NCBI GenBank assembly: GCA_963422465.1
Contig: OY730174.1
Coordinates: 3,560,914 to 3,624,913 of the forward strand
Origin: Lichina pygmaea
Lineage: Eukaryota > Ascomycota > Lichinomycetes > Lichinales > Lichinaceae
DNA length: 64,000 bases
Reading direction: 5' to 3'
Shown: positions 1-64,000 of the stretch, one piece after another
Layout of the letters: each line of letters opens with the position of its first letter
Numbering within the stretch: the first letter of the stretch is position 1
Position numbers and translations under genes: made by a program
Notes under the pieces: generated by a model
The model's input: the letters and a program-made list of their open reading frames with translations, nothing else
Databases searched by the model: none
Told to the model about the DNA's origin: nothing

Positions 1-654
1 GACAGAGACTGGAACATCATCAAGCCAGAGGACTCACCAGGAGAGACTCAGCTATCCCTTGAACAATAGGATGACTATGATCAAACACTGGAAGTAGTCT
101 ATCAACTGGCAACATCAGGAGGTAAGAACCTACCAGAACAGACAGGTCAGGATAAGGGACAGAAGCTCTTAACCACCTCTGATGGGGACTAAGACAAAAC
201 CATGTCTATCAAGAAAGAAATACCACAAAAAAGCTATGCTTACAGTATGGACCCACAAAACCTACAGCACGGCGAACTACAGTGGAGGTTTTGCACAACA
301 CACTACTACACCTACCACAAACAGTTACGAGGATACAGAGGACATTCACCCTACCACACCACCTGCCATGAGTATTGGGTTAATTGCAAGAAGGATGTGT
401 GTGAAATACACCTTTGGGACAAACACTAACACACCACATTCTCCGGGCACATACATGATTGGCACAAACACCTCATGTTCCTACAGCAAGGCAACAACAA
501 CAACTGCTACATCAACAACTGGCAGTACTGCCTGAAGCCTGGATGTGACAAGTATCAGCAAGACAAATTCATGAACAGATTTCTCAGAACTGACAGGAAT
601 AGCTGGATCTATTGCCCAGTCAGTGGGAAAACACTTCAAACAGGAAAAGATTGA
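1..654 (+). pseudogene. Gag C-terminal half, family A copy 1
   Basis: This is the part of the structural polyprotein that follows the CCHC zinc knuckle. The reading frame is interrupted by several stops (for example at the ORF breaks near 190 and 429). The Cys/His-rich tail seen in other copies is recognisable between about 270 and 560, with the C-x(6,7)-C-x4-C-x2-H pattern. The frame ends at the shared TGA at 652-654. The knuckle itself would lie left of the window. Not functional. Confidence 0.85.
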
Positions 655-692
655 ACTTCCTTGTCAAGGGGTGACATCAGGAGCTCAACAAC

Positions 693-3600
693 ATGACCTC
701 TAGCAACACAAAGCACCTGTGATTGCCTGTGTCACTATACACCAACATGCCAGTACAGAAATATGCACTTGTTGACTCTGGAGCCAGCGGGAACTACATC
801 TCAAAACAACTCTACAACACCCTCAGCACTGGCAAGAAACACAAGCAGTAACTCTACCAGCTTGTGATAGCAAATAGACAGACAGAGCTAGTCTGCCATG
901 AGACACAGCCAATGGAAATAGTTACCAGACACCATGCTGAAAGAATCCACCTTGATATCATCAAGTTGGCCACTCAGGATATCTATTTGGGGATGCCTTG
1001 GCTAAAGAAGCACAACCCAGTTGTTAACTGGAAGACAGGAGTACTCACATTTAGGAACTGCACTAACAACACAGCTTGGACCTGTTACCAGCTGCAGAAG
1101 GTGTGGACAGATAAGGGAAGGAGTCCTCAGTGGAACCTCACCAACAGAAAGGATAACTCTTAAGAGAAGAGGTCTGCCTTGACAGGCATACCCCAGAACC
1201 AGGTGGCCAAACAGTCAGAAATGAAGATAGAGGAAGTTGTTAACTCTCTGGAGATCTCTGAAGAGTACTGACCTGGGTATGATAACCTCTTTCAGGAAGA
1301 GAAAACAACAGCAGTGTTGCCTAAGCACCAACCTTGGGATTATAAGATCAAGTTGCAACCAGGGACAGAGCCAGGATTTAGACCAATCTATCAGTTATTG
1401 GAGAAAGAGCTCCAAGTACTTCATGAGTACCTGGAGGAGAACCTGGAAAAGAGTTTCATTGAAGAATCTCAATCACCAGCAGGATACCTGATACTATTTG
1501 CACCAAAGAAAGACAGAAGTCTTCAACTTTGCGTGGACTACAGGAAACTCAACAACATTACCATCAAGAATTGATACCTGTTGCCAAATACAAACAAATT
1601 GTGAGACAGGATCAGCCAAGCTACAATCTTCACCAAGCTAGACTTGAAAGAAGCATACAACCTGATACACATGAAGAAACAAGAAGAATGGAAAACAGCC
1701 TTCAGAACTTGATATAGACACTACAAGTATCTGGTTATACTATTCAGACTCACAAACACACCAGTGATATGTCAAGCCTTGATCAACAATGTTATCAGAG
1801 CACACCTGGACCAAACAGCTATTGCCTACCTGGACAACATTCTTGTCTACTCGAACATGTAACAGGAACATACTAAACATGTGAAGGATGTTCTACAATG
1901 TCTACAAGAGGTAGGGCTCAAGCTCAACCCAAAGAAATATAAGTTCAACAAACTGGAAGTTGAATTCCTCAGATAGATCATAGGTATTGAAGGGATCAAG
2001 ATTAACTCTGAGAAGATCAAAGCAATTCAGCAATAGCCAACACTAACATCTGTTAAGGAAGTACAAGCCTTCCTAGGATTTGCTAACTTCAATCAATAGT
2101 TCATCAAGAACTACTCACAGATAGCAACACCACTGACAAAACTCATGAAGAACAACGTGGAGTACTGGTGGATGGAGAGATAACAAAAAGCATTCTAGCA
2201 GCTCAAGGACACTTGCGCCAAGGAACCAGTTCTCCTCAACTTCAAGACAGGCCAGCTGACACAAATTGAAACAGATACTTCAGACCAAGCAGTGGGAGCA
2301 TGCCTATGCCAGCAAGCAGACAGCAAGTGGCACCCAGTTGCCTACTACTCATGCAAAATATCACAAGCAGAACAAAACTATGATATCCACAACAAAGAGC
2401 TACTGGCAGTTGTCAACACACTTGAACATTGGAGAGTGTACATGGAAAGCAGTTCTGAACTCACCATTCTCACAGACCACAAGAATCTGACAACATTCAT
2501 GACAACCAAGAAGCTGAACAGACAACAAGTCAGATAGGCTGAACTCCTAGGGCAACACAAGTTCAAGATCTTGTACACCCCTGGACAAGATAATGGGAGA
2601 GCAGACACACTAAGCTGACAAAAAGACCACATGGAAGATGATGAATGCTAAGGAACAATCTTACAGCAGGACTAGCAAGGAAACCTGGTGCCTTAACCAC
2701 AGATCAACAAGCTCACAGCAGAAGACACTGAAGAATTAATAAGGAACTACCATGACAACCCAGCACATAGTCACCCAGGAATCACCAAAACCACAGACCT
2801 TATCTAACAGGCAGGGAATAATGTTATCAACCTCTGATAACATGTCACAAGCTACATCAGCAAATGTCTACTATACCAGAAAAACAAACATGGAAGACAC
2901 AAGCTATACAGAGAAAGACACCTGAACACAATACCAAGAGACTCTTGGGAAAACATCTCAATAGACTTCATCACAAAGTTACCCAAGTCCAAAGACCCAG
3001 TCACAGGAATCACCTACAACTTAATTATGGTGATAGTGGACAGATTCACAAAATACCTAATAACAGTACTATTCAAGAAGACCCACATAGCAGAACAATT
3101 GGGACACCTCTTACTGGACAGATTGGTCAGAGACCACAGAGTTCCACTCACAATCATTATAGAGAGAGACAAACTCTTCACATCCAACTACTGGAAGACA
3201 ATCAGTGCAGCCATGGGAACAAGACCTAAAATATCTACAGTCTATCACCCACAAACTGATGGCCAGACAGAGTGAGCAAACCAAGTCCTGGAGACTTACT
3301 TGTGGCATTACATCAATCAGACCCACAGCAATAGGGTACAACTACTACCAGTGGCACAGCTGGCAATCAACTAGCACAGATCAGACTTGATAAAGGAATC
3401 ACTATTCTTTGCCAATTTTGGACAACATGCAAACATCAGAATACCAAGCAGAGCTTCACCAAACACGGAGAAAGCACTCCAGCATGACAAACTCCTACAG
3501 CAGACACACACAATGATAAGGCACTACCTTCAACAGACCTCAGAGAGAATACAGCACCAAATAGACAAAAAATCAAAAATAGCACCTCAGCTGAAGAAGG

Positions 3601-3992
3601 GGGATAAAGTCTACTTCCTCACAAAGAATTGGAAAACAAAAAAGCCAAAGATAAAGAAACTTGACAATATCAAGGTTAGACTATTTTTGGTTGAAAAGAA
3701 AACAGGACCAGTCAACATCAAGATACAACTACCAAGGGATGCCAGAGTCTATCCAAACTTTCATATCTTAATGATTGAACCAGCTGACCAGAGCACACCC
3801 TTGCAGAAAACATTTTATTACCAGCCTGAAGAAGAGTAGGAATTCAAAGTTGAACAAATCCTGGCTAAGAAAGGTCAGCAACACCTTGTTAAGTGGAAAG
3901 AATACCCAGACTTGGAAAATACCTGGGAACCACTCAAGAACCTTGAGAACTGCCAGCTTCTTCTGCAACAGTTTCAGAAGGAGTAGGACTGA
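693..3992 (+). pseudogene. Pol (PR-RT-RH-IN-chromodomain), family A copy 1
   Basis: Degraded polyprotein, colinear with copy 4 over 1100 codons and carrying many in-frame TAG, TAA and TGA codons. The protease motif DSGAS lies near 775. The reverse transcriptase active site reads YLDN near 1830, where copy 4 has YLDD, a G-to-A change that would abolish polymerase activity. RNase H follows (for example around 2280-2540), then the integrase core (about 2950-3290), then a chromodomain (about 3840-3985). The last pre-terminal codon is also mutated: TAG at 3984, two codons before the family stop TGA at 3990-3992. Confidence 0.92.
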
Positions 3993-4434
3993 ACAGCTTG
4001 GCCTGCAGTACAGATGTATCAATGACTGATCAAGTCAAATCCTTGCTATCTGACTCCATCTCTTTCACCAGACACTGAAGCTTCTGCCTTGCACAGACTT
4101 CAGCACCCTCCAACACCTTTCACTTCTGAGACAGACAAACCTGCACTACTGCAAGTTGTTCAAAAAGTGTGTCACGTGTTACCTCTTCAGTGGCCACATC
4201 CTCACAAAGGTTGTCCCGGGACATGTTCAGAGCCTCCCAGGACATAGAGACACAAGACCTTCTGCACTGAGTGCACACAGCATATTTCAACTTATTGTCT
4301 TCTCCCAGTATTTGGAAACACAGATGACCACAAAGAACACAAAAGTTGCAGGGTGTATGTGAGATAAAATCCTGATCACAGATTTGAGTAGCAAGCTGAG
4401 TTCAGCTAACAGTCGCACATGACTTCAGAGACAT
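3934..4434 (-). pseudogene. Antisense Zn2Cys6-type gene remnant (A2 type)
   Basis: Reads opposite to gag-pol, starting at the ATG on the minus strand at 4434 and occupying the same 501-nt space as the gene in copy 7. The protein has stops and one metal-ligand cysteine (position 51) is changed to tyrosine, but the rest of the cysteine pattern is recognisable. Its 3' end overlaps the last 59 nt of pol. Clearly the A2 version, matching the A2 LTR that follows. Confidence 0.75.
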
Positions 4435-4477
4435 GACCAAGTTTTATCAGAACAATGAAAGATGGAGAGGAGGATAG

Positions 4478-4960
4478 TGTTACAACCCAGGAGGAACACA
4501 GCTCTTATACTCACAGAAGGTAGCAGACAGGATACTGAACAGAAGTACCAAGCAGCATAACACAGGAAGCAGTCACGTGACTGGTGAGACAGACCAGGGG
4601 TTGCTCACCGCAGGATGCATATGTGTGAGCAAAGTGAGCAGAGCTCACCCAGCTTGCCGCAGTGTGCATGAAAAGTGAGCAAAGTGAGCAGAGCTCACTC
4701 TGCTCACTGATCACCCACTATATAGTCTGGCAATAGTTCCCTTATGGAACAATCATCTTCAACTTATGTTGTGATCCAGACAACTAGATCTACTTCAATA
4801 TAATCCTTTGTACAAAGCCATTGATCAGGTGTCACCACCACCATGTTCCACCAAACCCCTTTGCACTCCTTAACACTCCTCTCCTGCGAGAACCAACCTG
4901 CCTTCCACATCTTACTCTTATCCTATACTTGGTTAGGACAGCACAGTACAGACCACAACA
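4478..4960 (+). repeat. LTR (3') of family A copy 1, A2 type
   Basis: Starts TGTTACAACC and ends CACAACA. It contains GTCACGTGAC (4572-4581), an array of GTGAGC/GCTCAC half-sites (about 4600-4710), the sense TATA (CTATATAG near 4727) and, about 37 nt further, the ATCTTCAA that corresponds to the predicted mRNA 5' end. Immediately afterwards copy 2 resumes. Confidence 0.9.
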
Positions 4961-7900
4961 ATTACCTGTGTCACTACACACCAACATGCCAGTACAGACA
5001 CACACACTTGTTGATTCAGGAGCCAGTGGGAAACTACATCTCAAGACAACTCTACAATACTCTCAGCACCAGAAGAATATATAAAACACAACTATACGAG
5101 CTCACAATAGTAAATAGACAGATAGGGCTAGTCTGCTATAAGACACAGCTAATAGAAATAGTTACATGACACTATACTAAAAGAATCCACTTTAATATTG
5201 TTAAGTTGGCCACTCAGAATATCTATTTGAGGATGCCTTGGCTAAAGAAGTATAACCTAGTTGTTAACTGGAGAATAGAAATACTTATATTTAGAAACTA
5301 CACTAACAACACAACTCAGACCTGTTACCAGCTGCAGAAGGTGTGAACAGATAAGAGAAGAAGTTCTTAGTGGAACCTCACTACCAGAAAGAATAACTTT
5401 CAAGAGAAGAAGTCCATCTTAACAGGTATACTCCAGAACCAGGTGGCTAAACAGTCAGAGATAAAAAAAAAGTTGTTACCTCTCTGGAGATCTCTGAAGA
5501 GTACTAACCTGAGTATAATAACTTCTTTCAGGAAGAGACAACAATAGTAGTGTTGTCTAAGCACTAACCTTGGAATTATAAGATCAAGTTGCAACCAGAG
5601 ATAGAGCCAGAATTTGAACTAATTTACTAGTTATCAGAGAAAGAGCTCCAAGTACTTTGTGAGTACCTGGAGGAAAATCTGAAAAAAGTTTTATTCAAGA
5701 ATCTTAGTCACCAGCAGAATACCTGATACTATTTACACTAAAGAAAGACAGAAGTCTTCAACTTTGTATAGACTACAGAAAGCTTAATAATATTACTATT
5801 AAGAACTGATACCTGTTACCAAACGCAAACAAACTGCAAGACAGGATCAGCCAAGCTATAATCTTTACCAAGCTAGACTTGAAAGAAGTATACAACCTGA
5901 TACACATGAAAGAAGAAGAAGAATAGAAGACAGTCTTCAGAACTTAATATAAATACTACAAGTATCTGGTTATACTATTCAGACTCACAAACACACTAGT
6001 AACATGTCCAGTCTTGATCAATAATATTATCCAAGTACACCTGGACTAAACAGCTATCACCTACCTGGATAATATTTTTATCTACTCAAACATATAACAA
6101 GGATATACTAAGTACATGAAGAATGTTCTACAATACCTACAAGAGGTAGAGCTCAAGCTTAACCTGAAGAAATACAAGTTTAACAAACCAGAAGTTGAAT
6201 TCCTCAGATATATTATAGAAATTAAAGAGATTAAGATTGACTCTGAGAAGATCAAAGTAATTCAGCAATAGCCAACACTGACATCAGTCAAGAAAGTACA
6301 AGCCTTTCTGGAATTTACTAATTTCAACTGATAGTTCATCAAGAACTACTCACAAATAGTAACACCACTGATAGAACTCACAAAAAAGAATATAGAGTAC
6401 TGGTGGTAGGAGAGATAACAGAAAGTATTCCAACAGCTCAAGAACACTTACACTAAAGAACTAGTTCTTCTCAACTTCAAAACAGGCCAACCAATATAAA
6501 TTAAGACAGACACTTCAGACCAAGTAGTGAGAGCATGTCTATACTAACAGGCAGACAGCAAGTGACACCCAGTTACCTACTACTCACACAAAATATCATA
6601 AGTGGAAAGAAACTATAATATCCACAACAAAGAGTTTTTGGTAGTTGTTAATATACTTGAACACTGGAGAGTGTATACAGAAAGTAGTTCTAGACTCACT
6701 ATTCTTACAGACTACAAGAACCTGACAACATTCACTACAACAAAAAAACTGAACAGACAACAAGTCAGATAGACTGAACTTCTCAGGCAACACAAGTTCA
6801 AGATCTTGTACACTCCCAGACAAGACAATAGGAAAGTAGATATACTAAGCTAAGAAAAAGACTACATAGAAAATAATAAACACCAAGAAACAATCTTATA
6901 GCAGGACTAGCACAGAAACCTGGTACCTTAACCACAGATCAACAAGCTCACAGTAGAAGACACTGAACAACTAATAAAGAACTACTATAACAACCCAGTA
7001 CATAGTCACCCAGAAATCACTAAAACCACAGATTTTATCTAACAGGCAGGATATAATATTATCAATCTCTGACAATAAGTCACAGACTACATCTGCAAAT
7101 ATCTACTATACTAGAAAAATAAGTATAGACAACACAAGCTATATAGAGAAAGACACTTAAACAACATACCAGAAAGTCTATAGGAAGATGTGTCAATAGA
7201 CTTCATCACAAAACTACCAAAGTCTAAAGACTCTGTCACAGGAATTACCTACAACTTAATCATGGTGATAGTAGACAGATTCACAAAACACCTAATAGTA
7301 GTACTATTCAAAAAAAAAACTTACACAGCAGAATAGTTAAAACACTTCTTACTGGATAGATTAGTCAGAGACTATAGAGTTCTGATCATGATTGTTACAG
7401 ATAAAGACAAACTCTTCACATCCAACTACTGGAAAACAATTAGTGTAGCTATAGAAACAAAACTTAAGATATCTACAGTCTACCACCTATAAACAAACAG
7501 TTGGGGTGGCATGGTGTAGCGGGAAGCTGGTGAGAGTTTCCCACTACATGGCTCCCATGACCCGGAACTAGTGGTGTCAGGCCTGGAGAACCTGACTAAA
7601 CTAGTTGTCAGTTTGAATCTGACCCACCCCACATTCTGCCACAAAAACCCCCAAGATTTATAGAACTTGTCTAAGATGTACTCCTCGCAAGATGTATGAA
7701 AACCCCCAAGAAATAGCTCACCCAATATCTGTCAAGATCTACAAAACCCTCATTACTGTGGTTTTCCTATTTCCCCTACAGAGTTTGGGGTTTTCCCACA
7801 GTACGTACACTACAAACCACAGGGTGTACGGTAAATGTGTGAGGTCCCCAAGTCAAGTCTACCAGAGACAAAAATCCTTCAAGAAGTTCTGTATGGCTTA

Positions 7901-8682
7901 ACAGCCAAATCAGTGTAAGAATCAAATCAAAAAAATCAAAAATAAACAGACAGTTAGACAGAGTAAGTAAATCAAGTTCTGGAGACTTACTTGTGGTATA
8001 ACATCAACCAGACCTATAGTAATTAGGTACAACTATTACCAGTGGCACAGCTGGCAATTAACTAGTACAGATCAGATTTAACAAAGAAATCACTATTCAT
8101 TGCCAACTTTGGATAATATACAAATATCAGAATGTCCAGCAAAGCTTCACCAAGTACAGAGAAAGTACTCCAACATGACAAGCTACTACAGTAAACACAC
8201 ACAATAATAAGGCACTACCTTCAAAAGACCTTGGAAAAAATGTAGTGCCAAATAGACAAAAAATCAAAATAGTACCTCAGCTGAAGAAGGAGGATAAAGT
8301 CTACCTTCTCACAAAAAATTGGAAAACAAAGAAACTAAAAATAAAGAAACTTGACAATATCAAGATCAGACTATTTTTAGTCAAAGAAAGAATAGAACCT
8401 GTCAATATCAAGATATAACTACCAAGAGATGCCAGAGTCTATCCAAACTTTTATATCTTAATGATTGAATCAGCTGACCAGAGCACACTCTTGTAGAAGA
8501 TATTTTATTACTAACCTGAAGAAGAACAAGAATTCAAAGTTGAACAAATTCTGGCTAGGAAAGGTCAGTGATACTTCATCAAGTGGAAGGAATACCCAGA
8601 CTTGGAAAATACCTGGGAGCCACTCAAGAACTTTGGAAACTGCCAGCTTTTTCTGTGACAGTTCTAGCAGAGGCAGAACTGA
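4961..8682 (+). pseudogene. Pol, family A copy 2, interrupted by a SINE
   Basis: Protease DSGAS region near 5010-5040, an RT active site reading YLDN near 6065, RNase H near 6500-6840, integrase 6960-7500 and 7942-8130, chromodomain 8535-8680. There are dense stop codons and a few small indels: the non-SINE length is about 2 nt short of expectation. The family terminator TGA is at 8680-8682. Confidence 0.85.
7503..7941 (+). mobile_element. tRNA-derived SINE with LINE-matching 3' tail
   Basis: About 439 bp inserted in the integrase region of copy 2 and flanked by ATAAACAAACAGTT (7489-7502) and ATAAACAGACAGTT (7942-7955), a 14-bp target duplication with one G/A difference. The head is tRNA-like: GGGGTGG at 7503-7509 pairs with CCACCCC at 7624-7630. 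An A box (7512-7523) and a B box (7610-7620, AGTTTGAATCT, consistent with a mutated GGTTCGAATCC) are present, and a 5-bp T stem GTCAG/CTGAC encloses a 7-nt loop. The 3' part (7882-7922) matches the 3' end of the full-length LINE (17366-17406) at 37 of 41 positions without gaps and is followed by an A-rich tail. This is expected for a SINE mobilised by that LINE. Confidence 0.85.
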
Positions 8683-9043
8683 GAAGCTCAGTCTGCAGAA
8701 AGAATGTGTTAATAACTATCATAGTCAAATTCTTGCTATCTAACTCTATCTTCTTCACAAGACAGTGAAGCTTCCACTTTGCACAACTCTCAGTCTTTTC
8801 CAATACTTTCTGCTTTCAAGAGACACAGGCCTGCACTTCAGCAAGCTGTTTGAAAAGTGTGTCACACCTTGCCTTCTCAGCAGCCAGGTCTTCAAAAAGA
8901 TTATCCTGGACTATGTTCAAGAAACCCCAGAACAGAGAGATACAAGACTTTCTATAACAAGTGCATTCAGCACACTTCTATTTACTGTCTTCTCCCAGTA
9001 TTTGGAAACATGGTTGACACAAGAGAACACAAGTTGTAGGGAA
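8624..9043 (-). pseudogene. Antisense Zn2Cys6-type gene remnant, truncated (copy 2)
   Basis: Same position and orientation as in the other A copies, overlapping the end of pol. The LINE fragment at 9044 removed its 5' end at about the first cysteine codons, so the start codon and roughly the first 28 residues are missing. Many stops. Confidence 0.6.
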
Positions 9044-9717
9044 TTTTATTTTATTTTATTTTATTTTATTCTTACACTGATTTAGCTGTAGAGCCATGCA
9101 GAACTTCTAGGTACATGTTTGTTTCTCCAGAAAACCTTTGGAGGAATAAAAACTGGAGCTTGGGAGAGACTAGGGAAAATCTTGTGGAATATGCAGTAGC
9201 TAAGGAAATTTGTACATGTAGCTATTTGTTAAAACAAACAGTTGACTTGGTAGAGCTTAGAAAGAGAGTTGGTGGGCTAGGTTGAACTGGTCAAGTCTTT
9301 TCAAAGACATAAACCAGAAAAGAAGTTTAGGAAGTAGCTTGGAGGAGAATAAGATAGATGGGAAATCTTGTAGAGGGAATTGGACTTGTTGTCTTTGGTT
9401 TGAAAATTTGTTACAGAAAAAGTGATGTGTTGGGCTGTTTCTTCTCCAAAACCACATGTGCATAGAGGGGAGTTAAAGTCTGGAACATTTGCTCTGAAAA
9501 GAAAACTGGCCAGTCCTATTCTTGCTGACAGAATTTGAAGAAATAGACTAGACTCAGCTTTTCTCAAATCTTTGAAGATATTGAGGTTTTTCTTCTGTGG
9601 CCTTCTGGTGAACATGTCCCAAATAGCAGAACAATTTCCTCTGCTTACCTGCCATCTGGCTTCCCATTCTGCGTGGAAAACTTTCTGTAGACTTTTCTTT
9701 GAGAAGTCTTGGTTAGT
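9044..9717 (-). mobile_element. 5'-truncated LINE fragment (same family as the full-length LINE)
   Basis: Minus-strand 3' end of a Tad-like LINE: (TTTTA)n tail, conserved 3' end, then the C-terminal codons of ORF2 with the C-x-C-x7-H-x4-C motif (region 9301-9717). Its left flank is copy 2 and its right flank is an A1 LTR missing its first ~54 bp. GTAGGGAA on the left and GTAAGGAA on the right could be a target duplication with one G/A change, which would imply an older copy 2/LTR junction. This is not certain. Confidence 0.82.
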
Positions 9718-10224
9718 AAGGAAGGTGGGTTGGTTCTTGCAGGAGAAGAGTGTCAAGGAGTGTGAAGGGGTTTAGTAGAACATGGTGGTGGTGACACCTG
9801 ATCAATAGCTTTGTACAAAGGATTGTATTGAAGTAGATCTAGTTGTCTGGATCACAACATGAGTTGAAGACAATTGTTCTATAAGGGAACTATCACCTGG
9901 CTATATAGTGCTGGCCTGTCAAGACAATTGAGATTGTCTTGACAGTCTTGATGTCAAGACTGGTGAGATTGTCTTGACAGTCCCACCATGTCATATATCC
10001 TGTGTCAAGACAGGTAAGATTATCTTAACTCCTCATATATCCTGTATCAAGACTGGTGAGATTGTCTCAACACATCATGCATACTATGTCAAGCCACCCA
10101 TGTTTGTCTTGACAGTCACATAACCTCTTGTTGGTTGGTCACTTGACTCCACAGTGGTCTCTTGTCTGGCCGAAGGCCTGATGCCTGTATAAATAAGTGG
10201 CTTCTTTTCCCAGAGATCATAACA
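9718..10224 (-). repeat. LTR (3', truncated) of copy 3, A1 type
   Basis: Ends CATAACA. Contains the CTATATAG sense TATA near 9900, an array of TCAAGAC/GTCTTGA dyads, and TATAAATA at 10188-10195 facing the antisense gene. The first ~54 bp of the LTR are replaced by the LINE junction. Confidence 0.88.
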
Positions 10225-10268
10225 CTACCTTCTTTCTTTTTATTCATTATCTTGATGAATTCTTGAGT

Positions 10269-10769
10269 ATGCCTGTGAAATCATGTACCTCTGTTTACTG
10301 AAATCAACTGGTGGCCCAGATTCATGATCACAACTTCCTGTCACTTGCTCTGTGTGACTTCTGTGTTTTGAACAGCAAGCCCTGTTTCTGAATATCTGAC
10401 AACAACAATAAGTTGAAGTGTGCTGAATGCACTTATCATGGGAAGTCCTGTGTGTCACTTTCTTGGGAGTTGCTTAACATAACTCAGGATAACTTTTGTG
10501 AGAACCTGGCTGTTGATAAGGCCAAGCAGGATACTCTTGTCAAGCAGCTTGCTGAGCTGCAGACTTGTGTGTTCTGAAAGTGGAAGGTTCTTGAGAGAGC
10601 TGAGAGTTGAGTGAAGAAGAAACTCCAGTGCCTTGTCACTGAAATAGAGGTGGAGGGCAGGGACTTGTCAGTGACAGTCATTGATATGTCTGCACTGCAG
10701 GCCAAGCTATTCAGTCCTACCCCTGGTAGAACTGTCACAGAAGGAGCTGGCAGTTCACAAGATTCTTGA
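10269..10769 (+). pseudogene. Antisense Zn2Cys6-type gene remnant (A1 type, copy 3)
   Basis: 501-nt frame starting at ATG 10269, 81 nt downstream of the TATAAATA in the LTR. The cysteine pairs C-x2-C and C-x2-C are still visible around 10350-10440, but stops (for example at the codon after the first lysine stretch and within the zinc region) break it. It overlaps the end of pol (10711-10769). Confidence 0.75.
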
Positions 10770-11894
10770 GTGGTTCCCAGGTATTTTCCAAGTCTGGGTA
10801 TCCTTTCCACTTAACAAGGTGTCACTGATCTTTCTTAGCCAGGATTTGTTTAACTTCAAACTTCTACTCTTTTTCAGACTGGTAATGAAATATTTTCTGC
10901 AAGGGTGTGCTCTGGTCAGCTGGTTTAATCATTAAGATATGAAAGTTTGGATAGACTCTGGCATCCCTTGGTAGTTGTATCTTGATGTTGACTGGTCCTG
11001 TTTTCTCTTCAACCAAAAATAGTCCAACCTTGATGCTGTCAAGTTTCTTTATTTTTGGCTTTTTTGTTTCCCAATTCTTTGTGAGAAGGTAAACTTTATC
11101 CCCCTTCTTTAGCTGAAGTGCTATTTTTGATTTTTTATCTATTTGGCACTGCATTCTCTCTGAGGTCTGTTGAAGGTAGTGCCTTATCATTGTCTGTGTC
11201 TGCTGTAGAAGCTTGTCATGCTGGAGTGCTTTCTCTATGTTTGGTGAAGCTCTGCTTGGTATTCTGATATTTGCATGTTGTCCAAAATTGGCAAAAAATA
11301 GTGATTCCTTTGTCAAGTCTGATCTGTGCTGGTTGATTGCCAGCTGTGCCACTGGTAGTAGTTGTACCTAATTGCTGTGAGTCTGATTGATGTAATACTA
11401 CAAGTAAGTCTCCAGGACTTGGTTTGCTCACTCTGTCTGGCTGTCAGTTCATAGGTGATAGACTGTAGATATTTTAGGTCTTGTTCCCATGGCTGCACTA
11501 ATTGTCTTCCAGTAGTTGGATGTGAAGAGTTTGTCTCTGTCTGTAATAATCATAAGTAGAACTCTGTAGTCTCTGACTAATCTGTCTAGTAAAAAGTGTT
11601 CTAATTGTTCTGCTGTGTGGGTCTTCTTGAATAGTACTGTTATTAGGTATTTTGTGAATCTGTCCACTATCACTATAATTAAATCATAGGTAATTCCTGT
11701 GACTGGGTCTTTGGACTTGGGTAGCTTTGTGATGAAGTCCATCAAGACATTTTCCTAAGAGCCTCTTGGTATTGTGTTCAGGTGTCCTTCTCTGTATAGC
11801 TTATGTTTTCCATGTTTGTTTTTCTGGCATAGTAGACATTTGCTGATGTAGCTTGTGACATGTTGTCAGAGATTGATAATATTGTTCTCTGCCT

Positions 11895-11907
11895 ATTAGA
11901 TAAGGTC
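11895..11907. repeat. Target-site duplication of the full-length LINE (left)
   Basis: ATTAGATAAGGTC, repeated exactly at 17434-17446. The 13-bp length fits target-primed reverse transcription. It defines the exact LINE ends. Confidence 0.95.
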
Positions 11908-12574
11908 ACATCGTCAAAGGACCATCACTTTTGACAATCAACGCATTTGGTCATAAGTCCTGGAAACCAGTCGTGAAGCTTGCTGAAACCACCCACTTCC
12001 CAAGAGTGAAAACCCATCACTTTTCTGAATCAGGCCTATTGGTCAAAAGTTGTGATCCCAGAACTCACGTCTTCTTGCTTCAACTACCAACCACCCAGCC
12101 ACAACAAGAGTGAGAGGGACCAGAGGTATTCTGAAGGACTGGGCAAAGCCCTACCTACCTTGGAACAATCAGCCCTGAGACTAAAACTCAGGATTGAGCC
12201 AGCACTCCCAGTCTATCAGAGATAAAACACGAAACCTCTCCTAAAAGTGAGAAACACCCACCAACAAGGAGATCAGGGCTCCCAGGATAAGAGGAATAGT
12301 TTAGAGCTTGCCTCTAGTGCTGGTAGAGTTGAAAAACTCTAGGAAAGCTCAGGCAGGGGGTGTGGTCCCTAGCTTGAGTTAATACAACCAGATTTCCCTA
12401 GAGTCTAGTTAGAAAAGACTGCCCAGGAAAGTACAGTCTTGGGGAGTGGTCCCAGGATTGTGCAACTACTGCTAGGAACCAGGTGACCCTTTGCGAACAA
12501 CTGGAAGAAGCCTCCAAAAGAGCCTCACCAATCCCAGCCAAAAAGAACTGCTGGAAGACACCCAAAATCACATA
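11908..12574 (+). other. LINE 5' untranslated/promoter region
   Basis: No long frame of its own. It should hold the internal promoter, as in other LINEs, but I recognised no specific motif. The open frame of ORF1 continues upstream to 12491 without an ATG. Confidence 0.5.
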
Positions 12575-13978
12575 ATGTCAAAGAAAAAACCAGAGAAAGA
12601 GAAAGAAAACCAGCCTTCTCCAAGCTCCCAGCAACCCCCAGTGGCTAACTCCCTGACAGACCAATCCCAGACTCAAGAAAAAGAAGAAGAGAAGGGGCTG
12701 ACACCTCCCCAGCTAGTGGAAGAATGGCTTATCCACACAAAAGCTCCCCAACACATCAAAAAAGCATGGGATAGTATTCTGTCCAAAGTGGCAGAAGCTC
12801 TGGACAAAGATGTCTCTACTCACTCACCTAACTCCCAGAGTCTCCAGAAGATACTTGAGAGACTGGACAGTATTGAGAAACAAGTCCAAAAACAAAACAC
12901 CAAGCCAACATATGCCCAGGCAGTCCAGAAAACAGTAGGACAGGAAATCCCTGTTCCAACCAGAATCCACAGTGAAATCACTATCAGACCTGGAACTCAG
13001 ACTGGCCAGCTAGCAAACAGAACACCAGCCCAGCTCATGGAAGCTCTCAAGAAGAAAACACCACTCTCCTGCCAAAAAGAAATAAGAGCAGCCAGAAAAC
13101 TACCCTCAGGAGATATTATAATCTCTCTGGAAACTCCTCAAGCCAAGACTCAGCTAGAGGAAAACAAGGACTGGATCCCAGCTGTCTTTACAGCAGAGGC
13201 CAAGATATCACCCAGAATCTTTCCAGTGCTAGTCCATGGGGTGCAGACAAAAGATTTCAAGCCAGAAAACCTGGAGGAAACAAAAAAGACAATCTTCTCC
13301 CAAAACTCTGGGATGGAAAGTAAGGTCAACATCCTAAGAACCTACTGGTCCAGAAAAGCCAAACTCCTCCAGAAGCCAGTCACATCTCTACATCTGGATC
13401 TAGCCACCCCAGAGCAAGCAAACCTCCCAATTGAGAAAGGAGTAGTTCTAGGATACACTCTACATGAAGTAGAACCAGCCCTGCTAGCAACATCAGTCAC
13501 CCAGTGCTACAAATGTGCTAGGTTTGGACACCAAGCACGCACTTGCCAAGCCCAAGCCCAGTGCACAGCCTGTGGAGGAAAGCATGCCAGAAGAGACTGC
13601 CAGACTTCTCCAGAAACTCTAACACCAAAATGTGCAAACTGCAAGGGAAACCACCCAGCCTGGTCAAAGTCCTGCCAGAAAAAACAGGAAGCAATCCAGA
13701 AAGCAAGAGAGGTATGGCTAGCAAGACCAGGGAGGTACACAATAGCTCCCAGACTAGCTCTACCTCAGACTCCCTCAACACAAGAAAAAGGGCCAAGTCT
13801 ACAAGACAGACAAGAAGCTAAGAAAAGAAAACAAGGGGAAGTACTAAGAGCATGCTCAAGCTCAAGACTGAACACTCAGCTCCCCACTTTCCCACTTGCA
13901 CAGAACTCAGAGTTCCAAATCAACATACCCAGAAAAAAAGCTACTGAGATCTTGGAAGACTCTAGCCAAGAGGATTAA
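12575..13978 (+). CDS. LINE ORF1: Gag-like RNA-binding protein with three zinc knuckles
   Basis: 467 residues from the first ATG (12575). The frame is open from 12491 but without an ATG. Expected to bind LINE RNA and form the ribonucleoprotein. The N-terminus is Lys/Glu/Gln/Pro-rich and probably disordered. A central part (about residues 130-310) resembles the RRM-like core of other LINE ORF1 proteins only in position. From about 13500 come three clustered knuckles: C-x2-C-x4-H-x4-C, C-x2-C-x3-H-x4-C and C-x2-C-x3-H-x6-C. A basic, Gln-rich tail follows. The stop overlaps the start of ORF2 in TAATG, implying coupled translation. No internal stops, unlike nearly every other coding sequence here. 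Confidence 0.92.
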   Translation: MSKKKPEKEKENQPSPSSQQPPVANSLTDQSQTQEKEEEKGLTPPQLVEEWLIHTKAPQHIKKAWDSILSKVAEALDKDVSTHSPNSQSLQKILERLDSIEKQVQKQNTKPTYAQAVQKTVGQEIPVPTRIHSEITIRPGTQTGQLANRTPAQLMEALKKKTPLSCQKEIRAARKLPSGDIIISLETPQAKTQLEENKDWIPAVFTAEAKISPRIFPVLVHGVQTKDFKPENLEETKKTIFSQNSGMESKVNILRTYWSRKAKLLQKPVTSLHLDLATPEQANLPIEKGVVLGYTLHEVEPALLATSVTQCYKCARFGHQARTCQAQAQCTACGGKHARRDCQTSPETLTPKCANCKGNHPAWSKSCQKKQEAIQKAREVWLARPGRYTIAPRLALPQTPSTQEKGPSLQDRQEAKKRKQGEVLRACSSSRLNTQLPTFPLAQNSEFQINIPRKKATEILEDSSQED

Positions 13979-16900
13979 TGAGTTACTCCACACTTAACCT
14001 TCTCCAGTACAATGTCCAGAAAAGCCAGACATGCCAAGAACTTCTACTGGCAAACCCTAGACTACAGGAAGTGGACATCATCACTCTGCAAGAACCCTGG
14101 AAAAACCCCCACCAAGAATCAAGCATCTCTACAACATTCTCAGTCTTCTACCCTTTACAAAGCCAGGAGCTAGGGAGAACACTTGTTCTTGTTAACAGAA
14201 GAATTTTGCGGTCATCTATAAGCCCAATTTTCTGGAGTAAAGATCTAGTCTCCTTGGAGATAAGAGTTCAAACAAAGTCATTCTGGATCCACAACCTCTA
14301 TTTCACACCCACAAGCCAAAGGAACTATAGAGAGTCAGCTCAGACTCTTCTAGACCTACTGGAACAAGCTATCCAAAAAGAGGGTGAACATATTCTCCTG
14401 ACAGACTCAAATCTCCACCACCCAAGTTGGTCAAAGTCAAGCCAGCTATACTCAGAACTGGCCTTATCCTTCAAGAACCTAACAGACAAATGGGGACTAG
14501 AGCTGGCAATAGCTCCCTACACACCAACAAGAGCAAGAACTCTTCTAGAACCACCTTCATCAGCAATTGATCTTTCTTTTATTTCAAGTTCTTTACTTAA
14601 TTCTCTTATTTACTCACAAATTAACATGAGATTCCACACAGGGTCAGACCACAGACCAGTGCACACAATTCTCAGTCTGGAGACTCCAAGAAAAACCAGA
14701 ACAGACAAAAAGAACTGGAGAACTCTGGATGCTAGTCAAGCAAGACAAGAAGCTGATAACCTACCACCTATTCCATCTCTTACTAGCAAGAAAGAAGTGG
14801 ATGATTACCTGGAAAGACTGGACAAAACTCTCCAAGAAATTGCAAACAAGACAACCCAACCTTGCAAAAAGTCCAGGTATACAGTACCATGGTGGAACCA
14901 GGAAATCAAAGAAATAATCCAGGAGGAAAGAAAAGTAAGAAGAAAAGTACTCCAAGGCCAAGAGGAAACCACCAGACTAGAGGAGATAACTAAAAAGAAA
15001 AAGAGTCTGATCAGACAAGCCAAAAGAAAGACATTCAGAACACATCTCCACCAGCTAGCAGAAACCCAGGACTACTGGAGAATTGCCAAATGGGGAAAAG
15101 AAAAAGCCGGCAAAGTTCCTGACCTACCAATAGTCCCAGAACTTATAGGACAACAAGGACAGCTGGCAAAGTCTTTTGAAGAGAAAACAGAAGCTTTCAG
15201 GACTCAATTCTTCCCTCTTCCCCTACAGCCAGAGCCAGAGGAACAGGACCTGCCAGAAGAAACCCAGGAATAGCAACTATCCCAAGAAGTCTCCAAGGAA
15301 GAAGTACAAGAGGTTCTAAAGAAGAAAAAACCTCTCTCAGCACCAGGCCAAGATACTCTACCAAATGGATTTCTAAGAGCACTGGGAGACTCTTTCAACA
15401 AAAGAATTGCTAAGGTTTTGGAGGCTTGCTGGAGACTGGAATACTTTCCAGACAGGTACAAGTCAGCCAAGACAATCTGCCTAAGGAAACCTGGCAAGGG
15501 ATCCTACTGTCAAGCAAAAGCATGGTGCCCTATAGCTCTCCTGAATACAATTGGGAAGCTAATGGAAGCTATTGTAGCTGCAAGACTAAGTGAACTAGCT
15601 GAGAAAGAAAATCTCTTGCCAGAAATCCAGATGGGATTCAGAAAAGGAAGATCAACAGAATCAGCACTTTTTCTTCTGACCTCCCAGGTAGAAAAGATCT
15701 GGAAAGAAGGAATGGTTGCTAGTCTTCTCTCTCTAGACATCTCTGGAGTCTATGACAGAGTCTTGCCAGAAGTTCTCAGAAAGATCCTGATTAAGAGAAT
15801 GATTCCTAAGTGGTTTGTATCCTGGATCTTTTCCTTCACTACTTCACGTACTACCTCTCTGGTGTTTGATGACTCAGAACCCCCCCAGTTCCCTATATAC
15901 TGTGGAGTCCCTCAAGGATCACCTTTCTCTCCTATTCTATTTCTTTTCTATATCTCAGAACTGCACAATACTGTACACACCCCTGAGAAAGAAGTTTCAG
16001 CACTTGGTTTTGCAGATGACACTAATCTTCTTGCATTCTCCTCCTCCTTGAAAAGCAACCTTCTCAAGTTGAAGTCTACACATTCCAAATGTCAGGACTG
16101 GGCAAGAAAACATAGTATGAAGTTTGCACCTGAAAAGTATGAACTTCTCCATTTTTCTAGAAGAAGAAGAGACAATCTTCAGCTCAGTCTAAGACTTGGA
16201 GAAGTGGTACTTCAACCAAAAGAAGAAGTGCGCATCTTGGGACTTTACTTTGACTCAAAACTTGTCTGGAAAAAACACCAAAAAATCATGTCACAGAAAG
16301 CCTCCAAATATTTCTCAGCTTTATCCAGAACAACCTACTCTACTTGGAGACTACCAGTCCTAACAGCACATGATGTCTACACTGCTATACTAAGATCTCT
16401 TCTTAGTTATGCAGTAGGAGTCTGGTTCAATCTCCAAAAGAAACTCTCTAATATTATTTCATTATCTACTTTCCAAAATAAATGTTTAAGAACTATAGGA
16501 GGTGTCTTTAAAGCCACTCCTATTTTCCTACTTGAATCAGAACTATTTCTACCCCCTCTAGACTTATACTTCAAGCTGAGAACAGCATGTTTTCTTTCAT
16601 CTTTCTATTCAAACACACTACCCAACTCTCCTTCTACACTTCTCCACAAACTACACAGTCAAATTTCTCTCTATGTTTCTTCTCTCAGAACTACACCAAA
16701 GTCTCTGACAACTATTTCTCTAAACTGGAGAACAGTCTGGCTGGAACAACTAACTACTAACCAAGACTTCTCAAGGAAAAGTCTACAGGAGGTTTTCCAC
16801 AAAGAATGGGAAGCCAGATGGCAGGTAAGCAGAGGAAATTGTTCTGCTATTTGGGACATGTTCACCAGAAGGCCACAGAAGAAAAACCTCAATATCTTCA

Positions 16901-17217
16901 AAGATTTGAGAAAAGCTGAGTCTAGTCTATTTCTTCAAATTCTGTCAGCAAGAATAGGACTGGCCAGTTTTCTTTTCAGAGCAAATGTTCCAGACTTTAA
17001 CTCCTCTCTATGCACCTGTGGTTTTGGAGAAGAAACAGCCCAACACATCACTTTTTTCTGTAACAAATTTTCAAACCAAAGACAACAAGTCCAATTCCCT
17101 CTACAAGATTTCCCATCTATCTTATTCTCCTCCAAGCTACTTCCTAAACTTCTTTTCTGGTTTATGTCTTTGAAAAGACTTGACCAGTTCAACCTAGCCC
17201 ACCAACTCTCTTTCTAA
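13978..17217 (+). pseudogene. LINE ORF2: endonuclease-reverse transcriptase, one in-frame stop
   Basis: 1080 codons including the terminator, broken only by TAG at 15271-15273. Residues 1-240 form an APE-like endonuclease: N-terminal LQYNVQ, then LQEPW, and SDHRPV near 14648. The RT domain (from about 15400) has the FADD catalytic motif at 16009-16020 and a CGVPQGSP motif near 15900. The C-terminal part ends with a C-x-C-x7-H-x4-C zinc motif near 17010-17060. I see no RNase H domain between RT and this motif, unlike Neurospora Tad. Nicks target DNA and copies its RNA there. The TAG lies between endonuclease and RT, so this copy could make only the endonuclease half unless read through. Confidence 0.95.
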
Positions 17218-17433
17218 GCTCTACCAAGTCAACTGTTTGTTTTAACAAATAGCTACATGTACAAATTTCCTTAGCTACTGCATATTCCACAAGATTTTCC
17301 CTAGTCTCTCCCAAGCTCCAGTTTTTATTCCTCCAAAGGTTTTCTGGAGAAACAAACATGTACCTAGAAGTTCTGCATGGCTCTACAGCTAAATCAGTGT
17401 AAGAATAAAATAAATAAAATAAAATAAATAAAA

Positions 17434-17446
17434 ATTAGATAAGGTC
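17434..17446. repeat. Target-site duplication of the full-length LINE (right)
   Basis: Exact repeat of 11895-11907. Copy 3 pol resumes directly after it. Confidence 0.95.
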
Positions 17447-19587
17447 TGTGGTTTTAGTGATTCCTGGATGACCATGTGCTGGGTTGTTGTGGTAATTCCT
17501 TATTAATTCTTCAGTGTCTTCTGCCATAAGCTTGTTAATCTGTGGTTAAGGTACCAGGTTTCCTTGCTGGTCCTGCTGTAAGATTATTCCTTGGTGTTCA
17601 TCATCTTCTATATAGTTTTTTTGTCAGCTTAGTGTGTCTGCTCTCCCATTATCTTGTCTGGGGGTGTACAAGATCTTGAACTTGTATTGCCCTAGGAGTT
17701 CAGCCTATCTGACTTGTCATCTGTTCAGTTTCTTGGTTATCATGAACATTGTCAGATTCTTGTGGTCTGTGAGGATAGTAAGTTCAGAACTGCTTTCTGC
17801 GTACACTCTCCAATGTTCAAGTGTGTTAATAACTGCCAGTAGCTCTTTGTTGTAGATATTATAGTTTTGTTCTGCTTATAACATTTTGTGTGAGTAGTAG
17901 GCAACTGGGTGCTACTTGCTGTCTGCTTGCTGGTATAGGTATACTCCCACTACTTGGTCTGAAGTGTCTGTTTTGATTCATGTTGGCTGGCCTATCTTGA
18001 AGTTGAGAAGAACTGGTTCCTTGGTGCAAGTGTTCTTGAGCTGCTGGAATACTTTTTGTTATCTCTCTGTCCACCAGTACTCCATATTATTCTTTGTGAG
18101 TTCTGTCAGTGGTATTGCCATCTGTGAGTAGTTCTTGATAAACTGTTAATTGAAGTTGGCAAATTCTAGGAAAGCTTGTACTTTCTTAACTGATGTCAGT
18201 GTTGGCTATTGCTGAATTGCTTTGATCTTCTCAGAGTCAATCTTGATCTTTTTAATCTCTATGATGTATCTGAGGAATTCAACTTCTAGTTTGTTAAACT
18301 TATATTTCTTCAGGTTGAGCTTGAGCTCTACCTTTTGTAGACATCATAGAATATCCTTCACATATTTGGTATGTTCCTGTTACATGTTTAAGTAGACAAG
18401 AATGTTGTCCAGGTAGATAATAGCTGTTTAGTCCAGGTGTGCTCTAATAATATTGTTGACCAAGAGTTGATATATTGCTGGTGTGTTTGTGAGTCTGAAT
18501 AGCATGACCAGATACTTGTAGTGTCTGTATCAAGTTCTGAAGACTGTCTTCTATTCTTCTTCTTTCTTCATGTGTATCAGATTGTATACTTCTTTCAAGT
18601 CCAGCTTGGTGAAGATTATAGCTTGGCTGATCCTGTCTTGTAATTTATTTGTATTTGGCAACAGGTATTGATTCTTGATGGTAATGTTGTTGAGTTTCCT
18701 GTAGTCCACGCAAAGTTGAAGACTTCCATCTTTCTTTGGTGTGAATAGTTTCAGGTATCCTGCTGGTGATTGAGATTCTCAAATAAGACTTTTTTTCAGA
18801 TTCTTCTCCAGGTACTCACAAAGTACTTAGAGCTTTTTTTCTGATAACTGATAGATTGGTCCAAATCCTGGCTCTGTCCCTGGTTGCAACTTGATCTTAT
18901 AATCCCAAGGTTAGTGCTTAGACAACACTACTATTGTTGTCTCTTCCTGAAAGAGGTTATCATACTCAGGTCAGTACTCTTCAGAGATCTCCAGAGAGTT
19001 AATAACTTCCTCTATCTTCATCTCTGACTGTTTGGCCACCTGGTTCTGGAGTGTGCCTGTCAAGGTAGACCTCTTCTCTTAAAAGTTATCCTTTCTATCA
19101 TTGAGGTTCCACTGACAACTCCTTCCCTTATCTGTCCACACCTTCTGTGACTGGTAACAGGTCTAAGCTGTGTTGTTAGTGCAGTTCCTAAATATAAGTA
19201 CTCCTGTCCTCTAGTTAATAACTGGGTTGTGCTTCTTTAGCCAAGACATTCTTAAATAGATATTCTGAGTGGCCAACTTGACAATATCAAGGTGGATCCT
19301 TTCAGTATAGTGTCCAGTAACTATTTCCATTAGCTGTGTCTTATGGCAGACTAGCTCTATCTGTCTATTTACTATTGTGAGCTGGTAGAGTTACTGCTTG
19401 TGTTTCTTGCCAGTGCCAAGGGTGTTGTAGAGTTGTTTTAAGATGTAGTTTCTGCTGGCTCCAGAGTCAACAAGCACATATGTCTGTACTGGTGTGTTGG
19501 TGTATAGTGACACAGGTAATCACAGGTACTTTGTGTTGCTAGGGGTCATGTTGTTAAGCTCCTGATATCACCTCTTAACAAGGGAGT

Positions 19588-21087
19588 TCAATCTTTTTCT
19601 GTTTGAAATGTTTTCCCACTGACTAGGCAATAGATCCAGCTATTCCTGTTAGTTCTGAGGAATCTATTCATGAATTTGTCTTGCTAATGCTTGTCACATC
19701 CAGGCTTAAGGTAGTACTGCCAGTTGTTGATGTAGCAGTTGTTGTTGTTGCCTTGCTGTAGGAACATGAGGTGTTCATGCCAATCATGTGTGTGCCCAGA
19801 GAATGTGGTGTGTTGGTGTTTGTCCCAAAGATGTATTTCACACACATCCTTCTTGCAATTGACCCAATGCTCATAGCAGGTGGTGTGGTAGGGTGAATAT
19901 TCTCTGTATCCTTGTAACTGTTTGTGGTAGGTGCATTAGTGTGTTGTGCAAAACCTCCACTGTAGTTTGCCATGCTGTAGGTTTTGTGGGTCTATGCTGT
20001 AAGTATAGCTTTTTTGTAGTATTTCTTTCTTGATAGATGTGGGTTTGTCTCAGTCCCTATCAGAGGTGGTTAAAAGCTTCTGTCTCTTGTCCTGATCTGT
20101 CTGTTCTGGTAGGTTCTTACCTCCTGATGTTGCCAGTTGATGGACTACTTCCAGTGTCTGATTGTAGTTGTCCTATTGTTCAAGGGATAGCTAAGCCTCT
20201 CCTAGTGGGTCCTCTGGCTTGATGATGTTCTAGTCTCTGTCAAGTGTATTAAGTTGCTGTCAGTGCACCTTGTTCTTTGAACAACAGTCTTTCACTATGT
20301 GGCCTAGCTTGCCACAGGCATAGTACTTCAGTGCTTTTCTTTTTTTGTTGTTTCTTCTCTTTGTGAACCTTTCTCTGTGGTGGACTGCATCCAGTTCCAT
20401 AGGTGCATAGCTATATAGATCATGTGGCAGTACCTTGTTAGGTGGCTTGTAGTGGTTGCTCACATACTATGCAGAGTGGCTGTATTCTCTGTTGTAGTGT
20501 TTCTCTATTGCTTACTTGAATAGTCTGTTGTTAATGTTGATTGCTTGCATAATGAGTTTGTCCAGTGTGTTGACTGCTTGTCTGTCAAAGGTGATTTTAT
20601 TCTTTATGTTTTCCTTGAGTCCACATCAGTACATGACTATTAGAGCTTTGTTGTCCCAGTCAGTCAGTACTGAGTATTGTTTGAATTGCGTGGTATACTC
20701 TGCGGCAGAGTGTTGTTGCTTGATGTACTGGATTATTTGTATAGTCACTTTGTCTTTGTTAGATAGTCCAAGGATCTTCTTGATCTCTTTCTTAAATCAT
20801 GTCTATTTTGTTATCTATTCTGTTATACTATTGTGATCTCTGTTTCCTGAGAGATGTTTGTTGATGTAGGGCTTGATCTATTAATAGGTATTACCTCTCA
20901 TGTAAGTGGTTGTGAAGAGGGGCCACTTTTCTCTAGGCAGTCTTATTTCTGGTTGGAATTAAAAGTAGACTTGAAGTTGCATAAGCTAATTGTCAACCTT
21001 ATTCCTTTCACTGTAGAACAGGTCTGGCTTGGCAACACTAATCTTTCCATCTGGGAAGCTGGGGTTGGGTACTCCTGAGGTACTTAT
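19588..21087 (-). pseudogene. Gag of family A copy 3
   Basis: 1500-nt frame on the minus strand. The start codon is mutated (ATG to ATA at 21087). The CCHC zinc knuckle with Cys-x2-Cys-x4-His-x4-Cys is readable near 20270-20330, and the C-terminal Cys/His-rich region near 19680-19900. Several stops. Confidence 0.88.
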
Positions 21088-21105
21088 TCTTAAGAGTCTT
21101 CACAG

Positions 21106-21706
21106 TGTTGCAGTCTGTACCATGCTATCCTAACCAAGTATAGGATAAGGGTGAGATATGGAAGGCAGGTTGGTTCTTGCAGGAGAGAAGTGTCAAGGAG
21201 TGCAAAGGGGTTTGGTGAAACATGGTGGTGGTGACATCTGATTAATAGCTTTGTACAAAGGATTGTATTAAAGTAGATCTAGTTGTCTGGATTATAACAT
21301 GAGTTGAAGACAATTGTTCTATAAAGGAACTATCACCTGGCTATATAGTGCTGGCCTGTCAAGACAATTGAGATTGTCTTGACAGTCTTGATGTCAAGAC
21401 TGGTGAGATTGTCTTGACAGTCCCACTATGTCATGTATTCTGTGTCAAGACAGGTGAGATTATCTTAACCCTTCATGTATTCTGTGTCAAGACAGGTAAG
21501 ATTATCTTGACTCTTCATGTATCCTACATCAAGACTGGTGAGATTATCTCAACATATCATGCATGCTGTGTCAAGCCACTGATGTTTGTCTTAACAGTCA
21601 CATAACCTCTTGTTGGTTAGTCACTTGACTCCACAGTGGTCTCTTGTGCAGCCCAAGGCCTGATGCCTGTATAAATAAGTGGCTTCTCTTCCCAGGGGTC
21701 ATAACA
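21106..21706 (-). repeat. LTR (5') of copy 3, A1 type
   Basis: 601 bp, TGTTGCAG to CATAACA in plus-strand reading. It holds the CTATATAG sense TATA, an iterated TCAAGAC/GTCTTGA array (21357-21600) and TATAAATA near 21670. To the right lies LINE2 sequence. Confidence 0.92.
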
Positions 21707-21951
21707 TCAAGTAGAAAAAATAGTGAAATATATCACCTCTTCATGCTCTCTTTATTCAAGTCAAAGACAGTAAGCTTCTTTTAATTCTCAAGATTTCACT
21801 TCTATTATTTCAAACCCAGAGTTTCTACAGAAGTTTCTATACTGGTTCATGTTTTTGAAAAGACTGAACCAGTTTAATCTGGCTTTCAAACTCCACTATT
21901 CACACTCTAATATCTAGAAGTCTTCTTTCTACCAGTCACTACAAGATTTCC
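21707..21951 (+). mobile_element. LINE2 3' fragment, interrupted by copy 3
   Basis: Homologous to 23935-24180 of the next LINE2 copy (end of ORF2 and beginning of the 3' region). It lacks an A-rich tail and runs directly into internal LINE2 sequence at 21952. More mutated than the adjacent copy. Confidence 0.8.
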
Positions 21952-24317
21952 TAACACTTTCAGACACCAAATCCATGAGCTGGCCAGCTCTTCAAAGTTC
22001 TGGAAGCTTGCAAAGTGGGGAAAGTCCAAAGCCAACAAGACTCCTGATCTTCCTCTGGTTCCTGACCTGGAAACACAAGAAGGAATAGCCAAAACCTTTG
22101 AGGAAAAGACTAAAGCCTTCTCACAGCAGTTCTTTCCAAAAGCTCTAGTTCCAGAACCAGGCTCAGAAAGCTCCCAGACTATCTCTGAGATACAGCTCTC
22201 CCAGGAGGTAACATGTGAAGAAGTGGAGCAAATTCTGGCCAAGAAGAAATCTTTCACAGCAGGAGGGAGAGACAAGCTGCCAAATGGATTTCTGAGAGCT
22301 CTGGGGCCTAGGTTCTGCCAAGCTCTAGCTATTCTGACTTCAACATGCTGGAAACTAGAGTACTTCCCTGAAAGATTTAAGAGTGCAAAAACAGTCTGCT
22401 TGAGGAAACCTGGCAAGGGAACCTACAATCAAGCTAAAGCCTGGTGCCCTATAGCTCTGCTAAACACAACAGGCAAGCTGATGGAAGCTATTGCTGCAGC
22501 CAGACTAAGCAAGATAGCAGAAGAAGCTGGACTATTGCCAGATATCCAGATGGGCTTTAGGAAAGGAAGATCCACAGAAGCAGCACTTTTCCTTCTAACC
22601 TCCCAAGTGGAAAACGTCTGGAAGGAAGGCATAGTTGCATCCCTACTCTCACTGGATATCTCAGGAGCCTATGACAGAGTTCTCCCCAAGATACTACAGC
22701 AAATTCTGAAAAGAAAAGGAATACCTGCCTGGCTAGCTTCCTGGATCTACTCCTTCTGTGATAAGCACTCTACCACTCTTGTTTTTGATGATTCTGAGTC
22801 TTGTTCTATTCCTATTCATTGTGGAGTTTCTCAAGGTTCTCCACTATCCCCTATTCTTTTTCTATTCTACATTTCTGAATTGCATGAGACTGTGCATACT
22901 CCCTCTTCTGGTGTATCTGCCCTGGGGTTTGCAGATGATACAAATCTGCTTACTTTTGGTCACTCCTTGAAAAGTAACCTTCTGAAGTTAAAGAATACAC
23001 ACCACAAATGTCTATCCTGGGCTGCAAGACATGGAATGGTCTTCTCACCTGAGAAATATGAAATACTTCATTTTTCCAGAAGAAGATCAGACAATCTTCA
23101 GCTCAAGCTCAGACTGGGGAATGTGATTCTCAAACCAAAAGAAGAAGTGTGAGTACTTGGAGTGTACCTAGATGCAAAGCTCCACTGGCACAAACACCAG
23201 AGGATTATCCTTCAAAAAGCACAGAAAGCACTCTCTTCTCTTTCTAGAACTTCCTATTCTACTTGGGGCTTTCCAGTTCACACATCATGTCTGGTGTACA
23301 CTGCTATACTGAGATCTCTACTGAGCTATGCAGTGGGGATCTGGTTTAACCCTCTAAGAAAATTCTCCAATATCTCTTCTCTTGTTTTATTTCAAAACAG
23401 ATGCCTAAGACTTATTGGGGGTGCTTTCAAAGCCACTCCTTCTTTTCTATTAGAGAGTGAGCTTTTTCTTCTACCTCTAGACCTCTACTTTAAATTTCAC
23501 ACTGCCTGTTTTCTTTCTTCTATTCAAAACTCCCCTCTCAAATACTTTCTTGACAGTATCTTTTCCACTATTTCCAGCTATGCCTCTCTCTTGAAGAAAC
23601 CTTTAAAGGAATCCTCAACTATCTCTCCTAAGTGGAAATTCACTTGGTTAAGTCAAATAACTACTAACCAGGCTAGTTCGAAGAAAGAACTACAAAAGCT
23701 CTTTACTAAAGAGTGGGAAGACCAATGGGAAGAGAAGAAAAGAAGAAGCTATCCAGGCTGGCAGACTTTCTGTCAAAAGCCACACAAAAACAATCTGAAG
23801 CTCTACAAAGAGTTACAGAAAGCTGAGGCAAGTCTGCTACTGCAAATCAGGACTGGAAGAATTGGTCTGGCAAGTTTTCTTTTCAGAGCTGGAGTTCCTG
23901 ACTTCCCTACCCCACTATGTGTGTGTGGCCAAGCAGAAGAAACTGCAAAACATATCACCTCTTCATGCTCTCTTTATTCAAGACAAAGACAACAAGTCCC
24001 TTTTAATCCCCAAGACTTCACCACTATTATTTCAAACCCAGAGCTACTACAGAAGTTCTTGTACTGGTTTATGTCTTTGAAAAGACTAAACCAGTTTAAT
24101 CTAGCTTTCAAACTCCACTATTCCCAACCCAATACCTAGATTCTCTTCTCTTACCAGAAACTTCAAGATTCCTTTTGTTACATTCCCTAGTCACACCCTG
24201 CCTTCAGTTTTTATCCCTTGAAAGGTTTTCTGAAGGAGTTCACTATTAGCTAGAAGATCTGCATGGCTGTAAAGCTACTACCAGTGTAAGAATTAAATAA
24301 AATAAAAATAAAAAAAC
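21952..24317 (+). mobile_element. 5'-truncated LINE2 (second Tad-like subfamily)
   Basis: Begins inside ORF2 between the endonuclease and RT domains and continues to a complete 3' end with an AAATAAAAT-type tail. The ORF2 protein and 3' end are related to, but clearly distinct from, those of the full-length LINE. Confidence 0.9.
21953..24139 (+). pseudogene. LINE2 ORF2 C-terminal two thirds (RT)
   Basis: In frame from 21953 with one stop (TGA 23150-23152, where the related LINE has CGC). FADD motif near 22930, CGVSQGSP near 22820, and the C-terminal zinc motif C-x-C-x7-H-x4-C near 23920-23970. The endonuclease domain is missing because of 5' truncation. Confidence 0.9.
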
Positions 24318-24473
24318 AAGATTTCCTTTTGCTACATTCTCTAGTCACTCCCAGTCTTCAGTTTTTATTTCTCTAAAGATTTTCTGAAGAAAATCACTCT
24401 TAGCTAGAAGATCTGCGTAGCTGAAAAGCTACTATCAGTGTAAGAATCAAATAAAAAAATAAAAAAAATAGGA
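24318..24473 (+). mobile_element. Second, tandem LINE2 3' tail
   Basis: About 155 bp repeating the 3' region of LINE2 (compare 24164-24317), with its own A-rich tail. It directly follows the tail of the preceding copy. It then abuts a family C gypsy integrase. Confidence 0.85.
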
Positions 24474-25130
24474 TACAACCTGGAGATCAAGATAACAGGC
24501 ACTGGAAACATCCTCAACAGCAAAATACTTTTTGCACAACAACAAATCAAGTACCTGGTTGAAGTCTGGTAACTCATGATGAGTGTGTGGACTGACACTG
24601 TCAAGTTGCAGACTTACTAGTATAATAAGCACTATCTGTGACAGAAGTTTGTGAAAGATGACACAGTTTAGTTGTCAACAAAAAACATCCAGACAGAGTA
24701 GTCACACAAGAAGCTAGACCACTAGTTCACAGGGCTGTTCAAGGTGCTCAAGCAGGTAGGCAAACAGGTCTACCAGCTCAAGCTACCAGACACACACTGC
24801 ATCCATCCAGTCTTCTACATGTTCTTGCTGAAGACCTACCAAGAGTGTCCAGGGCAAGGCCCAGGCTATCTGCCACCAATCCAGGTAGACAAAGAAGATG
24901 AATAGGAAGTTGATAGAATTTTTGATATCAAGAAAATCTAGAGGAAGATCAGTTACAGGGTGTAGTGGAAAAACTACAAGAACATGTACTAGATATGGGA
25001 GTCTTGGGAGTATGTAGAGGATTGTAAGATGCTAGATGTATTCTACAAGAAGTACTCAGAGAAGCTGGAGAAGTCTACACACAGAGGTAAAGGTAGTGGT
25101 ACAAGGTGCCACTAGGGTGGTGCTGAGTTG
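24474..25130 (+). pseudogene. Family C Ty3/gypsy Pol C-terminus (integrase end, GPY/F, chromodomain)
   Basis: A third gypsy family, known here only from its 3' part. Reading with stops shows a YxYNxEI-type integrase segment at the start, a GPY/F-like stretch with FKVLKQVGKQVYQLKLPD near 24730-24790 and HPVFYM near 24810, then a chromodomain with the aromatic pattern W..Y...W..WEYVEDC around 24900-25050. At least six in-frame stops. The left end is cut by the LINE2 tail. Confidence 0.75.
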
Positions 25131-26521
25131 TCAACACTTTTTTTGCTATCATGTTTTTTTCTTACAAGATTTTTTTACAGTTTTTAATAAGATTGACATG
25201 TGAAAGCAGCTACAGGTGAAGTGTTACTGCTGGAAACAGATGTGTAGGTGCTGGGAATAAGTATCAAATTAAGAAAAGAAAACAAAAGAAAGCTGTCAAA
25301 AACATGTTGGCATGTTGTTCAAGCCCACATCCACATCTATATCACTACCTTCTTGTTAAGCCAAAGTCTCCAAGACCACTATGTATGTCTTAAGATTATT
25401 AAAGTGCTTGATTAGCCACATCATTATCTGGGATAACCAGTTGATCAAGTTGATGATAGGTTGGCTGGTGGAGTGCAAGAGTAAGCTGAATATCAAGATA
25501 GTGCTGTGGTAAGTTGGAGTGGTCAGACTGCTGACAACTGACAAAAAGTTGGAAACAAGTAATAGAGGTCCAGCACCACCAGAGAGGTTGACTGATAGGC
25601 AAGACTGGTTTATAACAGTCTCTGTGTCTGTGTGGTGGTCTTTCACCCAGTACTTATATTGCTGATCAAAATTGTCCTGATCCTACTTTATGTGATAGAC
25701 AAGCTCAGCCTTTGTAGTTGGTGTTATAGTACATTACTTGAAGATAGTGTTCAGCTCTGTTATCTTACTCTAAAGCTTACACATAAAAAACTGGAGGTGT
25801 AGTAGTATCTAATAAAAAGTCAGTGTCAACACTCAGTAACTTGATAGCAACTAGGCACACCTGGACACAGTTCTTCAACAAGCTGATACAACAGCTACAT
25901 CTTGTCACACTGTTGTGTGTGTGCATCAGCACACAGATATACAGTATATGATTGTTGTTTGCCTGTGTGCTGGAGCAGTGTTTCAGACATCAAGCACACC
26001 AAACATCAGGCTTCTGACTGTGTTTCTGAACATAACAGTACTGCCCAGATAAGAAGCTATTTTTCTTCTGAGTGATACACAGAACAGTCTGAAAACTAGG
26101 CAACAAGAGACAAGCAGCTGGAGATAGTGACACAGACATTATAGTGACAGTGACTGAAGACTGACAGATTCAAGTTGACAGAAACAAGTAATGATATGAT
26201 GTTGAGAGTGGCAAGGTAAACAAAAACTAGTGTGAAATTGTCAAGAGTAAACAGCAAATCAGTGAAGAAGAGATCAGTGACTGAGGTCAGCAAAGTGGTA
26301 TAGAAAAAAAGAAGGAGAACAGAATAAAAGAAAAAGGATTGCTATCTTTTATACTCAAAATTGATGTATTACCACTATCAACAAATAGGGAAATAAACAG
26401 AGACTGCCAAACAAACCACCAGCAACTGCCACTGACAGTGATGTTCAAAGATTCTTTGTTGCCAGAAACAGCTGCTATCACAAACAACTGTGATCTTAGA
26501 GAGAGAGTAATTGTAAGGTTC
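25131..26521. other. 1.4 kb between family C pol and a C-like LTR, unassigned
   Basis: In families A and B this position holds the antisense gene. Here I see only short, broken frames on the minus strand (for example 25356-25646, 26096-26293, 26287-26487), with a cysteine-rich stretch near 25880-26060 that does not fit Zn2Cys6 cleanly. Rich in T runs around 25140-25180. It may be a badly decayed antisense gene, but that is conjecture. Confidence 0.4.
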
Positions 26522-27093
26522 TGTCACAACAACTACTTACAATAGTCTGCATCCAGCAGCTCCACATCTGTTGATCACATGATACAGCTCTACTCACATA
26601 ACCAACAGAGAAATACAGCTCCAACCTGTATAGCTGACACAAGCCAGCTGTGACCAGCTATAACTAGCCAGCTACTTGAGACAGCTGTGCAGTGGCTTGG
26701 AGATTGGTTGGAGTCACTTAGCTAGATACTCTGTTCTCAGCTCTATAGTATATAGAGCTACTCTCACTGTTCTTCTTGGAGACTAGTGAACAATTCTAGC
26801 AACTACTCTGTCAGAAGCAACTGAGCTACCCCTGTCATCTGACTACACTTAGTCAGCTGCTTAGCTAGCAGCTTCTACATAGCACACTTCTTGCTGAGGA
26901 TTAGAATCCTCAGCAATCAATCTACACATCCACCTGCAGGCACCTGACAGCTCTGCCCCAACTCAGTCCCACCACTCTACTAGAGACTCTCCAGAGTCTG
27001 AAGAATCTTCTCGGTTTCTCTGCCACCACACTGCTGGCTAGAACTCTTGATAGAATACCACCCAGACTCTGCTAGGTGGCCAGGATCCTAACA
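26522..27093 (+). repeat. Probable LTR of family C
   Basis: 572 bp from TGTCACAAC to CCTAACA. It contains iterated CCAGCT motifs (26640-26700), TATATA at 26749-26754 and, starting 37 nt from the T, AGTGAACAAT (26785-26794). This matches the complement of ATTGATCACT (27096-27105) at 9 of 10 positions, the latter lying 2 nt after the LTR. No second LTR copy is in the window, so the boundaries are inferred. Confidence 0.55.
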
Positions 27094-27593
27094 ATATTGA
27101 TCACTCTTCCCCAGAAAAAAAAGCAGTCTGGTGGGAGAAAAAAGAAGAAGAGAACTATCACTCTATAGTGATTCTGATTGCAGATGCACTAGGCTAACAA
27201 GATGCTATTGCAAGTTCTCAGAGAGATAGCTACTAGCCAAAGTGCACTGGCATCCCAGAGCTACTGCAAAAGTGCAGAGAAGCAGTCTACCAAAAGGTCT
27301 TCTACAAAAATCACCATGATGCCTCAACAAAAGCTACCACAAAAGTGCACTAAAGCTGCTGCAAAAGCACACCAAAACTGTGCTGAGCACCCACTGCAAA
27401 CACTGCAAATCTTGATGAATACACTAAGCTGAATGTGTACCCAATACAAACTGAAGTGAGATAAGCACCAGCACTGACCCTGCTACATGCCACAGCTATG
27501 TGGGCACTGTGCAGAGGCTACACTGCAAAGCAGACAGACAAAAGCTTGTGTGGCACTGAGAAGCCCCCTGCCTGATACTGCACTGTGAAGCAG
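27094..27593. other. Sequence right of the C-like LTR; includes tandem repeat unit 1
   Basis: Could be leader/gag start of a C element (a short Lys/Gln-rich frame at 27202-27432, not convincing). From about 27480 it is a repeat unit that recurs at 34268-34380. Copy 4 of family A is inserted at its end (AGCAG 27589-27593). Confidence 0.4.
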
Positions 27594-27843
27594 TGTTGCA
27601 GTCCGTACTGTACCGTCCTATCCGAGTATAGGATTAGGGCGAGAGGTGGAAGGCAGGTTGGTTCTCGCAGGAGAGGAGTGTCAAGGAGTGCGAAGGGGTT
27701 TGGTGGAACGTGGTGGTGGTGACACCTGATCACAGCTTTGTACAAAGGATTGTATTGAAGTAGATCTAGTTGTCTGGATCACAACATGAGTTGAAGACAA
27801 TTGTTCCATAAGGGAACTATCGCCGGACTATATAGTGCTGGCC

Positions 27844-28040
27844 TGTCAAGACAATCAAGATTGTCTCAACAGTCTTGACGTCGAGACGGGTGAGATTGTC
27901 TTGACAGTCCCACCATGTTATGCACCCTGCGTCAAGACTGGTGAGATTGTCTTGATGCTTCATGCATCATGCGTCGAGACTGGTGAGATTGTCTTGATGC
28001 TTCATGCACCATGCGTCAAGACTCCCGTGTGTCTCGACAG
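27844..28040. promoter_or_regulatory. A1 dyad array (operator-like) in the 3' LTR of copy 4
   Basis: Tandem 42-bp units, each with TCAAGAC-N10-GTCTTGA (or TCGAGAC/GTCTCGA in less mutated units), a perfect 7-bp inverted repeat. The array lies between the sense TATA (27828) and the antisense TATA (28113), so it could act on both promoters. Binding by the antisense zinc protein is an inference. Confidence 0.6.
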
Positions 28041-28112
28041 TCACGTGACCCCTTGTTGGTTGGTCACTTGACTTCCATGGTGTCCTCTTGCCTGGCCCGC
28101 GGCCTGATTGCC

Positions 28113-28118
28113 TATAAA
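28113..28118 (+). promoter_or_regulatory. TATA box facing the antisense gene (copy 4)
   Basis: TATAAA 79 nt upstream of the antisense ATG, near the inner edge of the 3' LTR. The A2 copy 7 has TATATAAA 77 nt upstream of its ATG, so position is conserved although the surrounding U3 differs. Confidence 0.6.
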
Positions 28119-28191
28119 TGAGTGGCTCCCATCCCTGGGTCGTAACACTACCCTCCTCTCCTTCATTCATCGTCCCGATGAATTCTTGAGT

Positions 28192-28692
28192 ATGTCTGCA
28201 AAATCACGTGCCTCTGCTTACCGAAACCAACTGGCAGCCCAGATCTGTGATCATAACTTTGTGTCACTTGCTCCGTGTGACTTCTGTGTTTTGAACCACA
28301 AGCCCTGCTTCCGAATGTCTGACGACAACGATAAGTTGAAGTGCGCTGAGTGCACTCGTCAGGGAAAGTCCTGTGTGTCACTTTCTTGGGAGTCGCTGAA
28401 CATGACTTGGGATAACCTTCGCGAGGATTTGGCTGTCGATGAGGCCAAGCGGGATGCTCTTGTCAAGCAGCTTGCCGAGCTGCAGGCTTGTGTGTCCTGA
28501 AAACAAAAGGTTCTTGAGGGTGCTGAGGGTCAAGCAAAGAAGAAGCTCCAGTGCCTTGTTGCTGAAATGGAGGCGGATGGTGAAGACTTGTCGGCGACAG
28601 TTATTGATGTGTCCGCGCTGCAGGCTGAGCTGTTCAGTCCTGCTCCTGCCGGAACTGCTGCAGGAGGAGCTGGCAGTTCGCGAGGTTCCTGA
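28192..28692 (+). pseudogene. Antisense Zn2Cys6 / coiled-coil gene of family A, A1 type (one stop)
   Basis: 501-nt frame opposite to gag-pol, between the 3' LTR and pol, with ATG 45 nt beyond the LTR edge. A three-codon upstream ORF (ATG AAT TCT TGA, 28178-28189) precedes it. Cysteines at 29, 32, 39, 51, 54 and 61 give C-x2-C-x6-C-x11-C-x2-C-x6-C, the spacing of Zn(II)2Cys6 DNA-binding clusters, though without the usual basic residues between Cys 2 and 3. A Leu/Glu/Lys-rich region (about 70-130) could be a coiled coil for dimerisation. The single in-frame TGA (28498-28500) replaces a glutamine codon of the A2 homologue. The last 59 nt overlap the end of pol on the other strand. Probably a nuclear regulator of the element; function inferred. 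Confidence 0.8.
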
Positions 28693-31600
28693 GTGGCTCC
28701 CAGGTATTTTCCGAGTCTGGGTAGTCTTTCCACTTGACAAGGTATCGCTGACCTTTTCTCTTCAGGATCTGTTCAGCCTTGAATTCCTGTTCTTCCTCTG
28801 GTTGGTAATGAAATGTTTCCTGCAAGGGTGTGCTCTGGTCAGCTAATTCGATCATTGAGATGTGAAAGTTTGGGTGTACCTGAGCGTCTCTCGGTAGTCG
28901 CAGTCTGATGTTGACTGGTCCAGTTTTTTCTTTGACTGAAAATAGTCTGACCTTGACATGGTCCAGTTTCTTTGTTCTTGGTTTCTTTGTTTTCCAATTT
29001 CTTGTGAGGAGGTAGACTTTATCCCCCTTCTTTAGCTGAGGTGCCATTTTCAATTTCTTGTCTATTTGACATTGCATTCTTTCTGAGGTCTCTTGAAGGT
29101 AGTGCCTCATCATTGTGTGTGTTTGTCGTAGGAGCTTGTCGTGTTGGAGTGCTTTCTCCGTGTTTGGTGAAGCTCTGCTTGGCATCCCGATGTTCACATG
29201 TCGTCCAAAATTGGCAAAAAATGGCGATTCCTTTGTTGAGTCTGATCTGTGCTGGTTGATTGCCAGCTGTGCCACCGGTAATAACTGTACCCAATTGCTG
29301 TGGGTCTTGTTGATGTAATGCCGTAAGTAAGTCTCCAGGACTTGGTTTGCTCACTCCGTCTGGCTGTCGGTTCATGGGTGATAGGCTGTAGACATTTTGG
29401 GTTTTGTTCCCATGGCTGCACTGATTGTCTTCCAGTAGTTGGATGTGAAGAGTTTGTCTCTGTCTGTAATGATCATGATCAGAACTCCGTGGTCTCTGAC
29501 CAATCTGTCCAGTAAAAGGTGTCCCAACTGTTCTGCTGTGTGGGTTTCCTTGAATGGTACTGCTATTAGATATTTTGTGAATCTGTCCACTATCACCATA
29601 ATCAAGTTGTAGGTGATTCCTGTGACTGGGTCTTTGGACTTGGGTAGCTTTGTGATGAAGTCCATTGACATGTCTTCCCACAGGCCTTTCAGTATCATGT
29701 TCGGGTGCCCTTCTCCGTATGGCTTATGTCTTCCATGTTTGTTTTTCTGGCATAGTAGACACTTGCTGATGTAGTTTGTGACATGTTGTCAGAGGTTAAT
29801 GACATTGTTCCCTGCCTGTTGGATAAGGTCTGTGGTCTTGGAGATTCCTGGGTGACCGTGTGCTGGGTTATCATGGTAGTTCCTTATTAGTTCTTCAGTG
29901 TCTTCTGCCGTGAGCTTGTTGATCTGTGGTTGAGGCACCAGGTTTCCTTGCTGGTCCTGCTGTAAGATCATTCCTTGGTGTTCATCATCTTCCATGTGGT
30001 CTTTTCGTCGGCTTAGTGCGTCTGCTCTCCTATTGTCTTGTCCAGGGGTGTACAAGATCTTGAACTTGTGTTGCCCTAGGAGTTCAGCCCATCTGACTTG
30101 CTGTCTGTTCAGCTTCTTGGTTGTCGTGAACATTGTCAGATTCTTGTGGTCTGTGAGAATGGTGAGTTCAGAACTGCTTTCTGCGTACACTCTCCAGTGT
30201 TTGAGTGCGTTGACGACTGCCAGTAGCTCTTTATCGTGGATATCATAGTTTCGTTCCACTTGTGTCATCTTTCGTGAGTAGTAGGCAACTGGGTGCCACT
30301 TGCCGTCTGCCTGTTGGCATAGACATGCTCCCACTGCTTGATCTGAAGCGTCTGTCTTGATTCGCGTCGGTTGGCCTGTCTTGAAGTTGAGGAGAACTGG
30401 TTCCTTGGCGCAAGTGTCCTTGAGCTGTTGGAATACTTTTTGTTGTCTCTCCGTCCACTGGTACTCCACGTCCTTCTTCGTGAGTTCTGTCAGTGGTGTT
30501 GCCATCTGTGAGTAGTTCTTGATGAACTGTCGGTTGAAGTTGGCAAATCCTAGGAAGGCTTGTACTTCCTTAACTGATGTCGGTGTTGGCCATTGCTGAA
30601 TCACTTTGATTTTCTCAGGGTCAATCTTGATCCCTTCAATCCCTATGATATATCCGAGGAATTCAACTTCCAGTTTGTTGAACTCGCATTTCTTCGGGTT
30701 GAGCTTGAGCCCTGCCTCTTGTAGGTATCGTAGAACATCCTTCACATGTTTGGTATGTTCTTGTTGCGTGTTCGAGTAGACAAGAATGTCGTCCAGGTAG
30801 GCGATAGCTGTTTGGTCCAGTTGTGCTCTGATGACGTTGTTGATCAATGCTTGACATGTTGCTGGTGTGTTCGTGAGTCTGAATGGCATAACCAGATACT
30901 CGTAGTGTCTGTATCAGGTTCTGAAGGCTGTCTTCCATTCTTCTTCTTTTTTCATGCGTATCAGGTTGTATGCTCCTTTCAAGTCCAGCTTGGTAAAGAT
31001 TGTAGCTTGGCTGATCCTGTCTCGCAATTTGTTCGCATTTGGCAGTGGATATCAATTCTTGATGGTAATGTCATTGAGTTTCCTGTAGTCCACACAAAGT
31101 CGAAGACTTCTGTCTTTCTTTGGTGCAAATAGTATCGGGTATTCTGCTGGCAATTGAGATTCTTGAATGAAACCTTTTTTCAGGTTTTCCTCCAGGTACT
31201 CGCGAAGTACTTGGAGCTCTTTCTCTGATAACTGGTAAATTGGTCTAAATCCTGGCTCCGTCCCTGGTTGCAACTTGATCTCATGATCCCAAGGTTGGTG
31301 CTTAGGCAACACTGCTGTTGTTGTCTCTTCCTGAAAGAGGTTATCATACCCAGGTCAGTACTCTTCAGGGATCTCCAGAGGGTTAACAACTTCCTCTCTC
31401 TTCATCTCTGACTGTTTGGCCACCTGGTTCCGGGGTGTGCCTGTCAAGGCAGACCTCTTCTCTTGAGAGTCATCCTTTCTGTTGGTGAGGTTCCACTGAG
31501 GACTCCTTCCCTCATCTGTCCACGCCTTCTGCGGCTGGTAACAGGTCTGAGCTGTGTTGTTAGTGCAGTTCCTAAACGTGAGTACTCCTGTCTTCCAGTT

Positions 31601-31933
31601 AACAACTGGGTTGTGCTTCTTTAGCCAAGGCATCCCCAAATAGATATCCTGAGTGGCCAACTCGACAATATCAAGGTGGATCCTTTCAGCATGGTGTCCG
31701 GTAACTATTTCCATTGGCTGCGTCTCATGGCAGACTAGCTCTGTCTGTCCATTTGCCATCGCGAGCTGATAGGGCTGCTGCTTGCGTCTCCTTCCAGTGC
31801 TGAGGGTGTTGTAAAGTTGTCTTGAAATGTAGTTTCCACTGGCTCCAGAGTCAACAAGTGCGTATGTCCGTACTGGCGTGTTGGCGTGTAGTGACACAGG
31901 TAATCGCAGGTGCTTTGCGTTGCTAGGGGTCAT
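28634..31933 (-). pseudogene. Pol of family A copy 4 (PR-RT-RH-IN-chromodomain)
   Basis: 1100 codons on the minus strand from ATG 31933, with about six stops (near 31355, 31052, 30913, 29789, 29372 and 29340), mainly CGA-to-TGA. Protease: DSGAS near 31850. RT: YLDD near 30795, intact. RNase H: TDAS near 30345 and the DHKNL segment near 30150. Integrase: HHCC remnants near 29750-29850, then the core with MDFITKLP near 29655, TDRD near 29465 and TDxQTE near 29350. Chromodomain: 28634-28780. The gag stop is 38 nt upstream and there is no overlap, so pol probably starts by reinitiation or at its own ATG. Confidence 0.95.
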
Positions 31934-31971
31934 GTTGTTGAGCTCCCGATGTCACCCCTTGACAAGGGAGT

Positions 31972-33471
31972 TCAGTCTTTTCCTGATTGAAGTGTCTTTC
32001 CACTGACTGGGCAATGGGTCCAGCCATTCCCATCAGTCCTGAGGAATCTGTTCATGAATTTGTCTTGCTGATGCTTGTCACATCCAGGCTTGAGGCAGTA
32101 CTGCCAATTGTTGATGTAGCAGTTGTGGTTGTTGCCTTGCTGTAGGAACATGAGGTGTTTGTGCCAATCATGTGTGTGCCTGGGGAATGCAGTGTGTTGG
32201 CGTTTGTCCCAAAGGTGGATCTCACACGCATCCTTCTCGCAATTGACCCAATGTTTGTGGCAGGTGGCGTGGTAGGGTGAATGTCCTCTGTACCTTCGTA
32301 GTTGTTCGTGGTAGGTGCAGTAGTGCTTCGTGCAAAACCTCCACTGTAGTTCGCCGTGCTGTAGATTTCGTGGGTCCATGCTGTAAGCATAGCTTCCTTG
32401 TGGTATTTCTTCTTTGATAGACGCGGGTTCGTCTCGGTCCCCATCAGAGGTGGTTAAGGGCTCCTGTCCCTTGTCCTGACCTGTTAGTTCTGGTAGGTCC
32501 TTGCCTCCTGATATTGCCAGTTGGTGGGCTGCTTCCAATGTCTGATTATAGTTGTCCCATTGTTCAAGGGATAGCTGAGCCTCTCCTGGTGGGTCCTCTG
32601 GCTTGATGACATTCCAGTCTCCGTTGAGCATATTAAGTTGCTGTCGGTGCACCTTGTTCTTTGAACAACAGTCTTTCGCCATGTGGCCTAGCTTGCCACA
32701 GGCATAGCACTTCAGTGCTTTCCCCTTTTTGTTGTTCCTTCCCTTTGTGAACCTTCCCTTGTGGTGGACTGCATCCAGTTCCATGGGTGCATAGCCATAT
32801 GGATCATGTGGCGGTGCCTTGTTAGGCAGCTTGTAGTGGTTGCTCACATGCCATGCGGGGCAGCTGTATCCTCTGTTGTGGTGTTTCTCCATCGCTCGCT
32901 CGAATAGTTTGTCATCAATGTTGATTGCTTGTGCGATGAGTTCATCCAGTGTGTTGACTGCTCGTCCGTCAAAGGTGATTTCATCCTTCACGTTTTCCTT
33001 GAGTCCATGTCGGTACATGACTATCAGGGCATTGTTGTCCCAGTCAGTCAGTACTGAGTATTGTTTGAACTGCGTGGTGTACTCTGCGGCTGAGCGTTGT
33101 TGTTTGATGTGCTGGATCATTCGTATAGCCACTTTATCTTTGTTAGATAGTCCAAGGATCCTTTTGATCTTATCCTTGAATCACGTCTATTTTGTCATCC
33201 ACTCTGTTGTGCTGTTGTGGTCTCTGTTCCCTGAGAGGTGTTTGTTGATGTAGAGTTTGATCCATCAATAAGCATTGCCTCTCATGTAAGTGGTTGCAAA
33301 GAGGGGCCACTTTTCCTTAGGCAGCTTCGTCTCTGGTTGGAATTGAAAGTAGACTTGGAGTTGCATGAGCCAGTCATCAACCTTGTTTTTTTCGCTGTAG
33401 AACAGGTCTGGCTTGGCGACGCTAATCTTTCCATCTGGGAAGTTGGGGTTGGTTGCTCCTAAGGTACTCAT
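31972..33471 (-). pseudogene. Gag of family A copy 4
   Basis: 500 codons on the minus strand, ATG at 33471 only 19 nt inside the 5' LTR. Capsid-like N-terminal part with about three stops between 33130 and 33267 (TGG-to-TGA/TAG type), then an intact frame 33132-31972. A single CCHC knuckle (C-x2-C-x4-H-x4-C) is near 32665-32710. Downstream is an unusual Cys/His-rich tail (32068-32265): C-x6-C-x4-C-x2-H and C-x7-C-x4-C-x2-H, preceded by C-x4-C-x2-H. The same paired motif is in family B. Confidence 0.93.
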
Positions 33472-33479
33472 CCTTGAGG

Positions 33480-33487
33480 GTCTTCAA
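33480..33487 (-). promoter_or_regulatory. Putative primer-binding site (self-priming), copy 4
   Basis: On the minus strand TTGAAGAC, 2 nt inside the 5' LTR. Its complement GTCTTCAA lies in the LTR (33687-33694 in plus coordinates), starting 37 nt downstream of the sense TATA, where the mRNA should begin. No match to a tRNA 3' end was recognised. Confidence 0.55.
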
Positions 33488-33489
33488 AG

Positions 33490-34087
33490 TGTTGCAGTCT
33501 GTACTGTACTGTCCTATCCGAGTATAGGATTAGGGTGAGAGGTGGAAGGCAGGTTGGTTCTCGCAGGAGAGGAGTGTCAAGGAGTGCGAAGGGGTTTGGT
33601 GGAACGTGGTGGTGGTGACACCTGATCACGGCTTTGTACAAAGGATTGTATTGAAGTAGATCTAGTTGTCTGGATCACAACATGAGTTGAAGACGATTGT
33701 TCCATAAGGGAACTATCGCCGGACTATATAGTGCTGGCCTGTCAAGACAATCTTGATTGTCTTGACAGTCTCGACATCAAGACAGGTGAGATTGTCTTGA
33801 CAGTCCCACCATGTTATGCACCCTGCGTCGAGACTGGTGAGATTGTCTCGATGCTTCATGCATCATGCGTCAAGACTGGTGAGATTGTCTTGATGCTTCA
33901 TGCATCATGCGTCGAGACTGGTGAGATTGTCTTGATACTTCATGCATCATGCGTCAAGACTCCTGTGTGTGTCTCGACAGTCACGTGACCCCTTGTTGGT
34001 TGGTCACTTGACTTCCATGGTGTCCTCTTGCCTGGCCCGCGGCCTGATTGCCTATAAATGAGTGGCTCCCATCCCTGGGTCGTAACA
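33490..34087 (-). repeat. LTR (5') of copy 4, A1 type
   Basis: 598 bp. Sense TATA CTATATAG at 33724-33731, dyad array 33740-33980 with three full 42-bp units, GTCACGTGAC at 33980-33989. Same ends as the left LTR. Confidence 0.95.
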
Positions 34088-34413
34088 AGCAGACAGGTCT
34101 CTAGAGCTTGTGTAGCTATGAGAAGCTCTGGCCCAGCAGTGCCCTGTAGGTGCATAGATGTGTGAGAGTCTTGATGAAGCTGCTCTCACTCCCTGCAGAG
34201 GTGAGACAGGCAGACTTCTAGACTAGAGCACTTTCTAGCAGGAGGGCCTGGTCTGAACACACACCACAGCTGTGTGGTCACTGTGCAAGAGGCTACACTG
34301 CAAAGCAGACAGACAAGAGCTTGTGTGGCACTAAGAAGCCCCCCACCCAACACCACACTGTGAAGCAGGTGGACTCCTAGAGCTTGTGTGGCTCTGAGGA
34401 GCTCTCTGCCTGA
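34088..34413. repeat. Tandem host-like repeat, continuing from 27593
   Basis: Begins with the AGCAG target duplication. The stretch at 34268-34380 repeats 27480-27593 with few changes, and TCTCTAGAGCTTGTGT near 34100 recurs as a variant near 34375. So copy 4 sits in a tandem duplication of roughly 300 bp. No coding frame. Confidence 0.6.
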
Positions 34414-34949
34414 TGTTACAACCCAGGAGGAACACAGCTCTTATACTCACAGAAGGCAGTAGACAGGATACTGAACAGAAGTGCCAAGTGGCATAACACA
34501 GGAAGCAGTCACATGACTGGTGAGACAGACCAGAGATTGCTCACCACAGGATGCATATGTGTGAGCAAAGTGAGCAGAGCTCACCCAGCTCACTACAGGA
34601 TGCATATGCACAAGTGAGCAAAGTGAGCAGAGCTCACCCAGCTTGCTGCAGTGTGCATGAAAAGTGAGCAAAGTGAGCAGAGCTCACTCTGCTCACTGAT
34701 CACCCACTATATAGTCTGGTGATAGTTCCCTTATGGAATGATCATCTTCAACTTATGTTGTGATCCAGACAACTAGATCTAATTTAATACAATCCTTTGT
34801 ACAAAGCTATTGATCAGGTGTCACCACCACTATATTCCACCAAACTCCTTCACACTTCTTGACACTCCTCTCCTGTGAGAACCAACCTGCCTTCCACATC
34901 TTGCCCTTATCCTATACTTGGTTAGGACAGCACAGTACAGACTACAACA
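34414..34949 (+). repeat. LTR (5') of copy 5, A2 type
   Basis: 536 bp, TGTTACAACC to CTACAACA. GTGAGC/GCTCAC array at about 34540-34700. Sense TATA near 34710. Followed by CTTTGAAGAC, the putative primer site. Confidence 0.93.
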
Positions 34950-34967
34950 CTTTGAAGACTCTCAAGG

Positions 34968-35438
34968 ATGAGTACCTCAGGAGCACCCAACCCCAGCTTC
35001 CCAGATAGAAAGATTAGTATTGCCAAGCCAGACCTGTTCTACAGTGAAAGGAACAAGGTTGATGATTGGCTTATACAACTTCAAGTCTACTTTTAATTCC
35101 AACCAGAGACAAGGCTGCCTAGAGAGAAGTGGCCTCTCTTCGCAACCACTTACATGAGAGGTAATACCTATTGATGGATTAAGCCCTACAGCAACAAACA
35201 TCTCTCAGGAAACAGAGATCATGATGGCACAACAGAATAGATAACAAAATAGACATAATTCAAGGAAGACATCAAGAAGATCCTTAGACTATCTAAAAAA
35301 AACAAAGTGGCTATACAAATGATCCAGCACATCAAGCAATAATACTCCACCACAGAGTATACCACACAGTTCAAACAATACTCAGTACTGACTGACTGGG
35401 ACAACAAAGCTCTAATAGTCATGTACTGACATGGACTC
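34968..35438 (+). pseudogene. Gag N-terminal fragment of copy 5
   Basis: Keeps the ATG (34968), 18 nt after the LTR, but has stops of the CAG-to-TAG type and is cut by copy 6 at 35438. Confidence 0.8.
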
Positions 35439-36039
35439 TGTTACAATCCCTGGGAAGGGAAGCCACTTATTTATACAGGCCTCAGGCTCTGGGCCAGACA
35501 AGAGACTACTGTGGAGTCAAGTGACCAAACAACAAGAGGTTACATGACTGTTGAGACAAACATGGGTGGCTTGACACAGTATGCATGATGTGTCAAGACA
35601 ATCTCACCAGTCTTGACACAGGATGCATAGTGGGTCAAGACAATCTTACCTGTCTTGACACAGGATACATAACATGTCAAGACAATCTCACCTGTCTTGA
35701 CACAGGGTGTATAGTATAGTGGGAGTGTCAAGACAATCTCACCTGTCTTGATGTCAAGACTGTCAAGACAATCTTGATCATCTTGACAGGCCAGTACTAT
35801 ATAGCCAGGTAATAGTTCTCTTATGGAATAATCATCTTCAACTTATGTTATGATCCAGACAACTAGATCTACTTTAATACAATCCTTTGTACAAAGCTAT
35901 TGATCAGGTGTCACCACCACCACATTCCACCAAACCCCTTCACACTCCTTGACACTCCTCTCCTGCAAGAACCAACCTGCCTTCCACATCTTACCCTTAT
36001 CTTATACTTGGTTAGGATAGCACAGTACAGACTGCAACA
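35439..36039 (+). repeat. LTR (5') of copy 6, A1 type
   Basis: 601 bp, TGTTACAATC to CTGCAACA. Contains an outward-facing TATA (TTTATA, 35465-35475), the TCAAGAC/GTCTTGA array (about 35540-35790) and the sense TATA near 35810. Confidence 0.93.
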
Positions 36040-36057
36040 CTTTGAAAACCCTCAAGG

Positions 36058-37556
36058 ATAAGTACCTCAGGAGCAACCAACCCCAGCTTCCCAGATAGAA
36101 AGATTAGTGTTGCCAAGCCAGACCTGTTCTACAGTGAAAGAAACAAGGTTGATGATTAGCTTATGCAACTTCAAGTCTACTTTCAATTCCAACCAGAGAT
36201 AAGGATGCCTAGAGAAAAGTCACCTCTCTTTGCAACCACTTACATAAGACATAATGCCTATTGATAGATCAAGCCCTACATCAACAAACATCTCTCAGAA
36301 AACAGAGATCACAACAGTACAACAGAATAGATGACAAAATAGACATAATTCAAGGAAGAGATCAAGAAGATCCTTGGACTATCTAACAAAGACAAAGTGG
36401 CTATACAAATAATCCAGTATATCAAGCAACAACACTCCACTGCAGAGTATACCACACAGTTCAAACAATACTCAGTACTGACTGACTGGGATAACAAAGC
36501 CCTAATAGTCTTGTACTGATGTGGACTTAAAGAAAACATGAAGAACAAAATCACCTTTGACAGACAAGCAGTTGACACACTGGACAAACTCATCACACAA
36601 GCAATCAATATCAACAAAAGACTACTTGAGTGAGTGATAGAGAAACACCACAACAGAGGATACAGCCACCCTGCATAGCATGTGAGCAACCACTACAAGC
36701 TGCCTAACAAGACACCACCACATGATCTATATAGCTATGCACCCATGGAACTGGATGCAGTCCACCACAGGGGAAGGTTCACAAAGAGAAGAAACAACAA
36801 AAAAAGGAAAGCACTGAAGTGCTATACCTGTGGCAAGCTAGGCCACATAGTGAAAGACTGTTGTTCAAAGAACAAGATGCACTGACAGCAACTTAATACA
36901 CTTGACAGAGACTGGAACATCATCAAGCCAGAGGACCCACCAGAAGAGGCTCAGCTATCTCTTGAACAATAGGATAACTACAATCAAACACTGGAAGCAG
37001 TCTATCAACTGGCAACATCAGGAGGCAAGGACCTACCAGAACAGACAGGTCAGGACAAGAGACAGGAGCCCTTAACCACCTCTGATAGGGACTGAGATAA
37101 ACCCATGTCTATCAAGAAAGAAATACTGCAAAAAGCTATACTTACAGCATGGACCCACAAAACCTACAGCATAGTGAACTACAGTGGAGGTTTTGCACAA
37201 AGCACTACTACACCTACCACAAACAGTTACAAGGATATGGAGGACATTCACTCTACCACACCACCTGCCATAAGCATTGGGTCAATTGCAAGAAGGATAC
37301 ATGTGAAATACACCTTTGGGACAAACACCAACACACTGCATTCCCTGGGCACATATATGATTGGCACAAACACCTCATGTTCCTACAGCAAGGCAACAAC
37401 AATAACTGCTACATCAACAACTGGCAGTACTGCCTGAAGCCTGGGTGTGACAAGCATCAGCAAGACAAATTTATGAACAGATTCTTCAGAACTGATGGGA
37501 ATGGCTGGATCTATTGCCCAGTCAGTGGGAAAACACTTCAAACAGGAAAAGATTGA
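36058..37556 (+). pseudogene. Gag of copy 6
   Basis: Start codon mutated to ATA (36058). One base short of the 1500-nt family length, with a single A missing from an A run near 37128, so a frameshift is added to several stops. CCHC knuckle near 36825-36865. Cys/His-rich tail 37190-37460. Confidence 0.88.
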
Positions 37557-37594
37557 ACTTCCTTGTCAAGAGGTAATATTGGGAGCTCAAAAAC

Positions 37595-40500
37595 ATAACC
37601 TCTAGCAACACAAAACACCTGTGATTACCTGTGTCATTACACGCCAACACACCACTACAGACATATGCACTTGTTGACTCTGGAGCCAGTGGGAACTACA
37701 TCTCAAAATAACTCTACAACACCCTCAGCACTGACAAGAAACACAAGCAGCAACCCTACCAGCTTGTGATAGTAAATAGACAGACAGAGCTAGTCTGCCA
37801 TAAGACACAGCCAATGGAAATAGTTACCAGACACTATACTGAAAGGATCCACCTTGATATTATGGAGTTGGCCACTCAGGATATCTATTTGGGGATGCCT
37901 TGGCTAAAGAAGCATAACCCAGTTGTTAACTGGAAGACAGGAGTACTCACATTTAGGAACTAAACTAACAACACAGCTCAGACCTGTTACCAGCCACAGA
38001 AGGTGTGGACAGATGAGGGAAGGAGTCCTCAGTGGAACCTCACCAACAGAAAGGACAACTCTCAAGAGAACAGGTCTGCCTTGACAGGTATACCCCAGAA
38101 CCAGGTGGCCAAACAGTCAGAGATGAACATAGAGGAAGTTGTTAACTCTCTGGAGATCCCTGAAGAGTACTGACCTGGGTATGATAACCTCTTTCAGGAA
38201 GAGACAATAACAGCAGTGTTGTCTAAGCACCAACCTTGGGATCATAAGATCAAGTTGCAACCAGGGACAAAGCCAGGATTTGGACCAATCTATCAGTTAT
38301 CAGAGAAAGAGCTCCAAGTACTTTGCAAGTACCTGGAGGAGAACCTGAAAAAGAGTTTTATTTAAAAATCTCAATTGCCAGCAGAATACCTGATACTATT
38401 TACACCAAAGAAAGACAGAAGTCTTCAACTTTGCGTGGACTACAGGAAACTCAACAACATTACTATCAAGAATCAATACCTGTTGCCAAATACAAACAAA
38501 TTGTGAGACAGGATCAGCCAAGCTACAATCTCCACCAAGCTGGACTTGAAAGAAGCATACAACCTGATACACATGAAGAAACAAGAAGAATGGAAAACAG
38601 CCTTCAGAACTTGATATAGACACTACAAGTATCTGGTTATACTATTCAGACTCACAAACACACCAGTGACATGTCAAGCCTTGGTCAACAATATTATCAG
38701 AGCACACCTGGACCAAACAGCTATTGCCTACCTGGATAACATTCTTGTCTACTTGAACATGTAACAGAAACATACCAAACATGTGAAGGATGTTCTACAA
38801 TACCTACAAGAGACAGGGCTCAAGCTCAACCTGAAGAAATACAAATTCAACAAACTGGAAGTTGAATTCCTCAGATATATCATAGAGATTGAAGAGATCA
38901 AGATTGACTCTGAGAAGATCAAAGTGATTCAGCAATAGCCAACACTAACATCAGTTAAGGAAGTACAAGCCTTCCTAGGATTTGCTAACTTCAATCAACA
39001 GTTTATCAAGAACTACTCACAGATAGCAACACCACTGACAGAACTCACAAAGAAGGATGTGGAGTACTGGTAGACAGAGAGGCAACACAAAGTATTCCAG
39101 CAGCTCAAGGACACTTGCACCAAGGAACCAGTTCTCCTCAACTTCAAGACAGGCCAGCTGACACAAATTGAAACAGATGCTTCAGACCAAGCAGTGGGAG
39201 CATGCCTATACCAGCAAGCAGACAGCAAGTGGCACCCAGTTGCCTACTACTCATACAAAATGTCACAAGCAGAACAAAACTATGATATCCACAACAAAGA
39301 GCTACTGGCAGTTGTCAACACACTCAAACATTGGAGAGTGTACACAGAAAGCAGTTCTGAACTCACTATTCTCACAGACCACAAGAATCTGACAACATTC
39401 ATGACAACCAAGAAGCTGAACAGACAACAAGTCAGATAGGCTGAACTCCTAGGGCAACACAAGTTCAAGATCTTGTACATCCCTGGACAAGATAATAGGA
39501 GAGCAGACACACTAAGCTGACAAAAAGACCACATAGAAGATGATGAATGCTAAGGAACAATCTTACAGCAGGACTAGCAAGGAAACCTGGTGCCTTAACC
39601 ACAGATCAACAAGCTCACAGCAGAAGACACTGAAGAATTAATAAGGAACTACCATGACAACCCAGCACATAGTCACCCAGGCATCACCAAAACCACAGAC
39701 CTTATCCAACAGGCAGGGAACAATGTCATCAATCTCCAACAATATGTCACAAGCTACATCAGCAAATATCTACTATACCAGAAAAACAAACATGGAAAAC
39801 ACAAGCCATACAGAGAAGGACACCCAAACACAATACCAAGAGGCTCTTGGGAAGACATCTCAATGGACTTCATCACAAAGTTACCCAAGTCCAAAGACCC
39901 AGTCACAGGAATCACCTACAACTCAATTATGGTGATGGTGGACAGATTCACAAAATACCTAATAACAGTACTATTCAAGAAGACCCACATAGCAGAACAA
40001 TTGGGACACCTCTTACTGGACAGATTGGTCAGAGACCACAGAGTTCCACTCACAATCATTACAGACAGAGACAAACTCTTCACATCTAACTACTGGAAGA
40101 CAATCAGTGCAGCCATGGGAACAAGACCTAAAATATCTACAGTCTATCACCCACAAACTGATGGCCAGACAGAGTGAGCAAACCAAGTCCTGGAGACTTA
40201 CTTGTGGCATTACATCAATCAGATCCACAGCAATTGGGTACAACTACTACCAGTGGCACAGCTGGCAATCAACCAGCACAGATCACACTTGACAAAGGAA
40301 TCACTATTCTTTGCCAATTTTGGACAACATGTAAATATCAGAATACCAAGCAGAGCTTCACCAAACATGGAGAAAGCACTCCAGCATAACAAGCTCCTAT
40401 GGCAGACACACATGATGATAAGGCACTACCTTCAACAGACCTCAGAGAGAATGCAGTGCCAAATAGACAAAAAATCAAAAATAGCACCTCAGCTAAAGAA

Positions 40501-40894
40501 GGGGGATAAAGTCTGCCTTCTCACAAAGAATTGGAAAACAAAAAAGCCAAAGATAAAGAAACTTGACAACATCAAGGTCAGACTATTTTTGGTTGAAAAG
40601 AAAACAGGACCAGTCAATATCAAGATACAACTACCAAGGGATGCCAGAGTCCATCCAAACTTTTATATCTTAATGATTGAACCAGCTGACCAGAGCACAC
40701 TCTTGTAGGAAACATTTCATTACCAGCCTGAAGAAGAGCAGGAATTCAAAGTTGAACAAATCCTGGCTAAGAAAGGTCAGCAACACTTTGTCAAGTGGAA
40801 AGGATACCCGGACTCGGAAAATACCTGGGAACCACTGAAGAACCTTGTGAACTGCCAGCTTCTTCTGTGATAGTTCCACTGGGAGCAGGACTGA
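37595..40894 (+). pseudogene. Pol of copy 6
   Basis: 1100 codons colinear with copy 4. Start ATG-to-ATA, many stops. The RT active site reads YLDN near 38740. Integrase core 39863-40177 is open for about 100 codons, and the chromodomain is at 40735-40890. Confidence 0.92.
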
Positions 40895-41336
40895 ATAGCT
40901 TGGCCTGGAGTGCAGACATAGCAATGACTGTCACCGACAAGTCCTCACCCTCCACCTCCATCTCAGTGACAAGGCACTGGAGCTTCTTCTTCACTTGACC
41001 CTCAGCTCCCTTGAGAATCTTCCACTTTCAGGACACACAAGCCTGCAGCTTGGCAAGCTGCTTGACAAGAGCATCCCACTTGGCCTCATCAACAGCCAGA
41101 TCCTTGCGAAAGTTATCCCAAGTCATGTTCAGCAACTCCCAAGAAAGTGATACACAGGACTTCCCACAACAAGTACACTTGGCGCACTTCAACTTATTGT
41201 TGTTGTCAGATATTCAGAAACAAGGCTTGCTGTTCAAGACACAGAAATCACAGAGAGCAAGTGACAGGAAGTTGCGATCACAAATCTGGGCTACCAGTTG
41301 TCTTCAGTAAACAGAGACATGTGATTTCACAGGCAT
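40836..41336 (-). pseudogene. Antisense Zn2Cys6-type gene remnant (A1 type, copy 6)
   Basis: 501-nt minus-strand frame from ATG at 41336, overlapping the end of pol by 59 nt. Three stops, but all six metal-ligand cysteines are still present, between about 41155 and 41255. Confidence 0.78.
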
Positions 41337-41380
41337 ACTCAAGAATTCATCAAGACAATGAATGAAAGAGAGGGAGGTAG

Positions 41381-41735
41381 TGTTATGATCTCTGGGAAGG
41401 GAAGCCACTTATTTATAAGACCTGAGGACCTGGGCCAGACAAGAGGCTACTGTGGAGTCAAGTGACCAAACAACAAGGGGTTATGTGACTGTCAAGACAA
41501 ACACAGGTGGCTTGACGCAGCATACATGATGTGTCAAGACAATCTCACCAGTCTTGATGCAGGATGTATGGTAGGTCAAGGCAATCTCACCTGTCTTAAC
41601 ACAGAATACATGACATGTCAAGATAATCTTACCTGTCTTGACACAGGGTGCATAGCATGGTGGGACTGTTACGACAATCTCACCTGTCTCAACATCAAGA
41701 CTGTCAAGACAATCTTGATCATCTTGACAGGCCAG
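41381..41735 (+). repeat. LTR (3', truncated) of copy 6
   Basis: A1-type LTR from TGTTATGATC through the dyad array, ending at GGCCAG where the T-rich LINE end begins. Confidence 0.88.
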
Positions 41736-43303
41736 TTTTATTTTATTTTATTTTATTCTTACACTGATTTAGCTGTAGAGCCATGCAGAACTTCTAGGTA
41801 CATGTTTGTTTCTCCAGAAAACCTTTGGAGGAATAAAAACTGGAGCTTGGGAAAGACTAGAAAAAATCTTGTGGAATATGCAGTAGCTAAGGAAATTTGT
41901 ACATGTAGCTATTTGTTAAAACAAACAGTTGACTTGGTAGAGCTTAGAAAGAGAGTTGGTGGGCTAGGTTGAACTGGTCAAGTCTTTTCAAAGACATAAA
42001 CCAGAAAAGAAGTTTAGGAAGTAGCTTGGAGGAGAATAAGATAGATAGGAAATCTTGTAGAGGGAATTGGACTTGTTTTCTTTGGTTTGAAAATTTGTTA
42101 CAGAAAAAAGTGATGTGTTGGGCTGTTTCTTCTCCAAAACCACAGGTGCATAGAGGGGAGTTAAAGTCTGGAACATTTGCTCTGAAAAGAAAACTGGCCA
42201 GTCCTATTCTTGCTGACAGAATTTGAAGAAATAGACTAGACTCAGCTTTTCTCAAATCTTTAAAGATATTGAGGTTTTTCTTCTGTGGCCTTCTGGTGAA
42301 CATGTCCCAAATAGCAGAACAATTTCCTCTGCTTACCTGCCATCTGGCTTCCCATTCTTTGTGGAAAACCTCCTGTAGACTTTTCCTTGAGAAGTCTTGG
42401 TTAGTAGTTAGTTGTTCCAGCCAGACTGTTCTCCAGTTTAGAGAAATAGTTGTCAGAGACTTTGGTGTAGTTCTCAGAGAAGAAAGAGAGAGAAATTTGA
42501 CTGTGTAGTTTGTGGAGGAGTGTAGAAGAAGAGTTGGGTAGTGTGTTTGAATAGAAAGATAAAAGAAAACATGCTGTTCTCAGCTTGAAGTATAAGTCTA
42601 GAGAGGGTAGAAATAGTTCTGATTCAAGTAGGAAAATAGGAGTGGCTTTAAAGACACCTCCTATAGTTCTTAAACATTTATTTTGGAAAGTAGATAATGA
42701 AATAATATTAGAGAGTTTCTTTTGGGGATTGAACCAGACTCCTACTGCATAACTAAGAAGAGATCTTAGTATAGCAGTGTAGACATGACGTGCTGTTAGG
42801 ACTGGTAGTCCCCAAGTAGAGTAGGTTGTTCTGGATAAAGCTGAGAAATATTTGGAAGCTTTCTGTGACATGATTTTTTGGTGTTTTTTCCAGACAAGTT
42901 TTGAGTCAAAGTAAAGTCCCAAGATGCGCACTTCTTCTTTTGGTTGAAGTACCACTTCTCCAAGTCTTAGACTGAGTTGAAGATTGTCTCTTCTTCTTCT
43001 AGAAAAATGGAGAAGTTCATACTTTTCAGGTGCAAACTTCATATCATGTTTTCTTGCCCAGTCCTGACATTTGGAATGTGTAGACTTCAACTTGAGAAGG
43101 TTGCTTTTCAAGGAAGAGGAGAATACAAGAAGATTAGTGTCATCTGCAAAACCAAGTGCTGAAACTCCTTTCTCAGGGGTGTGTACAGTATTGTGCAGTT
43201 CTGAGATATAGAAAAGAAATAGAATAGAAGAGAACAGTGATTCTTGAGGGACTCCACAGTATATAGGGAACTGGGGGGATTCTGAGTCATCAAACACCAG
43301 AGC
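41736..43303 (-). mobile_element. 5'-truncated LINE (same family as the full-length LINE)
   Basis: Tail first (TTTTA repeats), then ORF2 sequence on the minus strand up to the middle of the RT domain. The encoded part keeps FADD near 43130 and the C-terminal zinc motif near 42120-42150. One break in frame near 42400. The 5' end lies at about 43303, against an unrelated island. Confidence 0.9.
41944..43303 (-). pseudogene. LINE ORF2 C-terminal half
   Basis: Two minus-strand frames (42401-43303 and 41944-42303) covering the RT palm, thumb and the C-terminal C-x-C-x7-H-x4-C motif. The truncated start and the frame break make it inactive. Confidence 0.88.
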
Positions 43304-44418
43304 CACAGTCATACTATGCCAGAACATAGTGTAGAGTTGGCACCCCTCCACAGGGTCTCTACCACACTTTCCCACAGTCCTGAGGTCTCTTGCACTCCAC
43401 TGTATTTGCTCACCCCTGGGATCCTGCTTCAGAGCGCTGGGTCACCAGCCCAGAGCCCACACTCCAACTGTAGTTTGCTCCCTGAGCTTGTTGTTTGCAG
43501 CCTAAGCCTGCACTCCGTACAAACTGGCATGCGCATCTGTCCTCTCAGGCTATATAGACAGTCTCGTAGTAGGCCCAGGCTCTACCTCTGTCACTGCCAT
43601 TATATGCCACACCTCGGAGTTGTTAACTGTTTCATGTTACCTTCGCAGATCTCTTGTACAAAGGCCGACCATACCTCGCAGGCCTTACAGACTCTGCAGG
43701 CTGTGCCAGCACCTGCAGGGCTGCCTTTCCAGCCCACTAACCAAGTAGGGAGGAGTTCTCCTTGGTCCACTGTCACCTGTGGGGCCCCAGTTGCACCTGT
43801 TGGCCCACTGGATAACCCAGTCCCCTGGCCCCAGATTGTGGATTGTATGAAGAGACTTCGTGGCAAGGCCTTAGGCAAAACCATCAAGCCAGCACTTTGG
43901 CTATCACACAGCCCTTAGGCACTGGAGTCGCGACATCTCCTCGTACAACCACTCTCCTTCTTTAACAGGTGGTCCGTGTTCAATTAACAACACCGCAGTG
44001 CCAAGGCCACTCCCCCCCTAGCAGATCCTCACGTGTTAGCTGGAGACTCTGCTAGGAGGGTGACATGACGAGAACTCCTCTCGACTACTCCAGAGGTGCC
44101 CTATCAGACACCTAGACTTCACATCCACCAACTGTGGGGCTGGCTTCAGGCTGTAGTGTACACGGTAGTCGTCTGTCGGGTGGTTTTCCTCTCCCAAGCT
44201 TGGTCGCAGTCCTCTGTTCTGCTGTAGCTGTTTCACGGGGGCATCCAGGGTGCCTGCGTGACACCTCCGGTGGCCCGTCACTCCGCAACACCAGCAGCTT
44301 GACTGGTGACTTGATTAGATCTCAGTGCAGCAACTACAAGCAGTCTGGGAAGCCGCCCACCATCGACTGACCCGATGTTCCCAGCCTGCACCACGTGGAG
44401 GTTCGAGTCGTTGCAGGC
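43304..44418. other. Island of unrelated, little-mutated sequence
   Basis: Visibly richer in CpG and without the transition decay of its neighbours. No similarity to the other elements here. Contains TATATAG at 43551-43557 and a short frame at 43634-43918. ORFs on both strands are short. Could be part of another transposon or a host segment. I cannot name it. Confidence 0.5.
43634..43918 (+). CDS. Possible small ORF, unknown product
   Basis: 94 residues from ATG 43634, about 80 nt downstream of a TATATAG. Gln/Pro/Ala-rich first half, then a basic segment with MKRLRGKALGKTIK near the end. The frame is open upstream to 43316, but without composition I would trust. No family recognised. A Gag-like start or a chance ORF in a GC-rich island are both possible. 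Confidence 0.25.
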   Translation: MLPSQISCTKADHTSQALQTLQAVPAPAGLPFQPTNQVGRSSPWSTVTCGAPVAPVGPLDNPVPWPQIVDCMKRLRGKALGKTIKPALWLSHSP

Positions 44419-45485
44419 CAGCTAATAGAAATAGTTACCAGACATCATGCTGAAAGGATCCACCTTGATATCATCAAGTTGGCCACTCAGGATATCTATT
44501 TGGGGATGCCTTGGCTAAAGAAGCACAACCCAGTTGTTAACTGGAAGACAGGAGTACTCACATTTAGGAACTGCACTAACAACACAGCTTGGACCTGTTA
44601 CCAGCTGTAGAAGGTGTGGACAGATAAGGGAAGAAGTTCTCAGTGGAACCTCACTGACAGAAAGGACAACTCTCAAGAGAAGAGGTCTGCCTTGACAGGT
44701 ATACCCCAGAACCAGGTGGCCAAACAGTCAGAGATGAACATAGAGGAAGTTGTTAACTCTCTGGAGATCCCTGAAGAGTACTGACCTGGGTATGATAACC
44801 TCTTCCAGGAAGAGACAATAACAGCAGTGTTGTCTAAGCACCAACCTTGGGATCATAAGATCAAGTTCCAACAAGGGACAAAGCCAGGATTTGGACTAAT
44901 CTATCAGTTATTGGAGAAAGAGCTCCAAGTACTTCATGAGTACCTGGAGGAGAACCTGGAAAAGAGTTTCATTGAAGAATCTCAATCACCAGCAGGATAC
45001 CTGATACTATTTGCACCAAAGAAAGACAGAAGTCTTCAACTTTACGTGGACTACAGGAAACTCAACAACATTACCATCAAGAATTGATACCTGTTGCCAA
45101 ATACAAACAAATTGTGAGACAGGATCAGCCAAGCTACAATCTTCACCAAGCTAGACTTGAAAGAAGCATACAACCTGATACACATGAAGAAACAAGAAGA
45201 ATGGAAAACAGCCTTCAGAACTTGATATAGACACTACAAGTATCTGGTTATACTATTCAGACTCACAAACACACCAGCGACATGTCAAGCCTTGGTCAAC
45301 AATATTATCAGAGCACACCTGGACCAAACAGCTATTGCCTACCTGGATAACATTCTTGTCTACTTGAACACGCAACAGAAACATACCAAACATGTGAAGG
45401 ATGTTCTACAATATCTACAAGAAGTAGGGCTCAAGCTCAACCCAAAGAAATGTGAGTTTAACAAACTGGAAGTTGAATTTCTCAA
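44419..45485 (+). pseudogene. Family A pol fragment (PR to RT)
   Basis: Starts inside the protease region (IEIVTRHHAERIHLD near 44430) and runs through the RT palm (YLDN near 45345) to KLEVEFL, where LINE3 begins. Several stops. Closest to copies 1 and 6 by eye. Possibly the remainder of copy 5. Confidence 0.85.
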
Positions 45486-48372
45486 ATTTTTTTATTTTTA
45501 TTTTATTCTTACTCTGATTTGGCTGGTGAGCCATGCAGAACTTCTAGATACATGCTTTTTTTTCCCAGAAAACCTTTGAAGGAATAAAAACTGAGACTTG
45601 GGTAAGACTAGGAAATTATCTGGAAGAATATGCAGTGTCTGGAGAAAATAAAATCACAGAGATGATAGGTTTTCTGGTAAGAGTTGGTGTGCTAAGTTAA
45701 ACTGGTCTAGTCTTTTCAAAGACATAAACCAGAGAAGGAATTCTTTAAGCACTTTAGGCTTTTAAAGTAAAGTAGAGAAATTGTAGGAAAGAAAAGTGGC
45801 TTGCTGTCTTTGAGTAAGAAACTTGTTACAAGAGAAAGTAATATGTTGAGCAGTCTCTTCTCCAAAACCACAGAAACATAGAGGGGATTGGAAGTCAGGA
45901 ACATTTGCTCTGAAAAGAAAGCTGGCTAGTTCTATCCTTGCTGATAGAATCTGCAAGTAAAGACTAGCTTCAGCTTTTCTCAAGTCTTTGAAAACTTTGA
46001 GATTTTTCTTTTGGGGTAGTCTGCAAAATAGCTCCCAGACTGAAGAACATTTCTGTCTGTTTGCCTGCTATCTGGCTTCCCACTCTTTCTGAAACACTTC
46101 TTGAAATTGTTTCTTAGAGTAATCTTGGTTAGTGGTTAGTTCTTCTAGCCATCTTGCTTTCCAGTTAGGTGTGATAGTAGACAGAGACTTTGGAGGTGTT
46201 CTCGGAGTAGAAACAAAAACAGTGATCTGGGAAAAGAGCTTATAGAGAAGTGAGGAGAGAGGATTAGAAGAAGTATTGGAAAAATAGAAAGATTATAGGA
46301 AAGTTGCTGTTCTAAATTTGAAATAAAGATCAAGAGGTGGTAGGAATAGTTCTCCTTCAATAAGAAATGTAGGAGTAGCTTTGAAGACACCACCTATAGT
46401 TTTTAGACACTTAGTCTGGAAAAGATTTAGAGAAGAAATATTAGAAGGTTTTTTGTGGGGATTGAACCAGACTCCTACTGCATAGCTGAGAAGTGATCTC
46501 AGTATTGCAGTGTAGACAAGTCTAGCAGAGAGAACAGGTAGACCCCATGTAGAAAAAGTAGTTCTGGAAAGTGCTGAGAAAAACTTGGAAGCTTTCTGTA
46601 ACATGATTTTCTGGTGTTTTTTCCAGAGAAGCTTGGAATCATAGTGTAGTCCCAGAATACACACTTCTTCCTTAGGCTGTAGTACCACTTCTCCAAGTCT
46701 TAGACTGAGCTGAAGATTATCTGTTCTTCTTCTAGAAAAATAGAGAAGTTCATACTTTTCAGGTGCAAACTTCATTCTATGTTTTCTTGCCCAGTCTAAA
46801 CACTTGGAGTGAGTAGACTTTAGCTTCAGGAGATTGCTTTCAAGAGAAGGGGAAAATGCCAGAAGGTTTGTGTCATCTGCAAAGCCCAGAGCTGATACAC
46901 CTTTCTCTGGTGTATGAACAGTATTATGAAGATCTGAAATATAGAAAAGAAATAAAATAGGAGAGAGAGGTGAACCTTGAGGGACTCCACAGTGTACTGG
47001 AAAAAAAGAAGACTCTGAATCATCAAAGACAAGAGAGGTTTTTCTTTGGGTAGTGAAAGAAAAGATCCAGTTAACAAACCAGCTGGGGATTCCTTTTCTC
47101 TCCAGGATTTTCTTGAGAATTTCTGGCAGAACTCTATCATAAGCTCCTGAGATATCCAGAGAAAGAAGACTCGCTACCATTCCTTTCTTCCAGACTTTTT
47201 GAACTTGGGAAGTGAGTAGAAATAGTGCAGACTCAGTTGATCTTCCTTTTCTAAAGTCTATCTGGATTTCTGGTAGTAGGTTTTCTTTCTCAGCCAGTTC
47301 ACTTAGCTTTGTGGCTGCCAGAGCTTCTATCAGCTTCCCAATTGTGTTGAGAAGTACTATTGGCCTCCAAGCTTTGGCATAGCAATAGGATCCTTTGCTA
47401 GGCTTTCTCAAGCATATTGTTCTGGCTGCTTTGTATCTGTCAGGGAAATATTCTAGCTTCCAGCAGGCCTCCAGAACTTTGGCTATCTTTTCATTGAAAG
47501 AGTCTCCTAATACCTTTAGAAATCCATTGGGTAGAGTGTCTTTCCCAGGAGCTGTAAAAAGTTTTTTCTTTTTCAGAATATTGTGGATATCTTCTTTGGA
47601 GATTTCCTGAGATAGCTGGTGTTGTTGGTGGTTGGCTGGCTGGTCCTGGGATTCTGGTACTGGCTGGAGAGGTAGAGGGAAGAACTGGGTTTTGAATACT
47701 TCTACCTTTTCTGTGAAAGTTCTGGCAGTTTCTCCATCTTCCTTTGTGAGCTCTGGAACAATTGGAAGTTCTGGTGGTTTGCCAGCTTTTTCTTTACCCC
47801 ACTTGGCTATTTTCCAGTGCTTTTGTGTTTCAGCCAGGTTCTGGAGTTGTTCTCTGAATGTCTTTCTTTTAGTATTCTTGATCAGGTGTTTCTTTTCCTT
47901 TATTACCTTTTCAAGTTTGTAGACTGGTTCTTGGTTTTGGAAGACTTTTCTTCTTAGTTTTCTTTCCTCTTTAATTTTCTCTTTAATCTCTTGGTTCCAC
48001 CAGGGAACAGTGTACTTTAAGTCTCTCAGAGGTCTTGTTGTCTTGTCAGCCAGTTCTTGAAGAGCTTTGTCCAGATTCTCCAGATAGTTGTCCACTTCCT
48101 CTCTGTTAAGTAGTGGTGGAATAGGGGGAAGATTCTTAGCTTCTTTCTTGACTTGGTCCAGATCTAGTGTTCTCCAGTTTCTTTGGTGGGTTCTGGCTTT
48201 CTTTGGTGTTTCCAGACTTAGGATTGTCTGAACTGGTCTGTGGTCTGAACCTGTGTGGAAGTCTAGGTTAATCTGGGAAGAAATAAAGAAATTAAGAAGT
48301 GACATAGAAATAAAAGATAAGTCAATAGCAGAGGAGGGAGACTCTGCCAGTGTTCTTGCTCTTGTTGGTGTG
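45486..48372 (-). mobile_element. LINE3 (third LINE subfamily), 5' part separated by element B1
   Basis: T-rich end at 45486, then the 3' region and most of ORF2 on the minus strand. The sequence continues to 48372, where the B1 LTR begins, so the missing 5' part should lie on the far side of B1. Confidence 0.92.
45716..48372 (-). pseudogene. LINE3 ORF2 (endonuclease end, RT, C-terminal zinc motif)
   Basis: A 670-codon open stretch (46293-48305) covers SDHRPV of the endonuclease (near 48235), the linker, CGVPQGSP near 46980 and FADD near 46885. Broken frames (45762-45983 and others) carry the end of the protein with C-x-C-x7-H near 45840-45880. Sequence left of ATG 48305 continues the same protein, so the ORF start there is not the true start. 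Frame breaks lie near 46293. Confidence 0.92.
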
Positions 48373-48761
48373 TGTTAAGGCCTAGGCCGGAACAGCCCAG
48401 GTAAGCGAGGGAGGACTGTTAGTCATGCGGAACAACATCCGACCAATCCGGTGGACAAGCAGGAGCTAAGCGAGGAGCTTGTCCGGTGGACGAGCAGTCT
48501 CTAAGTGAGGAGCTTGTCCACGCAAAAGGATGATACCCCTTGAGGAGACCCCCCCCTCAGGGCATCTGTATAAAGACCCCCCAAAGGGCCTGGAGGGATT
48601 AGCTCTCCAGGCTGAACACTAATGCACACATCGTACTGAGACAATAGCACAGGAGAGTTACCCCACCTGTCTATTCCTCTACCAAGTCCCTGTCTAGAAC
48701 CCACCCTGCAAAACAGCAAGACTGAACTGCCTTCTGTGTGAACCCAGCCCAGCCTTTAACA
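48373..48761 (+). repeat. LTR (5') of B1
   Basis: 389 bp, TGTTAAGGCC to CTTTAACA. It has dyad half-sites of the GGACAAGC / GCTTGTCC type (about 48450-48530), TATAAA near 48570, and CCAGGCTGAA about 40 nt downstream. This is complementary to TTCAGCCT located 2 nt inside the LTR. Confidence 0.92.
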
Positions 48762-48799
48762 GTTTCAGCCTTGAACATACAGGACACTGACTTGATACA

Positions 48800-50131
48800 A
48801 TAGTGGATCCACAGAGCCCTACCCTTTCTCAGTCAGCTCAAGCTCAAGCTGCTCAGGCAGCTCAGGCCCAGGCTGTCCAGGTGGCACCTATTGTTAACCT
48901 ACCCCCAAAGCCCTTGAAGGTAGGTGCCCCGAAGAGGTATGATGGATCCAGAGGAGGACTGGAGTTGTTCTTCTCACAACTGGAGCTTTACTATAGGTTC
49001 AACACAGCCCAGTTCCCAACAGACCAGAAGAAGGTGCTATTTGCAGCCTCCTACCTGGAAGGACCAGCCTTCGCTTGGTTTAACATCTACTTAAGAGATT
49101 ACCTAGATAATCAGGCAGACTCCAAGGAGTAAGAAGACAATACCCGACAGGTTATGGGAAGCCTGAAGACCTTTAAGACAGCCATGAGAAAGATGTTTGG
49201 GATTCTTGACAAGGAAAGAGACATGGAACAAAAGCTCCAAGCACTGCAGTAAACAGGATCAGCATCAGAATTCACAGCGAGGTTCCAACAACTAGCGGTG
49301 AGAACTCAGTGGGGAGACAGTGCACTAACAGCGCTGTTCTACCAAGACCTCAAGGAATAAGTCAAGGATGACATCACACGAGGAGACTGACCAACCAAGC
49401 TCTACAAAATAATCAAGACTGCAGCTTGCATCGATGACTGACAGTTTGAGAGAGAGCTTGAGAAGTGAGGCAAGCAGACAAAACTATGGGTGAAGAAAAA
49501 CCCAACACCTGCCAAAGATAACTACAGCTTGGTACCCATGGAAATCAATGTGGCAAAACCATGAAAGAAGGAGACATGGAAGTGTTACAACTGTCAGAAA
49601 GTGGGCCACCTTGCAGTCAACTGCAGGAGTAAGAAGAAGAACAACAAGGGCAGAGGGAAGCAGTTGAATGCCACAAGCACCTGGAAAGGCAGAGAGATAG
49701 AGGAGCCCCAGAGGGCCCCCCAAGACACACTGCCCTACAATCACCCTGAGGCAGCACTCCTCAGAGAGGAGAACAACCTCTGACAATACGCTGAAAAACT
49801 TGAGACTATGCTCCAAGAAACCTTGGACCACCTTGACAAGGTCTGAAGGAAGGTTGACAGAATCCACTGGGAGGACAACCTGATCTCCAAGTTCAACACA
49901 ACTGGCTACATGGAGGAATGGGTTGACGACAAGAAAGCCCAGCCACCACCAGTCCCCAATAAACCTGTCCTTTGACAACAGGACACAACCCTATCAGAAA
50001 TAGGGGAAACGCAAGTGCCACGATAGGTCAACAATACTCTCAGCATCACACAGGTCAAAGACGCCACCACATGATGCAAACAACATGTGGTAGAGCGTCA
50101 GGCCCAGGGCCTGGGCAGCTCAAAAAACTAG
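48800..50131 (+). pseudogene. Gag of B1, lacking the twin CCCH region
   Basis: Start codon ATG mutated to ATA (48800). Capsid region 48900-49450, knuckle C-x2-C-x4-H-x4-C near 49590-49625, several stops. At 444 codons it is 71 codons shorter than B2 gag. The missing part is exactly the Cys/His-rich C-terminal region seen in B2 at 56683-56892. Ends in A AAA AAC TAG (50122-50131). Confidence 0.85.
50122..50128 (+). promoter_or_regulatory. -1 frameshift slip site of B1
   Basis: A AAA AAC in gag frame, directly followed by the gag stop TAG. Pol continues in the -1 frame. Same as in B2. Confidence 0.75.
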
Positions 50132-51674
50132 CAGCACTCTTCAAAACCAGGGTCAGAAGAGCAGGCAAGACAACACCCTGGGAGGAAGGAGTCAAGCCAA
50201 GCCTTGACATGACAGCCTGCAGTCCACACTTTCACATCAAGATCAGAGTCAATGGGTGGTTGGCTAAGGCCATAATCAACTCTGGTGTGACTGGCAACTT
50301 CATGTCAGAAAGCTTTGCCAGAAGAAACAAGGTTCTAGTCCAAGGCAAGAAAGACCCTTACCAGTTGACAGTAGTGGACAGAACACCACTCTCCAAAGAC
50401 AAAGGACAAGTGACAAAGGAGACCAAGAGCCTGAGACTGAGTGTCCATGGCACAATGATCAGAACAGAGAAATTCAACTTGGTCCAGATACCACATGAAG
50501 TTATATTGGGACTTCCGTGGTTGGAAAAACAAAACCCAAGGATTGACTGGAAAAGAAGGCAACTAGTCTTTCCGGATAAGACACTGGTCAAGTCAGAACC
50601 AGGAGTGACAATTAAGGAAATCTCACTAACACAGTGGAAGAAACACCACCAGTGCGGGGAGGCCTGTGTGGCCTGGATGAAACCCTGAACACAACAACTT
50701 TGCACCACGCAAGACACCGTGGGTGAGACTCAGGCACTGCAGTTGCCAAGTGAGTATAAAGAATACTAGGAGATGTTCGAAGAAACAGTGATCACAACAC
50801 TACCAGAACATCAGGAGTGGGACTACAAGATTCCACTAGAAGACAGAAAGAAGCCCACACACAGCTCTATCTACACTCTGTCAGTGAAAGAGCTTGAAGC
50901 CCTGAGAGACTACCTGGACAAGAACCTAGTGAAAGAGTTCATAAGACCTTCAACATCACCGGCTGGATACCTGATATTGTTTGTGCCAAAGAAAGACAGC
51001 AAACTTCAACTGTGTGTTGATTATCAGTGGCTAAATGTGATCACAGTGAAAAACTGTTACCTGCTGCCATTGATATCAGAAATCCAAGACCAGATCCAAG
51101 GAGCCAAATAGTTTACCAAGTTTGATATTCAAGGTGCTTTCAACCTGGTTAGGATGAAAGACAGCGAAGAATGGAACACAGACTTTTGTACAAGGTACAG
51201 GCACTACAAGTATACTGTGATGCCATTCAGCCTTACGAATACACCAGCGATATTCCAATCACTTATTAACACTGTCCTCTGACAATACCTGGACATATTT
51301 GTCACTGCCTACATTGACGACGTCTTGGTATACACCAATGGAACTCTGGAGGAGTATAAACAGCATGTCAAGAAGATCCTACATGCACTCCAGAAAGCTG
51401 GCATAAGGTTACGCCTTGATAAGAGTGTTTTCCACACGAAAGAAGTGGAATATTTGGGGTCGATCCTAACAACAGAAGGAATCTGAATGGACGACACAAA
51501 GATGGCAGTAGTACAAGACTGGCCAACACCCAAAAACCTCAAAGAAGTACAATCCTTCCTAGGATTTGCAAACTTCTACCGACAACTCATCAAGAACTAC
51601 TCAAGAACAGCAGCAGCCTTGATAGAGTTAACCAGAAAGAACAAATCTTTCAGGTGGGGGGAGAGCCAACAAGT
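50129..51674 (+). pseudogene. Pol of B1 (PR, RT), truncated
   Basis: Protease with NSGVT (near 50278) in place of the DSG/DTG catalytic motif, RT with YIDDV near 51310, and a C-terminal part up to FRWGESQQ near 51665 where copy 7 begins. Stops at several sites (50686, 50767 and others). Confidence 0.88.
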
Positions 51675-51928
51675 TGTTGCAGTCTGTACTGTACTGTCCT
51701 ATCTGAGTATAGGATTAGGGCGAGAGGTGGAAGGCGGGTTGGTTCTCACAGGAGAGGAGTGTCAAGAAGTGCGAAGAGGTTTGGTGGAACGTGGTGGTGG
51801 TGACACCTGATCAACAGCATCATACAAAAGGATTGTATTGAAGTAGATCTAGTTGTCTGGATCACAACATGAGTTGAAGACGATCATTCCATAGAGGAAC
51901 TATCGCCAGACTATATAGTGCCCAGTTC

Positions 51929-52078
51929 GTGAGCAGAGTGAGCTCTGCTCACTTTGCTCACTTTTCATGCACGCTGCAGTGAGCTGGGTGAGCTCTGCTC
52001 ACTTTGCTCACTTTTCATGCACGCTGCGGTGAGCTGGGTGAGCTCTGCTCACTTTGCTTACTTGTTTGTGCATATGCA
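51929..52078. promoter_or_regulatory. A2 dyad array (operator-like), three 50-bp units
   Basis: Each unit reads GTGAGC-N3-GTGAGC-N3-GCTCAC-N3-GCTCAC followed by a 14-nt linker, so half-sites repeat every 9 bp, two direct then two inverted. Units start at 51929, 51979 and 52029. One half-site of the third unit is mutated (GCTTAC). Lies between sense TATA and antisense TATA. Confidence 0.7.
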
Positions 52079-52184
52079 TGCTGCGGCGAGCACCCCCTGG
52101 TTTGTCTCGCCGGTCACGTGACCAGTTCCTGTGTCATGCTGTCTGGTACTTCTGTCCAGTATCCTGTCTGCTGCTTTCTGTGAG

Positions 52185-52192
52185 TATATAAA
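52185..52192 (+). promoter_or_regulatory. TATA box facing the antisense gene (copy 7)
   Basis: TATATAAA 77 nt upstream of ATG 52262, matching the position of TATAAA in copy 4 (79 nt). Confidence 0.6.
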
Positions 52193-52261
52193 GACTGTGT
52201 TCCTCCTGGGTTGTAACACTATCCTCCTCTCCATCTTTTATCATCTTGATGAAATCTGGTC

Positions 52262-52762
52262 ATGCCTCCAAAGTCACGTGCGACTGTTAGCCGAACTCAG
52301 CTGGCTGCTCAAATCCGCGATCAGGGTTTTGTTTCGCGTACACCCTGTGACTTTTGTGTTCTCTGTGGTCATCCGTGCTTCCAGATGCTGGGAGAAGACG
52401 ATAAGTTGAAATGTGCTGCGTGCACTTGGCGTGGAAGGTCTTGTGTCTCTGTGTCCTGGGAATCTTTGAACATGTTCCGGGACAACCTCCGTGAGGATGT
52501 TGCCACTGATGAGGCAACACGCGATGCACTCTTTGAACAACTTGCCACAGTGCAGGCTTGTCTGTCTCAGAAGCGAAAGGTGTTGGAGGGCGCCAAGGTC
52601 TGTGCAAGGCAGAAGCTTCGGTGCTTGGTGAAAGAGATGGAGTCAGATGGCAAGGATTTGACTTGATCAGTCATTGACACGTCCCTCCTGCAGGCTGAGC
52701 TGTTCAGTCCTGCTCCTGCCAAAACTGTCGCAGAAGAAGCCAGCAGTTCACGAGGTTCTTGA
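52262..52762 (+). pseudogene. Antisense Zn2Cys6 / coiled-coil gene of family A, A2 type (one stop)
   Basis: Same length (501 nt) and place as in copy 4. Cysteines at 29, 32, 39, 51, 54 and 61 fit C-x2-C-x6-C-x11-C-x2-C-x6-C. An extra Cys at 35 is specific to A2. A Leu/Glu/Lys-rich segment (70-130) follows. The first 134 residues are open. A single TGA (52664-52666) interrupts a frame that then continues with good similarity to A1 up to TGA 52760-52762. The N-terminal 130 residues differ more from the A1 protein than gag or pol differ between the two copies. Overlaps pol by 59 nt. Role as a DNA-binding regulator is inferred from the cysteine pattern. Confidence 0.8.
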
Positions 52763-54939
52763 GTGGTTCCCAGGTATTTTCTGAGTCTGGGTATCCTTTC
52801 CACTTGACAAGGTATTGCTGACCTTTTCTAGCCAGGATCTGTTCAACCTCAAACTCTTGTTCTTCTTCAGGTTGGTAATGGAATGTTTCCTGCAAGGGTG
52901 TGCTCTGGTCGGCTGGTTCAATCATTGATATATGAAAGTTTGGATGGACTCTGGCATCCCTTGGTAGTTGTATCTTGATGTTGACTGGTCCTGTTTTTTC
53001 TTTGACTGAAAATGGTCTGACCTTGATGTTGTCAAGTTTCTTTGTCTTTGGTTTCTTTGTTTTCCAATTTCTTGTAAGGAGGTAGACTTTATCCCTCTTC
53101 TTTAGCTGAGGTGCCATTTTCGATTTCTTGTCCATTTGATGTTGCATTCTTTCTGAGGTCTCTTGAAGGTAGTGCCTCATCATCATGTGCGTTTGTCGTA
53201 GGAGCTTGTCATGTTGGAGTGCTTTCTCTGTGTTTGGTGAAGCTCTGCTTGGCATCCTGATGTTCGCATGTTGTCCAAAATTGGCAAAAAATAGTGATTC
53301 CTTTGTTGAGTCTGATCTGTGCTGGTTGATTGCCAGCTGTGCCACCGGTAATAACTGTACCCAATTGCTGTGGGTCTGGTTGATGTAATGCCGTAAGTAA
53401 GTCTCCAGGACTTGGTTTGCTCGCTCTGTCTGGCCGTCAGTTCATGGGTGATAGACTGTAGACATTTTGGGTTTTGTTCCCATGGCTGCACTGATTGTCT
53501 TCCAGTAGTTGGATGTGAAGAGTTTGTCTCTGTCTGTAATGATCATGATTGGAACTCCGTGGTCTCTGACCAATCTGTCCAGTAAAAGGTGTCCCAACTG
53601 TTCTGCTGTGTGGGTCTCCTTGAATAGTACCACTATTAGATATTTTGTGAATCTGTCCACTATCACCATAATCGAGTCGTAGGTGATTCCTGTGACTGGG
53701 TCTTTGGACTTGGGTAGCTTTGTGATGAAGTCCATTGACATGTCTTCCCACAGGCCTCTCAGTATTGTGTTCGGGTGTCCTTCTCCGTATGGCTTGTGTC
53801 TTCCATGTTTGTTTTTCTGGCATAGTAGACACTTGCTGATGTAGTTTGTGACATGTTGTCAGAGGTTAATGACATTGTTCCCTACCTGTTGGATAAGGTC
53901 TGTGGTCTTGGAGATTTCTGGGTGACCATGTGCTGGATTATCGTGGTAGTTCCTTATTAGTTCTTCAGTGTCTTCTGCTGTGAGCTTGTTGATCTGTGGT
54001 TGAGGCACCAGGTTTCCTTGCTGGTCCTGCTGTAAGATTGTTCCTTGGCGTTCATCATCTTCCATGTGGTCTTTTTGTCGGCTTAGTGTGTCTGCTCTCC
54101 TGTTGTCTTGTCCAGGGGTGTACAAGATCTTGAACTTGTGTTGCTCTAGGAGTTCAGCCCATCTGACTTGCCATCTGTTCAGCTTCTTGGTTGTTGTGAA
54201 CATTGTCAGATTCTTGTGGTCTGTGAGAACAGTGAGTTCAGAACTGCTTTCTGTGTACACTCTCCAGTGTTCAAGTGCGTTGACGACTGCCAGTAGCTCT
54301 TTATCGTGGATATCATAGTTTTGTTCCACTTGTGTTATTTTTCGTGAGTAGTAGGCAACTGGGTGCCACTTGCTGTTTGCCTGTTGGCATAGACATGCTC
54401 CCACTGTCTGATCTGAAGTGTCCATCTTGATTCATGTTGGTTGGCCTGTCTTGAAGTTGAGGAGAACTGGTTCCTTGGCGCAAGTGTCCTTGAGCTGTTG
54501 GAATACTTTTTGTTGTCTCTTCGTCCACCAGTACTCCATGTCCTTCTTCGTGAGTTCTGTTAGTGGTGTTGCCATCTGTGAGTAGTTCTTAATGAACTGT
54601 CAGTTGAAGTTGGCAAATCCTAGGAAGGCTTGTACTTCCTTAACTGACATTGGTGTTGGCTATTGCTGAATCACTTTGATTTTCTCAGGGTCAATCTTGA
54701 TCCCTTCAATCCCTATGATGTATCTGAGGAATTCAACTTCCAGTTTGTTGAACTTGTATTTCTTTGGGTTGAGCTTGAGCCCTGCCTGTTGTAGGCATCG
54801 TAGAACATCCTTCACATGTTTGGTATGTTCCTGTTGCGTGTTCGAGTAGACAAGAATGTTGTCCAGGTAGGTGATAGCTGTTTGGTCCAGGTGTGCTCTG
54901 ATGATGTTGTTGATCAATGCTTGACATGTTGCTGGTGTG

Positions 54940-55352
54940 TGTTAAGGCCCAGGCCGGAACGACTGAGCTGACCGAAGCGAGTGTACAGAGGTACACGGAA
55001 CAATGTTCACCCGACCCGGTGGACGAGGTGGACGATGTGTAACCAGCTCGTCCAGCTCGTCCACAGGAACAATGTTCACCCGACCCGGTGGACAAGGTGG
55101 ACAATGTGTAACCAGCTTGTCCAGCTCGTCCACGCAGAAAGCTGATACCCCTCGGGAGGACCCCCCCCCCTCAGGCTCCTGTATATAAGAACCCAGATAG
55201 CCAGAGAGAATAGCTCTCCAGGCTGAACGCACATTACGAGCGACAATAGCAAGAGAGTTACCCCACTTGCTATTCATCTATTGAGTCCCTGCCCTCCTCG
55301 GTCGAAGACAGGACCACCCACATTCTGTGTGAACGTGGACTGGCCTTTAACA
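54940..55352 (+). repeat. LTR (5') of B2
   Basis: TGTTAAGGCC to CTTTAACA. Two dyad blocks at 55019-55064 and 55088-55133 (69-bp period), TATATAAG at 55182-55189, predicted mRNA 5' region AGGCTGAA at 55220-55227. Confidence 0.97.
55019..55133. promoter_or_regulatory. B dyad array (operator-like), two 46-bp blocks
   Basis: Each block has two direct half-sites (GTGGACGAG, GTGGACGAT) and, after a 10-bp centre, two inverted ones (CTCGTCCAG, CTCGTCCAC), again with 9-bp period. Upstream of the TATATAAG box. Same design as A2 with different half-site sequence. Confidence 0.65.
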
Positions 55353-55354
55353 GT

Positions 55355-55362
55355 TTCAGCCT
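55355..55362 (+). promoter_or_regulatory. Putative primer-binding site (self-priming), B2
   Basis: TTCAGCCT, 2 nt after the LTR, is an exact complement of AGGCTGAA at 55220-55227, which starts 38 nt downstream of the first T of TATATAAG. Confidence 0.55.
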
Positions 55363-55390
55363 CTAACACATAGGACACCAGCTCAATACG

Positions 55391-56935
55391 ATGGCAGATC
55401 CACGCAGCCCTACCCCTTCGCAGGCAGGCCAAGCCCGGGCTGCGCCTCAGGCGTAAGCCCAGGAACCACCTGTCCCTACCACCCTCACCTTACCTCCAAA
55501 GCCGTTGAAGGTAGGTACACCGAAGAGGTATGATGGATCACGAGGGGGATTGGAATTATTCTTCTCTCAGCTTGAGCTTTACTACAGATTCAACGCCGCA
55601 CAATTCCCTACGGAACAGGAGAAGGTGCTGTTCGCAGCTTCCTACCTGGACGGACCGACATTTGCCTGGTTTAATGTCTACCTACAAGACTTCCTCGACA
55701 ACAAGGAAGATCCCTCTAGCATGGAGACCACGACACGGCAGATCATTGGGAGATTCTCTACCTTCAAGACCCAGATGAAGAAGACCTTCGGGGTCATTGA
55801 TGAAGAACAAGATGCGGAACGAAAGCTCCAAGCACTACGGCAGACAGGGTCAGTATCAGACTTCGTGGCGAAGTTCCAACAGCTGTCAGTGAGGACACAA
55901 TGGGGAGACAGTGCCTTGACGGCACTATTCTACCAAGCTCTCAAGGAACAAGTCAAGGATGACATCGCACGAGGAGACCGACCCACCGACCTCAAGGATA
56001 TGATCGACACAGCGGTACGCATCGACGACCGACAGTTCGAACGAGAACTCGAGAAGCGAGGCAAGCATGCAAGGCCATAGGGCAAAAAGACAGCGCCAGC
56101 ACAAGACAAGTACGGCTTGACACCCATGGAGATTGATGCAACAACACCACAGGCAACAAAGAAGAAAGAAACACGGAAGTGTTACAATTGCCAGAAGGTA
56201 GGACACCTCGCAGCCAACTGCCAAAGCAAGAAGAAGAAAGAAGGCAAGGGTAAGCAGTTGAATGCCACCAGTGCCTGGAAAGGCAAGGGTATTCAGGAGC
56301 CACCGAGGGCCCCCAGAGGCACGCTACCCATGAACTGGTCAGAAGCAACACTCCTCGGACAGGAGGACAATCTCAGACAGCACATCGAAAGACTGGAGAA
56401 CGATCTGCAGAGGTCACTGGAGGACCTGCACGCAATCCAAGACCAGATCGATAAGGTTCATTGGGAGGATGACCTGATCTCCGAATTCGACACAACAGAC
56501 TACGAGATTGACATAACCGGCATGCCACCAGTTCCCGAGACACCACTACTCCGACGACAGGATGCGACCTTGTCGGAGGACGGCGAAGCAAGAGTGACGC
56601 GATAGGTGGACGACACCATCAGCATCTCACAGCCCCGAGACATCACAGCGCAAGTGGACCTTCACCAGGCTACGACACCAGCCTGCGGACGTCCTTATTG
56701 GAAAGGATGTGAGGACCACCACTGCAAGGAACATCTCCTAGAGAAAAGGAGAAGGCACTACTTCCCTGGCCCAGAATACCACAAGAAAGCCTGGAGCATC
56801 AAGCACGAGCTAAGCCAGCAAGGGAAAGAACACGATGATTGCGGAGAAGACGCATGGGAGCTATGCTTCACCGAAAAATGCGAAAGACACGTGGCAGAAC
56901 GCCAGGCTCAGGGCCTTGGTTGTTCAAAAAACTAG
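55391..56935 (+). pseudogene. Gag of B2
   Basis: 515 codons from ATG 55391 with three stops (TAA 55454, TAG 56078, TAG 56603). Pro/Gln-rich start, capsid-like domain (about 55505-56080) with YDGSRGG and FLDNKED segments, CCHC knuckle C-x2-C-x4-H-x4-C near 56180-56220, an acidic coiled-coil-like stretch near 56360-56470. Then a Cys/His-rich tail (56683-56892) with two C-x7-C-x4-C-x2-H motifs. Ends at TAG directly after the slip site. Would form the particle and bind RNA. Confidence 0.93.
56926..56932 (+). promoter_or_regulatory. -1 programmed frameshift slip site, B2 gag/pol
   Basis: A AAA AAC in register with gag codons TCA AAA AAC, followed at once by TAG. Slipping back one base opens the pol frame (continuing KKLAVLF). 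Matches the X XXY YYZ rule. A downstream pseudoknot was not assessed. Confidence 0.8.
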
Positions 56936-59900
56936 CAGTGCTCTTCAAATCCGGAGTCGGAAGAGCAGGCAAGACAACACTCCGGAGAGAAGGGGTCGAG
57001 CAGAGCCTTGACGCGACAGCCTGCAGTCCGCATTTTCGCATCAGGATAAGAGTCAACGGGCATCTGACGAACGCCATGATCAACTCTGGAGCTACTGGCA
57101 ACTTCATGTCAGAAAGTTTCGCCAGGAAGCACAAGATCCCAACTCAGGAAAAGAGGAATCCATACCAACTAACAGTAGTGGACGGGACACCACTCTCCAA
57201 CAACCAAGGACAAGTGATGAAGGAGACCAAGAACCTACGACTGTGTGTCGACAGTACGACAATCGGATCAGAAGAATTCGACTTGGTCCAGATACCACAT
57301 GAAGTTATATTGGGTCTTCCGTGGTTGGAAAGTCAAAACCCAAGGATCGACTGGAAAAGAAGGCACCTAGTCTTTCCGAAGAGGAGTCTGGCAACTCGAG
57401 CAGAGCCAGAGAAAGTGAGAATCAAAGAGATCTCATATGCAGGGTGGAAGAAGCACCACCGGCGAGGGCAAGCCTATGTGGCTTGGATGAAGCCCCGAAA
57501 CCATCAACTTTGCACCACGCATGACGCCGTGGGCGAGACTCAGGCACCGCAGCTGCCAAGTGAGTATAAAGACTACCAGGAGATGTTTGGTGAGGAAGCA
57601 GTCGCGACGCTACCGGAACACCAAGAGTGGGATCACGAAATTCCGCTGGAAGACGGAAAGAAACCCACACATGGCCCTATTTACGCTCTATCAGCAAAGG
57701 AGCTTGAGGCCCTAAGAGATTACCTGGACGAGAACCTAGCGAAAGGGTTCATAAGACCTTCAACATCACCGGCCAGATACCCGATATTGTTTGTGCCAAA
57801 GAAAGACAGCAAATTACGACTGTGTGTCGACTACCGGCAGCTTAATGCGATCATGATTAAGAATCGCTACCCGCTACCGTTAATATCGGAAATCCAGGAC
57901 CGAATCCAAGGAGCCAAGTGGTTTACCAAGTTCGACATCCGAGGCGCTTTCAACCTGGTTAGGATGAAAGATGGCGAAGAATGGAAGACAGCCTTTCGTA
58001 CGAGGTACGGGCATTACGAGTATACCGTTATGCCATTCGGCCTTACGAATACACCGGCGATGTTCCAATCGCTCATTAACGCCATCCTCCGACAATACCT
58101 GGATATATTTGTTACCACTTATATCGACGATGTCTTGGTTTACACCAATGGAACCCTGGAGGAGCACAGACAGCATGTCAAGAAGATCCTACATGTGCTC
58201 CAAGAAGCAGGAATGAGGTTACGCCTTGATAAGAGCATCTTCCACGTGAAAGAAGTGGAATATTTGGGATCGATCCTGACGACGGAAGGAATCCGTATGG
58301 ACGATACAAAGATCACGGCAGTACGAGACTGGCCAACACCCAAAAACCTCAAAGAAGTCCAATCCTTCCTAGGATTTGCGAACTTCTACCGACGATTCAT
58401 CAAGGAGTACTCAAGGACAGCAGCACCCTTGACTGAACTAACAAAGAAGGAAGAAACCTTCACATGGGGGAACAGCCAAGAGAGAGTGTTCCAGGAGCTG
58501 AAAGAGAAGTTCACCTCCGCACCCATACTGGCATCATTTGATCCCGGACGGCAGATCATCATGGAGACAGATGCCTCAGACCAAGCACTTGGATCTTGCT
58601 TGTGTCAACCAGACGCCGAAAACCGCCTACACCCTGTCGCATACTGATCAAGAAAGTTCTCTGGCCCAGAACTCAGGTACGATGTTCACGACAAGGAGTT
58701 GTTAGCGATTGTCAACGCATTCCAGGAGTGGAGACCTTACCTGGAAGGAGTAAAGTACACAGTGGACGTGTACTCAGACCACAAGAACTTGGCTTACTTC
58801 ACGACAACGAAGAAGCTAAACAGACAACAAGTCCGATGGGCGGAGCTTTTAGCTTCATACGACTTCCAGATCTTCTATCGAAAAGGATCAGAAAACGCAC
58901 GAGCGGACGCGCTTAGCAGGCGGCCTGATATGACGACAGACGACATGACAGAAGAGCGCCCAATCCTAGTGACAAAAGGACAAACTCTGGTCTATGCTCA
59001 ACCTCAGTTAGCGAGAACTGAAGAAATGGGTGCACTCCTGACCCTAGGCCACAACGTTGCGGCCACGAACAAGGAAGAAGTGCCAGAGAGCGCACAAGAG
59101 GACGTGATTCGACAACATCACGATGGACCTCTACACGGACATCCTGGGCGAGACAAGACCCTGGAAAAGATCCGGAGACGTTACCACTTCAACAGAATGA
59201 AGCGGAAAGTGACGGAATTTATTCGCAACTGCGAAGAGTGTGCGAAAAACAAACCGTCACGCCACAAACCCTATGGAGAGAGTCAACAAATAGACCTCCC
59301 AGAAGCGGCTTGGGATACTATCACAATGGATTTTGTGGTGAAGCTGCCGAGGTCAGAGGACCCGGTAACAAAGGTGAAATATGACAGTATCTTGGTGGTT
59401 GTTGACAAACTCACCAAATACGCTCACCTGATCCCGTGGCGAGAGACAGGAACAGCGAGCGAACTCGCCAATGTCCTACTCAAAGAATTGGTTAGCCAGC
59501 GAGGGCTACCCACGAAGATTATCTCGGATCAAGACAAACTCTTCACCTCGAAATTCTGGAACACGTGGACAAGACAGCTAGGGATAGACACGAGGATGTC
59601 TACTGCCTACCATCCACAAACAGACAGACAAACTGAGAGAACAAACCAGACGATGGAACAGTACCTACGCCACTACGTCAACCACCGACAGGACGATTGG
59701 GTAGAACTGCTACCAATGGCTCAGTTTGCGTACAACGATCAGCAACACAGCGTGACAGGCATGACGCCGTTCTTTGCGAACTACGGCAGAAACCCCCGCT
59801 GGGAAGCGATGGCGGCTGGAAGTGGCACTTCAACAAACATCGAAAAACTCACTGCTATGCATGAGGAAATGAAGACTGCAATTGAATCTGCACAAAAGAC

Positions 59901-60447
59901 AACAAGCCACCGCCTAAACAGCAAAAGGTTGAAGGGACCAACCCTGGAGAGGGGGGATAAGGTCTATTTGTCAACAAAAAACCTGCGCTTGAAGCGACCA
60001 AGCAAAAAGCTGGATCATGTACGAATCGGACTGTTTGAGATTGAGAAGCGCACTGGAGAAGTCAACTACAGACTGAGACTGCCAAAAAAGGCACGGATAC
60101 ACCGAGTATTCCATGTCTCGCTGCTTGAGCCAGCACCCAGCGACGCAGCAATCGAAACAGAATAGCACTTCGAGGACAACAAAGAAGAGTACGATGTCGA
60201 AAGGATCCTAGACAGCCGGAGAAGCAGACGGAAAATCGAATACCTGGTCAAGTGGTTAGGGTATGACAATGAGGAGAACTCGTGGGAACCCACCGAGAAC
60301 TTCAGCCCTGAGACAAACGAGAAACTGCGGAGTTTCCACCGACAAAACCCGCAGAAGCCAGGATCGATGGAGACAAAGGCTCAAGAGAAGCCAAAGCCTC
60401 CGAAGAGAAGAAGTCCTCCAAAGGCGGCGGGGACTCCACACGCGTAG
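56932..60447 (+). pseudogene. Pol of B2 (PR-RT-RH-IN-chromodomain), two stops
   Basis: 1172 codons in the -1 frame relative to gag, broken only by TGA 58645-58647 and TAG 60163-60165. Protease near 57075 reads NSGAT: the catalytic Asp is Asn, as in B1. RT has FDIRGAFN near 57930 and YIDD near 58122. RNase H has TDAS near 58570 and DHKNL near 58780. Integrase has the HHCC region (59100-59250), MDFVVKLP near 59325, SDQD near 59525 and the TER glutamate near 59635. The GPY/F-like part is near 60010, and a chromodomain (60170-60310) lies after the TAG. A basic, Pro/Lys-rich tail overlaps the antisense gene. Confidence 0.95.
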
Positions 60448-60832
60448 CCTCCTGCTCGAGATCCTCTTGATCCTCGATCGCAGCAAGCTCACGCTTGATG
60501 GCCTCACCCTCCTTCTTGGACAACACACCCAACTGACGACGGAGACGAAGTTTGCGAGGAAGGAGAACAGACTCCTGCTCCTCGATCTCCTTCAGTTGAG
60601 CCTCAAGCTGAGTGCGCTCAAGCTCCATCTTCTCCCACTCCGACTCCGCGAGATGGAGATCGCAACGGCGACCCTTCTCAAGGCACCGACCGCAAAATGT
60701 GGACTCTGAACTGACGACACACTTGGCACGGTCACGACAACATGCACTGCATGAAACTTTGGATACCTTGCCCATCTTGCCAACACGAGAACCGAGGACT
60801 CCACGACGATTACAACAAGATGTCCGGGTCAT
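60302..60832 (-). CDS. Antisense Zn2Cys6 / coiled-coil protein of family B, intact
   Basis: 176 residues, ATG at 60832, opposite to gag-pol, between pol and the 3' LTR, with no internal stop. Cysteines 28, 31, 38, 47, 50 and 57 fit C-x2-C-x6-C-x8-C-x2-C-x6-C with basic residues between them (CSACCRDRAKC, then CGRCLEKGRRC), very close to fungal Zn(II)2Cys6 regulators. Residues about 63-130 are Glu/Leu/Arg/Lys-rich with heptad-like spacing, a likely dimerising coiled coil. An acidic, Ser/Pro-rich end follows and could be an activation region. Its 3' end overlaps the last 146 nt of pol. The upstream region is the 3' LTR with the dyad array. I infer a transcription factor of the element; nothing in the sequence proves this. 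Confidence 0.85.
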   Translation of the reverse strand: MTRTSCCNRRGVLGSRVGKMGKVSKVSCSACCRDRAKCVVSSESTFCGRCLEKGRRCDLHLAESEWEKMELERTQLEAQLKEIEEQESVLLPRKLRLRRQLGVLSKKEGEAIKRELAAIEDQEDLEQEATRVESPPPLEDFFSSEALASLEPLSPSILASAGFVGGNSAVSRLSQG

Positions 60833-60884
60833 GGTAAGAGAAGCGAGAGGATCTGGGGACAGAACCTTTGGAGGGAGGAGATGG

Positions 60885-61297
60885 TGTTAAGGCCCAGGCC
60901 GGAACAGCTGAGCTGACCGAAGCGAGTGTACAGAGGTACACAGAACAATGTTCACCCGACCCGGTGGACAAGGTGGACGATGTGTAACCAGCTCGTCCAG
61001 CTCATCCACAGGAACAATGTTCACCCGACCTGGTGGACGAGGTGGACGATGTGTAACCAGCTTGTCCAGCTCGTCCACGCAGAAAGCTGATACCCCTCGG
61101 GAGGACCCCCCCCCCTCAGGCTCCTGTATATAAGAACCCAGATAGCCGGAGAGAATAGCTCTCCAGGCTGAACACACATTACGAGCGACAATAGCAAGAG
61201 AGTTACCCCACTTGCTATTCATCTATTGAGTCCCTGCCCTCCTCGGTCGAAGACAGGACCACCCACATTCTGTGTGAACGTGGACTGGCCTTTAACA
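60885..61297 (+). repeat. LTR (3') of B2
   Basis: 413 bp, same ends as the 5' LTR. Dyad blocks at 60964-61009 and 61033-61078. The differences from the 5' LTR are transitions, several inside the half-sites. Confidence 0.97.
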
Positions 61298-61302
61298 GTG
61301 TG
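61298..61302. repeat. Target-site duplication of B2 (right copy)
   Basis: GTGTG, identical to 54935-54939. The uninterrupted site is visible in copy 4 near 30852-30862. Confidence 0.95.
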
Positions 61303-62404
61303 TTTGTGAGTCCGAATAGCATAACCAGATACTTGTAGTGTCTGTATCAGGTTCTGAAGGCTGTCTTCCATTCTTCTCCTTCTTTCATGCGTATCAGGTT
61401 GTATACTCCTTTCAAGTCCAGCTTGGTAAAGATTGTAGCTTGGCTGATCCTATCTCACAATTCGTTTGCATTTGGCAATGGATATCAGTTCTTGATGGTA
61501 ATGTTGTTGAGTTTCCTGTAATCCACACAAAGTCGAAGACTTCTGTCTTTCTTTAGTGCAAATAGTATCGGGTATCCTGCTGGCGATTGAGATTCTCGAA
61601 TGAAACCCTTTTTCAGGTTTTCCTCCAGGTACTCGCAAAGTACTTGGAGCTCTTTCTCTGATAACTGGTAAATTGGTCCAAATCCTGGCTCTGTCCCTGG
61701 TTGCAACTTGATCTCATGATCCCAAGGTTGGTGCTTAGGCAACACTGCTGTTGTTGTCTCTTCCTGAAAGAGGTTATCATACCCAGGTCAGTACTCTTCA
61801 GGGATCTCCAGAGGGTTAACAACTTCCTCTCTCTTCATCTCTGACTGTTTGGCCACCTGGTTCCGGGGTGTGCCTGTCAAGGCAGACCTCTTCTCTTGAG
61901 AGTTGTCCTTTCTGTCAGTGAGGTTCCACTGAGGACTCCTTCCCTCATCTGTCCATGCCTTCTGCGGCTGGTAACAGGTCTGAGCTGTGTTGTTAGTGCA
62001 GTTCCTAAATGTGAGTACTCCTGTCTTCCAGTTAACAACTGGGTTGTGCTTCTTTAGCCAAGGCATCCCCAAATAGATATCCTGAGTGGCTAACTCAACA
62101 ATATCAAGGTGGATCCTTTCAGCATAGTGTCCAGTAACTATTTCCATTGACTGTGTCTCATGGCAGACTAGCTCTGTCTGTCTATTTGCCATCGCAAGCT
62201 GATAGGGCTGCTGCTTGCGTCTCCTTCCAGTGCTGAGGGTATCGTAAAGTTGTCTCAAGATGTAGTTTCCACTGGCTCCAGAGTCAACAAGTGCGTATGT
62301 CTGTACTGGCGTGTTGGCGTGTAGTGACACAGGCAATCGCAGGTGCTTTGTGTTGCTAGGGGTCATGTTGTTGAGCTCCTGATGTCACCCCTTGACAAGG
62401 GAGT

Positions 62405-63904
62405 TCAGTCTTTTCCTGATCGAAGTGTCTTACCACTGACTGGGCAATAGGTCCAGCCATTCCCATCAGTTCTGAGGAATCTGTTCATGAATTTGTCTTG
62501 CTGATGCTTGTCACATCCAGGCTTGAGGCAGTACTGCCAATTGTCAACGTAGCAGTTGTAGTTGTTGCCTTGCTGTAGGAACATGAGGTGTTCGTGCCAA
62601 TCATGTGTGTGCCCGGGGAATGTGGTGTGTTGGTGTTTATCCCAAAGATGGATCTCACACGCATCCTTCTCGCAATTGACCCAATGCTTGTGGCAGCTGG
62701 CGTGGTAGGGTGAATGTCCTCTGTACCTTCGTAGTTGTTCGTGGTAGGTGCAGTAGTGCTTTGTGCAAAACCTCCACTGTAGTTCGCCATGCCGTAGATT
62801 TTGTGGGTCCATGCTGTAAGCATAGCTTCCTTGTGGTATTTCTTCTTTGATAGACGTGGGTTTGTCTCAGTCCCCATCAGAGGTGGTTAAGAGCTCCTGT
62901 CCCTTGTCCTGACCTGTCTGTTCTGGTAGGTCCTTGCCTCCTGATGTTGCCAGTTGGTGGGCTGCTTCCAATGTCTGATCGTAGTTGTCCTATTGTTCAA
63001 GGGATAGCTGAGCCTCTCCTGGTGGGTCCTCTAGCTTGATGACATTCCAGTCTCTGTCAAGCGTATTAAGTTGCTGTCAGTGCACCTTGTTCTTTGAACA
63101 ACAGTCTTTCGCCATGTGGCCTAGCTTGCCACAGGCATAGCACTTCAGTGCTTTCCTCTTTTTGTTGTTCCTTCCCTTTGTGAACCTTCCCTTGTGGTGG
63201 ACTGCATCCAGTTCCATGGGTGCATAGCCATATGGGTCATGTGGCGGTGCCTTGTTAGGCAGCTTGTAGTGGTTGCTCACATGCCATGCGGGGTGGCTGT
63301 ATCCTCTGTCATGGTGTTTCTCCATCGCTCACTTGAATAGCTTGTCATCGATGTCGATTGCTTGTGTGATGAGTTTGTCCAGTGTGTCAACTGCTTGTCT
63401 GTCAAAGGTGATCTCATCCTTCATGTTTTCCTTGAGTCCACATCGGTACATGACCATCAGGGTGTTGTTGTCCCAGTCAGTCAGTACTGAGTATTGTTTG
63501 AACTGCGTGGTGTACTCTGCGGCTGAGCGTTGTTGTTTGATGTGCTGGATCATTCGTATAGCCACTTTGTCTTTGTTAGATAGTCCAAGGATCCTTTTGA
63601 TCTTGTCCTTAAATTGTGTCTATTTCGTCATCCATTCTGTTGTGCTGTTGTGGTCTCTGTTTCCTGAGAGATGTTTGTTGACGTAGGGCTTGATCCATCA
63701 ATAAGTATTGCCTCTCATGTAAGTGGTTGCGAAGAGGGGCCACTTCTCCTTAGGCAGCTTTGTCTCTGGTTGGAATTGAAAGTAGACTTGGAGTTGCATG
63801 AGCCAGTCGTCAACCTTGTTCCTTTCACTGTAGAACAGGTCTGGCTTGGCAACGCTAATCTTTCCATCTGGGAAGTTGGGGTTGGTTGCTCCTGAGGTAC
63901 TCAT
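62405..63904 (-). pseudogene. Gag of copy 7
   Basis: 500 codons on the minus strand, ATG kept (63904), 18 nt inside the LTR. Several stops (between 63330 and 63700, and near 63040). CCHC knuckle near 63095-63140. Paired Cys/His motifs near 62500-62700. Confidence 0.9.
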
Positions 63905-63922
63905 CCTTGAGGGTCTTCAAAG

Positions 63923-64000
63923 TGTTGCAGTCTGTACTGTACTGTCCTATCCGAGTATAGGATTAGGGCGAGAGGTGGAAGGTGGGTTGGTTCTCGCAGG
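63923..64000 (-). repeat. LTR (5') of copy 7, first 78 bp
   Basis: TGTTGCAGTCTG onwards, identical in outline to the left LTR start. The rest lies beyond the window, so the A2 array cannot be confirmed on this side. Confidence 0.92.

What the first reader, a model, noticed from the sequence alone, without database searches (positions are those of the whole stretch)
60302..60832. Ty3/gypsy elements carry an antisense gene for a Zn2Cys6 (GAL4-like) protein
Families A1, A2 and B, with quite different gag-pol, all have an extra gene in the same place (between pol and 3' LTR) and reading against gag-pol. In all three the protein has six cysteines in the Zn2Cys6 spacing (A: x2,x6,x11,x2,x6; B: x2,x6,x8,x2,x6) followed by a Leu/Glu/Lys-rich, likely coiled-coil segment. 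The B2 copy is fully open. Zn2Cys6 regulators are a fungal transcription factor class. I know of no description of one encoded antisense in a retrotransposon. Conservation of six cysteines between families with otherwise different sequence argues for function.
Basis: partly seen in the sequence, partly recalled or inferred. Interest (0 to 1): 0.92.

Follow-up and report, generated by a model that had tools for sequence, protein, structure and literature searches.

The report
Retrotransposon antisense regulator with swappable switch
Jumping genes in a fungal genome carry, on their opposite strand, a conserved gene for a small zinc-cluster-like protein, and this gene appears to be swapped between elements together with the repeated sites in the element's own promoter, as if it were a private control switch.

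Summary
Window 60302-60832(-) is an intact 176-aa antisense ORF between pol and the 3' LTR of a chromodomain Ty3/gypsy element, with many relatives in the genome. Comparisons between subfamilies show purifying selection (dN/dS 0.15-0.21; none of 3000 neutral simulations as low). The B protein is Zn2Cys6-like, but only at sub-threshold Pfam scores. The A protein keeps the six cysteines, yet no profile confirms it. An antisense gene at this site is not new as such (brtn of Botrytis Boty elements; plant aORF-3R).

What is new lies around it. A1 and A2 share gag-pol and R-U5 (7 transversions in 4789 bp), while their ORFs differ by 56 transversions in 498 bp and their U3s barely align. B and B' repeat this independently: B' looks like a B backbone carrying a B''-type ORF+U3. 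Each U3 type has its own dyad repeats, and every ORF that could be scored had its own type next to it (27 of 27 A1, 15 of 15 A2). A-type U3s also carry an antisense TATA box; B does not. Best reading: a self-encoded DNA-binding regulator of its own LTR, exchanged with its operator as one module. DNA binding, expression and sign are inferred, not shown.

The parts
54940..61297 (+). B element, whole, inserted in an A1 element; 5-bp target duplication GTGTG
   Evidence: LTR pair; termini TGTTAAGG...CCTTTAACA and flanks read
54940..55352 (+). 5' LTR of B
   Evidence: 97.6% identical to the 3' LTR; all 10 differences transitions
55505..56605 (+). gag: capsid and zinc knuckle, in two ORFs in this copy
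   Evidence: Pfam
56839..60165 (+). pol: protease, RT, RNase H, integrase (broken into two ORFs in this copy)
   Evidence: Pfam
60166..60447 (+). pol C-terminus: chromodomain and tail; the tail overlaps the antisense ORF
   Evidence: Pfam Chromo E=6.5e-16; frame read
60302..60832 (-). antisense ORF B, 176 aa (the finding)
   Evidence: selection
60662..60754 (-). six-Cys zinc-cluster-like segment of ORF B
   Evidence: PS00463 match; Zn_clus on relatives
60885..61297 (+). 3' LTR of B; starts 52 bp upstream of the antisense ATG
60939..61078 (.). U3 tandem repeat (two 69-bp units) with dyad GTGGACGA/TCGTCCAC: proposed operator of B
   Evidence: TRF; dyads versus shuffles in relative L003
61127..61134 (+). 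sense TATA box (TATATAAG) of the B LTR
   Evidence: read
28192..28689 (+). antisense ORF of an A2 element (element on minus strand); one in-frame stop in this copy
27838..28147 (-). U3 of that A2 element: 42-bp repeats with dyad GTCTYGA/TCRAGAC
28113..28118 (+). antisense TATA box, 79 bp upstream of the A2 ORF start
52262..52759 (+). antisense ORF of the A1 element (element on minus strand); one in-frame stop near its 3' end
51921..52218 (-). U3 of that A1 element: about 50-bp repeats with dyad GCTCRC/GYGAGC
52185..52190 (+). antisense TATA box, 77 bp upstream of the A1 ORF start
   Evidence: copy L009 is this element
3937..4434 (-). decayed A1-like antisense ORF; its LTR at 4478 carries A1-type dyads
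10269..10766 (+). decayed A2-like antisense ORF; its LTR at 10224 carries A2-type repeats
40839..41336 (-). decayed A2-like antisense ORF
   Evidence: antisense TATA 81 bp upstream
8627..9031 (-). decayed antisense ORF of another A subtype, cut at its 5' end
48373..51669 (+). truncated B-related element ('y'): U3 dyads of the B' type but an R-U5 of another type; lost before its ORF

Best explanation
The antisense ORF encodes an element-specific DNA-binding regulator of the element's own LTR. A Zn2Cys6-like head would bind as a dimer to tandem dyad sites in U3. In the A families, at least, U3 works as a two-way promoter: one TATA box drives gag-pol RNA from the 5' LTR, and a second one on the other strand of the 3' LTR drives the regulator. 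Protein and sites evolve and are exchanged as one cassette (pol 3' tail + ORF + U3) on an otherwise constant gag-pol/R-U5 backbone. The likely route is strand transfer at R and a template switch in pol during reverse transcription of co-packaged RNAs. The protein most likely activates or de-silences its own LTR: it has a basic head and an acidic, hydrophobic tail. Shown: selection on the ORF, the mosaic structure, the linkage of ORF type with U3 type, the dyads, the antisense TATA boxes of A. Inferred: expression, zinc and DNA binding, dimerisation, and the sign of the effect.
For: Selection: six B versus B'/B'' pairs give dN/dS 0.17-0.21 outside the pol overlap and 0.07-0.10 in the zinc region; A1 versus A2 gives 0.15. 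Observed pN/pS 0.32 (B) and 0.29 (A) against null means 0.92 and 0.77, 0 of 3000 as low. Mosaic 1, A1 versus A2: gag, pol and R-U5 have 231 transitions and 7 transversions in 4789 bp; the ORF has 56 transversions in 498 bp and U3 80 in 280 aligned bp. The same holds for 30 of 30 fetched A1 copies against the window A2 copy: median transversions per 100 bp are ORF 11.2, pol tail 2.4, pol 0.2. Mosaic 2, B versus B': pol 1313 bp, 32 transitions, 0 transversions; ORF about 74% identical. B' U3 is 94% identical to B'' (2 transversions) but 68% to B (31 transversions), while from 'TAGCTCTCC' on its R-U5 equals B but for 1 base and is 71% identical to B''. Linkage on contigs C1 and C2: of 46 A1 ORFs, 27 have an exact A1 dyad within 700 bp upstream and 0 an A2 dyad; of 44 A2 ORFs, 15 have an A2 dyad and 0 an A1 dyad. 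Dyads: 8-14 exact 8-bp inverted repeats per U3 in 5 of 6 U3s, against shuffle means of 0.2-0.4. Antisense TATAWA at -77 in 30 of 30 A1 copies and at -79 to -81 in 3 of 3 window A2 copies, although these U3s barely align. Zinc cluster. The segment that would contact DNA (between Cys 2 and 3) changes together with the half-site: A1 VLRGRP and A2 VLNHKP have different half-sites; B RRDRAK and B' RRDHAK share GGACGAG.
Against: Zn_clus scores stay under Pfam's cut-off, and one B'-type protein scored better against a bacterial polymerase domain (E 0.0054 versus 0.016). The B-only profile ranks RING fingers first. Family A is not confirmed as Zn2Cys6 by any profile. B has no antisense TATA. ORF and U3 are neighbours, so one copying tract moves both whatever their function. 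The linkage reflects few ancestral events, not 42 independent ones, and 48 of 90 ORFs had neither exact dyad. The y element has 1 exact dyad only, and the A2 U3 has 8 where one shuffle reached 7. The first 24 residues of B are not constrained (dN/dS 0.6-1.1), and dS near or above 1 is saturated. The dyads are not the classical CGG pairs except partly in B and B'.
Confidence: 0.52

Rival explanations
1. Same module, opposite sign: the protein is a repressor that limits its own family (copy-number control or homotypic immunity), and exchanging ORF+U3 lets a lineage escape repression by resident relatives, as heteroimmune phages do by exchanging repressor and operators.
For: The modular exchange of regulator with operator on a constant backbone is what such escape would leave. 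The genome is crowded with relatives.
Against: The acidic, hydrophobic C-terminus and the place of the dyads upstream of the sense TATA fit an activator at least as well. Nothing here measures sign.
Confidence: 0.15
2. Anti-silencing: the protein binds its U3 repeats to remove or block silent chromatin or CpG methylation, as plant VANC proteins do for VANDAL transposons.
For: VANC targets form tandem repeats that differ between related TEs, and related VANCs have different targets (abstract of PMC5735166; passages of PMC10398659). Here too the repeats vary in number and differ between families. The genome mutates or methylates CpG in repeats: 387 of 574 differences were C/T at CpG, and an old copy has CpG o/e 0.05.
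Against: No methylation data. VANDALs are DNA transposons and VANC is not known to me as a zinc cluster.
Confidence: 0.13
3. Mechanical linkage only: the ORF serves something else (nucleic-acid chaperone, particle assembly, nuclear import, integration) and travels with U3 because reverse transcription copies U3 and then the ORF after strand transfer at R.
For: The breakpoint at U3/R is where minus-strand transfer happens (inference). The pol tail and part of the chromodomain region travel too in A (11 transversions in 291 bp).
Against: It does not explain different dyad arrays with conserved architecture, the antisense TATA at the same distance in A1 and A2, or tracts that end within about 100-300 bp of the ORF in both cases.
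Confidence: 0.14
4. An ordinary accessory antisense gene of the brtn / aORF-3R kind with no link to U3; the dyads are sites for host factors or RNA hairpins.
For: Such genes are known at this very place. U3 repeats often bind host factors (general knowledge).
Against: Family-specific dyads that match the ORF type in every scorable case.
Confidence: 0.05
5. Chance open frame or decayed passenger.
For: The window copy has no Pfam match.
Against: 0 of 21 B copies have an internal stop.
Confidence: 0.01

Closest known systems
brtn, antisense gene of Boty-like Ty3/gypsy elements of Botrytis cinerea (Zhao et al. 2011; seen only as a citation and in passages of PMC8365987, PMC4227169 and PMC5987419; the paper is not held)
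   Same: Additional antisense gene of a fungal chromodomain Ty3/gypsy element.
   Different: I could not see what BRTN encodes; it may or may not be a zinc cluster. No linkage with U3 is mentioned in the passages seen.
Plant antisense aORFs (aORF-3R: Grande gene23, RIRE2, Retand, PvRetro13; PMC7264820, abstract, passages and section 7 read)
   Same: Antisense ORF between pol and 3' LTR; some proteins nuclear; an antisense promoter upstream of gene23.
   Different: The review states that no clear similarity to database proteins was described and that roles are undetermined; no zinc cluster and no exchange with U3 in what I read.
Zn2Cys6 regulators (Pfam PF00172; GAL4, HAP1/CYP1, LEU3)
   Same: Six-Cys spacing, basic segment between Cys 2 and 3, W and acidic/basic stretch behind the cluster as in HAP1.
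   Different: Sub-threshold scores, short protein, carried by a mobile element and transcribed against it; A-type protein not confirmed.
VANC anti-silencing proteins of VANDAL transposons (PMC5735166 abstract; PMC10398659 passages)
   Same: Element-encoded sequence-specific protein and tandem-repeat targets that diverge together between related elements.
   Different: DNA transposons of plants; another protein family; no exchange on an identical backbone in what I read.
HTLV-1 HBZ (recalled; HTLV antisense promoter in the 3' LTR mentioned in PMC7264820)
   Same: Antisense gene beside the 3' LTR that codes for a DNA-binding type of regulator of the LTR.
   Different: bZIP, animal retrovirus, not related in sequence.
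Immunity modules of temperate phages (recalled)
   Same: Regulator plus operator exchanged as a unit on a shared backbone.
   Different: Works-like comparison only; sign and mechanism untested here.

Membership tests
Zn2Cys6 (Zn_clus, PF00172), family B | Pfam score over the gathering cut-off (21 bits) | tested here: not met
   No match for the window copy; 14.9-15.8 bits in 4 of 5 B-type relatives
Zn2Cys6 (Zn_clus, PF00172), family B | Signature PS00463 (pattern recalled) | tested here: met
   Window copy; 18 of 21 B and 7 of 10 B'/B'' copies
Zn2Cys6 (Zn_clus, PF00172), family B | Nearest solved structures are zinc clusters | tested here: inconclusive
   A+B profile: 10 of 19 hits incl. the top five, best E 0.026; B alone: 4 of 9, RING fingers on top
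Zn2Cys6 (Zn_clus, PF00172), family A | Profile or signature match | tested here: not met
   PS00463 0 of 30; Zn_clus E 0.24 and 0.86 in 2 of 11 proteins; 0 of 6 PDB hits
Zn2Cys6 (Zn_clus, PF00172) | Two zinc ions bound by six Cys; sequence-specific DNA binding | not testable with these tools
   needs structure or assay; structure jobs never ran
DUF3716 (PF12511) | Pfam score over the cut-off (22 bits) | tested here: not met
   13.8 bits, E 0.055, in one A protein (L014 = P0020); six genome members read have other Cys spacing
Ty3/gypsy chromodomain element | gag, PR, RT, RNase H, integrase, chromodomain in this order between LTRs | tested here: met
Antisense aORF (brtn / aORF-3R kind) | Conserved ORF between pol and 3' LTR reading against gag-pol in most copies | tested here: met
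   ORF without internal stop in 21 of 21 B copies
Antisense aORF, brtn itself | Sequence homology to BRTN | not tested
   BRTN sequence not available here
VANC-like self-targeting regulator (works like) | Protein binds repeats in its own element | not testable with these tools
   only linkage of type and architecture shown

The most novel reading that the evidence does not exclude
LTR retrotransposons of this fungus carry phage-like control modules: an antisense zinc-cluster regulator and its own operator array in a two-way U3 promoter form a cassette that is exchanged as a unit between element lineages, at the U3/R junction and behind the ORF, so that one gag-pol backbone exists with different self-recognition specificities.
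Probability: 0.42. Interest if true: 0.88.

Novelty: new variant of a known kind. Interest (0 to 1): 0.74.

Why it matters
Antisense genes of LTR retrotransposons are known in plants and fungi, but the review I read calls their roles undetermined. Here the sequence gives a testable role: a DNA-binding head, a candidate operator, and natural swap experiments in which the backbone is constant and only regulator plus operator change. If right, retrotransposons evolve self/non-self specificity by module exchange, as temperate phages do, and a zinc-cluster regulator has become a retroelement accessory gene.

Tried and rejected
DUF3716 as the family of the A protein: one weak match (E 0.055). Nine DUF3716 matches over the cut-off exist in the genome; the six I read have other Cys spacing. 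Rejected.

Different evolutionary rate instead of exchange: rejected, because the synonymous and transversion differences of the ORF would have to rise some fifty-fold at the ORF border while pol stays without transversions.

Chance ORF: rejected.

A and B proteins as proven homologs: not claimed. hhalign gives 11% and aligns the wrong cysteines; the combined alignment was made by MAFFT, so the result leans on that alignment.

CGG-type sites: only B and B' U3s have CGG/CCG near the dyads; no common spacing over the four LTRs tried.

Host name: not found. The aldolase gene is of yeast type, so the host is a fungus; chromosome number and repeat content made me think of Onygenales such as Histoplasma, from recall only. 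B'' backbone in pol: the stretch fetched (L078) left the element after about 150 bp, presumably a nested insertion, so the B'' pol was not seen; that B'' has another backbone rests on R-U5, on 2 transversions in 94-97 bp of pol tail in 5 of 5 copies (0 in 5 of 5 B'), and on the y element. P0023-type proteins are at best 65% identical to the 150 scored places of this genome, which suggests another genome but does not prove it. Structure prediction never ran: 14 requests met a full queue. Literature absence: ten searches in a library without most subscription papers found no antisense zinc-cluster gene in a retrotransposon.

Full report
1. What is there. The window is a stack of nested retrotransposons. 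Element B spans 54940-61297, with LTRs of 413 bp (97.6% identical, all 10 differences transitions) and a GTGTG target duplication. Pfam finds gag, zinc knuckle, protease, RT, RNase H, integrase and a chromodomain: a chromodomain Ty3/gypsy element. The antisense ORF at 60302-60832 starts 52 bp before the 3' LTR, ends inside the pol tail (146 bp overlap) and is fully open. Of 20 fetched relatives of element B, 18 show two nearly full LTR hits. With the window copy, the LTR identities are 97.3-99.8% and every LTR substitution is a transition (19 of 19 pairs). Between the window copy and 8 relatives, 387 of 574 differences lie at CpG: copies decay by CpG mutation, which explains why cysteines appear where relatives have arginine.

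2. More than chance. The PS00463 signature (recalled) occurs once in the six frames of the window, in this ORF; 40 shuffled windows gave none. The genome search lists 150 relatives of ORF-B and 150 of ORF-A, both capped. Among 21 distinct B copies (window copy included) none has an internal stop and 20 keep all six cysteines in register. Of 10 B'/B'' copies 7 keep them and 1 has a stop. Of 30 A1 copies 28 keep them, but 26 have an internal stop; in the copies printed the common one is a stop shortly before the ORF end, in a stretch just before and across the overlap with pol.

3. Selection. Six B versus B'/B'' pairs give dN/dS 0.23-0.27 over the whole ORF, 0.17-0.21 outside the pol overlap and 0.07-0.10 in the zinc region. 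The first 24 residues are not constrained (0.6-1.1). A1 versus A2 gives 0.15, with some synonymous sites saturated. When the observed changes, kept by type and CpG context, are dealt out at random, 0 of 3000 replicates reach the observed pN/pS in each of three tests. The other five frames have stops in all three comparisons.

4. What the protein is. B relatives with fewer CpG mutations match Zn_clus at 14.9-15.8 bits (cut-off 21; 4 of 5 proteins). The fifth does not match, and in P0011 a bacterial polymerase domain scores better. A profile of A and B together puts GAL4, HAP1 and CYP1 on the first five places among all PDB chains and zinc clusters in 10 of 19 hits, best E 0.026. B alone gives LEU3, CYP1 and HAP1 in 4 of 9 hits, behind RING fingers. 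A alone gives none of 6, and A and B do not align by profile. I therefore call B Zn2Cys6-like and A a six-Cys protein of similar layout and unproved kinship. A coiled coil is not established. The C-terminal 45 residues are acidic in all four proteins counted (5 to 10 acidic, 0 to 3 basic).

5. The mosaic. In fact gag, pol and R-U5 of the window A1 and A2 elements differ by 231 transitions and 7 transversions in 4789 aligned bp. The ORF has 94 transitions and 56 transversions in 498 bp, the U3 is 51% identical over 280 aligned bp (80 transversions, 44 gap columns, barely an alignment), and the pol tail between them (291 bp, not in the sum above) has 11 transversions. All 30 A1 copies at hand repeat this: 56 or 57 transversions in the ORF, 6-11 in the pol tail, 0-2 in 500 bp of pol.

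6. An independent second case. B and B' have 0 transversions and 32 transitions in 1313 bp of pol, ORFs 74% identical, and U3s 68% identical with 31 transversions. From the motif TAGCTCTCC to the LTR end they differ by one base. B' and B'' share the ORF and the U3 (94%, 2 transversions), but their R-U5 are 71% identical (25 transversions). In the pol tail more than 100 bp behind the ORF, 5 of 5 B' copies have 0 transversions against B, while 5 of 5 B'' copies have 2. B' thus has a B backbone with the ORF+U3 of B''. The left break lies near the presumed U3/R border, where minus-strand transfer occurs in reverse transcription (general knowledge); the right break lies within about 100 bp behind the ORF in B/B' and about 300 bp in A1/A2. 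B' LTR and pol rest on one copy, B'' LTR on one copy.

7. The U3 sites. Each U3 holds tandem units with inverted half-sites upstream of the sense TATA: B 69-bp units with GTGGACGA/TCGTCCAC; B' and B'' 45-bp units with GGACGAGC/GCTCGTCC; A1 about 50-bp units with GCTCRC/GYGAGC; A2 42-bp units with GTCTYGA/TCRAGAC. Exact 8-bp dyads number 8-14 in five U3s against shuffle means 0.2-0.4 (the highest single shuffle, 7, is for A2) and 1 in the y element. One A2 site pattern occurs 1013 times and one A1 pattern 645 times in the genome at up to 2 mismatches, with 0 for the reversed control patterns. With the exact sites listed (the first 100 of each, complete only for contigs C1 and C2), 27 of 46 A1 ORFs have A1 sites upstream and 15 of 44 A2 ORFs have A2 sites; no ORF has the other type; 48 have neither. 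One row of the A2 list was dropped as it is an A1 ORF. This linkage is inherited, so it counts as few events.

8. A two-way promoter. In 30 of 30 A1 copies a TATAWA box lies on the antisense strand 77 bp before the ORF; in 3 of 3 window A2 copies it lies at 79-81 bp, inside U3s that barely align. The motif occurs 0.05 times per 100 bp and strand in the window. An old A1-like copy has only TATAAG there, and B has none.

9. How it probably works. The simplest mechanism that unites these facts is a trans-acting regulator that recognises its own LTR. The segment that in GAL4 touches DNA (recalled) differs between A1 and A2, whose half-sites differ, and is almost the same in B and B', whose half-sites agree. 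Whether it activates, de-silences or represses cannot be told from sequence. I favour activation or anti-silencing because of the acidic tail and because the genome attacks CpG in repeats.

10. Known relatives. An antisense gene between pol and 3' LTR is known in plants (PMC7264820: abstract, passages, section 7) and in Botrytis Boty-like elements (brtn; only citations and passages in PMC8365987, PMC4227169 and PMC5987419; the paper of 2011 is not held). If BRTN proves to be a zinc cluster, the protein part of this finding is a new member of a known kind; the U3 linkage would still be new to what I could search. The nearest working analogue is VANC with its tandem-repeat targets (PMC5735166 abstract and outline; PMC10398659 passages). 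In the Blastomyces LTR paper PMC11540331 the words antisense, ORF and zinc do not occur.

11. Verdict. Observation confirmed; interpretation partly supported; the surroundings are more interesting than the ORF alone.

Noticed in passing
window 12491-17217: LINE-like element with a CCHC gag-like ORF1 and an endonuclease/RT ORF2; related fragments at 22223-24139, 42401-43375 and 46293-48305 (by eye from the ORF list).
   Followed up: no
window 1-64000: Strong CpG-directed decay: CpG o/e 0.24 over the window, 0.78 in the young B element, 0.05 in an old A copy (4961-9041). Repeat-induced mutation or methylation are both possible.
   Followed up: partly
L009-L038: 26 of 30 A1 ORF copies carry an internal stop, in the copies printed mostly the same TGA shortly before the ORF end; the last stretch of the protein may be dispensable or the stop is inherited.
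   Followed up: no
L069-L074: DUF3716, a six-Cys domain of unknown function, has 9 places over the cut-off in this genome; L071 and L074 are near copies of each other, so some may be repeats too.
   Followed up: partly
L045, L048, L052 and the A1 loci: The number of U3 repeat units seems to vary between copies of one family (uneven LTR lengths; U3 lengths 314-452 bp in A1 loci).
   Followed up: no
P0113: A strongly diverged A-like protein on a 6.8-kb contig (E 0.003; letters), perhaps from another fungus.
   Followed up: no
L078: Behind the B'' ORF copy at C2:3574260 the sequence leaves the element after about 150 bp, probably a nested insertion.
   Followed up: no
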